Source: Lachnospiraceae bacterium
GTDB taxonomy: Bacteria; Bacillota; Clostridia; Lachnospirales; Lachnospiraceae
NCBI GenBank assembly: GCA_017453065.1
Contig: JAFTKW010000014.1
Span: 1 to 64,000 of the forward strand
Direction: 5' to 3'
DNA length: 64,000 nt
How positions within the stretch are numbered: the stretch's first letter is position 1; each line of letters starts with the position of its first letter. Of this stretch, positions 1-64,000 are shown in pieces. The notes under the pieces were generated by a model. The model saw only the letters and a program-made list of their open reading frames with translations. It did not search any database and was not told where the DNA came from. The translations under genes and the position numbers were made by a program.

Positions 1-155
1 AGTTGTCCTTGTCCCAGAAATCACTACTAGCAATTTCTGTTCCGAATTTAATCTTGCGATTAAGGTTTTTGTTCTCTGAAAATCTTAAAGAATTTTCAGG
101 GTTGCATTGCTGTTTATTTGTCAAAGTTCATTCGTTGTGACTTCAAGAGCCGCAA
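1..155 (-). promoter_or_regulatory. Leader of a leftward stable-RNA (probably rRNA) operon
   Basis: This is the transcribed region just downstream of the promoter at 163-191, read on the minus strand. It contains GAACTTTGAC (120-129), which resembles the boxA antitermination element of Firmicute rRNA leaders. It also has two small hairpins: one with CTGAAAAT/ATTTTCAG arms, and one near 16-40 with CAGAAAT/ATTTCTG arms. No reading frame here is convincing. A 16S rRNA gene would be expected just beyond the window edge; that is inference. Confidence 0.45.
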
Positions 156-162
156 CTCGTTT

Positions 163-191
163 ATATTAACACGACCGCTTTTCTTTGTCAA
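163..191 (-). promoter_or_regulatory. Strong sigma-A promoter P2, firing leftward
   Basis: On the minus strand there is TTGACA (186-191), a 17-bp spacer and TAATAT (163-168). It is the second of two near-consensus promoters about 97 bp apart. Tandem strong promoters are typical of rRNA operons. It points out of the window and has no protein gene downstream inside it. Confidence 0.65.
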
Positions 192-259
192 CAACTTTTT
201 TAAATAATTTTTTGTCATCTGTGAGCAATCATCTCTGTGCTCTCCCTGACGACTTGCCT

Positions 260-288
260 AGTATAGCATTAGTAATTGTATATGTCAA
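260..288 (-). promoter_or_regulatory. Strong sigma-A promoter P1, firing leftward
   Basis: On the minus strand there is TTGACA (283-288), a 17-bp spacer and TATACT (260-265). It is the upstream partner of the promoter at 163-191. It lies after the terminator of the preceding protein operon (340-369), so it starts a separate transcription unit. Confidence 0.65.
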
Positions 289-339
289 CAGCCTTTTTGA
301 TATTTTTTTCATCAATTTGACACAATTTAGCTTTTACAC

Positions 340-369
340 AAAAAGAAAGCCCTTTTTACGGGGCTTTCT
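340..369 (-). terminator. Intrinsic terminator of the 421-8773 operon
   Basis: There is a 9-bp stem (344-352 with 361-369) with an 8-nt loop, followed on the minus strand by a run of five T. It lies 52 bp after the lipoprotein stop codon. Confidence 0.8.
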
Positions 370-420
370 AGTCGTTTTTGCAATATACAATTCTCACACA
401 ATTCAAACGATTGCTCTAAT

Positions 421-1131
421 TTACTGTAATAATACTAGTTTTTGGCTCTCTTCACTGCCTGATTTACGCATATTTAAAGTAATGTGAGTAATTTGACCGT
501 CATACGATTCGTCTACCTGAGCCAAAATCACCAAAGGAACTGTCTCTCCAGCACTAAGCGTACCTACATAAGAGGTCAAATCGTCCAAAAGCATAGTCTG
601 CATCACACCTACCGTCTTCTCTCCATTGAGTTGAATACGTAAAATAGGTGTCAGTTGAAGCATATTAACCTCTTTACTCTCAGATGTTTCATTGGTCACA
701 TCAAATTTCAGCACAAGCAATGTCTTACCAGCCTTTGCTTCTAATGAGAAGAATAAATCATCAGCCAAACCCTCAGGATATGTTTTGCAGGTTTGGTAAT
801 CTACATATTCAATTGCCAAGCCATCCAACTGATAGAACTCGTCAATAGAAGTTACAGGGCCTGTTCCGCCACTAACATCCACGATATCTGTATCCTCTAC
901 TGGATCCATTCCAGATGCTTCCTCTTCTTCAGGAGGAAGTTCTGGCAAAGGAGTATCATACTTCGACAGATCCACCAGCCTGTTTTCATAGTTGGCATCG
1001 TATTTCAACGCAACATTGGCTGCATAGTTAACGATACGCGCTTCCTGCTCTGGTGTCATATCAGGAACACCACAACTACACAACATAGAAACAAGCATCA
1101 CCCCTATGACAACCATTCTCAGTCTCTTCAT
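421..1131 (-). CDS. Predicted lipoprotein with DUF4352-like ectodomain
   Basis: A 236-residue secreted lipoprotein. The signal peptide ends in a lipobox (LCSCG), so the mature protein begins at Cys20 and is anchored outside the membrane. An acidic, Pro/Glu-rich linker (about 62-85) leads into a C-terminal domain (about 110-235). That domain has the beta-rich pattern of DUF4352/immunoglobulin-like lipoproteins, including a LVLKFDVTNET stretch. It is the last gene of the operon, 2 bp after the DUF2339-like membrane protein, so the two may work together at the cell surface. The fold assignment is inference and no function can be given. Confidence 0.75.
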   Translation of the reverse strand: MKRLRMVVIGVMLVSMLCSCGVPDMTPEQEARIVNYAANVALKYDANYENRLVDLSKYDTPLPELPPEEEEASGMDPVEDTDIVDVSGGTGPVTSIDEFYQLDGLAIEYVDYQTCKTYPEGLADDLFFSLEAKAGKTLLVLKFDVTNETSESKEVNMLQLTPILRIQLNGEKTVGVMQTMLLDDLTSYVGTLSAGETVPLVILAQVDESYDGQITHITLNMRKSGSEESQKLVLLQ

Positions 1132-1133
1132 AT

Positions 1134-3389
1134 TTACTCTCCTCTGTTTGCAACCTTCTTTTCAAGCAGAATATAAATAAATGATATTGATAATATAATA
1201 ACCCCAATAATCAAAAAGAGCAACATTCTTTCTTGAATTGGCGTAGCACTAAAATCATAAAACAATACTTTAAAGCAAACTAGCAGAGACAATATCAGTC
1301 CATAAACACGAACTTCTTTTCTGCTAAGAGCGAAACCAACAACAACACTAACAATTGCAATCACCATCAAGATTACACTTCCAAGCAACTGCACTTCTAT
1401 TTCAGACGTCAGTGCCAAATATGTCCAGAATATAGAAAGGAACAAATACTTTCCTCCAAAATTCATCTTGTACTTGTCTGTAAACATAAGCACCACTACC
1501 GCAGTTCCAAAAACAGCTGCCATAAGAGTGTTTAAATATCCTGAAACAAAAGGCGTTACGCCGCAACCAACAAAAAGAAGTGCTACTGCGCCAATGTTGT
1601 ATATAAGTGGGTTGGAATCTCTCCACCATTTAACATTATTAAATAGGAAGAGTAGCAAAAACAAAATTCCCACACAAAGTGATGGCGCAAGTGCAAAATC
1701 ACCGTGAACGATCAGCAAATATAATATAGAAGAAATAGTTATCATGTATTGATATACAGGCTTATAATGATTCAGTGCAACCACAGAAAGTAAGATAACT
1801 GCCGCCAACACATGTGCCCATACATCTTGGGCCAAATAGAAAATACTTGCATATATCAATGTCATTCCAGTAATGACCAATTCAGATATTTGTAAAGATT
1901 TCACCCTGCTAAGTAGTTTTGAAATGATAAATACTGCTAGAACGGCAATAACCTTTACGCAATTTGCATCATCAAAGGATTCTATTCCATAAGTAAAGAA
2001 TGTAAACAACATTAGGAAATAATAGAAAATCCATTTGTATCTATTCTTTATAAATAGAAGGAACAGCATAAGTGCTGCTAATGCGTACATTCCAAATACA
2101 ATATGATACCATCCACCCATGATCAGTGCTTCTTCCACTGCTCTAGGATGAATATCAGCGCCCATAATAATGGCGTAGTGTATGCTTTCTACGAAAAAGG
2201 TAATCAGAAAACTTACCAATACGCCAATAGTGCACTGTCCTCTCTTCCAGGATGCATAATACACCAAACCAAGGGTAAGCAAATTCGTAATCAGGAAAAG
2301 AAGAACCCATCTGCCATCCATTTCTCCACCAAGTGCGATGTTTGCCAAGATAACAGACATAACCATATTGGAAATCAAATGTGTAATATGTACAACCCTT
2401 GCGCTTCTTTGTACAGGAAGCAGAATAGTGAGTAGGTTAATCAAGAACAAAATTACCGTCATGGTAATGAATTCGGCGGTTGTTCCATATTTGCCCGCTG
2501 GAAGGAAACACAAATAGCATCCAATAAAACTGATTACCTTGATGATGCCAGAATCTTTTCTTCGAGCCATGATGGCCGCCAACACAGAAATCACCACTGT
2601 GACAATTATGGCAACCACATTTCCAAAATTGTGAAGATACAAACAGTTAATCATCGTAGCTGCATACAAGCTGGCAAGGCCTAATCCTGTCATAGCTAGC
2701 GAAAACTTCTCCATGCGTTTGCGGAAAACCAATTCAGAAACCAAAATAACTGCTAATGCAATCACATACAGACTGATTCCTTTGAAAAGACCACCCATAT
2801 AGGTGATACCAAGCATAATAAAGGACGCAAGAATAAACAGTACTCCCAAGATGCAGAACAGACCTGCACCTACGGTAAATTCCACATTCCTTTTCTGCTT
2901 TTTGGCAGGCTGCTGGTACTGATACTGGTTCTGATACACATTCAGAGGTTGAACATATGCCTGCTGTACTGGTTGTGCTACAGGCTGTACCACAGGTTCC
3001 TGTACCGTCTGGGTCACTGGTTGCACCACTGTTTCCTGCACTGGCTGGGTCACTGGTTGCACCACTGTTTCCTGCACTGGCTGGGTCACTGGTTGCACTA
3101 CTGGTTCCTGCACTGGCGTAGCCATTGGCTGTACTACTGGTTCCTGCACTGGCTGGGCTATCGGTTGTACCACAGGCTGTGCCTGCGCTCCAAAGTGTTG
3201 CAGGTAAACGCGGTAATTTTGGTTTACCTCATTTTCCAAATTCATGATTACCTGAGTCTGCGTATCCAGTCTGGACTGGACAGTATTCAAATACTGCGTA
3301 AACCCTGGGTCTTTTGACTCTTGTCTAAATCTGTTGATTTTCAGTTGAAGATTTTCTAATCTCCCAAAGTCTTTTTCCTGATTGTTCAT
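1134..3389 (-). CDS. Large multi-spanning membrane protein, DUF2339-like
   Basis: A 751-residue protein. Residues 1-60 look like a coiled coil. Residues about 65-145 are a Pro/Gln/Val low-complexity linker made of 12-residue repeats. From about 170 to the end there are some 18-20 hydrophobic segments. This layout (soluble coiled N-terminus, then a very hydrophobic body) matches the DUF2339 family of predicted membrane proteins, whose function is unknown. It lies 7 bp after hflX and 2 bp before the lipoprotein gene, so all three are probably cotranscribed. The repeat linker is encoded by near-perfect 36-bp tandem repeats. Confidence 0.75.
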   Translation of the reverse strand: MNNQEKDFGRLENLQLKINRFRQESKDPGFTQYLNTVQSRLDTQTQVIMNLENEVNQNYRVYLQHFGAQAQPVVQPIAQPVQEPVVQPMATPVQEPVVQPVTQPVQETVVQPVTQPVQETVVQPVTQTVQEPVVQPVAQPVQQAYVQPLNVYQNQYQYQQPAKKQKRNVEFTVGAGLFCILGVLFILASFIMLGITYMGGLFKGISLYVIALAVILVSELVFRKRMEKFSLAMTGLGLASLYAATMINCLYLHNFGNVVAIIVTVVISVLAAIMARRKDSGIIKVISFIGCYLCFLPAGKYGTTAEFITMTVILFLINLLTILLPVQRSARVVHITHLISNMVMSVILANIALGGEMDGRWVLLFLITNLLTLGLVYYASWKRGQCTIGVLVSFLITFFVESIHYAIIMGADIHPRAVEEALIMGGWYHIVFGMYALAALMLFLLFIKNRYKWIFYYFLMLFTFFTYGIESFDDANCVKVIAVLAVFIISKLLSRVKSLQISELVITGMTLIYASIFYLAQDVWAHVLAAVILLSVVALNHYKPVYQYMITISSILYLLIVHGDFALAPSLCVGILFLLLFLFNNVKWWRDSNPLIYNIGAVALLFVGCGVTPFVSGYLNTLMAAVFGTAVVVLMFTDKYKMNFGGKYLFLSIFWTYLALTSEIEVQLLGSVILMVIAIVSVVVGFALSRKEVRVYGLILSLLVCFKVLFYDFSATPIQERMLLFLIIGVIILSISFIYILLEKKVANRGE
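2960..3185. repeat. 36-bp tandem repeats inside the membrane-protein gene
   Basis: Repeats with a 36-bp period encode a 12-residue Pro/Val/Gln unit. The copies starting at 3031 and 3067 are identical over most of their length; outer copies are diverged. The repeat is in frame, so copy-number change would alter linker length without breaking the protein. Confidence 0.85.
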
Positions 3390-3396
3390 TTTCCCT

Positions 3397-4689
3397 TTAG
3401 TCGATGAATTCCTCGACTATATACTCCTTATATTTTTCATAATCCCTCTTTTGACAGTTTATCACAAGGCGAACCCCATCTGCAACATACTCCTGGCTTA
3501 CTGCTTTCCCCTTCTCAAGCAAATAAGACAGTATGCTTCCTTTGTCATAAGGAATCAAAAACTTCACTTCCTTATTGTCAGCATACAATTTGTCGCAGAT
3601 AAGTTTTAACAACTCCTCTATACCCTGCCCATTCTTTGCAGACATAAAAATTTGCTGATCATTTACCACATGAGGCAGTTTATCCATCACTTTGTCAGCC
3701 TTGTTATAAACATAAATCACAGGAATACCTCCTGCTTCCATGTCTTTCAGTGTTTCTTCCGTCACTTTTATGTGTTGTTTGTGATGTTCATCAGAATAAT
3801 CCACCACATGAAGCAGCAAATCTGCCTGCTTTACTTCATCCAACGTAGAGCGAAAAGCCTTGATCAGTCCGTGGGGCAATTTGTGAATAAAGCCAACCGT
3901 ATCAGCAAGATAAAAAGGTCTAGCCTCCTGAGTGTCAATCAGTCGAACCGATGTCTCCAAGGTAGCAAAAACCATATCTTTTTCAAACACCTTTTTGGAC
4001 TCATCCCCAATAAATCTTTCCACCAAGGTATTGAGCAAAGTAGATTTACCTGCATTGGTATAACCTACCAGCGAAACTCTTGGAATTGCAGACTTAACTC
4101 TCTTCTGCCTCTGAGTTTCTCTTTCTCTGGATACTTCTTCCAATTCCTTGCGAAGTTCAGAGATTCGATGTTCTATCTTACGTCTATCAAGTTCAATCTT
4201 CTTTTCACCGGCACCCTTGTTACTGAGGCTACCACTGGCGCCACCCTGTCTTCCAAGGGCATCATGCAATCCTACCAATCTTGGCAACATATACTGAAGT
4301 TTCGCAGTCTCTACCTGCAATTTAGCCTCTCTGGTTTTGGCTCTCTCAGAAAAAATATCCAGGATAAGGCCTGTTCTGTCCATAACCTCCAAATCCAGTT
4401 CCTGCTGAAGGTTGCGCATCTGAGATGGACTAAGCGCATTGTCAAAGATTACTAAGTCTGCCTCCATATCTTTTGCAAACTCTCTTGTTTCTGCCACCTT
4501 GCCCTTACCTATATAAAGAGCTTTGTGAATGGCTTCCAATTTCTGAGTAATAATACCCACCACTTCCATATCACAAGCCTTTGCCAGATTGGCAAGTTCT
4601 TCCATGGAGGTTTCAAATTCTTCTTCCTCTCCCGTGTCTACTCCGACAAGTAGAGCACGTCTCTTAAATTCAATTTCTTCTTCCCTCAT
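3397..4689 (-). CDS. hflX: Ribosome-associated GTPase HflX
   Basis: A 430-residue GTPase of the HflX family, which binds the 50S subunit and splits or rescues stalled ribosomes. The N-terminal HflX domain (about 1-190) includes a Gly-rich QGGASGS loop. The central G domain has G1 GYTNAGKST (about 207-215), G3 DTVGF and G4 NKAD. Length is normal for the family. It is a single complete frame 15 bp after the histidine kinase gene, and the first residues MREEEIEF are preceded by a Shine-Dalgarno site. Its place in an operon with a two-component system suggests stress-linked expression; that is inference. Confidence 0.95.
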   Translation of the reverse strand: MREEEIEFKRRALLVGVDTGEEEEFETSMEELANLAKACDMEVVGIITQKLEAIHKALYIGKGKVAETREFAKDMEADLVIFDNALSPSQMRNLQQELDLEVMDRTGLILDIFSERAKTREAKLQVETAKLQYMLPRLVGLHDALGRQGGASGSLSNKGAGEKKIELDRRKIEHRISELRKELEEVSRERETQRQKRVKSAIPRVSLVGYTNAGKSTLLNTLVERFIGDESKKVFEKDMVFATLETSVRLIDTQEARPFYLADTVGFIHKLPHGLIKAFRSTLDEVKQADLLLHVVDYSDEHHKQHIKVTEETLKDMEAGGIPVIYVYNKADKVMDKLPHVVNDQQIFMSAKNGQGIEELLKLICDKLYADNKEVKFLIPYDKGSILSYLLEKGKAVSQEYVADGVRLVINCQKRDYEKYKEYIVEEFID

Positions 4690-4704
4690 ATAACTCCTTT
4701 AATA

Positions 4705-6207
4705 CTACAAAGCACTACCAGAGTCCACATCTAATTCAAACCAAAATTCAACACCATTGTCGTAATTGATTACACCATATTTCTGATTCATGGACTCCAT
4801 GATTGCTTTCACAATAGAAAGACCAACGCCACTTCCGCCGTATTCTCTAGTTCTGGCCTTGTCTACCTTGTAGAATTTCTCCCACAGGTGAGGAATGCTA
4901 TCTTCTGGTATCGGGTCACCCGTATTGAACACGGATACTCTGACTACCGACGCAGTCTTCGTCAACTTAACATCAATTATTTTGTCTCCTGAAACATGAT
5001 TGATTGCATTGGTGAAGTAATTGGTAAATACTTCTTCTACCTTATACTCATCCGCCCATACATAGATAGGCTCATAATGCTCCATGCGCACGGAAACATC
5101 GTTTTGCTTGGTCAGAATCTGAGCAGCCTGTAAATAATTGCAGATCAAATCCACAATATCAAATCGCTCCATAGCAACATTATCGTTACCAAACTCCAGC
5201 TGATTTAAAGTAAGTAACTTTTTTACCATGGTGTTCATCTTGGATGCCTCGTCAATGATGACATCACAATAGAACTGTCTGCTCTCCGGGTCATCATTGA
5301 TGCCCTCTTTCAAACCTTCTGCATATCCTTGAATGAGTGCAATAGGAGTCTTGAGTTCGTGGGATACGTTGGACAGAAATTCCTTGCACATTTCGTCCAC
5401 TTCGTTTTTCTTTTCAATATCCTGTTGCAGTTCATTGTTGGCTGTTTTTAATTCAGAGATAGTTCTCTGAAGCGTTTCAGACAAAGCATTGATATTGTCG
5501 CCAAGCAGAGAAACCTCTGTCTGCCCTTTGCCTGTATATTTGGCTTCAAAATCCAGTGCCTTCATTCTTCTGGATATTTCAACCAACTCTAAAATAGGTC
5601 CTGTAAAGGTACCTGTAATCATCCAAATAATAATACCACTTAAAATTGCTGCTCCAATCCCTACATAAAGCAAGAATCGATTGGCAAGTTCTACGCTCTC
5701 CTGCACGTTGGCAAGAGGAGTTCGCATCATAAAAATGGTACTTGTCCCTATGACACCGTGCATCTCCAGATACTCGCTGCCCATGCCTCGTTCCTGAGTT
5801 TTTAAAATAGTATACTGTTCCGTCTCCACTACCGTCTCTGCAAATGGCATCTGTATTCCAAAAATGTAATCTCTGACACGCTGGTTGAGAGCCATTTGAT
5901 CACTGCCAAAATGAAACATAGTTTCAGAGTTAGAGTCAAGTACTATGCCACTTATGTTTGAACGATGCGAAAGATCCATCATCTCAGATTGGAACTCTTC
6001 GTCCGATAGAAGCTGTGCCTCCATGGCTTTGCATATCTGGTTGTAACCATCCATCAAATCATCTTGTCTATTTGCTTCATAATAAGACTGCAAAAAAGCA
6101 TTGTTTAATATCCAACACAAAAAGATAGTCGAAAAAACTACCAACATAAAACTAATCGCTATTCTGATTTTGATGGAATGCATTACAGCATATCTATGTT
6201 TTTTCAC
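4705..6207 (-). CDS. Sensor histidine kinase (HAMP, HisKA, HATPase)
   Basis: A 500-residue membrane histidine kinase. TM1 is at about 12-34. An extracytoplasmic sensor region (about 35-170) is followed by TM2 (about 175-198) and a HAMP domain. The H-box is NVSHELKTPIALIQGYAEG (about 280), with His as phosphoacceptor. The N, G1 and G2 boxes of the ATPase domain end in GGSGVGLSIVKAIMES. It is EnvZ/OmpR-type and is probably the partner of the response regulator at 7534-8211. The two are separated by a CLC transporter gene, with about 20 bp on either side, so all three should be cotranscribed. Confidence 0.93.
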   Translation of the reverse strand: MKKHRYAVMHSIKIRIAISFMLVVFSTIFLCWILNNAFLQSYYEANRQDDLMDGYNQICKAMEAQLLSDEEFQSEMMDLSHRSNISGIVLDSNSETMFHFGSDQMALNQRVRDYIFGIQMPFAETVVETEQYTILKTQERGMGSEYLEMHGVIGTSTIFMMRTPLANVQESVELANRFLLYVGIGAAILSGIIIWMITGTFTGPILELVEISRRMKALDFEAKYTGKGQTEVSLLGDNINALSETLQRTISELKTANNELQQDIEKKNEVDEMCKEFLSNVSHELKTPIALIQGYAEGLKEGINDDPESRQFYCDVIIDEASKMNTMVKKLLTLNQLEFGNDNVAMERFDIVDLICNYLQAAQILTKQNDVSVRMEHYEPIYVWADEYKVEEVFTNYFTNAINHVSGDKIIDVKLTKTASVVRVSVFNTGDPIPEDSIPHLWEKFYKVDKARTREYGGSGVGLSIVKAIMESMNQKYGVINYDNGVEFWFELDVDSGSAL

Positions 6208-6228
6208 AAAACTACCTCTTTTACATCA

Positions 6229-7503
6229 TTAATCTTGATTCTCTTTTTTCCATCTATGTCCACGATAATGTGCATCATATTTGGAGTACATAATTCTCTG
6301 TGAGTGATAAAGACTATAGTACCCGGACAACATATAACTAACCGCTACACCAATTAGTACAAAATAGATTCCTTCCATGCCAAAAAGTTCAAAGGCCAAT
6401 AGCAGGGATGTAATAGGACTATTGGTTACTCCGCAAAACAGAGCTATCATTCCTACTGCAGCACACATGGAAGGCGAAACGCCCAGCATCTGTCCCATCA
6501 AGCAGCCAAAGGTTGCACCAACAAAGAAAGACGGTACAATCTCTCCACCCTTATAACCAACGCCTAAAGTCAGCGCAGTTAAAATCAATTTCAATAAAAA
6601 TGCCTCTGGATTGGTCTGTCCATGAACTACTGCTCGCTCAATCACATCCATTCCAACGCCCATATAATCTTTTGAGCCAATCAGTAGATTGATGACCACA
6701 ATCACCAAACCAACTACGAAGATTCTTATGTACGGACTAGATATCCACTTTTTCGCACACTTGGATGTTTCATGCATCAAAATACAAAAAGCAATACTAA
6801 GTGTTGCACATAGGATAGACACCAAAATAATCTTTCCTGTGTTAACCGCAGTAAACTCAGGAACCAATTCAATTACCATGGATTCACCCCGTACGCCAAA
6901 GAAGCGAGCAATCTCCACTGCAATCAAACTGGAAAATACACAAGGAACCAATGCCGCATAATACATCACCCCTACACTGACAACTTCCATTGCAAAAAAG
7001 GTCGCTGCGATAGGTGTTCCAAAAAGAGCCGCAAAGCAAGCACTCATACCACACATCACAGCCACATGCATGTCATTTTCATTTAGTTTAAAGACTTTTC
7101 CTATTCCACTTCCAATACTTCCGCCCATCTGTAAGGCCGCGCCTTCTCTACCCGCAGAACCACCAAAAAGGTGTGTAATCAACGAGCCAACAAAAATGAG
7201 CGGTGCCAATACAATATTTACTTCATCTTCCGAACGCACAGCAGCAATGATACTGTTTGTTCCTTGATCGTCACCACGCTTGGCAAGTTGGTAAAGGAAC
7301 ACGATAGCAATACCGCCCACCGGAAGTCCAAAAACAATCAACGGGTAGTCTGTTCGAATCTGTGCCACCAGATCCAAGCCCTTTGAAAAAAGCACGCCAA
7401 CATTCCCCACTACAGTTCCAATAATGGCAGATATTAGTAACCATTTAATAAAGCTAAAATATCTGGTTTTCTCTTTGCTGATTTTGTTGTGAAAATCTCT
7501 CAT
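6229..7503 (-). CDS. CLC-family anion channel/transporter
   Basis: A CLC-type integral membrane protein (about 424 residues, 10 or more hydrophobic helices). The gating-glutamate region reads SAGREGAALQMGGSIGSG, matching the family motif G(K/R)EGP but with Ala after Gly. A later helix reads GGEIVPSFFVGATFG, equivalent to GxFxPxLxxG. The canonical GSGIP anion-site motif is not visible; KRGDDQGTNSII occupies its place. Such filter changes recall CLC branches other than the classic chloride type, including the fluoride-exporting group, so substrate is uncertain. The start at 7503 is chosen because GGAG lies 6 nt upstream; the alternative ATG at 7515 has no ribosome site. Confidence 0.85.
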   Translation of the reverse strand: MRDFHNKISKEKTRYFSFIKWLLISAIIGTVVGNVGVLFSKGLDLVAQIRTDYPLIVFGLPVGGIAIVFLYQLAKRGDDQGTNSIIAAVRSEDEVNIVLAPLIFVGSLITHLFGGSAGREGAALQMGGSIGSGIGKVFKLNENDMHVAVMCGMSACFAALFGTPIAATFFAMEVVSVGVMYYAALVPCVFSSLIAVEIARFFGVRGESMVIELVPEFTAVNTGKIILVSILCATLSIAFCILMHETSKCAKKWISSPYIRIFVVGLVIVVINLLIGSKDYMGVGMDVIERAVVHGQTNPEAFLLKLILTALTLGVGYKGGEIVPSFFVGATFGCLMGQMLGVSPSMCAAVGMIALFCGVTNSPITSLLLAFELFGMEGIYFVLIGVAVSYMLSGYYSLYHSQRIMYSKYDAHYRGHRWKKENQD

Positions 7504-7533
7504 GTATTTCTCCATATAGTATATTTTGTAATG

Positions 7534-8211
7534 CTATACTTCAAACTTATACCCTAGTCCCCAAATGGTCTTAATCAAGTCTCCTTTTTCTTTGCCCAAC
7601 TTACTTCGAAGTTTCTTCACATGTGTATCTATGGTTCTGGCATCTCCAAAGTAATCATAGTTCCAAACACTATTTAAAATTTTCTCACGAGACAAAGCGA
7701 TTCCTTGATTTTCCACAAAATAAGTAAGCAACTCAAATTCTTTAAAACTTAGATCAATAGACTCGCCATCTATCATCACCATATGAGCAGCCTTGTTAAT
7801 CTCAATTCCGCCCACATTCAAAACATCCTCTGTCGATACCTGACTCGTCCTACGAAGTATGGCTTCAATTCTTGCCACCAAAATCTTTGGACTGAAAGGC
7901 TTGGAAATGTATTCATCTGCCCCCATTTGGAAACCGAGAAGTTCATCTCTCTCATCCCCTTTGGCGGTCAGCATGATAATTGGCACTTTAGAAGTATTTC
8001 GAATTTCTCGACACACTTGCCAGCCATCCATGCGAGGCATCATAACATCCAAAACAATCAGCGCAATATCCTGCTGTTCGAAAAAGGCATCTACTGCCTC
8101 CTTGCCGTCTGCCGCCTCTATCACCTCATAGCCCGCTTTCACCAGGAAGTCTCTCACCAGTTTTCGCATTCTGCTTTCATCATCTACTACTAGAATTTTC
8201 AATTTCTCCAT
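7534..8211 (-). CDS. OmpR/PhoB-type response regulator
   Basis: A 225-residue two-component regulator. The receiver domain (about 1-120) has the acidic pair near the N-terminus (VVDDE), the phosphorylation Asp in IVLDVMMPRMDG and the conserved Lys in YISKPFSPK. A winged-helix DNA-binding domain (about 130-225) ends in the typical RSKLG and GLGYKF motifs. The ATG at 8211 is preferred over the upstream TTG. It overlaps the 3' end of the preceding gene by 32 bp, a sign of translational coupling. The likely partner kinase is at 4705-6207. Confidence 0.93.
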   Translation of the reverse strand: MEKLKILVVDDESRMRKLVRDFLVKAGYEVIEAADGKEAVDAFFEQQDIALIVLDVMMPRMDGWQVCREIRNTSKVPIIMLTAKGDERDELLGFQMGADEYISKPFSPKILVARIEAILRRTSQVSTEDVLNVGGIEINKAAHMVMIDGESIDLSFKEFELLTYFVENQGIALSREKILNSVWNYDYFGDARTIDTHVKKLRSKLGKEKGDLIKTIWGLGYKFEV

Positions 8212-8773
8212 TGTCAATTTTAAGCTCCCTTTCTTTTTCGCGAATTACCTTTTCTCGCTCTGTTAATTCTTGTTCCCAGGATGCATATTTGTTGTTAATC
8301 ACATTTTCATAATTGATAACATTTGGGTTGTCACTTTCCACTGCAATAAAAAACATCAACAATACCAGCACAGACAATGCAATATTCAATAATACAGAAA
8401 AAAACATCGGACTAACCTTTGCTTTTTCCTTTGGCGGTTTCACACGATTGCGGGCCGGATTGGAGCTTTCACGTAATCGTGGTTTGAAATTTACATACAT
8501 TTTGATTGGAGGCACCATATCTGGTGTGATTCCCTGGCAGGACAAAAGAAAATCCTGTACTCTGCGCAAATAGTCAAATCCAATTGGGGTTTTGAATATG
8601 CGCTCCTCTATCGCTTTGCAGTAAATCTTCAAAACCGTGTTCGGTTCATTGTAGTTCATATGCTGTTCCAAATAGGCTATCTTCTTTTCTTCCTGTCTAG
8701 CCAAATCTGCATCGTCTTCCCCTGCAAATTGATAACCGTTTACATATCGCTTGTCCATTTTGTAATCAGCCAT
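8180..8773 (-). CDS. Single-pass membrane protein of unknown function
   Basis: A 197-residue protein that I do not recognise as a named family. The N-terminal part (about 1-110) is soluble and charged. A Pro/Lys-rich stretch precedes one transmembrane segment at about 125-147. The last 40 residues are charged and probably form a coiled coil (EREKVIREKERELK). The ATG at 8773 has GAGGGA upstream. It is the first gene of the operon and overlaps the response regulator gene, so it may be a membrane accessory of the two-component system; that is inference. Confidence 0.7.
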   Translation of the reverse strand: MADYKMDKRYVNGYQFAGEDDADLARQEEKKIAYLEQHMNYNEPNTVLKIYCKAIEERIFKTPIGFDYLRRVQDFLLSCQGITPDMVPPIKMYVNFKPRLRESSNPARNRVKPPKEKAKVSPMFFSVLLNIALSVLVLLMFFIAVESDNPNVINYENVINNKYASWEQELTEREKVIREKERELKIDNGEIENSSSR

Positions 8774-8806
8774 AACCATTCCCTCATAAGTTATCTTTAA
8801 TTATAT

Positions 8807-8832
8807 AAAAAAAGAGTTCGCTTGCGAACTCT
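8807..8832 (-). terminator. Terminator of ssrA
   Basis: A perfect 9-bp stem (8813-8821 with 8824-8832) with a TT loop is followed on the minus strand by six T. It is 47 bp after the tmRNA 3' end and also separates ssrA from the next operon. Confidence 0.88.
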
Positions 8833-8878
8833 TCACAAGCACCTGAAAAGAGTTCCTTTCAAGTACCTAAAACATAAG

Positions 8879-9232
8879 TGGACCAGACGGGAGTCGAACC
8901 CGTGTCCAAAAGCCCATTCCCTGTCCTTCTACTATCATAGTCAGTTCTTCGTGCTAGCCCAAGTCTAACGCGTTCCCAGACAAAGCGGGTAACTGACACC
9001 CGGTATCATCCAGTAGCTTCATAATACGCCCATTACCGCAAAGCTTAAGTAATGTCGTTTCTCACATAGTCGATGCCCAGGACTAGTGTGTGAGTGCACT
9101 AGAGTGGACAGCTGCCATTAGGCAGCGATTGCTAAATTATCTTCAGCGTTTAGTTTAAATTTGCGGTTTGACGCACCTGCCTACGGATAGCTTCTCCAGC
9201 TGCAAGACCCCTGTCGAAACCATGACTGGCCC
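8879..9232 (-). ncRNA. ssrA: tmRNA (transfer-messenger RNA)
   Basis: A 354-nt tmRNA that rescues stalled ribosomes together with SmpB. The acceptor stem is GGGCCAG (9226-9232) with CTGGTCC at the 3' end, followed by discriminator A; CCA is not encoded. The T-arm is present as GGTTCGACTCC near the 3' end. The 5' domain carries TGGTTTCGACAGGGG, typical of tmRNA. The internal tag frame lies at 9118-9174. The gene is directly downstream of smpB, with its own promoter (9243-9271) and terminator. Confidence 0.96.
9118..9174 (-). other. tmRNA proteolysis-tag reading frame
   Basis: Read from a GCG resume codon to TAA this encodes ASNRKFKLNAEDNLAIAA. The C-terminal LAIAA resembles the ClpXP-recognised LALAA/LAVAA endings of known tags. 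Taking GCG (9172-9174) as the resume codon is inference; the frame and stop are clear. Confidence 0.8.
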
Positions 9233-9242
9233 TTATAAACAA

Positions 9243-9271
9243 ATTATATAAAAGGAATATTTAAAAGTCAA
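9243..9271 (-). promoter_or_regulatory. Promoter of ssrA
   Basis: On the minus strand there is TTGACT (9266-9271), a 17-bp spacer and TATAAT (9243-9248), ending 10 bp before the mature tmRNA 5' end. This lets ssrA be transcribed independently of smpB. Confidence 0.85.
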
Positions 9272-9297
9272 CGTACCCTTTGTGAAAGTATTGTGAA

Positions 9298-9765
9298 TTA
9301 TCGCATACGTATTTTGAACTCTTTTTCCACTTCTCTGCGCTGGTCTTTCTTGGCAGTTGCCTCACGTTTGTCGTAAAGTTTTTTACCTCTGGCAAGACCA
9401 ATCTGCATCTTTGCCCTTCCGTCCTTGAAGTATACCTGAAGTGGCACAATGGTAAATCCTTTTTCTGCCACTTTACCGGTCAGTTTCATAATCTCCGCCT
9501 TGTGGAGCAAGAGTTTTTTGATGCGAAGTGGATCTTTGTTGAATATATTACCCTGTTCGTATGGACTAACATGCATACCATAGACATAAACCTCTCCTTT
9601 TTCAATGCGGATAAAGGATTCCTTGATACTGCACTTGCCCATACGCATGGATTTAACCTCTGTGCCATGCAATTCAATGCCAGCCTCATAGGTCTCATCA
9701 ATGAAATAATCGTGGTAAGCCTTTTTGTTGTTGGCCACCAGCTTCATTCTTTCTTTTTCTGCCAT
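9298..9765 (-). CDS. smpB: SsrA-binding protein SmpB
   Basis: A 155-residue tmRNA-binding protein that delivers tmRNA to stalled ribosomes. It has the family features [11 protein letters not shown] and the ELHGTEVKS segment of the beta-barrel. The KFxxGK(K)LYDKR helix-forming region appears here as [15 protein letters not shown], followed by a basic tail. The ATG follows the rnr stop codon immediately, so it is translationally coupled to RNase R, and ssrA follows downstream. Length is normal. Confidence 0.96.
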
Positions 9766-12027
9766 TTAGTCTTCTCCTTCTACCAGGCCGAAATCTATAG
9801 TTCTGGCTGCTTTGTCACAGTCCTGTACTCTGACTTTAACAGTTTGACCTAATTTGTATGTCTGACCTGTGGATTCCCCTACCATATCGTAGGTTTCTTC
9901 TCTATAGTAAAAATAATCTCCTGGAATCTTTGAAACATGAACCAGACCTTCTACACTGTTTGGCAATTCTACATAGATTCCCCAAGCAGTCACTCCTGAA
10001 ATCACACCGTCGAAAACTTCGCCGATATGATCTGCCATAAACTCTACTTTCTTAAGTTTGTCTGTTTCTCTCTCTGCCTCATCTGCTCTTCGTTCCATCT
10101 CAGATGCATGTTTTGTAACCTCTGGCAAAATCCCATCATAATGACTACATCTTTCATCACTAAGTCTACCTCTGAGTTGCTCTTTGATAATTCGATGAAT
10201 CTGCAAATCAGGATATCTGCGGATTGGAGAGGTGAAATGAGTATAATAGTCACAGGCAAGTCCAAAGTGGCCGCCACATTCTGGTGTGTATCTCGCCTGC
10301 TTCATGCTGCGAAGCGCCAGACGACTTATAAGTGCTTCCTCTGGTGTGCCCTCAATCTGGCTTAACAGTTTTTGAATTTCCTTTGGATGAGCACCACCTT
10401 TGATAAAGTAGCCCATGTTCTGAATAAACGCAGACAGTTTTTGAATCTTTTCAGGGTCTGGTTTTTCATGCACTCGATATACAAAAGGGAGTTCCAACCA
10501 ATAAAAGTGCTGCGCAATCGTTTCGTTTGCAGCCAGCATAAAATCTTCTATCATCTTGGTTGCCACATTTCTATCGTATGGTCTGATTTCCAGCGGATGC
10601 CCCTGTCTATCTAGAATTATTTTACTCTCTGGAAAATCAAAGTCAATAGCACCTCTTTGATGTCTCTTTGCTCTCAAAATACCAGAGAGTTGTGCCATCT
10701 GTTTAAACATCAGAACTAAGGCTTCATACTTTGCGTTTTCCTCCGCGTCCCCTTCCAAAATCTTTTTCACAGAAGTGTAAGACATTCGCTGATTTACATT
10801 AATCACTGTCTCGGCAATCTCATAATTTAACAAACTGCCTTTTTCGTCAAAGTCCATCAGACAGCTAAGCGCCAGTCTATCTTCCCCTTGGTTTAAAGAA
10901 CAGATGCCATTGGACAACACATGTGGAAGCATCGGAATCACGCGATCTACTAAGTAAACACTAGTGCCTCTCTTGAGAGCCTCTCTATCAAGAGCAGAGT
11001 TTTCCTGCACATAATTGGTTACATCTGCGATATGAACACCTAGGCGATACTTATCGTCTTCCACCGTAAGGCTTACTGCATCGTCCAAATCCTTGGCATC
11101 CTCGCCATCAATAGTCACCATAACTACATCTCTTAGGTCAAGTCTACCCTCTCTATCTGCATCTGAAACAGGTTTGGATACTCTTTCCGCTTGATTCAGT
11201 ACTTTTTCGCCGAATTCCATTGGCAAATCAAAACCCTTTACGATACACATAATATCTACACCGGGATCATTGATGTGGCCTAAGATTTCAACCACTTTAC
11301 CTTCTGGACTTTTGCCCTTTTGATGAGCAGTCTTTGGTCTGCCATAATCCGTAAGTTCTACCACGACCTTATGCCCATCAACGGCTCCTTTGGAACGTTC
11401 TATAGGCACAAAGATATCATCTGCAAATCTATCGTTGTCTGGTACTACAAAACCAAAGTTCTTTGATTTCTGATAGGTACCAACCAAGGTAGTAATTCCT
11501 CTTTCGACGATTTTGACCACCCTAGCTTCACGACGCTTGCCTGCACTAGGTGGCAAAAACTGCACCTCTACTATATCTTTATGAAAAGCACCGCCGGTAT
11601 ATTCCTCTGGAATAAACAAATCTTCCTCTGATCCATCGATTTCCACAAAACCAAAGCCTTTGGGATGACTGACAAATGTTCCAGTAATAATTTCTGTTTC
11701 CTGACTGTCTGAAGAAATGCGATTGTACTTGCCTTTACCTTCTACTCCAGAAGCAATCAACCCTTTTCTAGTCAATTTACTGTCACCTTGGTTTGTACCC
11801 TGCTTGGCTGTACCAAGTCCTACCTTGGCTGGATTACCACGAAGATACTTGCCCTTACTGGTAATATAGATTTCGCCCTCTTCCATAAGTTCATCTAAAA
11901 TCTGGCGAAGCGCATCTCTATCTTCTTTTTTTACCTGCAAAAAGATGGCCAGTTCTTTTTCCTTCATTGGAACATACATAGAATCTTCCATCAATTTACA
12001 AATAATCTGTTTTCTTTTATCTTTCAT
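9766..12027 (-). CDS. rnr: Ribonuclease R
   Basis: A 3'-5' exoribonuclease of the RNB family, about 753 residues. An N-terminal helix-turn-helix and cold-shock domains precede the RNB catalytic core, which has DAKDLDDAVSL (catalytic aspartates) and HIADVTNYV. The RRYPDLQIHR motif follows, then a C-terminal S1 domain (GVISGVTAWGIYVELPNSVEG). In many bacteria RNase R works with SmpB-tmRNA to degrade non-stop mRNA, which fits the rnr-smpB-ssrA order. The ATG at 12027 is chosen because AAGGGA lies just upstream; the ATG at 12045 lacks a ribosome site. Confidence 0.96.
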   Translation of the reverse strand: MKDKRKQIICKLMEDSMYVPMKEKELAIFLQVKKEDRDALRQILDELMEEGEIYITSKGKYLRGNPAKVGLGTAKQGTNQGDSKLTRKGLIASGVEGKGKYNRISSDSQETEIITGTFVSHPKGFGFVEIDGSEEDLFIPEEYTGGAFHKDIVEVQFLPPSAGKRREARVVKIVERGITTLVGTYQKSKNFGFVVPDNDRFADDIFVPIERSKGAVDGHKVVVELTDYGRPKTAHQKGKSPEGKVVEILGHINDPGVDIMCIVKGFDLPMEFGEKVLNQAERVSKPVSDADREGRLDLRDVVMVTIDGEDAKDLDDAVSLTVEDDKYRLGVHIADVTNYVQENSALDREALKRGTSVYLVDRVIPMLPHVLSNGICSLNQGEDRLALSCLMDFDEKGSLLNYEIAETVINVNQRMSYTSVKKILEGDAEENAKYEALVLMFKQMAQLSGILRAKRHQRGAIDFDFPESKIILDRQGHPLEIRPYDRNVATKMIEDFMLAANETIAQHFYWLELPFVYRVHEKPDPEKIQKLSAFIQNMGYFIKGGAHPKEIQKLLSQIEGTPEEALISRLALRSMKQARYTPECGGHFGLACDYYTHFTSPIRRYPDLQIHRIIKEQLRGRLSDERCSHYDGILPEVTKHASEMERRADEAERETDKLKKVEFMADHIGEVFDGVISGVTAWGIYVELPNSVEGLVHVSKIPGDYFYYREETYDMVGESTGQTYKLGQTVKVRVQDCDKAARTIDFGLVEGED

Positions 12028-12046
12028 TTCTATTCCCTTATACATA

Positions 12047-12076
12047 CAAAAAAAGCACCCTTAAAAGAGTGCTTTT
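12047..12076 (-). terminator. Terminator/attenuator between secG and rnr
   Basis: An 8-bp stem AAAAGCAC/GTGCTTTT with a short loop is followed on the minus strand by a T run. It lies 11 bp after the secG stop and just upstream of the rnr ribosome site, so it may set how much secG transcription reaches rnr. Confidence 0.75.
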
Positions 12077-12087
12077 AGTTCTTAAAC

Positions 12088-12327
12088 TTAGAATACATTT
12101 AAGTTCAACAAAACAGTAAGAATAACAAACAAGATTGCGCAAATCTTAGTAAGCTTTACAAGCATACCTTCCATAGAACGTCCTTTATTCTTACCCCAGT
12201 AAGTTTCTGCCGCACCGCTAATAGCGCCAAGTCCTGCAGACTTACCTTCCTGTAAAAGCACAAGTGCTGTAAGCACTACACATACTATTATAAACAAAAC
12301 TGTTAATACGATTCTTAAAGCTCCCAT
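12088..12327 (-). CDS. secG: Preprotein translocase subunit SecG
   Basis: A 79-residue protein with two membrane segments (about 4-24 and 57-78). Between them lies the conserved QEGKSAGLGAISGAAETYWGK-like loop (in this protein about 27-48), diagnostic of SecG. It is the small accessory subunit of the SecYEG channel. Position upstream of rnr-smpB-ssrA is conserved in Firmicutes. An AGGTGTGAT-like ribosome site precedes the ATG. Confidence 0.95.
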   Translation of the reverse strand: MGALRIVLTVLFIIVCVVLTALVLLQEGKSAGLGAISGAAETYWGKNKGRSMEGMLVKLTKICAILFVILTVLLNLNVF

Positions 12328-12462
12328 ATCACACCTCCAGGGGGATTTATAAATTAATCAAAATAGTTTTCACATAAATCATGCAGAATTGATTGTATCA
12401 CATCAAATTGACATTTTCAACCTATTTTTTTATTTTGATTAGTTTATTTTTAATAGTTATAC

Positions 12463-12507
12463 AAAAGCCCTGAAGAATCACTATTTTAAGTATTCTCCAA
12501 GGCTTTT
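12463..12507 (-). terminator. Terminator of the opp operon
   Basis: A long imperfect stem with AAAAGCC/GGCTTTT outer arms and an inner GAAT/ATTC part lies just after the stop codon of the last gene (12511). The T run on the minus strand is short (four). Confidence 0.65.
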
Positions 12508-12510
12508 ATT

Positions 12511-12933
12511 TTAAACAATTATCTCAAAGACTATAGCAAATACTGTACTAAGCACAAGGCAAACCACTCCTACTACCAAAGTTCTCCATGCCCACTTCCC
12601 GGTTGGATTTTTCTCTTCCCGTCTCATCTTGTACTCATAAAAGGATTCCTGTTTTTGAGTAGGATGAAGCATCATGTTAAAGAAAAGCTTTGCGCCAAAG
12701 GCAAGCATATCAAAATTACCTTTGGTTGCAATCCAGGTCATAGATCCTATTCCACCTAAAATCGTCGCTGGAATCAAAAAACAGTCTGACAATCTTCTGA
12801 TTACAAGTTCAGCACTTGTAGCTGTAAAAAGGCCCTGTCCCCAGGCTGCCAAGGAAAACATCAAAATCGCAAAGGATATATTCTTAATCCATGACATCAT
12901 ATTTTTAGAGTTTTCATTGTTTGTACTAGACAT
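12511..12933 (-). CDS. Small membrane protein at the end of the opp operon
   Basis: A protein of about 140 residues with two or three hydrophobic segments: about 15-35, 45-65 and a C-terminal one at about 115-138. A basic stretch (YEYKMRREEKNP) sits before the last. I do not recognise the family. It starts 15 bp after oppF and ends at the operon terminator, so it is cotranscribed with the peptide transporter. The start could be this ATG (12933) or the one three codons upstream. Confidence 0.65.
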   Translation of the reverse strand: MSSTNNENSKNMMSWIKNISFAILMFSLAAWGQGLFTATSAELVIRRLSDCFLIPATILGGIGSMTWIATKGNFDMLAFGAKLFFNMMLHPTQKQESFYEYKMRREEKNPTGKWAWRTLVVGVVCLVLSTVFAIVFEIIV

Positions 12934-12947
12934 AATTTGCACAATCC

Positions 12948-14165
12948 TTATTTCATTTCCGCCTGATATTTAGCGAATTCTGCATCGTTACACATTACAA
13001 AGTGTCCAGGAGCGATTTCTCTGAAGGATGGTTTATCCACAGAATAATCATGATCCGCCAATGGATTGTATGTGATACGCTGTCTCTGTTTCTCATAGAT
13101 AGGGTCTGGCAATGGGATTGCAGACAACAGTGATTTTGTATATGGATGCATTGGATTCTTGAACAGCTCATCTGAAGGAGCAAGTTCAACCATTTTACCA
13201 AAATACATAACGCCGATTCTATCTGAGAAATACTTTACAACAGAAAGGTCATGTGCCACGAACAAAATAGTAAGGCCAAGACGGTCTCTAAGTTCATTGA
13301 GCAGGTTGATAACCTGTGCCTGAATGGATACGTCAAGTGCAGATACTGGTTCGTCTGCAATAATCATTTCTGGATTCATAATGATAGAACGAGCAACACC
13401 AATACGCTGTCTCTGTCCACCAGAGAACTCATGTGGATAACGGCTTGCGTGCTCACGAACAAGGCCAACCAGTTCAAGCATTTCATATACTTTCTGTTCG
13501 ATTACTTCCTTGTTTCTCTCGCCCTGAATTACTAATCCCTCTGAAATAATCTCTTTTACTGTCATACGAGGGTCCAAGGACGCAATTGGGTCCTGGAAAA
13601 TCATCTGAATCTTTGTAACAAGCTTGGTATGTTTTGCTTTGTAAAGCTTATCTTTGTATTCAGCCTGTAATCTTGCTTTTTCTTCACCTGTTGCTGTTTC
13701 CAGTTTAGGCAAATACTCTGCTTTAAGCTCTTCAACCAGTTTCTTGGAATACTCTTTGTCACAGTTCTTCTGGTCATAGTCAGCATCTTTGATTTTCTTT
13801 TTGTTGGAAGCAATAATCTGATCAAGTTCAGCCTTAAGAGCTTTCTTCTCTTCCGCATCCTTTGCCTCAGCCAACTTAACTTTGTAGTCTTCCTTTGCTT
13901 GAGTGATTGCATTCACATAAGAACGTTTACCTGCTGCAATACGAACACCCTTGAAATATACATCACCAGATGTAATATCATAAAGTTTGATGATAGAACG
14001 ACCAGTTGTAGTCTTTCCACATCCAGACTCACCTACGAGACCAAAAACTTCACCTTTTTTGATATCAAAGCTTACATCATCAACAGCCTTAAGGTCTCTA
14101 TGACCCATAGAGAAATACTGGCAAAGATGCTCAACTCTTAATAAAACTTCTTCATTATTCTGCAT
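12948..14165 (-). CDS. oppF: Oligopeptide ABC transporter ATPase, OppF-type, with insertion
   Basis: A 405-residue ATP-hydrolysing subunit of a peptide importer. It has Walker A GESGCGKTT (about 45-53), Q-loop IFQDPIASLDPRM (about 190), signature EFSGGQRQR, Walker B IIADEPVSALD and H-loop FVAHDLSVV. The C-terminal HPYTKSLLSAIP motif is typical of OppF/DppF. Usual length is about 310-330. The excess is an insertion of roughly 100 residues (about 78-183), rich in Lys/Glu/Ala and predicted helical, between Walker A and the Q-loop. Only 1 bp separates it from oppD. The core function is secure; the insertion's role is unknown. Confidence 0.93.
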   Translation of the reverse strand: MQNNEEVLLRVEHLCQYFSMGHRDLKAVDDVSFDIKKGEVFGLVGESGCGKTTTGRSIIKLYDITSGDVYFKGVRIAAGKRSYVNAITQAKEDYKVKLAEAKDAEEKKALKAELDQIIASNKKKIKDADYDQKNCDKEYSKKLVEELKAEYLPKLETATGEEKARLQAEYKDKLYKAKHTKLVTKIQMIFQDPIASLDPRMTVKEIISEGLVIQGERNKEVIEQKVYEMLELVGLVREHASRYPHEFSGGQRQRIGVARSIIMNPEMIIADEPVSALDVSIQAQVINLLNELRDRLGLTILFVAHDLSVVKYFSDRIGVMYFGKMVELAPSDELFKNPMHPYTKSLLSAIPLPDPIYEKQRQRITYNPLADHDYSVDKPSFREIAPGHFVMCNDAEFAKYQAEMK

Positions 14166-14166
14166 C

Positions 14167-16323
14167 TTATTCTCCTCTCTTTCCCTTCATTCTAGCGATT
14201 CTATCCTGAATCACCTTTGGCTTTTCAACCTTAGGTGCATCTGGATGAAGAAGCCATGTAGCTGCATAGTGTGTATCGCTAATCTTGAACATTGGTGGCT
14301 GCTTTTCGAAGTCAATCTTCATAGCATATTTATTACGTGCCGCAAAAGCATCGCCAACAGGTGGATAAATCATATTTGGTGGTGTACCCGGAATCGCTTC
14401 CAACTTTTCATTTGTATCTAAGTCAGGCATGGAGGACAACAGTGCCCATGTATATGGATGTGCTGCATCGTAGAATACATCTTCAGCTGTACCTAGTTCT
14501 ACGATTTTACCTGCATACATAACAGCGATACGGTCTGCCATGTTAGCAACCACACCAAGGTCATGAGTGATAAAGATAACAGACAAGTTTCTCTCTTCTT
14601 TGAGTTTATTGATCAATTCCAAAATCTGTGCCTGAATAGTAACGTCAAGCGCAGTTGTTGGCTCATCACAAATTAAGATATCTGGGTCAGCTGCAAGCGC
14701 AATCGCAATAACGATACGCTGTCTCATACCGCCGGAGAACTCAAATGGATACTGATTGTATCTCTTTCTAGGCTCTGCGATACCTACTTCTTCCATAAGT
14801 TTGATAGCTCTTGCCTTCGCGATCTGTTTTGTAACCTTGTTTGTTACACCAGATGCATTTGCTTTCAGGTAGTCAATAACTGCCACTGTCTCAGCATCGA
14901 AGTCTCTCTGCTCTCTTGTAGCCAAAGACTGCTCATAGTGCTCAATCAAACGCGTAATCTGGAAGCACATATTTTCTCTGGTAACTTCGATATCAACAAT
15001 CTGAGGATCCACCAGTTTGTAATCTGGCTGTTTACCTCTAGCTACCAACTTGTCATACTGAGCTTTTTTCTTTGCGTATTCTTTACGCTCTTTTTCATTC
15101 TTTACAGCTGCACCAAAGTATCTGTCGATACCACTCTTCATACTGGTTGCAAATGTATAAGTAAGGTCGTCTTTCTTCAGTTGAAGCACATCTATTGTGC
15201 TCATAACAACTGTTTCTAACTCCTTGTAAATCTCATGACATTCTGCTTCATCCAAAACTTCCTTTTGGAAAATAGGAAGAGCCTTCTTAAGCACCTCCAA
15301 AGCCTTAGCCTTGTTTGCATAAGAGTTATTTGCAGTAAGCATAAGTCCCTGCTTTGCATAAGAAATAAAATCAAGCATAAAATGCTCATCCAAGTACTCA
15401 CGAAGGAACTTGTTAAGTTCTGGAATTGGCATATCAGGAAGTGGCTGTCCACTAAAGGTCACATAATAACCCATGGAGAAGAAGTTAGGATCTACAAGGT
15501 CGATTCCATCCTTCAAGATTTCCTGAATCTCATTAAGACGAGCTATTACTTCAGAGTAATCCGCATCTTCTTTCTTTAATACTTTAGCATCAGATTTAAG
15601 CTGTTTTACAAGCGCAAGAAGTTCATCTTTTCTATCCATGATTACATACTCATGAATAGCGTCTTTTGCAAGTTCACCAATCTTGCCTGCTCTATAAGCA
15701 GCATCTTTATTGGAGTTCTTGCTAAGTTCGAAGCTGAGCACTTCAATCATATCGATTGCTTCATAAGCAGAATCAATCGCTTTGCGGAAGGCTCTCTCAA
15801 GTTCAATATGCTTGTACTCGAACTTATCAAAATCTTTACATTTTGCAGTAATCTGGGCTGCCTTTGCAGAATCGCCTTGAGCCACTGCTTCAATCATATA
15901 TTTTTCAAGGTTCTTAAGATAAGAATTGAAATTATTTCTGCATTCTTTCTGACGAGCTTTGCCCTTCAAAATCATCGCCTCTGTCAGCTGTTTACCAATC
16001 TTAACGATTGGGTTAAGGCTGGACATAGGGTCCTGGAAAATCATGGCAATCTTATCGCCACGAATTTCATGGAACTGCTCTTCGTTAATTCGAAGTAAAT
16101 CTTTACCATCGTAGATAATCTCACCATTTTCAATGATGGAGTTACCTGCAAGAATTCCCAAGATAGCCTTGGAAGTAACAGATTTACCAGAACCTGATTC
16201 ACCTACAATTGCAAGGGTCTCGCCCTGCATCAAATCAAAATTAATACCTCTAACTGCCTGTACCCTACCATTGGATGTGCGGAAGGATATCGTCAGGTCT
16301 TTAACTGAAAGTTTCTTTTCCAT
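14167..16323 (-). CDS. oppD: Oligopeptide ABC transporter ATPase, OppD-type, doubled in length
   Basis: A 718-residue ATPase, against about 330-350 for ordinary OppD. Walker A GESGSGKSV is at 41-49 and the Q-loop IFQDPMSSLNP at about 95. The signature EFSGGMRQR lies only at about 528, followed by Walker B ICDEPTTALD, H-loop FITHDLGVV and the C-terminal GTPPNMIYPP segment of OppD. About 380 residues are thus inserted between the Q-loop and the signature, in the helical subdomain. The inserted part is charged and mostly helical and resembles nothing I know. All catalytic motifs are intact and the frame is unbroken, so it is an expanded protein and not a fused pseudogene. Confidence 0.92.
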   Translation of the reverse strand: MEKKLSVKDLTISFRTSNGRVQAVRGINFDLMQGETLAIVGESGSGKSVTSKAILGILAGNSIIENGEIIYDGKDLLRINEEQFHEIRGDKIAMIFQDPMSSLNPIVKIGKQLTEAMILKGKARQKECRNNFNSYLKNLEKYMIEAVAQGDSAKAAQITAKCKDFDKFEYKHIELERAFRKAIDSAYEAIDMIEVLSFELSKNSNKDAAYRAGKIGELAKDAIHEYVIMDRKDELLALVKQLKSDAKVLKKEDADYSEVIARLNEIQEILKDGIDLVDPNFFSMGYYVTFSGQPLPDMPIPELNKFLREYLDEHFMLDFISYAKQGLMLTANNSYANKAKALEVLKKALPIFQKEVLDEAECHEIYKELETVVMSTIDVLQLKKDDLTYTFATSMKSGIDRYFGAAVKNEKERKEYAKKKAQYDKLVARGKQPDYKLVDPQIVDIEVTRENMCFQITRLIEHYEQSLATREQRDFDAETVAVIDYLKANASGVTNKVTKQIAKARAIKLMEEVGIAEPRKRYNQYPFEFSGGMRQRIVIAIALAADPDILICDEPTTALDVTIQAQILELINKLKEERNLSVIFITHDLGVVANMADRIAVMYAGKIVELGTAEDVFYDAAHPYTWALLSSMPDLDTNEKLEAIPGTPPNMIYPPVGDAFAARNKYAMKIDFEKQPPMFKISDTHYAATWLLHPDAPKVEKPKVIQDRIARMKGKRGE

Positions 16324-16326
16324 ATA

Positions 16327-17865
16327 TTAATCCTCCACGCCTCTTGTTGATGGGTTAAACGCATCACGAAGACCGTTACCAAACAAGTTAAATGAAATCA
16401 AAAGTAAAGCAAAGAACATCGCTGGGTAGAACATCGCATGAGGTGAAGATGTCATGGATGTCTGTCCCTGGCTCATGAGTGTACCAATACTTGTACCTGC
16501 CACGTCAGCCAAGTTAATGATGCCAAGATAAGTAAAGGATGTCTCAGAACCAATTACGCTAGGAATAATCAGTGCGCAGTTTGTAACAATTGTACCCAAT
16601 GCATTTGGGAAGATGTGTTTGAACATCAATCTCTTGTCGGATGCGCCAAGAGTACGAGCTGCAAATACAAATTCCTGACTCTTGAAACGATAGAACTGCT
16701 TACGTGTAAGGGCAGCCATACCAATCCAACCAGTGAGTACGAAGGCGAACAGGAAGGAGCCTACAGAGCCTACTTTCTGTGCCAAATGTAACTGGAACAA
16801 AATAGTTACAACAGTAAATGGCATACCACTCATAATATCTGTAATACGGTCCATTACAAGGTCAGTTGTTCCTCCATAGTAGCCCTGAATTGCACCATAT
16901 ACTGCACCAATTGAAAGGTTGATTGCGGATACTAAAATCGCAAAAATAAGTGAGAATCTAGCACCTACACCAATCGCAGTAAGAAGGTCCATACCCATAG
17001 AATTTGTACCAAAAATATAGGTAGGTTCTGTGCCATTTAAATATGTGTAATAGTTGTAATAACATACACGACACTGAACTGCACCAGATTTACGAACACT
17101 ATAAATATAGTCTCCGTTATCTCCTGCGATACGCAAACTGTTGTATTCTGCTCCTTCAATCTCTTTGTTTGTGGAATAAACTGGAACAAAGTTTCCATCT
17201 TTGTCAAGTTTAGCCGCACCCTTGTTGTCTACTTCATACCAAAGGTTTGGGTTGTCCTTAATATCGTTGATTGCTGAAGGCTCAACATAAGGATAAATCA
17301 CCTGAATACCAGTCTCATTCTGCCACTGCTGAATCTTTGCAAACTCTTCATAGGAGAATACCCTGTAAACTACACCAGTAGAATAATATTTATTGGCTTC
17401 AATTTTGTAAGAATATGTGGTTCTATCTTTGCCTCTATACTTAACAGTAGTTTCGGTGGTATCCAAAATCTTGACAAGTGGGTCATAGCCTGTCTCTAGA
17501 GCAATACCCTTCCAGAAATTCATCTGAGCTTCGTTCTGACTCTGATGAGTGATTGCACCATCAAGCACGCCCAAGTTCATTTCAGCAATAGGACGCCAAA
17601 ATGGTGGTGAATTGATAAATGTTGTATCCTTGTCGTACACCGAATATGGAGAAATAATCGGTGAAAAGAAGGAAAACAGCAAAAGAAATAAGAGGATATA
17701 TGCTGCAACTACAGAAGATTTGTTCTTCTTAAAACGAAGCATACAGTCAGCAAAATAACCTCTGGTCTTTGTATCAAATTTTGTGTCATGTATCTCCTTG
17801 TCCATCTGAGCGAACTCAAACATCTCAGGAGCAATGCGTTCATATTCCATATTATTATTCTGCAT
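16327..17865 (-). CDS. oppC: Oligopeptide ABC permease, OppC-type, with large outer domain
   Basis: A 512-residue permease; OppC is usually about 300. TM1 lies at about 52-73. A soluble region of about 210 residues (75-288), rich in Tyr and Asn, follows, which should lie outside the cell. Then come FGTNSMGMDLLTAIGVGA and the remaining five membrane helices. The ABC-coupling (EAA-like) loop reads AARTLGASDKRLMFKHIFPNA. It lies 4 bp from oppB and oppD. The extra outer domain is placed to contact the enlarged binding protein; that is inference. Confidence 0.92.
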   Translation of the reverse strand: MQNNNMEYERIAPEMFEFAQMDKEIHDTKFDTKTRGYFADCMLRFKKNKSSVVAAYILLFLLLFSFFSPIISPYSVYDKDTTFINSPPFWRPIAEMNLGVLDGAITHQSQNEAQMNFWKGIALETGYDPLVKILDTTETTVKYRGKDRTTYSYKIEANKYYSTGVVYRVFSYEEFAKIQQWQNETGIQVIYPYVEPSAINDIKDNPNLWYEVDNKGAAKLDKDGNFVPVYSTNKEIEGAEYNSLRIAGDNGDYIYSVRKSGAVQCRVCYYNYYTYLNGTEPTYIFGTNSMGMDLLTAIGVGARFSLIFAILVSAINLSIGAVYGAIQGYYGGTTDLVMDRITDIMSGMPFTVVTILFQLHLAQKVGSVGSFLFAFVLTGWIGMAALTRKQFYRFKSQEFVFAARTLGASDKRLMFKHIFPNALGTIVTNCALIIPSVIGSETSFTYLGIINLADVAGTSIGTLMSQGQTSMTSSPHAMFYPAMFFALLLISFNLFGNGLRDAFNPSTRGVED

Positions 17866-17868
17866 AGC

Positions 17869-18822
17869 TTATTTCCTCGATCCCATTCTGATTCGTGGGT
17901 CAATAAACCCGTAACTGATATCTATAACAATACCCAAAATAAGTGAAATAGAAATGCTGAATATTGTATAGAACATGAAAAGCGGATAGTCTCTACCATT
18001 GATAGAGTTCAAATACAAACTTCCTGTACCCGGAATCGCAAAAATTTTCTCAATAATCAGAGAACCACCCATAATACCAACAAATGCAGACATGATAGAT
18101 GGCAAAATAACTACCAAGCAATTCTTCAGGGCATGACGGACTGTCGCTTGTGCTTTGGTAAGACCTTTGGTACGAGCCAAAAGCATAAATTCACTGGTAA
18201 GTACCTCTGTAAGTTCGGCACGAGTTGTTCTGGTATAACCAGCTATCGTTCCCAACGAAAGGGAAATAATAGCAGGAACCATACTTACAAACATAGGCCA
18301 AGAAAAATAATCTGTACCCGACTTCATCAGAAATGGCAACCAGCCAAGTTTGTAGGACAAGAAATACTGTATCAAAAATGCATATACGAAAGAAGGTACG
18401 GATATGCATACCATAGTCGATGTTGAAATAAAATGATCAATCCATGTATTCTTCTTAAGTGCAGCTATGATACCCAAAATAATACCGATAGGAATACTGC
18501 CGATAGTAGAATAAAAATTGACAATCATAGAGGGCGGAAGTTTCGTAGTAAAAATTTTAATAACATCCTGACCAAAATACAGAACGTCGCTCACGCCCCA
18601 ATCCCATTTTGTAAAAATATCTCTCAAATAAATATAAAATTGCACAATATATGGCTTATTGTAACCCGCAGCTTCTCTTCTCGCTTCGATTACCGCTGTG
18701 TGTGGATCTCCAATCGGCAATTCTGCAGGGGGAAGCATTCTGACAAGTACAAAGCACATAAATGTGATGATAAGAAGTGACATCAACATAAGTGCAAATC
18801 TTTTTGCAGCATATTTACCCAT
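17869..18822 (-). CDS. oppB: Oligopeptide ABC permease, OppB-type
   Basis: A 317-residue permease of normal length with six membrane segments. The coupling loop reads LARTKGLTKAQATVRHALKN, and it ends in SYGFIDPRIRMG, the usual OppB/DppB terminus. It is the only subunit of this transporter without an obvious insertion. It follows oppA after a 141-bp gap containing a stable hairpin. Confidence 0.95.
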   Translation of the reverse strand: MGKYAAKRFALMLMSLLIITFMCFVLVRMLPPAELPIGDPHTAVIEARREAAGYNKPYIVQFYIYLRDIFTKWDWGVSDVLYFGQDVIKIFTTKLPPSMIVNFYSTIGSIPIGIILGIIAALKKNTWIDHFISTSTMVCISVPSFVYAFLIQYFLSYKLGWLPFLMKSGTDYFSWPMFVSMVPAIISLSLGTIAGYTRTTRAELTEVLTSEFMLLARTKGLTKAQATVRHALKNCLVVILPSIMSAFVGIMGGSLIIEKIFAIPGTGSLYLNSINGRDYPLFMFYTIFSISISLILGIVIDISYGFIDPRIRMGSRK

Positions 18823-18894
18823 AATTTTCCTCCAGCCTTATTTATGCTTGCCGATATTGTCAAACATAAATGAACATCTTTTTACGCAAACATT

Positions 18895-18916
18895 GAGGGG
18901 CAAGGATATGCCCCTC
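18895..18916 (-). other. Stable hairpin between oppA and oppB
   Basis: An 8-bp GC-rich stem GAGGGGCA/TGCCCCTC with a 6-nt loop and no T run on the minus strand. Such hairpins after a binding-protein gene commonly protect the 3' end of its mRNA. That would give more OppA than the membrane subunits; the role here is inference. Confidence 0.6.
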
Positions 18917-18963
18917 ATGTTTACTATACCATTTAAATTAATTTTAATTCAAATCAGTAAAAA

Positions 18964-21543
18964 TTAGTAGCTAAGTTCGCCACCCTGGCTTGCAACATAT
19001 TCAGCCCACTCTGTATCGTTGTAGTTGTACTTGTGGTAAGCAAGACCACCACGACCCATTACTGGGTTGTAATCTTCTACAACATAGTAAATCTGCTGAG
19101 ATACAAGAGCCATAGAACCATCCTGAAGAACTGGCAAGTAGTTGTACTGTCCAAGGATAGCCTTTTCGAATCCTGCAAGAATTGTAAGTCTGTCTTCAAC
19201 GTCTGCGATACCTTCGCCGAAGTTGTAGTCAACGCCATCAACAGTAACTGTTGTTCCGTTAAGTGCATCAGACCACTCCTTGAGGTTCATTGTGATTTCT
19301 TTGCCAGCGATAGTCATAGTAGCGCTAACAGTTGTAGCATCGAACCAAGCTGCATCATACATCTTGGAAGGATTTACGTAAAGGTCTGTCAAGGAGAATG
19401 GGTTAAGTGTAGAACCACTCCATCCACCAAGTACTGTGTCGGAAAGACCTGCACGAATCTTGTTGGACCAATCATTTCCGTAAGGTGCGGATTTAACAAA
19501 GAGAACTTTTCCTTCGAAAGGAGTTCCTGCTGTTGCTTCGTTAACCTTTTCGTTCAAGTAGTCGATAGTCTTTGTCATGAAATCGCTGTCAGCGGACAAG
19601 CAGTATTCAATCTGTACTGTCTGGTCAGATACGCCGTTTGCGTCTGTATCTGTGATATAACCAGCTGCAATAGCCTCATCAAACGCCTGTTTGAAGTAAA
19701 CTTTTGCCATTTCTGGATCGTAACCTGTGATAGAATCAACAGCTTCATCAAGGCTAGAGAACTTAGTAACGTCTACAGAGTAGATGTCGCAAAGTGCCTG
19801 CTTAGCCTGATCTGTGTCACGATATCTAGAACCTGTTTCTGGATCGTATACATAAGCTTCACCAATCAAACCGAAACCGCCAGAACGAGCTGGGGAAACA
19901 GTTGCTGCAAAGAGGTCTTTGTCATAAGTAAGACCCATTGCCTGGTGGAAGGATGTAAGTGTCATAGTCTGAAGGTCAGTCTTGGACTGATCAAAGTTGT
20001 CAGCTGCTTCACGGCTATTGATTGCTTCCATATGACCGTTGAGGATCAAGAAGAAGATTGTAGAGCCTGGTGTAGCGTAGCAGTAATCAGAGTTTCTGTA
20101 AGTATCGAAATCTTCTGCCTGAAGGCCGTAACCCATAAGTTCGCCCTTAAGGAACATAAGTTTTCTTGTAGCTGCTTCAGCAACAACTTCACAGTCGATT
20201 GCTGTAGTCTGGTACATAGGATATACAAGACCATCTGTAGGATCTACGTAGATGTGCTGTCCATCTGTGTAACCATACCAATTTTCGTTTCTCTCAAGTC
20301 TGAGAGCTTTGTCCTGCTGGTAAGAAACCAACTTGTAAGGACCGTAAGACTTTGTAGTCTCAACACTTGTGTTGTATGTTGTGGAGTAAGCATCTCCATC
20401 CCATTTCTGGCAAGATTCATACAAATCTTTGTGTACAAGCCAGTTACTTGTCAAGCTGTAGTTAAGGTTGAAGCCAGACAATGCTTTAGCAAGTACAAGT
20501 GTAATCTGGTAGTCACCAGATTTGTAAAGACCTACTGTAGAGAAATCTACTTCTGGATAAGAGAACTCATAAGAAATGTAGCAACGAAGGTATTCCTGTG
20601 CCTCATTTCCCCAGTTGTCGCTACCAATGAATTTGTAAACTTCATCAAGCATAGCCTGTGTAGCTTCAACATATCCATCTCCGTCAGCGTCAGCTGCTTT
20701 AAGAGCATCGTTAACTTCTGTCTGAACATAACCCATCTGGCAAAGTTCATCCCAAGTATAACCAGCGTTTCTCTCATAAGCATCGTTAAGAGCGATAACT
20801 ACCTTATATCCTTCTGGTGTGTAGAAGATACCATCTTCGCCAAGAACAAGATCTGCGATCTCATATGTTCCTGTTTCACCGTCAGAAGAGTTAACCTTCA
20901 TGATTGTTGTTCCGCTGTTAGCGTATCCTTCTGCACCTGCGATAATGAAGTCACTGCTATAGTAGTCAGCTGCTCTGTAGTTGATCTTCTTTGGATCAAG
21001 GAGCTGCTGCATGGAGTAAACATAATCATCAGCTGTGATCTTTGTGCCATCTTCCCATGTAGCATTTGGATTTAAGTCGATTGTGTAAGCATAACCTGCT
21101 GTTGCAGATTCAGGAATGTTAAACTCTGGATGTTCAGCTTTAACCTGCTCTGTAACGTCTACTGGAAGGCTAGCTGCCATTTCTGGGATAAATTTGTATC
21201 CTGTGAATGGATCTTTGCCTTCAACTTCATGGAGTTCATCGTTGAATACCATGCCGTAGAAACCAAGGTTAATGTAGCCAGACAAATAAGAATCATCTGT
21301 TGTCTGGTATGTGTGTGGGTTCCAGTTTGTGCAGAGAGTAGATACGGAATCCTGGAATGTGAACTCACCAACGAACTCTTCAACTTTAAGTTCTTCTACT
21401 TCGCTGCTAGATTCTGTTGTGCTTTCAACAACGCTGCTGGAAGGTTCCTGGGACTCAACTGGATCTGGAGTTTTCTCAGAACCACAAGCTGCCATGGAAA
21501 CAACCATTGCTGCGGACAAAAGCAATGCAACAAGCTTTTTCAT
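18964..21543 (-). CDS. oppA: Oligopeptide-binding lipoprotein, OppA-type, enlarged
   Basis: An 859-residue solute-binding lipoprotein (SBP family 5). The lipobox MAACG gives Cys20 as lipid anchor, followed by a Ser/Glu/Pro linker. The family signature region follows the linker, with ATWEDGTKITADDYVYSM at about 160. Typical OppA proteins are 540-600 residues. Two calcium-loop-like stretches are visible: DADGDGYVEAT (about 284) and DTDANGVSDQT (about 634). The gene heads the operon behind promoter 21707-21735. Peptide binding is inferred from family and context. Confidence 0.92.
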   Translation of the reverse strand: MKKLVALLLSAAMVVSMAACGSEKTPDPVESQEPSSSVVESTTESSSEVEELKVEEFVGEFTFQDSVSTLCTNWNPHTYQTTDDSYLSGYINLGFYGMVFNDELHEVEGKDPFTGYKFIPEMAASLPVDVTEQVKAEHPEFNIPESATAGYAYTIDLNPNATWEDGTKITADDYVYSMQQLLDPKKINYRAADYYSSDFIIAGAEGYANSGTTIMKVNSSDGETGTYEIADLVLGEDGIFYTPEGYKVVIALNDAYERNAGYTWDELCQMGYVQTEVNDALKAADADGDGYVEATQAMLDEVYKFIGSDNWGNEAQEYLRCYISYEFSYPEVDFSTVGLYKSGDYQITLVLAKALSGFNLNYSLTSNWLVHKDLYESCQKWDGDAYSTTYNTSVETTKSYGPYKLVSYQQDKALRLERNENWYGYTDGQHIYVDPTDGLVYPMYQTTAIDCEVVAEAATRKLMFLKGELMGYGLQAEDFDTYRNSDYCYATPGSTIFFLILNGHMEAINSREAADNFDQSKTDLQTMTLTSFHQAMGLTYDKDLFAATVSPARSGGFGLIGEAYVYDPETGSRYRDTDQAKQALCDIYSVDVTKFSSLDEAVDSITGYDPEMAKVYFKQAFDEAIAAGYITDTDANGVSDQTVQIEYCLSADSDFMTKTIDYLNEKVNEATAGTPFEGKVLFVKSAPYGNDWSNKIRAGLSDTVLGGWSGSTLNPFSLTDLYVNPSKMYDAAWFDATTVSATMTIAGKEITMNLKEWSDALNGTTVTVDGVDYNFGEGIADVEDRLTILAGFEKAILGQYNYLPVLQDGSMALVSQQIYYVVEDYNPVMGRGGLAYHKYNYNDTEWAEYVASQGGELSY

Positions 21544-21613
21544 AATACAATCCTCCTGTATTCTTTTTTGTTCACATACTTTCTTGCTTTATCGCTTTAA
21601 ACTGTCTCTGTAT

Positions 21614-21645
21614 AAAAAAAGGGGGCGATTCAAAAATTTGCCCGC
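21614..21645 (-). terminator. Possible attenuator in the oppA leader
   Basis: On the minus strand a short GGGC/GCCC hairpin with a 13-nt loop is followed by CC and seven T, within the transcribed leader about 70 bp before oppA. It is terminator-like but the stem is weak, so premature termination is only a possibility. Confidence 0.3.
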
Positions 21646-21706
21646 TTTTCTTATGCATTTAATGACAAATTATGCATTCAAGGATATATGTGATTTAACG
21701 AAGTCT

Positions 21707-21735
21707 AGTCTACTTGATTTTGTGCGAAATGTCAA
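21707..21735 (-). promoter_or_regulatory. Promoter of the opp operon
   Basis: On the minus strand there is TTGACA (21730-21735), a 17-bp spacer and TAGACT (21707-21712). It lies about 165 bp upstream of the oppA start. Confidence 0.7.
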
Positions 21736-21749
21736 GCAAAAATCAGCAT

Positions 21750-21771
21750 TTTAGCGTGTTAGCACGCTAAA
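21750..21771. promoter_or_regulatory. Perfect inverted repeat next to the opp promoter
   Basis: TTTAGCGTG and CACGCTAAA form 9-bp arms around a TTAG centre, ending 15 bp upstream of the opp -35 element. The position suits an activator site; the protein that binds is unknown. Confidence 0.5.
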
Positions 21772-21996
21772 GCACAGGCGTTATTTTATGCAGAATTTTC
21801 GTGAATATTCACTCTTTTTTGCATAAACACTCTTGAGATTGTATTTCACAAAAAAATCAATGCATAAATATTCTTTTTGTATTACGAAATAATTGTATAC
21901 ATTTATACAATTTCACCCCATTTTTACTCAAAAAATCAAGAAATACATTTGTTTCTGTGCTAATATATGCTTACGGTACCGAAAAGGAGGCTTTTT

Positions 21997-22803
21997 ATGT
22001 CGCAGATCAGTCTTTTGGCTAATTCTCTTTCTTATATAGAAGAACATCTGACAAGTAATATCAAGACAGAGGATATTGCTGCGGCATGCTATTGCTCCAA
22101 ATCCACTCTGGAAAAGATGTTTCATTGTTTAAATCATATTTCTATTCGAGATTATATTGTTCGAAGGCGTATGACTTTGGCCGCAAAGGTTTTGCTAGAG
22201 AATTCTTCCATCAGTGTTCTTGAAGTAGCTATTCAATATGGTTATAGCAGCAATGAGGCTTTTACTAGAGCATTCAAACAAGTTTGGAACTGTACACCTG
22301 CCGAGTACCGTAAAAGCAATCTAAAGTATTCGGCTCTATTTCCAAGGCTTTTATGCCCCACCACGGAAGGAGACCCTTATATGAGAGAACGTAAACCAGT
22401 AGATATTAGCGAACTTTATGATTTGTTTTTGGAAAGAAGAAATTGTTACTTCGTATGTACCGACATCAAATGCTTGGTGCCAATCAATGAAATATCACAC
22501 AAAGCCGGTGATCTGGCAATATTAGAATCTTTAAATCGTTTGCATCAGGTTTCTGGAACAGAAGATATTGCATTTCGCATTGGCGGAGATGAGTTTACTC
22601 TTCTTACTAATAGTACAGATGTTAATTATGCCCAATCTCTTGCTGACAAGTTAGTGGCTTTAAATGGAAATACCTTTGACTATGAGGGCCAAGAAATTCC
22701 ACTCACATTACATGTCGCAGTTACAAAACAGGACGAAGGAATTCTCAAATACAATCATCTCTTCTCCCAGCTTCACAACGCAATTCGCGATGGAAAGGAG
22801 TAA
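21997..22803 (+). CDS. AraC-type DNA-binding domain fused to a GGDEF domain
   Basis: A 268-residue regulator. Residues 1-107 are a complete AraC/XylS two-helix DNA-binding domain, with family residues in GYSSNEAFTRAFKQVWNCTPAEYR. The C-terminal half carries DIKCLVPINEISHKAGD (about 150), matching the metal-site region of GGDEF domains, and FRIGGDEFTLL (about 193) with an intact GGDEF signature. The predicted activity is c-di-GMP synthesis or GTP sensing. The ATG at 21997 has AGGAGG 7 nt upstream. It is divergent from opp, so it may control it. Promoter elements for this gene are not clear. Confidence 0.82.
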   Translation: MSQISLLANSLSYIEEHLTSNIKTEDIAAACYCSKSTLEKMFHCLNHISIRDYIVRRRMTLAAKVLLENSSISVLEVAIQYGYSSNEAFTRAFKQVWNCTPAEYRKSNLKYSALFPRLLCPTTEGDPYMRERKPVDISELYDLFLERRNCYFVCTDIKCLVPINEISHKAGDLAILESLNRLHQVSGTEDIAFRIGGDEFTLLTNSTDVNYAQSLADKLVALNGNTFDYEGQEIPLTLHVAVTKQDEGILKYNHLFSQLHNAIRDGKE

Positions 22804-22812
22804 GATGTCTTT

Positions 22813-22848
22813 AAAAAGGCCCTGGCGCAATCGCCAAGGCCTTTTTTT
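22813..22848. terminator. Bidirectional terminator between the regulator and eno
   Basis: A long stem (nine outer pairs with AAAAAGGCC/GGCCTTTTT-type arms, one mismatch, then five pairs) has a 4-nt loop. T runs are available on both strands. It serves the plus-strand regulator and the minus-strand eno. Confidence 0.9.
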
Positions 22849-22851
22849 GTC

Positions 22852-24192
22852 CTAGTGGGTTGTTTGATTTCTGCTTTCCTGATTGGCCTCCAGATTTTTT
22901 TGGTTTGCTTCTCTTCGATGTAGCTCACCTGCATAGACTGCTTTCTCCCCAAGGATATGCTCAATGTGAAGAAGTCTGTTGTATTTGGCCACTCGCTCTC
23001 CCCTGCATGGTGCCCCTGTTTTAATCTGCCCACAATTGAGCGCAACTGCCAAGTCTGCAATGAAGGTATCTTCTGTTTCCCCAGAACGATGAGACATAAT
23101 CGTTTTGTAGCCGTGGTGTTTCGCCTTTTTCACCGCATCTATTGTCTCTGAGATGGTTCCAATCTGATTTGGCTTAATGAGAATAGCATTTGCAGCCTTA
23201 CGCTCTATTCCCTCTTCCAATCTTTTTACATTGGTGACAAACAAATCATCGCCTACCAACTGTACTCTCTCTCCCAATTCTCTAGTCAACTGCTCCCAGC
23301 CTTCCCAATCATTTTGATCCAGTGCATCTTCAATAGAACAAATTGGATATTCGTCACACAGTTCTCTATAATAATCAATCATCGCCTGTCTGTCTCTCAT
23401 CTGGTTTTCCCCTCGAAAAACATACAAGCCAGAATCTTTGTTGTATAGTTCTGATGCAGCTACGTCCAAAGCAATTACAATATCACTTCCCGGTTCAAAT
23501 CCAGCTTCCTTTGTTGCATCAATCAAAAAGTCCAGCGCTTGTCTTGTGCTATGAAGATCTGGAGCAAATCCTCCTTCATCTCCTACTCCGGTACTCTCGC
23601 CTTCTCCTTCTAAAAGTTTTTTCAATTTGTGATAAATTTCACTTCCCATTTGCAATGCTTCTTTGAAGGTCTTTGCTCCTACTGGCATAATCATAAACTC
23701 CTGCACATCAAGAGAGTTTTTTGCATGAGCACCTCCATTTAATATATTCATCATTGGAACTGGCAAAATATATCCATCTTTTGCCAGATATTGAAAAAGC
23801 GGAACAGAAAGTGAATTTGCCATAGCATTGGCTGTAGCCATGGAAACTGCAAGCATGGCGTTGGCTCCAAGTTTGCCTTTGTTTGCTGTGCCATCCGCTC
23901 TTCGCATAGACATATCAATCTCGTAGAGGTTTCTGGCGTCCATACACCTCACCGCCTGATTCAAATCAAATTCAATGTTCTTTACTGCCTTTAAAGTCCC
24001 TTTTCCATTGTATCTTTTCTTTTCACCATCTCGAAGTTCTACAGCTTCATGCTCTCCTGTAGATGCCCCACTAGGTGCTATTCCCCTTCCAACGCCACCG
24101 TCTTCCAGATACACATAAGCCTCTACAGTTGGATTTCCTCTGGAATCCAGAATTTCCAAACCAGTCACTTTTTGAATTTCATATTGTCCCAT
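22852..24192 (-). CDS. eno: Enolase
   Basis: Glycolytic enolase (2-phosphoglycerate to phosphoenolpyruvate), about 446 residues. It has GASTGEHEA, the metal-binding acids of the barrel (ALDVAASE, SIEDALDQND, VGDDLF), the catalytic Lys in ILIKPNQIGT and SHRSGETED. The ATG at 24192 has GGAAGGTGG at correct spacing; the ATG at 24210 is less likely. The last 22 residues, after GELHRREAN, are a polar Gln/Asn-rich tail longer than usual. gpmI lies upstream across 250 bp, so the two consecutive glycolytic steps are neighbours. Confidence 0.96.
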   Translation of the reverse strand: MGQYEIQKVTGLEILDSRGNPTVEAYVYLEDGGVGRGIAPSGASTGEHEAVELRDGEKKRYNGKGTLKAVKNIEFDLNQAVRCMDARNLYEIDMSMRRADGTANKGKLGANAMLAVSMATANAMANSLSVPLFQYLAKDGYILPVPMMNILNGGAHAKNSLDVQEFMIMPVGAKTFKEALQMGSEIYHKLKKLLEGEGESTGVGDEGGFAPDLHSTRQALDFLIDATKEAGFEPGSDIVIALDVAASELYNKDSGLYVFRGENQMRDRQAMIDYYRELCDEYPICSIEDALDQNDWEGWEQLTRELGERVQLVGDDLFVTNVKRLEEGIERKAANAILIKPNQIGTISETIDAVKKAKHHGYKTIMSHRSGETEDTFIADLAVALNCGQIKTGAPCRGERVAKYNRLLHIEHILGEKAVYAGELHRREANQKNLEANQESRNQTTH

Positions 24193-24397
24193 CTTATTTC
24201 CACCTTCCATTCTCTATTTGAGCTGAACTCTACGTTTTTGCCTAGCGTTATAATTAACTTTGGGCCTAGAGCATCACTTCCTTTTACCTTCTCAGTGCCC
24301 AAACACTGAAGAAAAACGCCTTCGTCACGCTCAATTCAATTTATAGTTTTCCATATTATAGGAAATATATTCACTTGGAAATCAATGTAGACGCATC

Positions 24398-24428
24398 AAA
24401 AAAAGAGCGTATCACTTAAGATACGCTC
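24398..24428 (-). terminator. Terminator of gpmI
   Basis: A perfect 9-bp stem GAGCGTATC/GATACGCTC with a 6-nt loop is followed on the minus strand by seven T. It lies 17 bp after the gpmI stop. The interval down to eno (24211-24397) holds no gene. Confidence 0.92.
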
Positions 24429-24444
24429 TCTACAGTCAAACTAT

Positions 24445-25986
24445 TTACTTCTTAATGAGAAGGGACTTACCTGTCATCTCTACAGGCTGCTCTTTGCCCA
24501 TCACTTCAATCAATGTTGGTACGATGTCTGCAAGGCATCCGCCCTCTCTCAAGGTATATGCTTCATCATAGTTTACAAGGATGAATGGAACTTCGTTGGT
24601 GGTATGAGCTGTGAAAGGATTTCCGGTCTCATAGTCTACCAACTGTTCAGCATTACCGTGGTCTGCGCAGATAAACATGGTGCCGTTCATCTCAATCACA
24701 GCTTCCACTGCTTTGCCTACACATTCATCTACTGCTTCTACTGCTTTAATCGCAGCTGCCTCTACACCAGTGTGACCAACCATGTCTGGGTTAGCAAAGT
24801 TGATAATGATTACATCGTAATTGCCACTGCGAATTGCTTCTGTCAGTTTGTCACAAACTTCATAAGCACTCATCTCTGGCTTAAGGTCATAGGTCGCAAC
24901 CTTTGGAGAGTTTACAAGGATACGATCTTCTCCCTCATTTGGAGTCTCTACACCACCGTTGAAGAAGAATGTTACATGTGCATATTTCTCTGTCTCTGCA
25001 ATACGAGCCTGAGTCATGCCCTGTGCTGCAAGCCACTCACCAAATGTATTGGTAACTGCAACCTTGTGGAAAGCAACTTCCTTGTTCAGGATAGTTGGAT
25101 CATAATCTGAGAAGGTCACGAACTTAATATCTTTTCTAGCGCCTCTGTCAAATCCAGCAAATTCATCATCGCAGAATGCTCTGGAAATTTCTCTTGCACG
25201 GTCTGGACGGAAGTTGAAGAATACTACACTGTCACCATCCTGAATGGTAGCTACTGGTGCTCCATTTTCCATTGCAACGGTAGGTTTAACGAATTCGTCT
25301 GTCTCTTCTCTATCATAAGATGCCTGGATGCCACAAATACCACACGCAGCGGTAAGGCCTTCGCCCTTGGTCATAGCATCATAAGCAAGTTTAACTCTGT
25401 CGTAGTTGTTGTCACGGTCCATTGCATAGTAACGACCCATTACAGATGCAATCTTACCAACGCCAATCTCTTCCATCTTGTCAGCAAGCGCAATCGCAAA
25501 GTCTTTACCACTAGCTGGAGGTGTATCACGTCCATCCAAGAAGCAGTGAACATACACTTTGGAAAGACCATTTCTCTTTGCAAGTTCCAACAGTCCATAA
25601 AGATGTGTGTTGTGGCTATGTACACCACCATCAGACAAAAGACCCATAAAGTGAAGGGCGGAATCATTCTTTTTGCAGTTCTCTACTGCAGAAAGAAGGG
25701 CTGGATTTTCAAAGAAAGTTCCATCCTGAATTTCCTTTGTAATACGAGTGAGTTCCTGGTAAACAATACGTCCTGCACCCATGTTCAAATGGCCAACTTC
25801 AGAGTTACCCATCTGACCCTCTGGAAGACCTACTGCCATACCACTGGCATTACCTCTTACAAAAGGATACTGTGCCATCAATTTATCCATGACAGGAGTC
25901 TTTGCTTCTGCTACAGCGTTGCCCTCTGTCTTTTCATTCAATCCATAACCATCAAGGATCATCAATACTGTTGGTTTCTTACTCAT
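24445..25986 (-). CDS. gpmI: Cofactor-independent phosphoglycerate mutase
   Basis: A 513-residue Mn-dependent enzyme interconverting 3- and 2-phosphoglycerate. It has the alkaline-phosphatase-superfamily start VLMILDGYGLN, the phospho-Ser motif GNSEVGHLNMGAGR, DGRDTPP, and metal ligands in NPDMVGHTG and CADHGNAE. The start MSKKPTV at 25986 follows AAAGGAGAT; an upstream in-frame extension lacks a ribosome site. It is a single-gene unit with its own terminator, next to eno. Confidence 0.96.
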   Translation of the reverse strand: MSKKPTVLMILDGYGLNEKTEGNAVAEAKTPVMDKLMAQYPFVRGNASGMAVGLPEGQMGNSEVGHLNMGAGRIVYQELTRITKEIQDGTFFENPALLSAVENCKKNDSALHFMGLLSDGGVHSHNTHLYGLLELAKRNGLSKVYVHCFLDGRDTPPASGKDFAIALADKMEEIGVGKIASVMGRYYAMDRDNNYDRVKLAYDAMTKGEGLTAACGICGIQASYDREETDEFVKPTVAMENGAPVATIQDGDSVVFFNFRPDRAREISRAFCDDEFAGFDRGARKDIKFVTFSDYDPTILNKEVAFHKVAVTNTFGEWLAAQGMTQARIAETEKYAHVTFFFNGGVETPNEGEDRILVNSPKVATYDLKPEMSAYEVCDKLTEAIRSGNYDVIIINFANPDMVGHTGVEAAAIKAVEAVDECVGKAVEAVIEMNGTMFICADHGNAEQLVDYETGNPFTAHTTNEVPFILVNYDEAYTLREGGCLADIVPTLIEVMGKEQPVEMTGKSLLIKK

Positions 25987-26162
25987 ATATTTATCTCCTT
26001 TTATATATATTATATTTACAAGTTCCATATATACCGCGTAAATTATACACTCAAAACACAAATGGCGCAACAGTAATTTCTTTGCAACTTTGTGCCTAAA
26101 ACATTGTCTTTTCTAGCAAAATAAGCTAAAATGAAGAAACTTATTCTAAGCGAGGTATTACA

Positions 26163-27329
26163 ATGATTCGATTCTTGATAAATCAATTTATTGGCAAAGA
26201 TCCTGACCCGCAGGATCCTATAGTTCGTCAAAAGTATGGAGTCTTAAGTGGATGGGTTGGAATCTGCTTTAACCTGCTCCTTTTTGCAGGCAAATTACTA
26301 GTAGGAATTCTAAGCAATTCTATCGCTATTCTAGCAGATGCTTTCAACAATCTCTCCGATGCAGGCTCTTCCATTATTACGCTGATTGGATTTAAAATCG
26401 CAGGTCAAAAGCCTGACTCCGACCACCCATTTGGTCATGGACGACTGGAATACATCTCCGGACTATTGGTATCACTGATCATCATTTATATGGGGATAGA
26501 ATTGGTGCGTACTTCCTTTGACCGTATCCTTCATCCACAAGACCTATCTTTTAGTCCATTTTTGATGGTGATACTTCTGGCTTCCATCGCAATTAAGTTT
26601 TACATGTATATTTACAACCGCTCCATCAGTCGTAAGATAAAGAGTGCCGCCATGATGGCCACCGCCAAGGATAGTCTAAGTGATACCATTTCTACCTTTG
26701 TTGTCTTAATCTGTACTCTACTGGCGCATTATTATGGCTTACATCTGGATGGACTCTGCGGTATTGTTGTGGGTGTCTTTATTCTGTATACAGGATACCA
26801 GGCTGCGAAGGAAACCATTGATCCCCTTCTTGGTCAAGCTCCCGATCCCGAGTTTGTGGCGCAGATTGAAGAAATCGTCATGTCCTCACCCGTAGTAATT
26901 GGCATTCATGATTTGATTGTACACAATTATGGTCCTGGCAGAGTGATGATTTCTGTCCACGCAGAAGTACCAGCGGATGGAGATATTCTGGTAATGCATG
27001 ATGCTATCGATGTGATTGAACACTCTCTCAGAGAAAAGTTACATTGCCATGCAGTTATTCACATGGACCCTATCTGTGTAGACGATCCTGAGACAATTTC
27101 CTTAAAAGAAGAAGTCACCACCTACATAAAATCACTTAGCGAGGAACTTTCACTCCATGACTTCCGCTTGGTAAAAGGTCCAACTCACACCAATGTCATC
27201 TTCGATTTGTTGGTTCCTTATGATTTTACTATCACAGATGCTGAACTTATCAAAAACATTACTTCTTATATTCAGTCCAAAGAAGGCTGTTATTTTGCGG
27301 TAATTGAGATTGACAAAAAATATGCTTGA
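26163..27329 (+). CDS. Cation diffusion facilitator, probably manganese-type
   Basis: A 388-residue metal-ion/proton antiporter with six membrane helices in the first about 210 residues and a cytoplasmic C-terminal domain. The metal site in TM2 reads NNLSD and that in TM5 reads DSLSD. This N/D-plus-DxxxD pattern is described for Mn(II) exporters, in place of the His-containing Zn type. The C-terminal half has an extra stretch beyond the usual 300 residues. It has a weak ribosome site (GAGG). Its stop codon overlaps the promoter of the next unit. Confidence 0.9.
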   Translation: MIRFLINQFIGKDPDPQDPIVRQKYGVLSGWVGICFNLLLFAGKLLVGILSNSIAILADAFNNLSDAGSSIITLIGFKIAGQKPDSDHPFGHGRLEYISGLLVSLIIIYMGIELVRTSFDRILHPQDLSFSPFLMVILLASIAIKFYMYIYNRSISRKIKSAAMMATAKDSLSDTISTFVVLICTLLAHYYGLHLDGLCGIVVGVFILYTGYQAAKETIDPLLGQAPDPEFVAQIEEIVMSSPVVIGIHDLIVHNYGPGRVMISVHAEVPADGDILVMHDAIDVIEHSLREKLHCHAVIHMDPICVDDPETISLKEEVTTYIKSLSEELSLHDFRLVKGPTHTNVIFDLLVPYDFTITDAELIKNITSYIQSKEGCYFAVIEIDKKYA

Positions 27330-27363
27330 CATATCCAAATTTTGGGTTTACTGTAATTACAGT
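27326..27363 (+). promoter_or_regulatory. Promoter with overlapping palindromic operator
   Basis: TTGACA (27326-27331), a 17-bp spacer and TACTGT (27349-27354) form a promoter. A perfect 14-bp palindrome ACTGTAATTACAGT (27350-27363) covers the -10 element. A second palindrome TTTGTC-A-GACAAA follows at 27371-27383. This is the layout of a repressor-controlled promoter; the repressor is not in the adjacent sequence. Confidence 0.65.
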
Positions 27364-27402
27364 TGATTTATTTGTCAGACAAAAACAAAAATATTAAAGA
27401 AG

Positions 27403-27480
27403 GAGGTAACGACAAATGACCATTAGATTAACTAACATGATTCAGACACTTGAATATGGCACATTACACGCAGTTACCTC
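27403..27480 (+). promoter_or_regulatory. Shine-Dalgarno-sequestering pairing in the exporter leader
   Basis: GAGGTAAC (27403-27410), containing the ribosome site of the upstream ORF, is the exact reverse complement of GTTACCTC (27473-27480) near the ORF's own 3' end. An 8-bp helix would hide the ribosome site, and a translating ribosome would break it. Confidence 0.6.
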
Positions 27481-27496
27481 GGAGTATATTGGATAA
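27416..27496 (+). CDS. Upstream ORF (leader peptide) of the ABC exporter
   Basis: A 26-codon frame with an excellent ribosome site (AAGGAGGT 9 nt upstream), starting MTIRLTNMIQ and ending in TSEYIG. It lies between promoter 27326-27354 and intrinsic terminator 27515-27543, as leader peptides do in ribosome-mediated attenuation. The B. subtilis bmrB leader before the bmrCD exporter is a known precedent. The peptide has no signal sequence. That it regulates and is not itself an effector is inference. Confidence 0.65.
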   Translation: MTIRLTNMIQTLEYGTLHAVTSEYIG

Positions 27497-27514
27497 TTTT
27501 TCATGCTTATTTTG

Positions 27515-27543
27515 AGGAACTAGCTTTGCTGGTTCCTTTTTTT
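27515..27543 (+). terminator. Intrinsic terminator in the exporter leader (attenuator)
   Basis: A 10-bp stem (27515-27524 with 27528-27537) with a TTT loop runs into seven T. It starts 18 nt after the leader-peptide stop and 165 bp before the first ABC gene, so transcription must pass it to reach the exporter. Confidence 0.8.
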
Positions 27544-27561
27544 ATGAAAAAGACTGTCTAA

Positions 27562-27646
27562 AGGTCCGTAGCATATACTGCTATGGACCTTTCTTGCATT
27601 CATGGACCAAATTTCGCATCGCAGAGAAAACCTGTGACTTCTCTGC
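27562..27646 (+). other. Two further hairpins in the exporter leader
   Basis: Hairpin A has 12 paired bases (27562-27573 with 27579-27590, one G-U). Hairpin B has 8 (27621-27628 with 27639-27646). GGTCC in arm 1 of A could alternatively pair with GGACC at 27604-27608. The leader thus has scope for alternative folds. No other gene lies in 27544-27708. Confidence 0.5.
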
Positions 27647-27708
27647 TCTTCCACAATGCAGATAGTATCCAATTCACGAGGGGACGACATCGAAGGGAGG
27701 ACAAAAAA

Positions 27709-29439
27709 ATGAAGAAATTATCAACGCATATCCGCGAGCATTTAGGTGCATACCTTTTGGCGACCTTTTCGCTTGTTACTTGCACATCTTTGGATATGCT
27801 CTCTCCACAGCTTACCAAAAGCATCATTGATGATGTAATTGGCAAAGGAGAAATAAACAAGCTTACATATTTATTGCTTGGCATACTTGGTATCGGCATA
27901 GCACGATTCATTTTCGGATATATCAAGGAATTTGTATTTGATAGAACCGGTGCTAGAATCGCTGCAAACATGCGATCCGATTTGTTTAAACATGTACAAA
28001 AACTTTCACCTGAGTTCTTTGACCGCACAGGTACCGGTGAATTGATGAGCCGAGTAAAGGACGACATTGACCGCATCTGGGACGGTATCACTTACGTAGG
28101 AATGCTGGTGATTGAGGTAGTCATCCATGTATCCATGGTGCTCTTTTGCATGTACAGACTGAATTGGAAGCTGGCGCTTCTTCCAACTGTCTGCATGATC
28201 TTTTGCGGATTCCTTGCTGTTTATCTGGAAAAGAAGCTGGACAAAGTTTACGAAGATATCAGTGACGAAAACGCAAAGCTTAACACCGTTGCTGAAGAAA
28301 ACTTAGGTGGTGTTCGTACCGTCAAGGCATTTGCTAGAGAAAAATTTGAAATCAAAAAATTCCTTTCTCACAACAACCGATACTACGAACTAAACATGCA
28401 GCAGTCCAAGGTATTTGTGAAATACCATCCGCTGTTTTCTGCCATCACCAAACTACTTCCATTGGTTGTTTTGTTGGTCGGCGGTTACTTTGTAATTTAC
28501 GAGGACTTCTCCTTAGGTTCTCTTGGTGCTTTTGTAGAATATTCCAACAACATTGTTTGGCCTATGGAGATGGTAGGTTGGCTGGCCAACAGCGTATCCT
28601 CCGCTTTCTCCTCCAACAAAAAAATCAAGAAAATCTACAGTGAAATTCCAGATATCAAAGAAAAAGAAAATCCTGTAGTATTACCAGAAGTCAAAGGTAA
28701 AGTAACCTTTGAAGGCGTTGGATTTAAACGAGGTGACAGACAGATTCTATCCGATATCAGTTTCTCTGTAGATGCTGGAACAACTCTCGGCATCATGGGT
28801 GCAACTGGTAGCGGCAAATCTTCCATCACCCATCTTTTGATGCGTCTTTATGACAGTCAGGAAGGTAAGATTAAACTGGATGATGTTGATATCAAGGATT
28901 TAACCTTAAAACAACTTCGCGGAAGCATCTCTCCTGTGACTCAGGATGTATTCCTTTTTTCAGATACCATTTCTGAAAATGTATCTCTTGGCCAAAAAGA
29001 TGTTTTGACCAAAGATGTAATGATGCAGGCTTGTGAGGATGCACAGGCTAGCTCCTTTATTGAAAAACTTTCCGATGGCTACGATACTGTCATCGGTGAA
29101 CGTGGCGTTGGTCTTTCCGGAGGACAGAAACAGCGTATCAGTATTGCAAGAGCTTTGTCCAAGAAAACTCCTGTACTGATTTTGGATGACTCTACTTCTG
29201 CTCTGGATATGGAAACAGAACACGCTATTTGGCAGACTTTAAACAAAATGGAAGGAATCACCAAGCTGATCATCGCTCATCGTATCAGCGCTGTTCGTCA
29301 TGCAAATCAAATCATCTATCTGGAAGATGGTCGCATTGCAGAACAAGGCACACACGAAGAGTTACTTGCCAAAAAAGGTCTCTACTACGAAACCTATATG
29401 GCTCAGTACGGCGAATTCCTTACAGAAAGTGAGGTGTAA
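27709..29439 (+). CDS. Heterodimeric ABC multidrug exporter, degenerate-site subunit
   Basis: A 576-residue fused membrane/ATPase subunit (type IV ABC exporter). Six membrane helices precede the ATPase with Walker A GATGSGKSS, Q-loop TQDVFLFS, signature LSGGQKQR, Walker B ILDDSTSALD and H-loop IAHRIS. The catalytic Glu after Walker B is replaced by Asp, the hallmark of the non-hydrolysing site in BmrCD/LmrCD-like heterodimers. The start at 27709 follows AAGGGAGG; an upstream in-frame extension to 27583 runs through the leader hairpins and is rejected. It pairs with the next gene, 3 bp downstream. Confidence 0.93.
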   Translation: MKKLSTHIREHLGAYLLATFSLVTCTSLDMLSPQLTKSIIDDVIGKGEINKLTYLLLGILGIGIARFIFGYIKEFVFDRTGARIAANMRSDLFKHVQKLSPEFFDRTGTGELMSRVKDDIDRIWDGITYVGMLVIEVVIHVSMVLFCMYRLNWKLALLPTVCMIFCGFLAVYLEKKLDKVYEDISDENAKLNTVAEENLGGVRTVKAFAREKFEIKKFLSHNNRYYELNMQQSKVFVKYHPLFSAITKLLPLVVLLVGGYFVIYEDFSLGSLGAFVEYSNNIVWPMEMVGWLANSVSSAFSSNKKIKKIYSEIPDIKEKENPVVLPEVKGKVTFEGVGFKRGDRQILSDISFSVDAGTTLGIMGATGSGKSSITHLLMRLYDSQEGKIKLDDVDIKDLTLKQLRGSISPVTQDVFLFSDTISENVSLGQKDVLTKDVMMQACEDAQASSFIEKLSDGYDTVIGERGVGLSGGQKQRISIARALSKKTPVLILDDSTSALDMETEHAIWQTLNKMEGITKLIIAHRISAVRHANQIIYLEDGRIAEQGTHEELLAKKGLYYETYMAQYGEFLTESEV

Positions 29440-29442
29440 CAC

Positions 29443-31221
29443 ATGGCCTTTAACTCTTTTAAAGAAGACGAGCAACATGTAGAACGAGGCAAAATGCAAA
29501 CCTTGCTTCGCCTCTTCTCCTATTTGCTTTCGTATAAAAAAATCATCGTGGGCGTTTTGCTGATCATGGGATTTTGCGTATTTGTTTCCCTAGTCAACCC
29601 ACTTATCATTGAAGCGGCAGTGGATACTTATATAAAGAACTTCGATTTCAAAGGACTGTTCCTCCTGCTTACCTTCGCACTAGTCATCAATGTTATTTCC
29701 ATCGTCCTTGTAAAGATGCGTATGCTTTTGATGGCAAAAGTAACCAACAAAATACTGCTTACTGTTCGTCAGGATTTGTACGCACATATTCAGACCCTGG
29801 ATTTTCACTTTTTTGACACCAGACCAACGGGTAAGATTCTCTCCCGTATTATGGGCGATATCAACTCGTTAAAGAGTGTACTCGAAAACTGTGTCACCAC
29901 ATTGATTCCAGATTTTATCTCTATCTGCGCGGTACTGGTAATCATGATTGTCAAAAGCCCATTGCTGGCATTGGCATCTTTAAGTAGTTTGCCTATCCTA
30001 GCCATTGGTCTTTGGATGATTCAGGTATATTCACACAAGCGATGGATTATTTTCCGAAAGAAATCTTCCAACTTGAATGCTTTCATTCACGAGGACATTT
30101 CTGGTATGCGCGTCATCAACAGTTTCACTGCGGAAGATGAAACCTTCGACACTTTCACAGAGCTTCTGGAAGACCATCAGGGTTCCTTCAGAAATGCCGT
30201 TCGCATCAACGATGCCTTTGGACCTATCATTGACCTTTGTTGGGGCGTTGCCTGTGCAGCTATGTACTTTGTTGGTATCGTGGTCATCGGCACAGACGAA
30301 ATCGGTGTGGGTACCTTGATTGCTTTCGGCTCCTACATTGGAATGTTCTGGCGACCAATTATGAATCTAAGTAGTTTTTACAACCAGATTATTACAAATA
30401 TTGCTGCAGCAGACCGCGTATTTGAAATCATGGACACTGTTCCTGAAATCAAAAACAAAGCGGATGCTTATAAGCTTCCTGATATTCAAGGCAATGTAAC
30501 CTTTGAAGATGTAACCTTCGCTTACTCAGATGCCCCAGATATCAAAGTCCTTGAACATGTAAACTTCCAAATCAAAGCTGGTCAGACCATCGCTCTCGTT
30601 GGTCCGACTGGAGCTGGCAAAACTACGATTGTAAACCTAATCAGCCGTTTCTACAATGCAACCGAAGGCCGCGTTATGATAGACGGACACGATGTACAGG
30701 ATGTGACCATTGAAAGTTTGCGCAAACAGATGGGTATCATGACTCAGGATAACTTCCTTTTCTCTGGTACCATTAAGGAAAACATTCGCTACGGCAAATT
30801 GGATGCAACAGATGAGGAAATCATTCAGGCTGCCAAAGCTGTAAATGCTCATGACTTTATCATGAAATTTGAAAAGGGATATGATACAGAGCTCAGCGAG
30901 CGTGGCGGTGGACTTTCCATTGGTCAAAGACAGTTGATTGCTTTTGCCAGAACCTTCGTATCCATGCCTAAGATTTTAATCTTGGACGAAGCAACCTCCA
31001 GTATTGATACACAGAACGAATTGATGGTGCAGAGAGGTATCGAAGCAATGCTGAAAGGAAGAACTTCCTTTGTCATTGCCCACAGACTTTCTACCATTCA
31101 GAGAGCTGACCTAATCTTCTACATCGACAACAAGGGGATTGTGGAAGCCGGTACAGCCAAAGAACTGATTGAGAAAAAGGGTGCCTATTACGAACTTTAT
31201 ATGGCGCAGTTTAAGGTGTAA
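29443..31221 (+). CDS. Heterodimeric ABC multidrug exporter, catalytic subunit
   Basis: A 592-residue partner of the preceding gene. It has six membrane helices, then Walker A GPTGAGKTT, Q-loop TQDNFLFSG, Walker B ILDEATSSID with the catalytic Glu, and H-loop IAHRLS. Its signature is LSIGQRQ instead of LSGGQ, the expected complement to a partner with a degenerate Walker B. The two sequences together predict one active and one inactive ATP site. It is followed 16 bp later by an acetyltransferase gene. Confidence 0.94.
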   Translation: MAFNSFKEDEQHVERGKMQTLLRLFSYLLSYKKIIVGVLLIMGFCVFVSLVNPLIIEAAVDTYIKNFDFKGLFLLLTFALVINVISIVLVKMRMLLMAKVTNKILLTVRQDLYAHIQTLDFHFFDTRPTGKILSRIMGDINSLKSVLENCVTTLIPDFISICAVLVIMIVKSPLLALASLSSLPILAIGLWMIQVYSHKRWIIFRKKSSNLNAFIHEDISGMRVINSFTAEDETFDTFTELLEDHQGSFRNAVRINDAFGPIIDLCWGVACAAMYFVGIVVIGTDEIGVGTLIAFGSYIGMFWRPIMNLSSFYNQIITNIAAADRVFEIMDTVPEIKNKADAYKLPDIQGNVTFEDVTFAYSDAPDIKVLEHVNFQIKAGQTIALVGPTGAGKTTIVNLISRFYNATEGRVMIDGHDVQDVTIESLRKQMGIMTQDNFLFSGTIKENIRYGKLDATDEEIIQAAKAVNAHDFIMKFEKGYDTELSERGGGLSIGQRQLIAFARTFVSMPKILILDEATSSIDTQNELMVQRGIEAMLKGRTSFVIAHRLSTIQRADLIFYIDNKGIVEAGTAKELIEKKGAYYELYMAQFKV

Positions 31222-31237
31222 CTGAGAGGAGTTTCAA

Positions 31238-31690
31238 ATGGTACATTTATTTGATGTAAATGAAGAAAATTGGATTGATATTATCAAACTTAGTGTGAAT
31301 GAGGAACAACAAAAGTATCTTGACCGTCCAACAGGAATTATAGCGAGAGGATATATATATCGCAATTGTAATGGCCGTGTGTTTGGTATTGCCGACGATT
31401 CACAGATTATTGGAGTTGCCTTAGTTCGGGATTTCACAGAAGAACCCTTTAACTACGATTTACAACAGTTTATGATTGATAGGCGTTTTCAGAACAAGGG
31501 TTATGGAACAGAGGCATTGAGACTGATTTTAGATTTTCTAAAACGAGATGGACGATACAATGGTGTAGAAGTTTGTGTAAATCGCAAAGACACTATGGCA
31601 TTGCATGTTTATGAAAAAGTGGGTTTTGTTGACAGTGGATATATTGATGAAGACCTGCCTCATTGCTTAAATCTAATTTATCATTTGTAG
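31238..31690 (+). CDS. GNAT acetyltransferase, PaiA/BltD-like
   Basis: A 150-residue N-acetyltransferase. The acetyl-CoA site is in QNKGYGTEALRLIL (RxxGxG/A pattern), followed by ALHVYEKVGFVDSG near the end. The N-terminal pattern with NW, then L.V...Q..YL, resembles spermidine/spermine acetyltransferases such as BltD and PaiA. In B. subtilis bltD lies beside a multidrug pump gene, and here too the gene follows a multidrug exporter. The substrate is inference. It starts with GAGAGGAG upstream. Confidence 0.82.
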   Translation: MVHLFDVNEENWIDIIKLSVNEEQQKYLDRPTGIIARGYIYRNCNGRVFGIADDSQIIGVALVRDFTEEPFNYDLQQFMIDRRFQNKGYGTEALRLILDFLKRDGRYNGVEVCVNRKDTMALHVYEKVGFVDSGYIDEDLPHCLNLIYHL

Positions 31691-31802
31691 TTTCTGCGAA
31701 GCCACCCAGCGAGTAAGCTTGTTTACGAGCTGGGCCTGGCTCAGCTTTACCGCACCAGACACTCTTGCATAATACTTCAATTCTTCTGCTCAGGGGTTGA
31801 TT

Positions 31803-32060
31803 TGCGCACCAAATAGCCGATTTATCGTATTTGGTGTGCAGAATTTAAGGCTATATTTAAATGAAATGCTCACCAAATCGCTATTTTCAGGATTTGGTGC
31901 GCAAAATTGTCAATAAATTGATTGTATATTATCTGTATACCGACAGAATTGAGTTTTCCTTCACACTAAATTGGATTTTTAAAGATTTGGTGCGCAAGTG
32001 GGTTTACATAAGTCAAAAAAAACTGCTCACTAAATTAAGATTTTTTAATTTTGGTGTGCA
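31803..32060 (+). repeat. Array of four imperfect hairpin repeats
   Basis: Four units share the pattern GCnCACnAAAT, a 10-20-nt centre, ATTTGGTGnGCAA. They are centred near 31822, 31885, 31978 and 32042 (spacing about 63, 93, 64). Unit 1 pairs over 12 bp. Right arms are better conserved than left arms. Three variant positions are G-U pairs in plus-strand RNA but would be A-C mismatches in minus-strand RNA, so the fold fits the plus strand. They lie after the acetyltransferase gene, in a 455-bp interval with no convincing gene. Confidence 0.75.
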
Positions 32061-32079
32061 AAGCATTAGAACAGATAAA

Positions 32080-32115
32080 GGTTGAGCCAATTCTTTCTAA
32101 AGAATTGGCTCAACC
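32080..32115. terminator. Bidirectional terminator between converging genes
   Basis: A perfect 17-bp stem (32080-32096 with 32099-32115) with a minimal 2-nt loop. The flanking sequence is only moderately T-rich. It lies between the plus-strand hairpin array and the minus-strand gene at 32146. Confidence 0.75.
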
Positions 32116-32145
32116 TATTTAAACATTTATTTCAAATCACTTAGT

Positions 32146-32835
32146 CTATGCCGCTTGCATATCTCCGCTAGCTACTTCTGGCTGCTGGGCAGTCTCTCCA
32201 CCACCGGAAGTGTATCTCATGGTAGTTCTGGTTTCTCCACCAGCCACATAGGTTTTGCCGCACTCTGGGCAAATCGCTGTCTTTAAAGAAACAGAAACGC
32301 TTACTAGTTCTGCATCCTCTTTCTGGTCTTCTCTCATGGCGTTTCTCACATGCTCATACTCATGGGATAAAACTGCGCTAGCTGCACTCTGAGGCGAAAT
32401 CTTTTGTGGAGATTTGAAAGATACGTTTCCCTCATTGGATCCATCTACATACTTGCGATTTTCACAAGTTTCGCATTCCTCGTCGCCCATGCTCTCATCA
32501 GAATGTACTTTTCCAGCTTCTGTTTCCATATGTAACTGCTCTTCTTGCATCTCCTTGACAACTTTGTCCAAGTGTGGATTGAGATTTGCGGCATCTCTAG
32601 GCGTCTTGCCTTTCAATACTTCCATGGCAACTTCTCGATCATGTTGCATCTCCTCTGGAGTTTTGATTACTCTTTCGGTTTCTACATTGGAATAAACCTT
32701 TGGAACTTTATCTACAGGAGAAAGAACGTCATGGTTTCCTATCGCAGCCTGATTCATCACACTGCGCGCAGTATTTCCAATATACATTGCTGTATTGATA
32801 TAGCTTGGATAATAACCAACTGGGGAAATCCTCAT
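32146..32835 (-). CDS. SprA-like protein with HExxH metallopeptidase motif
   Basis: A 229-residue protein. A region near 145-160 has SAVLSHEYEHVRNA, an HExxH zinc-protease motif. The later CPECGKTYVAGGET is a Cys-pair knuckle, and an earlier CETCENRKYVDGS contains another CxxC. This combination resembles the SprA-related putative metalloprotease family. The middle is acidic and helical (Glu-rich, about 70-110). There is no signal peptide or membrane segment. It is a single-gene unit. Protease activity is inferred from the motif only. Confidence 0.7.
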   Translation of the reverse strand: MRISPVGYYPSYINTAMYIGNTARSVMNQAAIGNHDVLSPVDKVPKVYSNVETERVIKTPEEMQHDREVAMEVLKGKTPRDAANLNPHLDKVVKEMQEEQLHMETEAGKVHSDESMGDEECETCENRKYVDGSNEGNVSFKSPQKISPQSAASAVLSHEYEHVRNAMREDQKEDAELVSVSVSLKTAICPECGKTYVAGGETRTTMRYTSGGGETAQQPEVASGDMQAA

Positions 32836-32972
32836 CTCTCTCTCCTTTCTCAGTGCAATCCACTATAAGACGCGTCTTTAAATATCTGATTCCAAAATCT
32901 CTGAAGTCTATCTCTATATCTCTATATCTATATGCCTATCTCTCGCCTTACACCACAAACATATTATACCAC

Positions 32973-33635
32973 TTAAGACTCCATAATGACAAGCAGGCAG
33001 CCTTCTTCCACCTTGATACATACATCTTCTCCTGCAAAGGAATTGCTGACACCAAGTGGAAAAGAAGGTTCTAATACCTCATCCTCTATCTCATACTCTA
33101 AGCCTTCTATGGTCACTCCTTTTGCACTTCCGCCAAAAGCAAAAATAGATATTCTTCCCTTTTCCTTTTCAGGAAGATAGATACATTCATCCTTGAGCAT
33201 CAAAATGGTCTGACCTCTATCCAAGATAAATCCATCGCATCCCTGTTCTTTCAAATAAAGTAGGCACTGCAGGTTTGCCAAGGTATGGTCTAATTGACCG
33301 CCAAGTGCTCCCAGCAGGTAAAATGTCTCGCATCCCTGCTCTATACCTTCCATGATAGCTACCAAGGTATCCGTCTCATCTTTTTCGGTTGGAAGTTCTA
33401 TCACCTGAGCCTTGCTACGGTCTATCTTTTTGCGTTCCGATATACTTACAGAATCAAAATCACCGATACAGATATCCGCCGAGATGCCAAGCGCCTCTAA
33501 GTATTTCACACCACCGTCTGCTGCAATGACCAAATTGTCTCCAGGTGTTTCCATGCAGGCTTTAAATTTCGCCTTCAATCTTTCATCTACCACACATTCT
33601 CCTGCACACAAAATAAAGCATTTTTTACTTGCCAT
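32973..33635 (-). CDS. thiN: Thiamine pyrophosphokinase
   Basis: A 220-residue enzyme transferring pyrophosphate from ATP to thiamine. It shows VIAADGGVKYLEALGI, DICIGDFDSVS and the Asp/Thr-rich PTEKDETDT motif of the ATP/Mg site. GALGGQLDHTLANLQ and a C-terminal thiamine-binding half (about 140-218) follow. Length is typical. It diverges from the YgjP-type gene and is far from other thiamine genes. No TPP riboswitch is visible upstream in the 109-bp gap. Confidence 0.95.
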   Translation of the reverse strand: MASKKCFILCAGECVVDERLKAKFKACMETPGDNLVIAADGGVKYLEALGISADICIGDFDSVSISERKKIDRSKAQVIELPTEKDETDTLVAIMEGIEQGCETFYLLGALGGQLDHTLANLQCLLYLKEQGCDGFILDRGQTILMLKDECIYLPEKEKGRISIFAFGGSAKGVTIEGLEYEIEDEVLEPSFPLGVSNSFAGEDVCIKVEEGCLLVIMES

Positions 33636-33744
33636 ATATTACCTCACATCAAAACATTTATTACAATGATTGAAAACCCAAATCTGTTGTTTTACAATTA
33701 CAGTAACACCAAAAATTAAATTGCATCACAGAAAAGGATTTGCC

Positions 33745-34410
33745 ATGTCTTTCTTTAAACCTAATTATAAACCAGCAAATGAAAGCTATCAATACCCCCT
33801 ATCTCGCTCCTTCCTGTACCCTGACATAGAGCTTGTTTGTGATGTGCATTTTTCTAACCGCAAGTCCATCACGATACAAATTAAAGAGGATTTGACCATT
33901 CACGTAAGGGCGCCACTCTATACGAAACCTAAGCAGGTCAATACTTTTATTGAAAGTCACAAATCCTGGATATATGAAAAATGGATTGCCTTAAAAGAAA
34001 AAATCCCAGTGAAGGAACCGCTCTCTCCATCAGAAATGAAACGTGCAGAGGCACTGGAACGCAAATTCCGAAAGGCTGCCAAAGAGTATATCCCATATAG
34101 AGTAGAATATTTCCATCAATTTACCGGTGGCAATTACACCTCTATCACTATTCGCGACCAAAAAAGTCGCTGGGGCAGTTGCTCTTCCAGAGGAACTCTC
34201 TCCTTTAATTATAGACTGATGATGGCCCCAACTCATATCCTAGACTATGTGGTGGTTCACGAGCTATGCCACCTAACACATATGAATCATTCCAAAGAGT
34301 TTTGGTCCATGGTGGAATCCATCATTCCGGATTACAAAGAATGTAAGAAGTGGCTAAAAGAGCATGGAAATGAGTTGTCTATTGAAGCCTATTTAGCGAA
34401 GTATAATTAA
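33745..34410 (+). CDS. YgjP/WLM-type metallopeptidase-like protein
   Basis: A 221-residue protein of the YgjP (DUF45) family. It has SRWGSCSSRGTLSFNYRLM and a C-terminal VVHELCHLTHMNHSKEFW with an HExxH zinc motif. The family is metallopeptidase-like; its cellular role is not settled. The ATG at 33745 is chosen for AAAAGGA upstream; a 25-residue upstream extension in frame lacks a ribosome site. It ends at a shared terminator. Confidence 0.9.
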   Translation: MSFFKPNYKPANESYQYPLSRSFLYPDIELVCDVHFSNRKSITIQIKEDLTIHVRAPLYTKPKQVNTFIESHKSWIYEKWIALKEKIPVKEPLSPSEMKRAEALERKFRKAAKEYIPYRVEYFHQFTGGNYTSITIRDQKSRWGSCSSRGTLSFNYRLMMAPTHILDYVVVHELCHLTHMNHSKEFWSMVESIIPDYKECKKWLKEHGNELSIEAYLAKYN

Positions 34411-34456
34411 AAACCTAGGTTGCTTTTCCTTAAAGAAAAAACAACCTAGGTTTTTT
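34408..34456. terminator. Bidirectional terminator
   Basis: A 13-bp stem AAAACCTAGGTTG/CAACCTAGGTTTT with a 19-nt loop and T runs on both strands. It ends the YgjP-type gene (plus) and the six-gene operon 34504-44241 (minus). Confidence 0.9.
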
Positions 34457-34503
34457 ATTTTGTTTACTTAAAATTATTCCGTTGTATCAACCATTGTAAG
34501 AGC

Positions 34504-36834
34504 TTAGCGATTCTCATCCACATAGAGCTGAACTCTGTTTTGGATAATATCTACCACTTCGTCTACACTCTTTTGTCCAGAATAGAAACCTTCCACTTCC
34601 TCCTGAATGATATTGGTAATATCTTCATCATAGAAGTTGACTTTTGTTACAGAAGTTATAAAGTCATACAAGTCCTGAATCTCTTCCTGACTCATAGGCT
34701 CAAGAATAATGGACTCACCATTCATCCAGTAGGTGTATTCCTCTTCATGGACCTCGCCGTTTTCGTCGGTCCAAGTTGGTTTCTTGGTGGCTACCTCAGA
34801 TTTGCTCCACCAAGTTTCTATGTGAACTGGGAAATTATAAACTGTCTCTTGGTATTCTGGAGTCAAGTAGTAACGAAGGAATTCCCATGCGCCATCCTTT
34901 TCTGCCTTGGTTGTGATTGCATACTGGTTGCTTGCATAAATGTTAGAACCATTTCTGTCTTCCGTAGGATAACCAATGTAAACGATTGGCTCTCCAAACA
35001 TACCATGCTGATTGTAAACTAAGGAGTCAAAGCTATACACGCTCTGGTTTGCTGCCAAAGTAGTGCCATCTCTGTACTGTGTCTCATATTTGTTCCAGAT
35101 ATCTGGGTCATCATAGTTGATGTTTGCCTCCTCTGGAAGAGAAGCAACATAAGTCAGTACATCTTTAAAACTCTGTGAATTGAAGTTACATAATCCAGTA
35201 TTTAAATCAACATACTGAGTGAGACAATTGTTAATCAATGTATATCCCTGACTATTTCTATTTTCATCAAAGGCAAAGAATGATGTGCCTTCTGGCTTGG
35301 AGTTAAGAATCTCCATCGCCTCTTGCATAGTCCAACCAGTCATATCTCCCACGTCAGATTTCTTCACAACAACCGTGTTCACCTGGAACTGAGGAACAAT
35401 ACAGTAAAGCTCCCCATTTCTGCTGAAGGCTTCAAACACATTTGCAAAATAGTCTTCTCTATTTAACTCTGGATCATTGTCAATAAACTCATAAATATCA
35501 GCAAAGAGCCCCTTGGAAATATAACTCTCGATAGGCATATTCTGATCCAGAACCATCATATCTGGAATCTTACCAGCCAAGATGTCGTTGTTCAGTCTGG
35601 TATATCCAGCTGTGTAGTCTTCTTCTGTAGCATACTGGCTGTAATCTTCCACTGAAATTCTATAAAGTTCACTTGTCTTGTTAAAGTCAATGATTCTCTT
35701 TTTCAGTCTGCTGTCCATCCAATAACAAGCAATTGTCAATGCCTTTTTGTCTGGAATAGTAGATGGGTCCACATAATCAAACACGCCAATGCGAGTCATA
35801 TAATCCGTTGTATCATAGTAGGAACCCATAAACTGTGTATCACTGATTTCAATGAAATTGTTCACATCATAGCCTACAAAATCAGAATTAATATAGTTCA
35901 TCATCATTTTAGGCTCTGTCATCTCAGTATCGAAATCAAAGTAATAAAAACCTGTGTTAGATCTGGACAGCATTAAGTCATGGGTTTTGCTAGAATAGAA
36001 ACTGTAGTTATTCAAGCTAAATGGCAATTCAATTGCCTCTCCAATCACACCAGATTCTACATCATAGGGATGAATGTGTCTGGACATCCAGTCCTCGGTC
36101 CATTTAACAACATAAACCTGATTACCCTTGCCAACAAAGAAGTTGTTGACCATATCCATGCCTTCCACTTCGGCCTTTTTGATCAAATTTCCCTGTGAAT
36201 CATACAAAGAAAGAAAACCTGTATTGTCTTTTATTAACAGTTTTCCATCTGCCAGTGCAATAAAGGTATCTGCATAGTACCATTCTTCTGGCTTGGAAGG
36301 ATCATTGAGCTGAGTTTTAAAAAGCTTTTTCCCTTCTAAATCCCAGCCTACCAGATTGACCTCTCTTTGATACATTCCGTTTTCATCCATCTGTTCATAG
36401 TTTTCATAGTTCATAATTCCAAAGAAACCATGTTCTGTGAACTGAAGGTTATTGAAATAAGTGTATACATTACCTGTTCCTGATATTTGTTCCATCCCCT
36501 CGATTGGTGTAGAGTTCACACCAGTGCCATCCAAGTTCATGGTCTTAAGAGCATAGCTGGTATTGCTAAACCACATTTCCGTTTCTTCATCTATACCATA
36601 AGAATTTGTGGTCTCCACCATATAAACTTTACCATCCACATAACCGATGGCATTGAAGTTTACATCTCCATTATCGGACTGCTGCGCCACATAAATCTCA
36701 GTACTCTTATATACACCCTGCTTTACAGCCTCCATATCTACTCTATCTTGTTCACTTTCTTTACCACAGCCGGCCAGGGAAAGTATCATAACCATAGCCA
36801 GTCCAAGGCTAAGTATTCTCTTAAAATTGTTCAT
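34504..36834 (-). CDS. Lipoprotein: beta-propeller-like domain plus solute-binding domain
   Basis: A 776-residue surface lipoprotein with lipobox SLAGCG. The first half (about 40-350) is made of repeating short strands with aromatic/Asp motifs (FISLYDSQGNL-like, YVVKWTEDW), as in a beta-propeller. The second half (about 355-770) matches family-1 sugar-type binding proteins, with YTAGYTRLNNDILAGKIPDMMVLD and GAWEFLRYYLTPE. It is homologous to the protein at 41884-44241, with a similar C-terminus (VQLYVDE). It is the last gene of the operon. The ligand is unknown. The ATG at 36834 (six codons into the longest frame) has GAGGGA upstream. Confidence 0.82.
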   Translation of the reverse strand: MNNFKRILSLGLAMVMILSLAGCGKESEQDRVDMEAVKQGVYKSTEIYVAQQSDNGDVNFNAIGYVDGKVYMVETTNSYGIDEETEMWFSNTSYALKTMNLDGTGVNSTPIEGMEQISGTGNVYTYFNNLQFTEHGFFGIMNYENYEQMDENGMYQREVNLVGWDLEGKKLFKTQLNDPSKPEEWYYADTFIALADGKLLIKDNTGFLSLYDSQGNLIKKAEVEGMDMVNNFFVGKGNQVYVVKWTEDWMSRHIHPYDVESGVIGEAIELPFSLNNYSFYSSKTHDLMLSRSNTGFYYFDFDTEMTEPKMMMNYINSDFVGYDVNNFIEISDTQFMGSYYDTTDYMTRIGVFDYVDPSTIPDKKALTIACYWMDSRLKKRIIDFNKTSELYRISVEDYSQYATEEDYTAGYTRLNNDILAGKIPDMMVLDQNMPIESYISKGLFADIYEFIDNDPELNREDYFANVFEAFSRNGELYCIVPQFQVNTVVVKKSDVGDMTGWTMQEAMEILNSKPEGTSFFAFDENRNSQGYTLINNCLTQYVDLNTGLCNFNSQSFKDVLTYVASLPEEANINYDDPDIWNKYETQYRDGTTLAANQSVYSFDSLVYNQHGMFGEPIVYIGYPTEDRNGSNIYASNQYAITTKAEKDGAWEFLRYYLTPEYQETVYNFPVHIETWWSKSEVATKKPTWTDENGEVHEEEYTYWMNGESIILEPMSQEEIQDLYDFITSVTKVNFYDEDITNIIQEEVEGFYSGQKSVDEVVDIIQNRVQLYVDENR

Positions 36835-36854
36835 CCTTTTTCTCCCTCTCATTG

Positions 36855-38036
36855 CTATTTCTTGCCGTTCTTCTTTTTCTTAATTCTCTCTTTTCTGCTC
36901 TCCACCTTGATGACTCCAAGTCCATCAAATTCTTTGTCTTTCCTGCGTTCTTCTTTCTTCGCAAGTTTTTTTGCCCTCAGCTTTTCCAAGAAGCGCTCCC
37001 ATTTATCTTTTAGTTTCAAGTATACACTCTTGGAAGTCCATGTGCGTCTTACCCATGCTCTTCTCAAGGCAACTATCACCAAGACAAATGGATATAAGAA
37101 AAACAAAAGTGCTACAAACAAAAGGGTGGCTAATATATCTTCATAACCCCTAGCTACATTTTCCCAATAAGGATAAATAATTGCCTTGCCGTTCATGGAT
37201 CTGGTTCCAAACTCTCCAATGGTCTGAAGCAAAGAAATCAAACCATATCTGCTGGTGTTTTCTATGATTTCGCTTTCTGCTTCATCACTTGCCAATTCTT
37301 CTTTTACATAATTAAATGCAAAGTTTTTGACAGGGTTGGGCATTACGATCTCATAGCAACAGATAGAATTTGCACGGCCATAACTTACCAGCGTATTGTA
37401 TGAAACATAAACTACGGAGCTTTTCAGTCCCGCCGCCTCAGACAGTCTGTCCTGTTGTCTCTCTATTACACCAGTAATAATATGAGGCACGCCTTTGATT
37501 GTAATAATCTGACCAGCTATATCATTAGAGCCAAAAAGCTGCCAGGCTACCTCCTCATCTACTACACAATAATCCTGCATTACATCGTTTCCAGAAAAAT
37601 ATGCTCCTGATACCAGTTTCAGTGGATGGAATTGAAAAAACTCTCCGCCCACGCCTATGGCACTCACAGACACATTCTTGTCGCCACGTTCCAAGGTAAT
37701 GGTGCCTGTGGCACTGTAAGAGTCAATCCATAGTCTGGAATCTGGATTGGTGGAAGTATTCGTGATAGAAGCCTCCACCAATGCACTATCTAATCCGTGC
37801 TCAAAAAATAGGATTTCGTTCTCGGTCACTCCTCTATTTTCAGAAAAGAAAACACTGACCTGAGCCGCTCTATTTTCCTCTGAGTATGACCAGCGTTCTG
37901 CCATATTTTGAGTATCCTGTGCACCAGCCATGCATTTGATGACTAGCAAAAGAATGCCACAAATCAAGGCTGATATCAGACCACTGATGGAAACAAGCAG
38001 AAATGCAGGAGAAAGTCTCAATCTTCCTCTTTTCAT
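36855..38036 (-). CDS. MacB-like ectodomain membrane protein
   Basis: A 393-residue protein. TM1 is at about 12-35. An extracytoplasmic region (about 45-300) resembles the MacB periplasmic core, with VVDEEVAWQLFGSNDIAGQIITIKG and VSYNTLVSYG segments. TM2 is at about 312-335, followed by a highly basic Lys/Arg tail. Unlike true FtsX/MacB permeases it has two membrane helices, not four, and no MacB ATPase is encoded nearby. It follows the HlyD-like adaptor by 11 bp, as macB follows macA. It is an atypical member; function unknown. Confidence 0.72.
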   Translation of the reverse strand: MKRGRLRLSPAFLLVSISGLISALICGILLLVIKCMAGAQDTQNMAERWSYSEENRAAQVSVFFSENRGVTENEILFFEHGLDSALVEASITNTSTNPDSRLWIDSYSATGTITLERGDKNVSVSAIGVGGEFFQFHPLKLVSGAYFSGNDVMQDYCVVDEEVAWQLFGSNDIAGQIITIKGVPHIITGVIERQQDRLSEAAGLKSSVVYVSYNTLVSYGRANSICCYEIVMPNPVKNFAFNYVKEELASDEAESEIIENTSRYGLISLLQTIGEFGTRSMNGKAIIYPYWENVARGYEDILATLLFVALLFFLYPFVLVIVALRRAWVRRTWTSKSVYLKLKDKWERFLEKLRAKKLAKKEERRKDKEFDGLGVIKVESRKERIKKKKNGKK

Positions 38037-38047
38037 CTTGTTTCTCC

Positions 38048-39976
38048 TTAATCAGGCAGTCTTACAAGCTGTCCCTCTTCTACAGGTTTAGTTGCTGTTG
38101 TAATAACTGGTTCCCATCCGTAGATACCACCAGTAATGGCAGATTGTGTTTCATCAGATGCTACCACCTGCACATCTGCTCTCACTGCTTTGTATCGGTT
38201 GCCAAGTGGACTAGAGCTCTGTTCAACAATTAAAATAAACTTACCATTGTTGTCTTCTCTGATTGCACTGTTAGGAACAATCATGTCATAATTAGAGCTC
38301 TTCTGTCCAACAGAAAGGCTTAAGGATTGACCTGCTGTCAAATCGCCTTCCAGTTCAAAGGTCAGAAGTTTCTTCTTGGTTGGGTCAGATGTATCTGGTC
38401 TGATAGAAACCAGTTTTGCTGTGATATCATCATACCACCAGGAATTGTAAAGTTCAGCAGGATCTCCCACCGCTACTCTCTTTGCCTGTTCATTGGTAAC
38501 AGAGAAACTAAGTGTGAAGCCTTTTCCGGCTGGCTGAATTACTACAACTGGAGTATTTGGATCTGTGCTCTGTCCAGAGCTTACATTAACTGCAGTTACG
38601 CGGCCTGCCACTTCGGCTGTGATGGTTGCTCCCTGAGTCTTTGCCACAATCTCATCCACAATGGCCTGCTGTGCATCAATGGCAACCACATGCTCACTCA
38701 TAGCCTTCTCTGTATCAATCTGGCTCATCAAGACAGAATATTCTTGCTGTTTGTCAGCCAGATTCTTCTGGTGTACTGATAGATTGTACTGTGCAGTTGC
38801 CAACTGATTCTGTAAGTTGGTTACAGTTGCACTTGCATTGGCATTGGCACTCTGTACCTGAAGTTTCGCTACCTCAAGTTCATTTTCTCTGGTTACCACC
38901 AAGGCTTCGTATTTCTCTATATTCGCTGTTGCGGTATCCACCTTATTTTGTGCATTGGTTACCGCTGTCTCTGCTGCTGTTTTTTCATTGGTTAATTTAG
39001 TCACGTTTGTAGTCGCAGTATTTAAGGCAGTCTGAGCTGTGGAAAGTTCTGATTGAGCAGTAGTTAATAATCCCTTCTTTGTGCTCAACGTTTCCTGTGC
39101 AGCTTGAAGTGCCGCCAAAGCATCCGCTTCTTCCTGTGTGCCTGCTCCTTGTAATGCATCGTAGTTAGCCTGCGCAGCATCTACCGCCGCCTGTGCTGTA
39201 TCTACTTCTCCCTGGGCATTGGTCACTGCCTGAGCTTTTTCATCCACCAATGTCTGTGCACTAGCCTGCTCGCCTTGAGCGGTAGTAAGAGCATCTGTCT
39301 TAGCAGTCAAATTGGTCTGTGCATTAGCAAGCGCTGTGTCTGCTGCAGGTTTGTTTACCGTTTCTTCTTTCAAAAGAGCAGCCTTGGCATCTGCAAGTGC
39401 TTTTTCCTGTGCTGCTGTAGAATAAGTCACACCACTCATGGAAATCTGTGATGTCAAAGCATCTACCCAAGTCTGTGCCTCTTCCACTTTTACTTCCAGT
39501 TCATCTATTTCTTTAAGTAAACTCTGTGTCTTTTTAGAAAAAGTTTCCTGAGAAGTAAATTTGCCATTCTGCATATTCTTCAAAAGTGTAGCATCACTTA
39601 TTTTCAAAAGAGCCGCATCTCGATTATTTTTAAGTACTGTCAAGGCAGCTAAGGCATCCTTCAGTTCCTGGCTCTCAGTATCCTCCAAAACCATCAGGAT
39701 ATCTCCCTTTTGTACATTGCTGCCAACTCTCACTTCTACGCTGGCAACTTTACGGCTTTCTTTCACTTCCACCATATATGGATCGCCGCTCTCTACCGTG
39801 CCAGTACCTCTAATCTTGGCAGTGATAGTGCCTGAAGTAATATACTGCGTTGCCACCTCTGGCAGAGAATAATTCATAATTGTATTTGAAAAGAAGGTCA
39901 GCACCAGCATAACTGACAAAAAGACTATAGCAGCGCTTTTGACCCACTCTCTTTTCTTTCTATTTTCTTCGTTCAT
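38048..39976 (-). CDS. HlyD/MacA-type adaptor with very long coiled-coil hairpin
   Basis: A 642-residue membrane-fusion-type protein. A signal anchor at about 13-32 is followed by the first lipoyl half (GTGTVESGDPYMVEV, VEVRVGSNVQKGDILMVLED). An Ala/Gln/Thr-rich coiled coil spans about 110-440, and the second lipoyl half reads ITAEVAGRVTAVNVSSGQS. A beta-barrel and membrane-proximal domain follow. MacA coiled coils are about a third of this length. In a Gram-positive there is no outer membrane to span, so the hairpin presumably crosses the wall; that is inference. It lies between sugar permeases and a MacB-like gene. Confidence 0.85.
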   Translation of the reverse strand: MNEENRKKREWVKSAAIVFLSVMLVLTFFSNTIMNYSLPEVATQYITSGTITAKIRGTGTVESGDPYMVEVKESRKVASVEVRVGSNVQKGDILMVLEDTESQELKDALAALTVLKNNRDAALLKISDATLLKNMQNGKFTSQETFSKKTQSLLKEIDELEVKVEEAQTWVDALTSQISMSGVTYSTAAQEKALADAKAALLKEETVNKPAADTALANAQTNLTAKTDALTTAQGEQASAQTLVDEKAQAVTNAQGEVDTAQAAVDAAQANYDALQGAGTQEEADALAALQAAQETLSTKKGLLTTAQSELSTAQTALNTATTNVTKLTNEKTAAETAVTNAQNKVDTATANIEKYEALVVTRENELEVAKLQVQSANANASATVTNLQNQLATAQYNLSVHQKNLADKQQEYSVLMSQIDTEKAMSEHVVAIDAQQAIVDEIVAKTQGATITAEVAGRVTAVNVSSGQSTDPNTPVVVIQPAGKGFTLSFSVTNEQAKRVAVGDPAELYNSWWYDDITAKLVSIRPDTSDPTKKKLLTFELEGDLTAGQSLSLSVGQKSSNYDMIVPNSAIREDNNGKFILIVEQSSSPLGNRYKAVRADVQVVASDETQSAITGGIYGWEPVITTATKPVEEGQLVRLPD

Positions 39977-39991
39977 CTCTCTATCCTCCTG

Positions 39992-40945
39992 TTAGCCCTT
40001 AATTCCGCCTTGGTAAGTAATACCTTCGATAAGATATTCTTCACCATACAAAAATACAAACAACGTTGGAATCATGTATATGGTCGCTACCGCAAACGCT
40101 AGACCAATTTCGCCGGAATTAATCTTGCTTAAAAATACGGACAACGGATGCATTTCCGAATCCGAAAGCAAAATAAGTGGCTGTTCAACCATGTTCCAAT
40201 AATCAATAAATACCAAAATTGCCGCGGAGCAAAGGGCGCCTTTGCAAAGTGGCATACAAACCAGTCTAAATATCTGTATCTCTCCCGCTCCATCAATCTG
40301 AGCCGCCTCTATCACAGAATTGGGTATTCGTCTCATAAACTTAGTAAGCAGGAATACCGCAAATGGCGAAAAGATACCGGGAAGCCATATAGCCCATTTG
40401 GTATCCAATATATTCAGCCAATCTGACACTAGATAGTTTGGCACCAAAGTTACCTGATAAGGCATCAACATCAAAATGATATATGCAAAAAAGATAATCT
40501 CTCTCAATCTTCCTCTATATCTAGTAAACCCATAGGCTGCCAGAGAAGCCACCAAAAGCTGGAAAAAGACAATTGGTCCCACCAATATCACAGAGTTCCA
40601 GAACTTTAGCAAATACTCTGGACTTTTGAACAATACCGTAATGTACTGCCCAAAGGAAACCATATCAGGAATAAATTTTAGGTTTACTTTTTCTGAAATA
40701 TAAACCTTTCCTCCCGTTTCTGTAGTCGCAAAAACGGTTCCATAGTTGGAGGAAATCTCCGCCTGTGTCATAAAGGAATTTGTGATTGTAAGTACAATAG
40801 GTGTCAAGAACAATATTGCAAAGAAAGCCGCCAGTACAGTTAAAAATACAATATTGGCTTTAGAAAGTGCTTTCTTTCGACTATGCTTTCTCTTTGCTTT
40901 GTTCGCCAGCATTTCTGCTGGAGTAAGTAATACATTCTTTCTCAT
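39992..40945 (-). CDS. Sugar-type ABC permease, MalG-like
   Basis: A 317-residue permease with six membrane helices and the coupling loop VIEAAQIDGAGEIQIFRLVCMP. It has the MalG-type C-terminus YLIEGITYQGGIKG. Residues about 60-95 form an enlarged outer loop. It overlaps the next permease gene by 4 bp. No ATPase is encoded in the operon, so a shared MsmX/UgpC-type ATPase elsewhere would be needed; this is common in Firmicutes. Confidence 0.92.
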   Translation of the reverse strand: MRKNVLLTPAEMLANKAKRKHSRKKALSKANIVFLTVLAAFFAILFLTPIVLTITNSFMTQAEISSNYGTVFATTETGGKVYISEKVNLKFIPDMVSFGQYITVLFKSPEYLLKFWNSVILVGPIVFFQLLVASLAAYGFTRYRGRLREIIFFAYIILMLMPYQVTLVPNYLVSDWLNILDTKWAIWLPGIFSPFAVFLLTKFMRRIPNSVIEAAQIDGAGEIQIFRLVCMPLCKGALCSAAILVFIDYWNMVEQPLILLSDSEMHPLSVFLSKINSGEIGLAFAVATIYMIPTLFVFLYGEEYLIEGITYQGGIKG

Positions 40946-41856
40946 CCTTCCACATCCTTTCCGTAGATACCCTCTACTAAGAACATGATACCGATGAGCA
41001 CTATCATAACCAAGGACATAAGAATCGCCGCCGCAGAAAGTTTCTGGTAATCCAGAGACTTAAACATGTTGTTCATAAAATGCTGCATCATGTATAACGT
41101 GTCGTATGGTCTGTCTCCCGTCAAAAGATACACCTCTCTAAATACCTTGAAGGAGTTGATCAGTGACATAATCGTTACAAACAAAATTGTGGAGGACAAA
41201 TATCTCATTTTTATGTAGAAAAAGGTTTGCAGAGGTGATGCACTTTCCAGCTTCGCCACTTCAATAATGTCCTTCGGAATACTTGCCAAGGCAGCCATAA
41301 AAAGAATCATATTGTATCCTAAGTTCTTCCACAAAAACAAGATGACTACCACAATCTGTGAATATTGAGACTTCATCCAGTCAATTTTTCCACCGCCTAG
41401 AGCAATCAATACCTCATTCACTGCTCCATTGTAGTGGAACAACACCTGCCATATTAATACGATAGACGCCACTGGAACCATCATTGGACTCAAGAAAAAG
41501 GTTCTGAACTGACTTCTAAAGGGAAGTTTGCGCTCCAAAATAATGGCAAGTAACAATGACAAAACAACCGCCAGCGGAACGGATACTGCTGAAAACTTCA
41601 GCGTATTGATAGCCGCTTTTTTGAAGGCAGCATTTTTAAGAACCATCTGAAAGTTCTTCAAAAATACAAAGTCTCCACTCAGCGGATTGTCAATCATAGA
41701 ATAATAAATGACTACAATAAACGGAATTACAAAAAAGACCAGAACGCCAAGAAAGCTAGGGGTTAAAAATAACCCCGAGCTTCTCTTTTCCTTTTTTAAC
41801 TTCTTTGAAAGCTTACGCCGTATACTTAATTTCTTTTTTTCTTTTAAGGCATTCAA
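40942..41856 (-). CDS. Sugar-type ABC permease, MalF-like
   Basis: A 304-residue permease. A Lys/Arg-rich N-terminus (about 1-28) precedes six membrane helices. The coupling loop reads IEVAKLESASPLQTFFYIKM. It is the partner of the MalG-like gene, whose start overlaps its 3' end by 4 bp (ATGA-type coupling). It follows the lipoprotein gene 41884-44241 after 27 bp. Confidence 0.92.
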   Translation of the reverse strand: MNALKEKKKLSIRRKLSKKLKKEKRSSGLFLTPSFLGVLVFFVIPFIVVIYYSMIDNPLSGDFVFLKNFQMVLKNAAFKKAAINTLKFSAVSVPLAVVLSLLLAIILERKLPFRSQFRTFFLSPMMVPVASIVLIWQVLFHYNGAVNEVLIALGGGKIDWMKSQYSQIVVVILFLWKNLGYNMILFMAALASIPKDIIEVAKLESASPLQTFFYIKMRYLSSTILFVTIMSLINSFKVFREVYLLTGDRPYDTLYMMQHFMNNMFKSLDYQKLSAAAILMSLVMIVLIGIMFLVEGIYGKDVEG

Positions 41857-41883
41857 TTTTGAAAGCCCTCCTTATGCTAATCA

Positions 41884-44241
41884 CTATCTAGTCTCATCTA
41901 CATAGAGCTGAATACGGCCCTGAATAACCTCTGCACACTCTGCCGCAGACTTAGCTCCTGCAAAGAATGGCTCTGCTTCTTCCTGAATAATCGCAATCAG
42001 CTGTGTGTCGTAGGACATCAGTGTGGTGGTAGAATTAATCAATTCCATCATATTGTCTACCTGCTCCTGTGTGGCTGCATAGATATAGTACATATCATTG
42101 CTGTTACCCCAGCCATACCCACCTTTGTCATACTGCATTGGCTCTCCATTTTCATCGTACTGGATTTCTCCATTTTCATCGTACATATAGTTTGGCACCA
42201 TTGCTTCATCCATCATAGCCTGCAGACTGGATTTCAGGCTAGGGAAACTCCAGGAATACATCTCGTTTGGAGAAGAAATATATTCCTCTAAGAAAGCCCA
42301 TGCTGCTTCTTTGTTCTTTGAACCTGTACAGATGGCAATTGCATCGGTTCCTTGCATGATGGCACCGTTGCTACCACTGCTATTTGGAAACCCGATACAG
42401 GTGATAGGGCCGCCAAAAATTTCCTCTGTTACCAGATAGTTTCCTGTATCATACATGCTAAGATTGGTCAACATAATCTTGTTTTCTTTGACCAATTCTG
42501 GCCAAGATGGAGCATCTTCATCATATGTCATCTCTGCTGGATAATCTTTGACCAATTCCAATACACCCAAAAATTCCTCACTGGTGAAGTTACACTCTCC
42601 AGTCTCCCAATTAATGTAATCATTTAAACTACCCATGAGAAGTATCTGAAGCAAATATGTTCTGCTCATTTCTTCCATAATCTTGGAACCTTCAGGCATG
42701 TTCTTTGCTGTTTCAAGCATCTCTTCCATAGTCCAGCCCATCTCATCTCCAACCACAGAGCTTGGTCCTACTAATGTCTCGATCGCAAAAGAGGTTGGTA
42801 TTGCAACAAGCTTGTCATTCATAGTGTATGCCTTCAGTACAGATTCCACAATATCCTCTTTGCTAATCTTTGTACTCTTTTCCAGATAAGGATTCAAATC
42901 CTCAAACATTCCCTTTGCAGCAAAAAGCTGTGTGTTCATTGAAGGATCCAGTGCAAGCAAATCAACAGAGTTACCTGTAAGAATGTCATTGTTCATACGG
43001 GTGATCATATCATTGTAAGCCTGCTCCCAATCCGTAACATCTTCGGAATTGTATAGTTCCTCAGCATAGTCCTTTATATTGATACGATATTCTGCGCTAG
43101 ATTTATTGAATTTTATGATAGAAGTTTGCAAACTTTGTGAAACTCCCATACAGCCTAAAGAAATAATGGTCTTTTGAGGCACTTCAGAGGATGGAGTTTT
43201 GGTCAACAGCACTACTCCTTCTTCATTGGTAGACCAATCACGATAGTATACAAAAATTCGACCATCTGACATTGGTGCAATAATATCTGCGTAATCGCCC
43301 TGCACATCACAATCCATCAGTGAAAGTAATTTCTCACTAGTCTGTGTTTCAATATCATATTCATAGATATCGCTACTTGCCTTAAGCAAGAAATCCTCGT
43401 TCAAGCCAGGCATTGGTGAATCATAGAAGCTCATTGGCAAGTTTTTAAGTGCCTCTCCCAAACTCTTAGTCTGCATATCTACCTTTTTCATGACAACCGA
43501 TCCAGATGTGCTGTCATGAAAACTGATATAGAGATCTCCATCTTTGGATCTTCCCATTCCGTTCAGCCAAGAACCTATAGGGGCTGTAAAAAGGAAATTA
43601 CCATCCTTATCAAATGCCCAGATTACCTGTTCGCCATCAGACAAAACTACATTTCCGTTAATATCAGATTCCATGTACTGAATATATATTCCATACTCGC
43701 TAGACACATTGGACATGTGCTGTGTCATATCATTTCGAAATACCACATTGCCAGTTGCATCTACTTTAATCAATTCGAATACAGGATTGTTATAATCATA
43801 TTCCATGTAGGAATAGCCATTCTCTTCTACCATTCCAAGTTCTTTGTATGTAGCATTCAGCATCATCAGACCGCCGTCGTCTGTAATGATGGTTTTCATG
43901 ACATTGTTTAATTCTAACCCATCTATATTAATCTCTAATTTGACAGGTTCAATTTTTTCTGCTTTCGCATCCAGTGAATAATATGTATTTTGATACATAG
44001 CCGCTTCTGGATCGTACTCATTTACACAATAATATAAGGTATCATTTGTAAACTGAATTACCTCTGTATAACCATTCTCTGTTCCCTTTGGCAGAGTCAC
44101 ATAAGAAGGCACGTATACATATTCAGGTGTATCTCCATTTACTGTATCCTGTTCTCCACAACCCACTACCCCAACAAGCATAGTCATAGACAATACAATC
44201 GCAATGAATTTTGTAACGATTTTTCTAGTTGATTTCTTCAT
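41884..44241 (-). CDS. Lipoprotein: beta-propeller-like domain plus solute-binding domain (second copy)
   Basis: A 785-residue homologue of the protein at 34504-36834 with the same two-part layout. It has lipobox VGVVGCG and propeller-like strands (GNVVLSDGEQVIWAFDKDG, about 205-225). A family-1 binding domain follows from about 375, with YNDMITRMNNDILTGNSVDL and KEAAWAFLEEYISSP. The C-terminal helix ends VIQGRIQLYVDE. It is the first gene of the operon, behind promoter 44304-44331. It probably serves the two following permeases; the ligand is unknown. Confidence 0.83.
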   Translation of the reverse strand: MKKSTRKIVTKFIAIVLSMTMLVGVVGCGEQDTVNGDTPEYVYVPSYVTLPKGTENGYTEVIQFTNDTLYYCVNEYDPEAAMYQNTYYSLDAKAEKIEPVKLEINIDGLELNNVMKTIITDDGGLMMLNATYKELGMVEENGYSYMEYDYNNPVFELIKVDATGNVVFRNDMTQHMSNVSSEYGIYIQYMESDINGNVVLSDGEQVIWAFDKDGNFLFTAPIGSWLNGMGRSKDGDLYISFHDSTSGSVVMKKVDMQTKSLGEALKNLPMSFYDSPMPGLNEDFLLKASSDIYEYDIETQTSEKLLSLMDCDVQGDYADIIAPMSDGRIFVYYRDWSTNEEGVVLLTKTPSSEVPQKTIISLGCMGVSQSLQTSIIKFNKSSAEYRINIKDYAEELYNSEDVTDWEQAYNDMITRMNNDILTGNSVDLLALDPSMNTQLFAAKGMFEDLNPYLEKSTKISKEDIVESVLKAYTMNDKLVAIPTSFAIETLVGPSSVVGDEMGWTMEEMLETAKNMPEGSKIMEEMSRTYLLQILLMGSLNDYINWETGECNFTSEEFLGVLELVKDYPAEMTYDEDAPSWPELVKENKIMLTNLSMYDTGNYLVTEEIFGGPITCIGFPNSSGSNGAIMQGTDAIAICTGSKNKEAAWAFLEEYISSPNEMYSWSFPSLKSSLQAMMDEAMVPNYMYDENGEIQYDENGEPMQYDKGGYGWGNSNDMYYIYAATQEQVDNMMELINSTTTLMSYDTQLIAIIQEEAEPFFAGAKSAAECAEVIQGRIQLYVDETR

Positions 44242-44303
44242 GTCTTTCTCCCTCTTTTTTGTTACTTTATTGCTCTAGCATACTAAATATACACTCCATA
44301 TTG

Positions 44304-44331
44304 ATTATAGCACTTACAAGCCTATTGTCAT
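44304..44331 (-). promoter_or_regulatory. Promoter of the 34504-44241 operon
   Basis: On the minus strand there is ATGACA (44326-44331), a 16-bp spacer and TATAAT (44304-44309), about 63 bp before the first start codon and after the upstream terminator. Confidence 0.65.
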
Positions 44332-44396
44332 CTTAATATTTTATGAATTTATTGTACCAAAATTGTATACTTTTCTTAAGAAGTTTGCATAAAGAA

Positions 44397-44419
44397 AGAG
44401 AACGCATAAAGCGTTCTCT
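44397..44419 (-). terminator. Terminator of the GH43-suf-CPBP transcription unit
   Basis: A perfect 9-bp stem AGAGAACGC/GCGTTCTCT with a 5-nt loop lies 6 bp after the CPBP stop. On the minus strand it is followed by TTCTTT, so the tail is moderate. Confidence 0.75.
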
Positions 44420-44425
44420 TAACCA

Positions 44426-45406
44426 TTAAGCATCTACTTTTTGAGAATCCCACACAAACAACCAAATCGTTGCTGCCGCAGGAACAACTGTTAGCAGTAA
44501 TCCTGTAACTACATTTGCTGGAACTGGTTGCAAAATCCATGGAATCCATGTTGAACTTGAGAAGTTCACTACTGCATGGCAAATCATTGCAGGAATAATA
44601 GAATTGTATCTCTTGGTCATCCATCCAAGTGCAAGTCCAATTAAGAATGCATAGATACCCTGAACCCAGTTTGCATGAAGCACACCAAAAACAATAGCCT
44701 GCAATACATTTGCAACCCAGAAGTTTCCAAATGCCTTGTTTGCAAACTTAAGAGTCAAACCTCTACACAAGAGTTCTTCTCCTATAGGCGCCAACACAAT
44801 CGCTGCAAAAATTACAAAAGGATCTGTTCCAAGTCCTGCAATTTCAGCAAGCTCCATATAAGCCTCCACAATAGCTGGTGTGAAAATAGACTCCAAAACA
44901 ACGGTACCATTTGCAAGCAAATTCAATGTAATACCACAAAGTACAATGACCGCAATAGCCTTACCATTAAACCATCCAAAGGATTGCTTGATGGATGGCC
45001 TTGGTTTCTTGATACTAAAATAGTACCAGAGGAAGAATACCAATGAACCTAATACATGATAAATTCCTGTAATCATAGGTGATGTGTCAAGAGCCTGCTG
45101 CATAATAAACTCCATAAGCGCATCATAATTGTTAGGATCTACAAGTCCCTGCATCATACCCGACACAGTAGCCACTATCAGTACTACAAATGAGATTGCA
45201 AACTGCAGAGCAAAGCTAACAATGATAGGTACAAATGCTAAGAAAAAATAACCAATTCTTGCGCCAATACCTGGTTTGTTTTCTACAGATGCAACCGGTG
45301 GAACAAACTGCTGCATCTGTGGCTGTGCTCCTGTAAAAGCTGGCTGTTCATTTGTCTGCTGTGTGTTGCCAGAAAACTGGCCTTCTGTCTGATTGAAATT
45401 ATCCAT
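44426..45406 (-). CDS. CPBP-family intramembrane metalloprotease
   Basis: A 326-residue membrane protein with eight or so hydrophobic segments. The N-terminal 40 residues are Gln/Asn-rich and soluble. It carries the CAAX-protease/bacteriocin-processing motifs: APIGEELLCRGL (EExxxR), FGVLHANW (FxxxH) and MICHAVVNF. Such proteins cleave membrane substrates or give bacteriocin immunity; no substrate is evident here. The ATG at 45406 has GTGAGGG upstream; the longer frame would use a GTG. It follows the SufB-like gene by 52 bp. Confidence 0.88.
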   Translation of the reverse strand: MDNFNQTEGQFSGNTQQTNEQPAFTGAQPQMQQFVPPVASVENKPGIGARIGYFFLAFVPIIVSFALQFAISFVVLIVATVSGMMQGLVDPNNYDALMEFIMQQALDTSPMITGIYHVLGSLVFFLWYYFSIKKPRPSIKQSFGWFNGKAIAVIVLCGITLNLLANGTVVLESIFTPAIVEAYMELAEIAGLGTDPFVIFAAIVLAPIGEELLCRGLTLKFANKAFGNFWVANVLQAIVFGVLHANWVQGIYAFLIGLALGWMTKRYNSIIPAMICHAVVNFSSSTWIPWILQPVPANVVTGLLLTVVPAAATIWLFVWDSQKVDA

Positions 45407-45458
45407 ACTTTTTTCCCTCACTTTCTCTTTTGCATCGAAACACCCTTCTTAGTTTCGA

Positions 45459-46382
45459 TTAGTTTAAAAATGCCTCCACGATTACTGCTTCTGCTTCCTC
45501 CTCTGACAGTCCCAGTGTTTGCAGCTTCATCAACTGGTCGCTGTTGATACGTCCGATAGCCGCTTCATGGATGATTGCTGCGTCAATATGGTTCGCATCA
45601 ATTTCAGGAATGGAAATTACTCTCGCATGATCCATAATAATGGAATCACACTGTATATGTGCATGGCAGCCTGCATTGCCGATTGCCCTTGGGTGGAATG
45701 ACTGTACAGACGTATCCTTTGCTACAGATCGTGAAATAATCTGTGCGCTGCTGTCTGTTCCCTCCAAAGTCACGTCCACATTGGAAATCGCAGTCTGCTG
45801 ATCGTGGGTCATAAGTTTCTCGGTCGCAATCAATTTACTTCCTGCGCCCAAATGAATTTCGGTCTCTCTCTTGGTGGAATCTACACCTTCAATCTGAGTA
45901 GACTCTAAAAAGAATACTGCACCTTCATCCAAGAAAATTCTTGTCACAGGATTTAGCACTTTGGCTCCAGTTCCTTCTCCTTCACCATAATGCTTTTCCG
46001 TATAAGTAACACTAGCTCCTGCACCTACATGGAAGGTGTGAATGCCATCGTGTCTAGTCTCATCGCATCCAGAGTTGTGGATTCCACAACCTGCAATAAT
46101 CTTTACATTGGCACCAGCCTCAATGAAGAATTCATTGTAAACCTTATCTGTCATGCCAGACTGAGACACCACCACAGGAATATGCACTGTTTCTCCCTGT
46201 GCTCCGTTACTAATGAAGACATCTATTCCCTGTACATCTTCTTTTCTTTTAATCTTGATATGCTCTGAATCTCCATGACAAAGGGCTGTGCCGTTGTATC
46301 TGAGATTGTAAGCTCCTTCTTCCTTAAATCCTTCTGAATCAATGATTCCAAGGACCTTGTCTGTAATTGAATCGTAAGCCAT
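45459..46382 (-). CDS. SufB/SufD-family Fe-S assembly protein
   Basis: A 307-residue protein of the SufBD beta-helix family, shorter than E. coli SufB (about 495). The C-terminal region reads AHIQCDSIIMD and IHEAAIGRINSDQ, matching the SufB Cys-containing CDS motif and its His-Glu pair, so it looks more like a SufB scaffold than SufD. It follows the sufC gene by 12 bp. No sufS, sufU or sufD lies nearby, so this is a minimal two-gene SUF arrangement. Confidence 0.87.
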   Translation of the reverse strand: MAYDSITDKVLGIIDSEGFKEEGAYNLRYNGTALCHGDSEHIKIKRKEDVQGIDVFISNGAQGETVHIPVVVSQSGMTDKVYNEFFIEAGANVKIIAGCGIHNSGCDETRHDGIHTFHVGAGASVTYTEKHYGEGEGTGAKVLNPVTRIFLDEGAVFFLESTQIEGVDSTKRETEIHLGAGSKLIATEKLMTHDQQTAISNVDVTLEGTDSSAQIISRSVAKDTSVQSFHPRAIGNAGCHAHIQCDSIIMDHARVISIPEIDANHIDAAIIHEAAIGRINSDQLMKLQTLGLSEEEAEAVIVEAFLN

Positions 46383-46394
46383 GTCCTTTTCCTC

Positions 46395-47129
46395 CTATTG
46401 ATGAATCTGATGTCTTTCCAGGCATCCTTTGGTCTGACGAACACCAGAAAGTCTTGGCATAACCTCATCCTTCGTGCCGATACAGTCAATCCCACCATCT
46501 TTGAGAAGCAAAATTCGATCTGCCATCTCAATCAATCGCTCCTGGTGTGAAATAATAATAATACTCTGCTCTTTGTCTTGACGAATCTCTTCAAAACGCT
46601 TCACCAGCATAGAAAAGCTCCACAGATCAATACCAGCCTCTGGTTCATCAAAAATACAAATCTTGTGTTTACCTGCTAAAACGGTGGCAATCTCAATACG
46701 CTTCATTTCGCCACCAGACAAAGTTGCATCTGCTTGGCGATTTAGGTACTCTCTCGCACACAGGCCCACGCCACTTAATAGATCACAACACTCTTTTTCG
46801 GGAAGTTTTCTACCTGCAGCAAGACTGAGTAATCTTTCCACTGTCATTCCTTTAAATCTAGCAGGCTGCTGGAATGCATAGCCTATGCCTGCTTTGGCTC
46901 TGGAATCAATAGAGAAATCTGTGATATCTTCACCTTCCAGAAAAATATGGCCACTTGTGGCCTTCTCAATTCCCATCAGCACCTTTGCCAATGTAGATTT
47001 ACCACTGCCATTTGGCCCTGTGATAATTAACAACTCACCCTTTTTTACCTGGAAGCTTACATTGCCAAGAATATTCTTCTTGCCACCTTCTTCCAGCACG
47101 TCAAAGGTCAGATTTTGAACTTTTAACAT
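46395..47129 (-). CDS. sufC: Fe-S assembly ATPase SufC
   Basis: A 244-residue ABC-type ATPase. It has Walker A GPNGSGKST, Q-loop FQQPARFKG, signature LSGGEMKRIE, Walker B CIFDEPEAGID and H-loop ISHQ, the typical SufC sequence. It powers the SufB-type scaffold encoded next. The ATG at 47129 is used: it comes 1 bp after the GH43 stop, and an upstream extension would lie in the GH43 gene. The tight spacing couples it to the glycosidase gene, an unusual partner. Confidence 0.94.
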   Translation of the reverse strand: MLKVQNLTFDVLEEGGKKNILGNVSFQVKKGELLIITGPNGSGKSTLAKVLMGIEKATSGHIFLEGEDITDFSIDSRAKAGIGYAFQQPARFKGMTVERLLSLAAGRKLPEKECCDLLSGVGLCAREYLNRQADATLSGGEMKRIEIATVLAGKHKICIFDEPEAGIDLWSFSMLVKRFEEIRQDKEQSIIIISHQERLIEMADRILLLKDGGIDCIGTKDEVMPRLSGVRQTKGCLERHQIHQ

Positions 47130-47130
47130 G

Positions 47131-48699
47131 TTAAATCTCCTCAAAAGACACCCAACCGCTTTCGCCCTGTTCATTTGCCTCGGCGTAAGCAGCCAATATC
47201 ACACCTGTAAAGCCTTCCACCACTTCGCTGGTAAGAAGCTTGGCCTCGATCTGTCCCAATTCCTCCCATTTACCATTTACCTGTAAGTAGCCTGCATAGG
47301 ATTGGTGTCTTGTTTCTATCTTTAAATTTAGCTTGGTCTGCTCATCGGACAGTGTCACGTCTTGATTGCCAAGTGGGGCTACCAATCCACCAATCACCAG
47401 TTTACAGGTCACCGTTCCTTGGCGATTCGATATTTTTTCCACTTGTAAATCAAAGTAATCCGTTTCTGTCATATATGCAGTCATGCCGACTTTTTGTCCA
47501 ACTAGCATTGTACCACAATCTAGCGAAAGTGCAAAGGTTGTTTCAAACTCTCTCTGACGCATTCCTACAAAGGTAACATCTCCAAGACTATTTAGAGTAT
47601 CCGTCGTACCATACAGCTTGAACTGACCTTTTTTAAGACCTTTTGCTAGGCATGGTTTTAAGTAAACACATTTTGTTTCCTCTTCCATCAAACATAGTTG
47701 ATATTTGCCAAAATCTGGGCAACGGAGGAATATGGCTTCCTCTGGTCTAATGCTCCATTTCTCTGTAGGATAATCCGCTGTCATATAAGAGGCAATTTTG
47801 CCATCTGTCACTTCATAAGCCGCTCTACATGTTCCATCTGTTCCTACTCTAAACCATCCATCCTCTGTCCATGTAATTGGAACAAGGAATGTTTCTCTTC
47901 CCATTTGATGAAATGGTCTCCAGCGGTCCATCTGACGGAATGCCAAATGCACCATCCACCACTGACCATTTTCACCTTCTACAATATCAGCATGCCCAGA
48001 ACCTTGGATAAAATATCCACCTAAATTGCGATTGGTTAAAATCGGATTCCATGGGCACATTTCGTAAGGGCCATAGATATCCTTACTGCGATGCAGACAC
48101 TCCATATGTCCATATTCCGTGCCACCCTCAGCCGCTAACAAGTAATAGTACTCACCAATCTTGTATAGATGAGGTCCCTCGAGGTATCTGCCGCCTGTTC
48201 CCTGAGAAATCAGTTTACTTTCTGTCAAAAGTTTGCCTGTTTCAATATCCATCTCACACACAAGCACACCTTCTCGGCCGCTTCCATCATCTCCATTGGA
48301 GATAAAATATACCTTGTCCTCATCAAAAAGAAGAGATGGATCGATACCAGGCCTATCAAGCAAAATAGGCTCCGACCACTCTCCTTCTATATCATCTGTA
48401 TATACCATGAAGTTCCCATAGCCACCCACATTGGTACAAACTACGTAAAATCTGCCCTTGTGATAACGAATCGTAGGAGCAAAAATACCGCCCGAAGCAC
48501 CCATCTTCGTCAAATCAAGCTGGCTCTTTCTGGTCATACAGTATCCTACAGTTTCCCAATCCACTAGATTTGCACTTCGAAAAACGGGGATTCCAGGAAA
48601 AAATTGAAATGTACTACATACTAAATAATAATACCCTTCTGCATAACAAATGCTAGGGTCCGGATAAAAACCTCTAATAACTGGATTTGTATATTTCAT
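47131..48699 (-). CDS. Glycoside hydrolase family 43 (xylosidase/arabinofuranosidase type)
   Basis: A 522-residue cytoplasmic enzyme without signal peptide. The five-bladed propeller begins NPVIRGFYPDPSICY, with the catalytic-base Asp in that motif. The general acid is probably in YLEGPHLYKIGEYYYL. A C-terminal beta-sandwich (about 320-520), as in GH43 beta-xylosidases, follows. The likely substrates are short xylo- or arabino-oligosaccharides taken up from plant fibre. The ATG at 48699 has GGAGG upstream; the longer frame needs a TTG start. No sugar transporter gene is adjacent. Confidence 0.92.
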   Translation of the reverse strand: MKYTNPVIRGFYPDPSICYAEGYYYLVCSTFQFFPGIPVFRSANLVDWETVGYCMTRKSQLDLTKMGASGGIFAPTIRYHKGRFYVVCTNVGGYGNFMVYTDDIEGEWSEPILLDRPGIDPSLLFDEDKVYFISNGDDGSGREGVLVCEMDIETGKLLTESKLISQGTGGRYLEGPHLYKIGEYYYLLAAEGGTEYGHMECLHRSKDIYGPYEMCPWNPILTNRNLGGYFIQGSGHADIVEGENGQWWMVHLAFRQMDRWRPFHQMGRETFLVPITWTEDGWFRVGTDGTCRAAYEVTDGKIASYMTADYPTEKWSIRPEEAIFLRCPDFGKYQLCLMEEETKCVYLKPCLAKGLKKGQFKLYGTTDTLNSLGDVTFVGMRQREFETTFALSLDCGTMLVGQKVGMTAYMTETDYFDLQVEKISNRQGTVTCKLVIGGLVAPLGNQDVTLSDEQTKLNLKIETRHQSYAGYLQVNGKWEELGQIEAKLLTSEVVEGFTGVILAAYAEANEQGESGWVSFEEI

Positions 48700-48796
48700 C
48701 TTAAGCAATTCCTCCACACTCAAAACACTTCCTTATTTTAACATAAGCTATACATTCATTCAAACAAAAGCAAAACACCAACCTATTAAATTTGTA

Positions 48797-48827
48797 TAAA
48801 AAAGACCTCAAGGAAAAATCCTTGAGG
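48797..48827 (-). terminator. Terminator of the MCP gene
   Basis: A perfect 9-bp stem CCTCAAGGA/TCCTTGAGG with an AAAA loop is followed on the minus strand, after two bases, by six T. It lies 15 bp after the MCP stop codon. Confidence 0.9.
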
Positions 48828-48842
48828 CCCTTCATTCATATA

Positions 48843-50618
48843 CTAAATCTGGAACTGTTTCATCAGTTCAACCATGGTCTCTACCTGAGCCTTCTGCTCC
48901 TGACTGACAGCTGCTGTCTCTTCAGATGTAGCAGAGTTATTGTCTACTACTCCTGATACAGACATTACATTGTCGTTGAGAACATGTACATTTTCAACAT
49001 CCTTTTCAAGAAGCTCGGATATCTGTGCCATCTTTTCAGAAGCTAATCTTGCGCCTTCCATAACTTCCTGAATGCTATTTGCAGTTTCATCTGCAATTGC
49101 AATACCCTTGTCAACCGCATCAATAGTTGTCTGAATCAGCGCAGTAGTTCTTCCTGCCGCTGCTGCAGATTCTTCTGCCAACTTCTTAACCTGCTCTGCT
49201 ACTACTGCAAAGCCACGACCTGCTTCACCAGCTCTAGCTGCTTCAATAGCTGCATTTAAGGAAAGCAAGTTAGTCTGAGATGCAATATCTTCAATAGCGC
49301 CGATAATGGTGCTAATCTGCTCGGAGCATCTGCTAATCTCACTGATTGCCACTTTCAAGTCTTCCATCTTCTGGTTTCCAACCATAAGAGTCTGGCCTGC
49401 CTGATTGGAAATCTCAACAGATTCCTGTGCTGCAGCTGCATTGCTTTCCATACTCTTTGCCATCTCTTCGATTACAAGTACAAGTTCGGAAACCTGACCC
49501 GCCTGAATAGTGCTACCTTCTGCCAAATCCTGAGCTGCACACGCAAGCTGTTCTGCACCACCATCAATCTGCTCGGAGACTTCTCTCAAAGTCTTGAAGG
49601 TTTCTCTCATCTTTTCAGTGATCAAAACAAGAGATTCCTTGATTTCAATGAATTCACCAACATAGTCCTGATTTGGAGAAACTGTATAATTGCCGTCTCC
49701 CATCTGTCCAAGAACTTGTGAAATCTCAGAAATCATCTCGTGCATGTTCTTCTTCATAATGCCGATTGCATTTACCATGCGACCAACTTCTGAATCGTCC
49801 ACAAACATATCCAACTCTCTACTAAAGTCACCCTCGGAAAGATAACCCATCTGTACAGAAACTTTTTCAATAGGTGCCAGCAATTCTTTTCGTGCAAATT
49901 TGATGATTGCCAAAATCTGATATATCAATACTGCAAAGGAAGCAATAAAGAGTGCTTGAATTACGCCCTGAAAAATCTGAACCTTGGAACGATACGCGTC
50001 CAAACGGACATTTACCTTGTCTATGATGTCATCTGTGGTTGAATTTACTTTTTCGAGTGTAGTCTCATATTGAGAACCAAACACAAAACTCTGTGCAGAA
50101 GACAACTCTCCTCGCTCCACTGCTGCAATCGCCATCTGTTCCATTGGAACCAATCCTTCGGACATATCACTTACTCTATTTAAGAGCAACCACTCATCGT
50201 CCTTGATATCATTCTCTTTTAAGATTTCAAGAGCATTGTCTCTATTTTTTTCAACTTCTAATTCATTGATATACGCATCATAGTAAGTCTTGTCCCCTGT
50301 GACAGCATAAGACTGTACCGCTGATGTCAAATTCTTTGAACCCAAACGATACTGGTTAAGTGCCAATGCTGTTTCCAGCTGTTCCGCCTGTGTAGATGAC
50401 AGAATATAACTGAATACCATGGTAACCAACAGCATCAGTACTCCAGCTCCAACAGAGCAAAATGCATTTCTTACTAAAATCTGAAGTTGCGCTGCCTGAC
50501 CTGTTACTTTTGTTTTACCATTTTTGGATGCCTTTGACATCTTAGGCAATTTGGGCATCTTAGGTGCCTTTACCTTAGGTTCCTTAGGTGCTTTTACCTT
50601 CTTTTCTTTTGTCGCCAT
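48843..50618 (-). CDS. Methyl-accepting chemotaxis protein
   Basis: A 591-residue chemoreceptor. It starts with a cytoplasmic tail of about 45 residues rich in Lys/Pro (repeated KAPK/MPK). TM1 is at about 52-75. A four-helix-bundle sensor domain (about 76-205) is followed by TM2, HAMP and a signalling domain. The conserved hairpin tip reads [20 protein letters not shown], with [15 protein letters not shown] after it. The Lys/Pro tail before TM1 is unusual. It should feed the CheA/CheW system at 59956-62521. Ligand unknown. It is a single gene with its own terminator; a possible TATAAT lies at 50642-50647. Confidence 0.94.
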
Positions 50619-50726
50619 GCGGGACCCCTCCTATAACGTACATTATAGTAATATGGTACTAAAATTTGGTAATATTGTCAATGCAATTAGGCTATTTTTC
50701 AGTATCTTTGGCCGATTTTTTTCGGA

Positions 50727-52115
50727 TTATTTCGTTGCACAATTGAAAGCCTTCGTCCAATCCATTCTAAGTAATATAATCGTAAATAATACTGCGCTCA
50801 AACTCCATGTCAAAGGATAAGCCCAAGAAATCATTTGAAACTCTGGAATCACCTTCAGTATAAGGCTAACGTACAATACTCGAACACCACACCAGAAAGC
50901 CAGCATGGTAACCATAGGAATAAATGCTTTTCCCAAACCACGCAGTACTCCTGCCGCACAATGAGAAAGTGCAAGCAAAAAGAAAAACAATGCTGTTACT
51001 TTCATGTGAATCATTCCGTATTCAATCGATTCTGGAGTATCCACAAAAATCCTCAGTAATGCTGTTCCACCAAAATAGATTAAAACTCCTAATAATTCCG
51101 CCATCACCACACCAAACAATATACCAAAAGCTGCGCCTTTTTTAGCTCTACTATATTGTTTTGCTCCCAGATTTTGGCTTACAAAAGTAGGCAACGACAT
51201 AGACATACTCATAATAGGCAGAAAGACGAATCCTTCTATCTTGGAATATGCGCCCACACCTGCCATAGCAAAGGAGCCGAAGGAATTGATATTGGTTTGG
51301 ACTGTCAAATTTCCAATACTGATAACCGCATTTTGAATACCAGTTGGAAGGCCCTGTTTTACAACCTCTCCCATGATATCTTTGTAAAAATGTATCTTAC
51401 GAAAATCCAGTCTCGTATAATCCTTGATTCTGCAAAGCCGAATTAAGCACAAAACCACACTGAGTCCTTGTGCAATAACCGTTGCAATAGCTGCTCCCGC
51501 AACACCCCAATGGAACCCAGCAACGAACAGCATATCCAGCACTACATTGACGATAGAGGAAATGATCAAATAGTACAATGGATGAAGGCTGTCTCCCAAG
51601 GCACGCATGATAGACATACATATGTTGTACATGATGACTGTAGACACACCTGCAAAATAGATGCGAAAATAGGTTAAAGAATTCGGCAATACACTGGCTG
51701 GAGTATTCATCCAACGCAAAATATGTGGAGACAACAAAAGTCCAACTATGGTAGATGCCACAGAAGCAATAATACCCATCAAAAAGTTCGTATGTATCGC
51801 CTTTACGACATTTTCCTCATCACCCGCTCCATAATATCTGGATATAATGACGCCTCCACCTATGGCTATACCATTAAAAAGACCTACAATCAAAAATGTC
51901 ATGCTTCCTGCAGAACTCACAGCAGCAAAGGCATCATTGTCTGCATAGTTGCCTATTACCCAAGCATCCGCCATATTGTAAAACTGCTGTAGCAGTTGTC
52001 CCATAAAGAGAGGAATAGCAAACATCAATATACTTTTTATAATTGGTCCTTCTGTAAGATTTACAGCACTGGATTTCTTATTAAATCCCAATTTTGACTT
52101 TATCTTTGTAAGCAT
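50727..52115 (-). CDS. MATE-family efflux transporter
   Basis: A 462-residue multidrug/toxin extrusion protein with 12 membrane segments in two halves. It begins after a short basic tail with LTEGPIIKSILMFAIPLFMGQLLQQFYNMADAWVIG, the N-terminal motif of the DinF/NorM-like branch (here about residues 20-56). Each half repeats GLPTGIQ/QNLGAK-type motifs. Substrate cannot be told. It starts 110 bp downstream of the tsf terminator region and is a single gene. Confidence 0.92.
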   Translation of the reverse strand: MLTKIKSKLGFNKKSSAVNLTEGPIIKSILMFAIPLFMGQLLQQFYNMADAWVIGNYADNDAFAAVSSAGSMTFLIVGLFNGIAIGGGVIISRYYGAGDEENVVKAIHTNFLMGIIASVASTIVGLLLSPHILRWMNTPASVLPNSLTYFRIYFAGVSTVIMYNICMSIMRALGDSLHPLYYLIISSIVNVVLDMLFVAGFHWGVAGAAIATVIAQGLSVVLCLIRLCRIKDYTRLDFRKIHFYKDIMGEVVKQGLPTGIQNAVISIGNLTVQTNINSFGSFAMAGVGAYSKIEGFVFLPIMSMSMSLPTFVSQNLGAKQYSRAKKGAAFGILFGVVMAELLGVLIYFGGTALLRIFVDTPESIEYGMIHMKVTALFFFLLALSHCAAGVLRGLGKAFIPMVTMLAFWCGVRVLYVSLILKVIPEFQMISWAYPLTWSLSAVLFTIILLRMDWTKAFNCATK

Positions 52116-52165
52116 TAATTTCCCTCCTGGAAGTCATCCAGGGAACCCCCAGATAATCCATGAAA

Positions 52166-52200
52166 CAAAAAGACTGATTTGAGTTTTCAAATCAGTCTTT
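52166..52200 (-). terminator. Terminator of rpsB-tsf
   Basis: A 14-bp stem (52169-52182 with 52187-52200) with a 4-nt loop and A/T-rich ends, 26 bp after the tsf stop. Confidence 0.85.
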
Positions 52201-52225
52201 AAAATCAATTGATTTCAGATTGGTT

Positions 52226-53302
52226 TTATGCCATCTGCTTAGCAACTTCATCTGCGAAGTTTTCGCTCTTCTTTTCCATACCTTCGCCAACTTCAAAACG
52301 AACAACGTTCTTAATAACGATAGCACTGTTTACAGATTTAAGGTATGCAGCAACAGTCTGCTTTCCATCTTCTGCTTTAACATAAGTCTGGTCTAACAAG
52401 CAGATATCTTTCAACTGCTTAGAAATACGACCTTCAATCATGCCATCAAAAATCTTATTAGAAACGATGTTTGCTTTGTCTGCCATAGCCAAACCAGCAA
52501 GAGCAGTCTTAGCAGCCTCAGAAAGGAAGTTGAACAAGAAGTTCATGTTGCTCTTCTTCTCTTCGTAGATAGCGATATCTTCATCGCTCCATACTTTTTC
52601 TGTGCAAGCCTTTTCAATCAAAGCATTTAAGATAGGCTTTGGAAGAGATGCTGGATCGCTAAGAGAAGCATCTACTGTAATCTCTCTCATCTTGTCGATT
52701 TCAGCCTGAGAAATATCAGCTCTGCTGATGTACTGAGGATTCATAGCTGCAATCTGCATAGCAACGTTTGTAAGTGCTTCTTTAACATCTGCTGCACCGT
52801 CAGCTGCTACAATTACACCAATCTTACCGCCAGCATGAATGTAGCTTGCTACACAATCACCGCTAACCTTTGCGAATCTACGTACGGACAATTTCTCACC
52901 GATAGTAGCAGTCTTCTGGATTAATTCTTCCTTAAGACCATTCATTTCAAGAAGAGCTTCGATATCTTCTCCATTCTTACCGCCGTTCAAGCCGGAAACA
53001 AGAGCATTGTCAGCTACTAACTGTACGAACTCCTGGAATGTTTCGTTCTTAGCAACGAAGTCTGTTTCAGAGTTAACTTCTGCAACTACTGCTTCATTTT
53101 CTTTTACAGAAACACGAGTAATACCTTCTGCTGCGATTCTGGAAGCTTTCTTTTCCATCTTAGCTGCGCCACTCTTTTTCAAGAAGTCTACAGCTTCTTC
53201 CATATTACCGTTACACTCGTTAAGAGCTTTTTTACAATCCATCATACCTGCGCCTGTCAATTCACGCAGTTCTTTAACCATACTAGCTGTGATTTCTGCC
53301 AT
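52226..53302 (-). CDS. tsf: Elongation factor Ts, with insertion
   Basis: The 358-residue guanine-nucleotide exchange factor for EF-Tu. It has LRELTGAGMMDCKKAL at the start, the SETDFVAKN exchange motif (TDFV contacts EF-Tu) and a FEVGEGMEK end. Most EF-Ts proteins are 280-315 residues. The surplus is a stretch of about 60 residues (around 215-290) in the coiled-coil region, between DPASLPK and the GRISKQLKD segment. It lies 80 bp after rpsB, across a hairpin. Confidence 0.95.
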   Translation of the reverse strand: MAEITASMVKELRELTGAGMMDCKKALNECNGNMEEAVDFLKKSGAAKMEKKASRIAAEGITRVSVKENEAVVAEVNSETDFVAKNETFQEFVQLVADNALVSGLNGGKNGEDIEALLEMNGLKEELIQKTATIGEKLSVRRFAKVSGDCVASYIHAGGKIGVIVAADGAADVKEALTNVAMQIAAMNPQYISRADISQAEIDKMREITVDASLSDPASLPKPILNALIEKACTEKVWSDEDIAIYEEKKSNMNFLFNFLSEAAKTALAGLAMADKANIVSNKIFDGMIEGRISKQLKDICLLDQTYVKAEDGKQTVAAYLKSVNSAIVIKNVVRFEVGEGMEKKSENFADEVAKQMA

Positions 53303-53339
53303 TTTTTAATCCTCCATTTATAGATTATTATTCACTTCA

Positions 53340-53368
53340 TAAAAAGGGACGTATAAACCGTCCCTTTT
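53340..53368 (-). terminator. Hairpin between rpsB and tsf
   Basis: A 10-bp stem AAAAGGGACG/CGTCCCTTTT with a 7-nt loop lies 14 bp after the rpsB stop. It is terminator-like but internal to the operon, so it may reduce tsf relative to rpsB by partial termination. Confidence 0.75.
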
Positions 53369-53382
53369 AAATTTCAAACAAA

Positions 53383-54135
53383 TTACTCTTCTGTAGCAAC
53401 TTCTTCGATGTCTGTTGCTTCTACAGCAACGTCTTCTGCTGTGTAAACAGCTTCACCCTGGTTTGCTTCGATAACAGCATCAGCCATACGAGCAACGATA
53501 AGTTTTACAGCTCTGATAGCATCGTCATTACCAGGAATGATGTAATCTAATTCTTCAGGATCGCAGTTTGTATCACCGATACCAAGAAGTGTGATTCCAA
53601 GTGCGTGAGCTTCCTGTACGCAAATTCTTTCTTTCTTAGGATCAACTACGAAGATAGCATCAGGAATTCTGGACATGTTCTTGATACCACCAAGGTTCTT
53701 CTCAAGTTTTTCCCATTCCTTTTTAAGTTCGATAACTTCCTTCTTAGGAAGAACATCAAAAGTACCATCTTCAGACATTGTTTCGATTGCACGAAGTCTG
53801 TCGATACGAGACTGGATGGTCTTGAAGTTGGTAAGCATACCACCAAGCCATCTTTCGTTTACATAGTACATACCACATCTCTCAGCTTCTGTCTTTACAG
53901 CATCCTGAGCCTGTTTCTTTGTACCAACGAAAAGAATTGTGCCGCCCTGTGCAGCGATTTCAGAGATTGCTTTGTAAGCTTCATCAACCTTACCTACAGA
54001 TTTCTGCAAGTCGATGATGTGGATACCATTTCTCTCTGTGAAGATGTATGGAGCCATCTTAGGGTTCCATCTTCTGGTCTGATGTCCAAAATGAACACCT
54101 GCTTCAAGTAACTGTTTCATAGAAATAACGCTCAT
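53383..54135 (-). CDS. rpsB: 30S ribosomal protein S2
   Basis: A 250-residue S2. It has the family signatures [50 protein letters not shown] and [13 protein letters not shown], with an acidic C-terminal tail. It heads the rpsB-tsf operon with an approximately 140-nt leader and a strong promoter (54277-54305). The ATG is preceded by GGAGGT. Confidence 0.97.
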
Positions 54136-54270
54136 GTCTTTACCTCCATTTGGTTAAGTTTGCTTCCGTTTGTCTTTCTCGCCCCATCTGCGTTAGGGAT
54201 AGGGTTAGCTCTGATGCTTATCCAAAAGGACACCAACATCAAATGAACAAACGTGATTTATAGTCACAAC
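54136..54270 (-). promoter_or_regulatory. Structured leader of rpsB
   Basis: On the minus strand CGTTTGT (54247-54253) near the 5' end can pair with ACAAACG (54167-54173), enclosing about 73 nt. Those 73 nt contain a GATG/CATC and TCC/GGA hairpin. S2 operons are often autoregulated by such leaders. I cannot match this one to a known class. Confidence 0.4.
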
Positions 54271-54276
54271 GTTGGA

Positions 54277-54305
54277 ATTATAACACAAGAAAATCCCCAA
54301 CGCAA
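54277..54305 (-). promoter_or_regulatory. Promoter of rpsB-tsf
   Basis: On the minus strand there is TTGCGT (54300-54305), a 17-bp spacer and TATAAT (54277-54282). The -35 element lies in the loop of the terminator that ends the chemotaxis operon. Confidence 0.75.
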
Positions 54306-54314
54306 GGGGATTTT
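54290..54314 (-). terminator. Terminator of the chemotaxis operon
   Basis: A 9-bp stem AAAATCCCC/GGGGATTTT (54290-54298 with 54306-54314) with a 7-nt loop, followed by a T-rich CTTGTGT stretch on the minus strand. It lies 20 bp after the stop of the last gene. Confidence 0.75.
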
Positions 54315-54333
54315 CCTAGTTTTTCATATTTTC

Positions 54334-55005
54334 TTATTTCTTTTTTCGACTAATGGTTTCCGCAATTTCCTCATCAGTAGAACCAACTTTAATTTTGTGT
54401 GTTCCTACTCTTATATATTTGTCATAGCCATTGGCGCAGAGAAACTTATCATACTCTTTTGCGCTTTCCACCAGGCCAAGTTCCGCCAAGCTTTTGCTGA
54501 CTGACACAGAACTCTCTCCTCTTTCAATTACTAAAGTTACATATTCTTCTGTTTGGGGCTCTTGCGTCTCAGGCTCTTGCGTCTCAGATTCTTCGGTCTG
54601 AGATTCCTCTTCTTGCTTGGCATCTTCCTCTATCTGTTCGCCTTGTTTGGATTCTTCGGTATCTGTATCCTCTACTTCTTTTGTTGGTTCCCCTTCATCG
54701 GCTGGCTGGGATTCTTCCGTTTGCTGGTCAGTTTGACTCCCTTCATTCACCGTTTCCCCTGCATTAGAATCTTCCTCTTCGGAAGTATCTTCCTGTAAAG
54801 CTGGTGCATCAGGAACCTCTTGTTGTTCTTTGTCCTTGCCCAAATCTGCGAGAACAGAACTCTCAACCATCCCTAATTCTCTGGCTCTTGCCATAATCTC
54901 CGCATCGGTGAGTTTTTCTTTGTCACCTCCCAGAGCTATTCCCATAAGGATTGCTGTTACGATAACGCCTATTCCTAGGCCTCTCATATAGTAACGTAAT
55001 TTCAT
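54334..55005 (-). CDS. Membrane-anchored acidic protein with MltG/YceG-like end
   Basis: A 223-residue protein. One membrane segment (about 9-28) is followed by a helical stretch. A very acidic Glu/Gln/Thr linker (about 60-150) with near-repeats such as ESETQEPETQEPQTEE follows. The C-terminal 70 residues (VTLVIERGESSVSVSKSLAE, FLCANGYDKYIRVGTHKI) resemble the small LysM-like domain of MltG/YceG. The lytic transglycosylase catalytic part is absent. It is the last gene of the che operon; a wall-binding role is inference. Confidence 0.7.
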   Translation of the reverse strand: MKLRYYMRGLGIGVIVTAILMGIALGGDKEKLTDAEIMARARELGMVESSVLADLGKDKEQQEVPDAPALQEDTSEEEDSNAGETVNEGSQTDQQTEESQPADEGEPTKEVEDTDTEESKQGEQIEEDAKQEEESQTEESETQEPETQEPQTEEYVTLVIERGESSVSVSKSLAELGLVESAKEYDKFLCANGYDKYIRVGTHKIKVGSTDEEIAETISRKKK

Positions 55006-55011
55006 GATGTG

Positions 55012-55803
55012 TTACATCCCTTCAAATAAATCGATCACTAATTTAACTTCCCCAATTCCAAGTCCAAGTTCTTTGGCAATGGCCACATTGGACTTGCCCT
55101 TCGCATGAAGTTCTAAAATTCTCTCGTTGTTGTTTTTGCCTGCTTTTGAGGTAGATGGAATAAAACTGATATCTGGAGATTTCGCTGGTGTTTTGCGTTC
55201 CCCTTTGTTTGTCTTTACCTTAACTGGCTTTTTCTCTTCCTGTTTTACCTCTTCTACGAGAGCTGCGATATCGGCTATGGATTCGGTTTCCTGGGACGAA
55301 GTTTCCTCCTCTTCCACTTGTGGAACCACTCTTACCACTGGAACTTTCAACGCTTCAAAGGAGGAATGTTTACTTTCCTCTTCCTGGGCAGCCAACACTG
55401 TTTTTTCTACTGCTTTCGCTGTTTGTGTTGCTGCGGTTACGGTTTCTTGAAGGTTCTGATGCTTGTCATTGAGCATGTCATAGAGAAACATTACTTCTTT
55501 ATGGCTCTTATTGATTTCTTCTAACACAGTATCTGAATAATCATTCACTGCCATGATTTTTTCATTGGATACTCGTTCTAAAGCTCTCTCTGTTTTTTCT
55601 ATAGAATAAGTCACGGTTTCATCGACTATATCTTCGATACGGCTCTTCGCACCGCTCATCTCATCCTCTATCATGGTTTTGATTTCGTCCATCGCTGCAT
55701 CTTTCGCTTCTTTGGACATTTCCTCTTTTTTCGCTGGAAGAATAAAACTCAATGCAAAAATGATTCCTCCGATTACTAAAAGGACTATTTCCATCGCGCC
55801 CAT
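55012..55803 (-). CDS. Membrane-anchored coiled-coil protein with C-terminal HTH (DUF6115-like)
   Basis: A 263-residue protein. One N-terminal membrane segment (about 4-22) is followed by a long charged coiled coil (about 25-140) and a Glu/Lys linker. A C-terminal segment of about 40 residues (NERILELHAKGKSNVAIAKE, then LGLGIGEVKLVI) has a helix-turn-helix pattern. This matches the uncharacterised protein seen beside FapA/DUF342 genes in Lachnospiraceae motility operons, as I recall it. It lies 6 bp upstream of the MltG-like gene. Confidence 0.7.
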   Translation of the reverse strand: MGAMEIVLLVIGGIIFALSFILPAKKEEMSKEAKDAAMDEIKTMIEDEMSGAKSRIEDIVDETVTYSIEKTERALERVSNEKIMAVNDYSDTVLEEINKSHKEVMFLYDMLNDKHQNLQETVTAATQTAKAVEKTVLAAQEEESKHSSFEALKVPVVRVVPQVEEEETSSQETESIADIAALVEEVKQEEKKPVKVKTNKGERKTPAKSPDISFIPSTSKAGKNNNERILELHAKGKSNVAIAKELGLGIGEVKLVIDLFEGM

Positions 55804-55824
55804 TTATATGTCCTTATACCTTTC

Positions 55825-56133
55825 TTAAATCTTTACGTCAAATCCGCCTTGAGATTTCAGCACTACACTTCCATCTTTGTCGTCTTTCTTGCGTCTTTGT
55901 CCGCCATCTCCACTATAGTGGCTATCCCCTTTTTCTTTGGCGTCAAATTTCTTGCTCTGCCAAGTAGGATTTTCCCCTTCTCTGACTTGTCTTGTGTTTT
56001 GGGTTGCATCCTTCTGCACCTGTGTCGTAATACTACCTTGATCCGTGACCACTTTGGCAGTTTCATGATGCTTCATAGCCGCATAATCCTGAGACCTTGC
56101 AATTGTAGCTATTTCGATTACCCCTATTGCCAT
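55825..56133 (-). CDS. Small hydrophilic protein of unknown function
   Basis: A 102-residue protein without membrane segments. The N-terminus (MAIGVIEIATIARSQDYAAM) is mildly hydrophobic. The rest is polar, charged and probably disordered, rich in Lys, Asp, Gln and Gly. It sits in the che/fliA operon between the FapA/DUF342 gene (12 bp) and the HTH coiled-coil gene (21 bp), so it is likely motility-related. I do not recognise it. Confidence 0.7.
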   Translation of the reverse strand: MAIGVIEIATIARSQDYAAMKHHETAKVVTDQGSITTQVQKDATQNTRQVREGENPTWQSKKFDAKEKGDSHYSGDGGQRRKKDDKDGSVVLKSQGGFDVKI

Positions 56134-56145
56134 AGCATCGCTCCT

Positions 56146-57735
56146 TTAAATACCAACCATCTTTACATCGCCACGCTCTTTGATGAATTTACAGTATTTC
56201 ATATTACTCTGCACAATCATTGAAACTTCGCTAATTCCAATTTTGACACCTGGATATACATCCCTATATACAACCACTTGGGCATGTTCTGTTTTGCTCA
56301 GCATATCAGAAAGTTGCAGCATTTCTTTGTTCAGTGCGGCAAGCTGTCTAGCTTTTTCTGCTCTTGTATCCAACAAACTACTAATATACATACTCTGTTG
56401 AGCCGTAAACTGCATCTTCTGTTTTGCTCTCTCTTTGTATGTCTCAATAATAGGGTCAATGGATTTAATTTCCTTGGCCACTTCCATCAGATCCTGCTGT
56501 ACCTGTGCATATCTAGCTTTTACAGAAGGATCAACGCCAACCTCAGCGATAGTGGAAACTCCCATTTCCGATCCTAACACCTTGGTTGAAATCATCGATG
56601 TAGCACAAATACGACCGCCCGCAATATTTCCGCGTCTACCATCTACAGTTACTTCTGTACCAGCCTGAATATTGCAGTGCACAATAGATTCGGCGTGTAC
56701 GTATCCTGCTGCAATGGCAGTGGCATTTTCAAGGAATCTGGCAACAATATTACCACCTGCGTGAAGTTCGCCTTTGTTCATTCCATTCATGCCCCTGGCA
56801 ATAATAATATCGCCTTCCGCTTCTATATACGCACCTTCTACCGCGCCATTAATAATAACGTTACCGCCTGCTTTTACACGGTAGCCCGCCTGTACATCTC
56901 CGCTGATCTGTACGCTGCCTGAAAAATCAATATTTCCGGTACTTGGATTGACATTTTCCACTTCAAAAACATTAGAAACAAACACCTTACCTTCTACTAA
57001 GGTAACATGTCCGTTTACTTGAGCAATCATGGTCAATCCATCTTCAGAAACTTCAATATTATTACCATGTTTAAAAATGATTTTTTTGACATCTCTAGGC
57101 TTAATCCTTGCACCGAAGACATCTGTTCCATATTCACCTGGATCGGCTGGTGTCAGTGTTGCCAACACATCTCCTGCCTTACAGTGAGATATTGTATTAA
57201 GGTTAAAGAAGTCTACACTTCCATCTTCTTTCTGTGCAGGCTTCTGGTTTAAATCTGTATTAAAGTGATATTCAATAGTCGCATCTGTACCATGTCTAGG
57301 TTTGATACCTTCTGCAGCTATCAAATCTGTACAGTACATCTCTGCTTCTATCGCTTCTCGAATCCTTTCCTCTTTGATGCCAAAGATGACTTGTCTATGT
57401 CTCAGTTCACCAATGATATCTGAGACAGTTGGCTTAGGTCCATTTTCAGATGGCGGAATGATATTAATCGTCACTGTCATTCCATCTTCTGCCAAGCTTG
57501 CATTTACCACTGCATGTTCCACTGGGCATGGCGTTCCATTCAAAGGAATCACCGTATCCACTCCTTTTTGAATCTCGGCAGCCAGTTTGGCAAGCTCTAC
57601 TGGATAATTTCTATTCTTTAAATAGTTGATGGCATCATACAAATTTACTGGTTTGCCATCTTCTTTGGGAGCCACAATCTTAATACCGTGACCTCCTGGA
57701 ATATTTATTAGTTGAAAGTATCCATTCTTCTGCAT
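56146..57735 (-). CDS. FapA/DUF342 family protein
   Basis: A 529-residue protein with the DUF342 layout. An N-terminal region (about 1-190) leads to a right-handed beta-helix (about 240-400) with Gly-Asn turns such as GNIDFSGSVQISGDVQAGY and GGNVIINGAVEGAYIEAEGD. A coiled coil follows (about 405-475). Family members are polymer-forming or cell-surface-associated and often sit beside motility genes; the precise role is unsettled. It lies 2 bp after fliA. Confidence 0.88.
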   Translation of the reverse strand: MQKNGYFQLINIPGGHGIKIVAPKEDGKPVNLYDAINYLKNRNYPVELAKLAAEIQKGVDTVIPLNGTPCPVEHAVVNASLAEDGMTVTINIIPPSENGPKPTVSDIIGELRHRQVIFGIKEERIREAIEAEMYCTDLIAAEGIKPRHGTDATIEYHFNTDLNQKPAQKEDGSVDFFNLNTISHCKAGDVLATLTPADPGEYGTDVFGARIKPRDVKKIIFKHGNNIEVSEDGLTMIAQVNGHVTLVEGKVFVSNVFEVENVNPSTGNIDFSGSVQISGDVQAGYRVKAGGNVIINGAVEGAYIEAEGDIIIARGMNGMNKGELHAGGNIVARFLENATAIAAGYVHAESIVHCNIQAGTEVTVDGRRGNIAGGRICATSMISTKVLGSEMGVSTIAEVGVDPSVKARYAQVQQDLMEVAKEIKSIDPIIETYKERAKQKMQFTAQQSMYISSLLDTRAEKARQLAALNKEMLQLSDMLSKTEHAQVVVYRDVYPGVKIGISEVSMIVQSNMKYCKFIKERGDVKMVGI

Positions 57736-57737
57736 GC

Positions 57738-58508
57738 TTAATCTCCTAAAACACCCATATATGAGCCCATTTTTTGTTTCATCTTTTGTAATGCTCTAGT
57801 GTGCAACTGAGACACTCTAGATTCAGAAACCTCCAATACATGGCTGATTTCTTTTAATGTCAATTCTTCATAGTAATATAGAAGCACTACTTTGCGTTCT
57901 TTTTCTGTAAGCAGTTCTAAGGCTTGCATAAGCATCTGCTTTAGTTCTGTTTTTTCGATATTTTCCTCTGGGCTCTCAAACTGGGCAGTTAGGCTCGCAC
58001 CAGACTGTGTGGGCACTTCACTTCCCTGCTCCATATATTCATTTAAGGAGACCACATTGGTAATCTTCATTTGGGATTGCCAATCTAAGTATTCGTCTTC
58101 TGTAATTCCAAGTCTAATTGCGATTTCTTCATCTGAAGCAGATTTCCCCGTTGTCAGTTCAATCTCCTTGATTACAGCGTCAATCTTTTTTTGGCGTTGT
58201 CTGATGGTTCTGGGAATCCAGTCCATCTTTCGGATTTGGTCTAGAATCGCACCTCTGATACGAAGGCTTGCGTAAGTTTCAAACTTTACTTCCTTCATGC
58301 AGTCAAATTTGTCTATGGCATCTATTAGACCGAAGATACCATAACTGACCAAATCTTCATACTCTACATTGTAGCCTAGATACATGCTTAATCGTCCTGC
58401 GACTAGCTTCACAAGCGGAGCATATTCCAGTATGATTTTTTCTCTTACTTCAGGGGCACCAGTTTTGCTGTATTCTTCCCAAAGCTTCTTTTTGCCCGCT
58501 TCGTCCAT
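57738..58508 (-). CDS. fliA: FliA/WhiG-type sigma factor (sigma-28/SigD)
   Basis: A 256-residue sigma factor for late flagellar and chemotaxis genes. Region 2 includes YEDLVSYGIFGLIDAIDKFD, region 3 includes IRLGITEDEYLDW, and region 4 ends in LTLKEISHVLEVSESRVSQL. The ATG at 58508 has GGTGAG 7 nt upstream; the ATG four codons earlier overlaps that site. It is encoded inside the che operon, as in B. subtilis fla/che. No flgM gene is in the window. Confidence 0.95.
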   Translation of the reverse strand: MDEAGKKKLWEEYSKTGAPEVREKIILEYAPLVKLVAGRLSMYLGYNVEYEDLVSYGIFGLIDAIDKFDCMKEVKFETYASLRIRGAILDQIRKMDWIPRTIRQRQKKIDAVIKEIELTTGKSASDEEIAIRLGITEDEYLDWQSQMKITNVVSLNEYMEQGSEVPTQSGASLTAQFESPEENIEKTELKQMLMQALELLTEKERKVVLLYYYEELTLKEISHVLEVSESRVSQLHTRALQKMKQKMGSYMGVLGD

Positions 58509-58546
58509 AATGCATCTCACCTACCTTAGATTATTCATCTTCAGAC

Positions 58547-58819
58547 TTATTCTTCCTTGAATGTGTCTTCCGACTGTTCCTCCGTAGGAGGGTTGTCCTT
58601 TTCAATTACTTCTCCCTCTTCTTCACGAAGCTTTTCGTTTTCTCTATCAAATCGATTAAGTGTCCACTTAATTACATTACCTAGAAAATAGAAAAGAATC
58701 AATACTATCAGGAGATATACCAGTTTTTGGGTAATTGAATAATCCATTGCATATGTAATGATACAAGTAATTCCACCTGTAACCAACATAAGAATTAATG
58801 GCAATGTATTTCTATTCAT
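58547..58819 (-). CDS. Small two-helix membrane protein in the che operon
   Basis: A 90-residue protein with membrane segments at about 6-24 and 31-50 and an acidic tail rich in Glu, Lys and Pro. It lies between cheD (15 bp) and fliA. I do not recognise the family. Its position corresponds to that of small membrane proteins near sigD in other Firmicutes, but I see no clear similarity. Confidence 0.7.
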   Translation of the reverse strand: MNRNTLPLILMLVTGGITCIITYAMDYSITQKLVYLLIVLILFYFLGNVIKWTLNRFDRENEKLREEEGEVIEKDNPPTEEQSEDTFKEE

Positions 58820-58834
58820 CTTAGTATCCTACTG

Positions 58835-59323
58835 TTAAATGACAGTTTGTCCTTTGCCTACTGCACGAATTGTATATTCCCCTGTTTCCGGATAAAAGAT
58901 TACGGTTCTACCATAATTGGCACCTGTATCTTCTGCCAAAATAGGAATCTTTAATTCTGCCAGTTTCTTTTTGGTTGCTTCTACGTTACGTTCTCCCACT
59001 TTCACCAAGTCGCTTTTCCCTTGTGTTGCGAACATGGTTGCGCCTCCTGCAATCTTAGCAGTCATACGATTTCTCTTTGCCCCTAAGGCTTCCATTTGGC
59101 GCACACATTCCTCTATGCCCGTATCTGCAAATTTGGCTACGTTCACAGTGGGTCCTGAAATAGCTTTACTATCTGGGAGCATAACATGAGCTAAGCCGCC
59201 AATCTTGGTCACTGGATCTCTGAGGGCTACCCCTACACAAGATCCAAGTCCCAAGGTAGTCAAACCGTCAGGGCTGACACAGGTTTTCAGGTCAGCCATT
59301 CCGACTTTGATTACTTCACTCAT
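58835..59323 (-). CDS. cheD: Chemoreceptor glutamine deamidase CheD
   Basis: A 162-residue deamidase acting on receptors and stimulating CheC. The catalytic Cys is in LGLGSCVGVALRDP and the His in GGLAHVMLPD; the third residue is expected in the following Thr/Ser-rich part. Length is typical. cheC precedes it by 12 bp, the usual pairing. Confidence 0.95.
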   Translation of the reverse strand: MSEVIKVGMADLKTCVSPDGLTTLGLGSCVGVALRDPVTKIGGLAHVMLPDSKAISGPTVNVAKFADTGIEECVRQMEALGAKRNRMTAKIAGGATMFATQGKSDLVKVGERNVEATKKKLAELKIPILAEDTGANYGRTVIFYPETGEYTIRAVGKGQTVI

Positions 59324-59335
59324 TTTTCATCCCCT

Positions 59336-59956
59336 CTATATCATACCAAGTGATGCCAAAATTTTACTATATGATTCAAGATCTGGAATCAAAATAAAAT
59401 ACCCGTTAATCTCCACTTCATCATAGAACTGAGACTGAATCAACAAAAGTTTGTCTCCAATTGCACCAAACTCAATCGCAGGTACGCTTAAGATTGCACC
59501 CGCCATGTCCATGGTTAAATCAGGTGGAGATGGATAGATTTTCATGTTGGTTAGTGTAGACAAAGAATTGAGGTATGCACCAGTAATGATGTTGCTCACT
59601 TCCTTCATAGCGGACATTTCCATTTCATTGAAATCGTCGCCTTCACTCACACCATATCCCATCATGATCTTGTTTACCAAATGCTTGGCAGAACCACGCT
59701 CCACAAGGAACATAATACTTCCTGTGATATCGCCTTCTACTGCCAGGTAAATACCTACCATGACCTGCTCTTCGCCGCCCATGATGGTTCCCACTTCGTT
59801 AAACTCCAAAAGTTTAACCTGAGGAACTGTCATATCCACCTTGCACTGCATCATCTGTGCTAAGGCTGTCATGGCGTTACCCGCGCCAATATTACCTATT
59901 TCTTTTAGCACATCCATGTAGTTTTCGGATACTTGATCCAAACTCATATCGCCCAT
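59336..59956 (-). CDS. cheC: CheY-P phosphatase CheC
   Basis: A 206-residue phosphatase with both active-site helices intact: KEIGNIGAGNAMTALAQM and MKEVSNIITGAYLNSLS, each with the ExxN pair. Two sites indicate CheC and not a one-site CheX. The start overlaps the cheW stop by 1 nt (TAATG). Confidence 0.94.
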   Translation of the reverse strand: MGDMSLDQVSENYMDVLKEIGNIGAGNAMTALAQMMQCKVDMTVPQVKLLEFNEVGTIMGGEEQVMVGIYLAVEGDITGSIMFLVERGSAKHLVNKIMMGYGVSEGDDFNEMEMSAMKEVSNIITGAYLNSLSTLTNMKIYPSPPDLTMDMAGAILSVPAIEFGAIGDKLLLIQSQFYDEVEINGYFILIPDLESYSKILASLGMI

Positions 59957-60408
59957 TATGCGTTCTCCTTCTCCTGTGCAACTACGTTCAAATCAAGAAG
60001 AGAAATCAAGCCACCGTCATGTTTGCCGATACCAAAGATAAAGTTAGGGTCTTTGGAGTCGTAAGCCACTTTTTCTACCTGATCGTTTTCAAGAGTAACA
60101 ACTTCTTTTACTTCATCTACGATGATACCGATTGTACCATGCTGTTCCAATTTTAAGATGATGATACGTGTCGCCTTGGTAAACTCGTCTTCAGGCAAAT
60201 CCATCTTCAAACGCAGGCTCATAATAGGAATAACTTCACCTCTAAGGTTGATTACGCCTTTTAAGTAATCAGCAACCTTAGGAACTCTGGTGATATGCTG
60301 CATTCTTACGATATTGTCAACATATTTGATATCAATACCGTACTGCTCTACGCCTAATCTAATTACAATATATTGTGTTGTTTCGCTAACAGTCTTCAAT
60401 ACATCCAT
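59956..60408 (-). CDS. cheW: Chemotaxis adaptor CheW
   Basis: A 150-residue adaptor linking receptors to CheA. It has the SH3-like core YIVIRLGVEQYGIDIKYVDNIV, the conserved VINLRGEVIPIMSLR and a closing FIFGIGKHDGGLISLLDL. It lies 40 bp after cheA, in the expected gene order. Confidence 0.96.
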   Translation of the reverse strand: MDVLKTVSETTQYIVIRLGVEQYGIDIKYVDNIVRMQHITRVPKVADYLKGVINLRGEVIPIMSLRLKMDLPEDEFTKATRIIILKLEQHGTIGIIVDEVKEVVTLENDQVEKVAYDSKDPNFIFGIGKHDGGLISLLDLNVVAQEKENA

Positions 60409-60448
60409 TTTTTTATCCTCGCCTTTCTTTCCAATGTGAATCAGACAC

Positions 60449-62521
60449 TTAGAATAATGTGTTTGCGTCCAAAATCAAGGCAACTTCGCCATCTCCAAGG
60501 ATAGTAGCGCCGCTGATGATCTTGCACTTGTTGTCGATATACTTACCCATAGACTTGATAACGATTTCCTGCTGTCCAAGCAAGTCATCTACTACCAAAC
60601 CAACCTGTTTGTCACCCTTCTTAGCAATAACAACAATCATATTTTCCTCAGGTGCTCTTGCAGATGTGGTATCAAGTACGTCGGAAAGACGAATGAGTGG
60701 AATAACAGTTCCTCTCAAATGAATAACTTCTTTGTTCTGTACCAGTTTAATCTCGCTAGGAGAAACATCCTCGATAGTCTGAATAGCACCAAGAGAAATC
60801 GCATATTTCTCTCCACCTACTACAACCATGAGAGCCTGGATAATAGCCAATGTCAAAGGAAGACGAATGGTCCATGTACTTCCTTCGCCAAGTTTACTCT
60901 TAACTTCAACTTCACCACTGAGAGCTTCAATTTTGCTCTTAACTACGTCAAGGCCTACGCCTCTACCAGATACATCTGTAACAGATTTTGCTGTAGAGAA
61001 GCTTGGAAGGAACAACAAATCGATGATTTCTTTGTCGGTCATGTTGTCACCCTGTTCAGGAGTAATTGCACCGCGTTCGATTGCTTTCTTCTTAACTGCT
61101 TCTACGTCAATACCATTACCGTCATCGCTGACTTCAATTACTACGTTGTTACCATCCTGGTAAGCATCCAAACGGATAGTACCAACTGCTGGCTTACCTC
61201 TCTGCGCACGTACTTCAGCAGATTCCAAACCATGGTCTGCGGAGTTGCGAAGGAGATGCATCAATGGGTCGCCGATTTCATCTACTACAGTACGATCCAA
61301 TTCTGTTTCTTCACCAGTCATGTAAAGTTCCATTCTCTTGTTGAGCTTTTTGGACAGGTCACGAATCATACGTGGGAATTTCTGAACAACGCTCTCAATA
61401 GGAACCATTCGAACCTTCATAACAGATTCGTGAAGGTTAGTAGTAACGTTTCCTAAATATTCAATCTGCTCATTGAATACTGCGCTTGTCTGCTGCGCAT
61501 CATTTGCAGTCGCAGAAACAAGAGAGTTCTTTGCAATGATAAGCTCACTTACAAGGTTCATCAAAACATCCAGTTTTTCAATGTCAACACGTACGGTACG
61601 GTTAACAACTGGCTTAGATACCTGCTGTTTCTGCGCAGCAGCTGCTGGTGCAGAAGATGTAGGAGCCTTCACTTCTGTAGAAGGTGTTGTAACTGCAACT
61701 TCTTCCTTGGATTCCACAACTTCTTCCTTGGATTCCTCTGTTGCCATCTCTGCAAGGTCAACTTGCCCTGCGACAGCACTCTCTACTTCAGATACATTGG
61801 ATGCAGCAGCAATCACCTTGTCAACATCTGCATCTGTAATAATAATCAAGGAAAAATCAAAATCAAATTTTTCATCTTCGATATCCTGTGCGGAAGGATT
61901 GGAAACAATAATTTCGCCCAACTCTTCGATTGCTTTGAACACCAAAAATGCTCTTGCCGCCTTAAGAAGACAAGATTCCTGAATTGTAACAGTCAGACCG
62001 TATACCTTCTTGCCCTGTTTTCCAGCTTCAGTAATCACATGGCAATCTGTACCATCCAACTTGATGTCTTTCCATTTCTCGCCGCCGGCTGACTCTGCTT
62101 TTGCCTTAGGAGTTTCTTTCGCTACTACAGCTTCGCCACCGCCGTTCATAATCTCATTTAATCTGCGAATCAGAGGTTCGTTGTCGTTGGTACCTTCATC
62201 CGCAGTAGTCTGAATTGCTTCCAGATAATTTTCAAGAGCATCCAGGCACTGGAACAAAATATCAATCAGCTCAGCGCTAACCTTGATTTTGCCATTGCGA
62301 ACTTCAGAAAATACATTTTCCATGTCATGAGTCAACGCCTGCATGCGTTTGAATCCCATAGTACCAGCCATACCCTTTAAGGAATGCGCTGCACGGAAGA
62401 TTTCATTGACAGTGTCTGCACTTTCAGGATCCTGTTCCAAATTCAAGATCTGAGTATTCAGTTCCTGCAAATGCTCTTTTGTTTCATCAAGGAAAATCTC
62501 TAGATACTGGCTAACATCCAT
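60449..62521 (-). CDS. cheA: Chemotaxis histidine kinase CheA
   Basis: A 690-residue kinase. The P1 domain has FRAAHSLKGMAGTMG with the phosphorylated His near residue 46. A P2-like domain (about 145-235) is followed by a Glu/Val/Pro linker. The dimerisation domain (P3) begins VRVDIEKLDVLMNLVSELI. P4 has HLLRNSADHGLE, DDGNGID and GRGVGLDVV. The C-terminal CheW-like P5 domain has LRGTVIPLIRL. It is 1 bp after cheB. Confidence 0.96.
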   Translation of the reverse strand: MDVSQYLEIFLDETKEHLQELNTQILNLEQDPESADTVNEIFRAAHSLKGMAGTMGFKRMQALTHDMENVFSEVRNGKIKVSAELIDILFQCLDALENYLEAIQTTADEGTNDNEPLIRRLNEIMNGGGEAVVAKETPKAKAESAGGEKWKDIKLDGTDCHVITEAGKQGKKVYGLTVTIQESCLLKAARAFLVFKAIEELGEIIVSNPSAQDIEDEKFDFDFSLIIITDADVDKVIAAASNVSEVESAVAGQVDLAEMATEESKEEVVESKEEVAVTTPSTEVKAPTSSAPAAAAQKQQVSKPVVNRTVRVDIEKLDVLMNLVSELIIAKNSLVSATANDAQQTSAVFNEQIEYLGNVTTNLHESVMKVRMVPIESVVQKFPRMIRDLSKKLNKRMELYMTGEETELDRTVVDEIGDPLMHLLRNSADHGLESAEVRAQRGKPAVGTIRLDAYQDGNNVVIEVSDDGNGIDVEAVKKKAIERGAITPEQGDNMTDKEIIDLLFLPSFSTAKSVTDVSGRGVGLDVVKSKIEALSGEVEVKSKLGEGSTWTIRLPLTLAIIQALMVVVGGEKYAISLGAIQTIEDVSPSEIKLVQNKEVIHLRGTVIPLIRLSDVLDTTSARAPEENMIVVIAKKGDKQVGLVVDDLLGQQEIVIKSMGKYIDNKCKIISGATILGDGEVALILDANTLF

Positions 62522-62522
62522 T

Positions 62523-63608
62523 TTACATTACCCCCACGTTTAATATTATTTCTTGTGCAATCTGTTCCAATGGCACCACCTGATTCGCCAGGCCAGTTGC
62601 CACAATGCTCTTTGGCATTCCATACACTGCACATGTGTTTTGGTCTTGTGCAATTACGTGCACTTTCTTTTTGGTTACTAGGTTTTGTATTCCTTTGGTT
62701 CCATCTGCTCCCATACCGGTCATCACTACACATACAATCTGATCATATTTGCTATCCATGAGGGATTCATACATGTAGTTTGCACAAGGTTTTACACCTT
62801 CTCTGGAAGGTTCATCGGAATAATGGATGGTATATTTACCATCTCTTCCTGTCTTAACATTGAGATGCACTCCGCCTCTTGCTAAATATACCCAGCCCGC
62901 TTTGAGTTCGTCGCCTTCTTCCGCTTCCTTCACTGTCACTTCGCTTAAGGAATTCAATCTTTCTGCCAAAGATGCGGTAAAGCCTTTTGGCATATGCTGA
63001 ACAATCACCACTGGACACTTCAGTCCTGCTGGAAGTTTTGGAATTACAGATTGCAAAGCTTTTGGTCCGCCTGTGGAGCAGGCAAGTGCCACCACTTTAC
63101 TTCCTGTAACTGTTTTGGCGCTCTTCTGAACGATTTCTACCATCTTGCGAGTGGTTGCTTCGTCCTCTTTTTTCTTGGCTTCTGTGGTAAATACAGGTGC
63201 TTTCGCATCTGCTACTGCTGCAAGAGTTTCGAGCATGTTAGCCTTGAAATCATCTGTTCTACAGTCAACGGCGTTGTCTGGCTTATGTACAAAATCAAGG
63301 GCTCCCAGTTCCAATGCATCCAATGTAGTTTTGGCGCCTTCTCTGGTATCTGTGCTGGCCATCATTACTTTTGCAGAAATCTTGAACTTCTGTAACTCTT
63401 TCAAAAGTTCAAGGCCATTCATCTTAGGCATGTTTACGTCTAAAACTACGGCATCATACTGTTTTCTACTAAGCAAATCCAGTGCCTCAAGACCATTGGT
63501 AGCTCTGTCTACTACTTGGAATCTTTTGTCACTGTTGATTATATCACAGAGCACTCTTCTCATGAGTGCAGAGTCATCCACAACAAGAATTTTCTTGTAC
63601 ATTTCCAT
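62523..63608 (-). CDS. cheB: Receptor methylesterase CheB
   Basis: A 361-residue response regulator/methylesterase. The receiver domain has VVDDSALMRR and the phosphorylated Asp in VLDVNMPKMNG. The catalytic domain has Ser in LACSTGGPKAL, His in VQHMPKGFT and Asp in MTGMGADGTKG. The ATG at 63608 is favoured because AGGCGG lies 8 nt upstream; the longer frame begins with GTG. Confidence 0.95.
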   Translation of the reverse strand: MEMYKKILVVDDSALMRRVLCDIINSDKRFQVVDRATNGLEALDLLSRKQYDAVVLDVNMPKMNGLELLKELQKFKISAKVMMASTDTREGAKTTLDALELGALDFVHKPDNAVDCRTDDFKANMLETLAAVADAKAPVFTTEAKKKEDEATTRKMVEIVQKSAKTVTGSKVVALACSTGGPKALQSVIPKLPAGLKCPVVIVQHMPKGFTASLAERLNSLSEVTVKEAEEGDELKAGWVYLARGGVHLNVKTGRDGKYTIHYSDEPSREGVKPCANYMYESLMDSKYDQIVCVVMTGMGADGTKGIQNLVTKKKVHVIAQDQNTCAVYGMPKSIVATGLANQVVPLEQIAQEIILNVGVM

Positions 63609-63637
63609 GATTAACACCGCCTTTGTCTGAAAATTTA

Positions 63638-64000
63638 CTATTTATTCCACTCTTTATTTCTAACTTTACGTTCTTCTTCAAATATGTATTTAATAATTTC
63701 TTCTCTATCATTGATTGGGATATTCACATATTGTACTCTGTGTTCGTATACTCCCGGCTTAGAGTCTACTGGTTTCACGCTCAGAATCTTTCCAACAATT
63801 TCATAATTCTTTGGAACACCCTTAAGAACCAAATGATAGGTACAATATATCATGCTTCCCGGCTCATACCTTTGATTTGACATAAATCTAAGTCCGCCAC
63901 CGCTGATATCAACAATTACACTTCTCTTTAGAGGCAAACCTGGAGAAAGATAGTAGTGCTCTTTGGCCTCAACCGCCTTAATCTCCTCTTCTTCCAAGGT
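63638..64000 (-). CDS. PilZ-domain flagellar protein (YcgR-like), partial
   Basis: The C-terminal 120 or so residues of a protein whose start lies beyond the window edge. DISGGGLRFMSN matches the (D/N)xSxxG motif of PilZ domains, which bind c-di-GMP; the RxxxR part would lie upstream and only a Lys-Arg (PLKRSVIVD) is seen. It sits at the head of the che operon, where YcgR-type brakes are common. The frame is open at the window edge, reading on through a Leu codon. Confidence 0.82.
   Translation of the reverse strand, partial: TLEEEEIKAVEAKEHYYLSPGLPLKRSVIVDISGGGLRFMSNQRYEPGSMIYCTYHLVLKGVPKNYEIVGKILSVKPVDSKPGVYEHRVQYVNIPINDREEIIKYIFEEERKVRNKEWNK

Follow-up and report, generated by a model that had tools for sequence, protein, structure and literature searches.

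How do the parts of a sugar importer come to share an operon with the parts of an efflux pump, and what could such a set of proteins do when no ATPase is encoded with them? The question is raised by six genes of a Lachnospiraceae bacterium (GenBank assembly GCA_017453065.1), which lie in a 64,000-nucleotide stretch of contig JAFTKW010000014.1, referred to here as the window. A sequence-only reading of the window proposed that the six encode a sensory or uptake complex spanning the envelope. Comparison with other genomes suggests that this gene set, found in many gut Lachnospiraceae and some of their relatives, specifies an undescribed uptake or sensing machine that would reach into the cell wall. 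To our knowledge, membrane fusion adaptors are known from export only. If true, conserved importers with an export-type adaptor would change the picture of uptake through a thick wall, and a single meaning could be given to widespread gut Lachnospiraceae operons that match separate efflux and sugar-transport families. The sequence-only reading knew of no described system with this set, and none was found in the titles and opening abstract lines of the open-access literature, which was queried mostly with several terms at once and leaves subscription papers largely outside. In the portion available, PMC11559062 deals with an ordinary MacAB-like exporter and not with the six-gene set.

The operon and its products

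The six open reading frames (ORFs) on the minus strand span positions 34504-44241, with intergenic gaps of 27, -4, 15, 11, and 2 nt (Table 1). The operon proposed earlier is real by its ORF positions, gaps, and Pfam matches, and the conservation of the gene set in relatives rules out a chance cluster or a dead operon. It had also been given one promoter and one terminator. The promoter-like site agrees with the consensus at 11 of 12 positions and ranks first among 31 such sites in the region, a number close to the 27.8 expected by chance; it is a good site, but its identity as a promoter is that of a consensus match. A convergent gene faces the terminator-like stem, and a single transcript across the six genes is predicted. 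No conserved DNA motif could be read from an alignment of the 25 upstream regions listed, out of 56, together with that of the window. Two other kinds of element were considered and rejected: an RNA element, as the scan of the window gave a tmRNA only, and a defence system, as PADLOC gave just one coiled-coil match, for the adaptor.

Table 1. Features of the operon and its flanks in the window
Feature	Position	Strand	Description
SBP_A	41884..44241	-	785-aa lipoprotein; N-terminal propeller-like region and SBP_bac_1 domain
MalF-like permease	40942..41856	-	TTG start; EAA loop EVAKLESA
MalG-like permease	39992..40945	-	canonical EAA loop EAAQIDGA; marker of the adaptor-linked clade
MacA/HlyD-type membrane fusion adaptor	38048..39976	-	642 aa; anchor, lipoyl halves with a 343-residue stretch between them, beta-barrel, membrane-proximal region
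MacB-like protein	36855..38036	-	393 aa; helix, MacB periplasmic core domain, helix, basic tail; lacks an ATPase domain
SBP_B, propeller-SBP lipoprotein	34504..36852	-	782 aa as listed; probable start at an ATG 18 nt inside the ORF
Promoter-like site	44304..44331	-	ATGACA-16-TATAAT with TG before the -10; consensus match only
Terminator-like stem	34409..34455	-	20 pairs and a T run; downstream of the operon

The end genes encode the solute-binding protein (SBP) lipoproteins that had been claimed: both match the sugar-binding families SBP_bac_1 and SBP_bac_8 above the cut-offs, and the nearest solved SBPs bind sugars. When a profile of the SBPs was compared with solved structures, sugar SBPs matched positions 377-766 (best CbpC, E 2.4e-35), and residues 411-783 of SBP_A matched CbpC as well (E 6.4e-10). 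The propeller is a weaker case. Solved propeller proteins match the profile within positions 91-281 (E 2.7e-7 to 0.009, with no single stretch passing alone), which faintly suggests that the N-terminal half is the propeller described in the sequence-only reading. In another locus (L198:7199-8557), a gene between MalF and MalG encodes a 452-aa protein that weakly matches NHL/propeller families, much as though the propeller existed there as a subunit of its own.

Both permeases belong to BPD_transp_1 and carry EAA loops, of which that of MalG is canonical and that of MalF altered. Related loci are referred to below as Type I, the set to which the window's operon belongs, or as a second type, which is more distant. 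The D and G of the MalG loop are kept in 96 of 96 sequences. In Type I MalF, a serine replaces the usual EAA glycine in 78/91, so coupling may be altered. Type I MalF also keeps P, F, K, and R near the loop in 91/91.

The adaptor has the features of the membrane fusion (HlyD/MacA) family, namely an N-terminal anchor, a split lipoyl domain, a hairpin, and a beta-barrel. HlyD_3 and Biotin_lipoyl_2 match over their cut-offs, RND_mfp matches below its own, and solved relatives of MacA and HlyD match as well. The stretch between the two lipoyl halves, read earlier as about 330 residues of coiled coil, measures 343 residues. In 99 Type I adaptors, this distance ranges from 148 to 482 residues (median 262). 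For comparison, the accessible part of PMC5768738 describes a Gram-positive MacAB pump in which a hexameric adaptor tube sits on the transporter, with a modelled distance of about 154 A from membrane to tip and a hairpin barrel of 56 A. If helical throughout, the hairpin of the window would be much longer than the one in that pump.

The MacB-like protein matches MacB_PCD, and Pfam gave no ABC domain in any of the six proteins. Hydropathy places the MacB periplasmic core domain between exactly two predicted membrane helices, as the sequence-only reading had it. The same was seen in 27/27 Type I proteins, while 14/16 second-type proteins have 3-5 hydropathy segments; a profile comparison joins the two types (probability 99.0 over 137 columns). 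The operon resembles a MacAB-type (Type VII) exporter in having a MacA-family adaptor next to a MacB periplasmic core domain and differs from it in having no MacB-type ATPase, fused or adjacent. The four helices of the exporter are missing in Type I, and the second type may have that number. The available text of PMC5673888 places MacB's coupling helices between TM2 and TM3 and at the C-terminus. With only two helices, Type I proteins could not serve as the known kind of MacB motor. A working exporter half is unlikely, as the MacB-like protein has no ATPase and, in Type I, is also without the helices that flank the coupling helices. This argument is weaker for the second type because of its 3-5 segments. 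Second-type proteins carry a conserved P..WSD motif, which in L155 falls between the second and third predicted segments; since MacB has a coupling helix at that place, the second-type protein may contact an ATPase. Type I has a candidate contact site in YPYWEN, a nearly invariant motif that precedes the second helix by about 12 residues.

Conservation in other genomes

A relative of the MacB-like protein was found at E 3e-23 or better in 21 of 200 genomes of the family, its own included. The order MalF-MalG-adaptor-MacB-like on one strand recurs in 18 of 20 family loci, which is 18/18 of those with room on the contig; in the other two, the contig stops at the adaptor. A scan with one genome per species then gave at least 502 relatives among at least 596 candidate stretches, of which the best 80 were kept. 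These come mostly from Lachnospiraceae, including the isolates Acetatifactor muris and Lachnotalea glycerini, with a few metagenome-assembled genomes labelled as other groups (e.g., L060 and L087). Among these best 80 of at least 502, loci with room have the adaptor in 78/78, MalG in 75/75, MalF in 71/72, an SBP upstream in 58/63, and an SBP downstream in 66/67. One Type I operon is otherwise complete and has no MalF (L111:6621-7049). The recurring neighbours of Type I operons look like housekeeping genes by eye and are common to close relatives, so none was accepted as a further partner.

The co-occurrence of the six genes in other genomes is borne out by these counts. In addition, the proteins appear to have diverged together. 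Over 88 loci, the pairwise distances of MalG correlate with those of MacB2 at 0.88, with those of the last 200 residues of the adaptor at 0.82, and with those of MalF at 0.83, and correlations among all four lie between 0.80 and 0.89, as values taken with no species-tree control. The frame-split adaptor of L056 was left out, since with it the adaptor/MalG value is only 0.43, and distances for the adaptor N-terminus are unreliable (r 0.29-0.36, with an outlier, the probably mis-cut L102, at 2.79). Of 20 ordinary MalFG operons, none was found to have an adaptor, in line with the earlier remark that import and export parts do not normally share an operon. In the MalG tree, 80 rows of the adaptor clade separate from the 20 ordinary controls with 100/100 support. 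Because the rows were chosen by similarity, this split is partly built in; the adaptor linkage is not. The gene content and distances show that the adaptor is encoded with MalF and MalG and diverges along with them, as for the most part does the MacB-like protein.

The second type came from a MalG search of the 200 genomes, which brought up a group with identities of about 40% and below; weak MacB matches lie next to many of its members. The 51 loci taken, down to about 136 bits, include two that are Type I (L173 and L174), leaving 49, one of which ends right after MalG (L176). The usual order is SBP-MalF-MalG-adaptor-MacB-like. Together with loci that have a reduced adaptor, the second type has an adaptor beside MalFG in 47 of 48 Lachnospiraceae loci with room. 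The exception, L203, has a 370-aa protein in the adaptor's place (9673-10785), with no Pfam match and, by eye, an adaptor-like N-terminal anchor. In the wider phylum, MalG of the adaptor clade was found at E 1e-75 or better in 8 of 398 genomes, its own included, across five families. The adaptor is present in 5/5 loci of other families, four of which, from two families, have the order MalF-MalG-adaptor-MacB-MalK-SBP with a kinase and regulator nearby (L214-L217). The fifth, from a further family, runs SBP-SBP-adaptor-MacB-MalF-MalG to the contig end (L213).

In some loci, parts of the set are missing. Seven have mini-adaptors of 206-253 aa, which have no hairpin and keep the anchor and the membrane-proximal domain (their C-terminal part aligns with full adaptors over 99 columns, hhalign probability 98.7). 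Among those with room, no MacB-like gene was recognised in five of six, and the sixth has a weak one. By contrast, a MacB-like gene accompanies 40/45 adaptors longer than 300 aa (Fisher p 0.0006). Four of the five hairpin-adaptor loci without it form one MalG subclade. On the MalG tree, loss of the hairpin and loss of MacB each need at least three changes, the MacB-loss set including L173, which ends at a contig end, and L203. The gene content points to an adaptor that follows MalFG rather than MacB, and to a MacB-like protein that tends to follow the hairpin. The refuting condition set in the sequence-only reading, that the adaptor and MacB-like genes move independently of the permeases, was not borne out for Type I, where linkage is nearly total; the MacB-like gene is more loosely tied and is missing beside some second-type adaptors. 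Loci that lack the hairpin, the MacB-like gene, or both still have the adaptor with MalFG, which points to an importer that has the adaptor as a subunit. These natural variants without hairpin, MacB-like protein, or propeller also make a modular design directly testable. The same-genus relative of the window's genome (G022) has a second, mini system in the order SBP-mini-adaptor-MalF-MalG (L199:2720-6613).

The sequence-only reading also had the adaptor holding the binding proteins across the wall. Propeller-sized SBPs accompany 35/35 adaptors longer than 430 aa and 3/13 shorter ones, in a table of 48 of 56 rows (L158, L160, L173, L174, L176, L191, L201, and L203 have no recognised adaptor or SBP). 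The 430-aa threshold was picked after the fact, and at 300 aa the table becomes 35/6 vs 3/4 (p 0.027). The MalG tree holds only about two independent propeller losses. Because of the post hoc threshold and the few independent events, the association is a hint of such a role and no more.

Source of ATP and neighbouring genes

The absence of an ATPase holds for the window's operon but not for all relatives of that operon. A MalK-type ATPase directly follows the MacB-like gene in two Type I loci of another family (L146 and L147) and follows MalG in L172 and L194, where the L172 protein matches ABC_tran, OB_MalK, and TOBE_2. Elsewhere in the genome, an MsmX-like ATPase was found in 12/12 named genomes, with 79-96% identity to that of a relative. 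This is the pattern expected for multitask ATPases (PMC7658222), and an operon with no ATPase is ordinary for importers that use a shared one of the MsmX type. The MalK-type genes in some relatives' operons and the MsmX-like genes of the 12 genomes mostly explain the absence, the latter as permissive evidence, because MsmX-like ATPases may be common to the whole family. The MsmX-like ATPase is partial in G022 (100% complete) and G120, and at named-genome level it was not found in G029 (93% complete) or in the genome that contains the window (84.7% complete). That genome encodes a PotA-like ATPase and, next to other importers, two MalK-like ones; its TOBE_2 match was rejected as MsmX, being the PotA-like gene.

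An ATPase of the exporter kind was looked for as well. In none of 160 loci, nor in the window, did a motif scan place a short ABC ATPase immediately next to the MacB-like gene of an adaptor-importer system. In the window, the nearest one, at 46395-47174, lies beyond the terminator and another gene, and its best match, SufC, is below the cut-off. Two loci have a complete ordinary MacAB pump, with ATPase, HlyD adaptor, and MacB/FtsX permease, downstream of the Type I operon (L034:12228-15835 and L124:12325-16020).

Regulatory genes divide the two types. A histidine kinase and an OmpR-type regulator were found within 8.5 kb of MalG in 28/49 second-type and mini loci by profiles built from five of these 28. 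The same scan found kinases near MalG in 2/106 Type I loci, 4/5 loci of other families, and 0/20 ordinary controls, and regulators in 3/106, 4/5, and 1/20, with neither in the window; control stretches were 8-12 kb long, against up to 20 kb for the others. Pfam identified HisKA, HATPase_c, Response_reg, and Trans_reg_C in example genes, and the kinase is on the opposite strand in 23/50. The second-type operon is probably under the control of its own, cognate two-component pair of the OmpR type.

Operon neighbours also differ from those of ordinary operons. There, the most frequent families among 57 neighbours in 17 of 20 operons (25 of 81 families listed) include glycosidase families 2, 3, 31, and 88, AraC-type regulators, and GDSL esterases, with 2-3 proteins each. 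Beside the adaptor systems, 64 of 77 neighbours (25 of 103 families listed) gave single glycosidase matches only, with no common theme and no recurring sugar-catabolic genes among the families listed. This makes simple nutrient uptake a weaker candidate for the role, and sensing, or the scavenging of material from the envelope, would still fit.

Possible workings of the system

The set would rather likely be a Type I (MalFGK-like) binding-protein-dependent importer in which a MacA-family adaptor is a fixed extra subunit, probably for oligosaccharide-like ligands. ATP would come from a MalK- or MsmX-type ATPase docking on the EAA loops of MalFG. The anchor and membrane-proximal domain of the adaptor would sit on or beside MalFG, and the ATPase-less MacB-like protein, at least in Type I, would be a passive platform for the adaptor ring. 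The long hairpin would reach into the wall, where the large propeller-SBP lipoproteins would capture the ligand, positioned for delivery. Like the Type I carbohydrate importers (MalFGK2, UgpAE, and the Firmicutes MsmX systems), the system has SBP lipoproteins, EAA-loop MalF and MalG, and, in relatives, a MalK- or MsmX-type ATPase in the operon or elsewhere. Unlike them, it includes a membrane fusion adaptor as well as a MacB-like protein with no ATPase, its SBPs carry an extra propeller-like region, MalF of the Type I set has an altered EAA loop, and its neighbours hold no recurring sugar-catabolic genes. A bolder form of this proposal, possible though short of probable, is that these are the first membrane fusion adaptors devoted to import or sensing. 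In it, MalFG and an inert MacB-like base would carry an adaptor hexamer, whose hairpin tube would cross the Gram-positive wall with the SBP propellers docked to it, and ligand caught in the outer wall would be passed to the permease. The hairpin, the MacB-like protein, and the propeller would together make up a single outer module that is optional, and the mini-systems would have it in reduced form or not at all.

The sequence-only reading left the choice between uptake and sensing open. Uptake is backed by the permease families, the EAA loop of MalG, and the MalK-type ATPases of sister operons; sensing is backed indirectly, by the two-component genes of the second type. BceAB, an ABC transporter, signals to BceRS. 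By analogy, the SBPs, MalFG, and adaptor might serve mainly to detect either a ligand or the condition of the wall, and to signal to a two-component system; we regard this as rather unlikely. Kinase and regulator genes beside an ABC system are shared with BceAB-BceRS in the second type, and the lack of recurring catabolic neighbours fits a sensor too. However, the system here has importer-type permeases and an SBP, the window's operon and nearly all Type I loci have no two-component pair, and the intact MalG loop and sister-operon ATPases imply transport work. The pair may simply control expression of the transporter, and in L214-L216 it may instead belong to neighbouring D-Ala-D-Ala genes.

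Another way to account for the mixture is that two machines share the operon, an importer and a MacAB-like exporter powered by an ATPase encoded elsewhere, which is improbable and disfavoured. The adaptor and MacB-like protein are true MacA and MacB homologues, and in Gram-positive bacteria the ATPase of a MacB-type permease can be a separate protein, Spr0693-Spr0694-Spr0695 being an example (PMC5768738, in the part available). MacAB pumps, including that one, share with the window's operon the anchor, lipoyl, hairpin, barrel, and membrane-proximal regions of the adaptor and the adjoining MacB periplasmic core. The pump of the related genomes L034 and L124, whose ATPase lies about 1.2 kb downstream behind another gene, could lend that ATPase; yet it has its own adaptor and full MacB/FtsX permease, and none of the 160 loci puts one directly beside the system's own MacB-like gene. 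The two helices of Type I, against four in MacAB pumps, leave the coupling helices without their usual flanks. Here the adaptor is tied to MalFG and remains so where the hairpin or the MacB partner is lost, and in the incomplete genome of the window no further protein passes the family cut-off for MacB_PCD. Mere linkage, through hitch-hiking or co-regulation with no shared function, is hardly credible, since the association holds across a deeply diverged MalG clade, five families, and varied flanks, and since hairpin, MacB-like gene, and propeller are lost around a conserved pairing of adaptor and MalFG.

Two further gene groups were seen near these operons. In the window, a SufC-like ATPase and a SufB/SufD-like gene, both below the cut-offs, lie at 45459-47174 and are possibly a minimal iron-sulphur assembly pair. 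Beside the operon of L216, genes for a D-Ala-D-Ala ligase, a VanW-like protein, and a D-Ala-D-Ala dipeptidase (13585-18865) form a set like that of vancomycin resistance, and L215 has a D-Ala-D-Ala carboxypeptidase gene near its operon.
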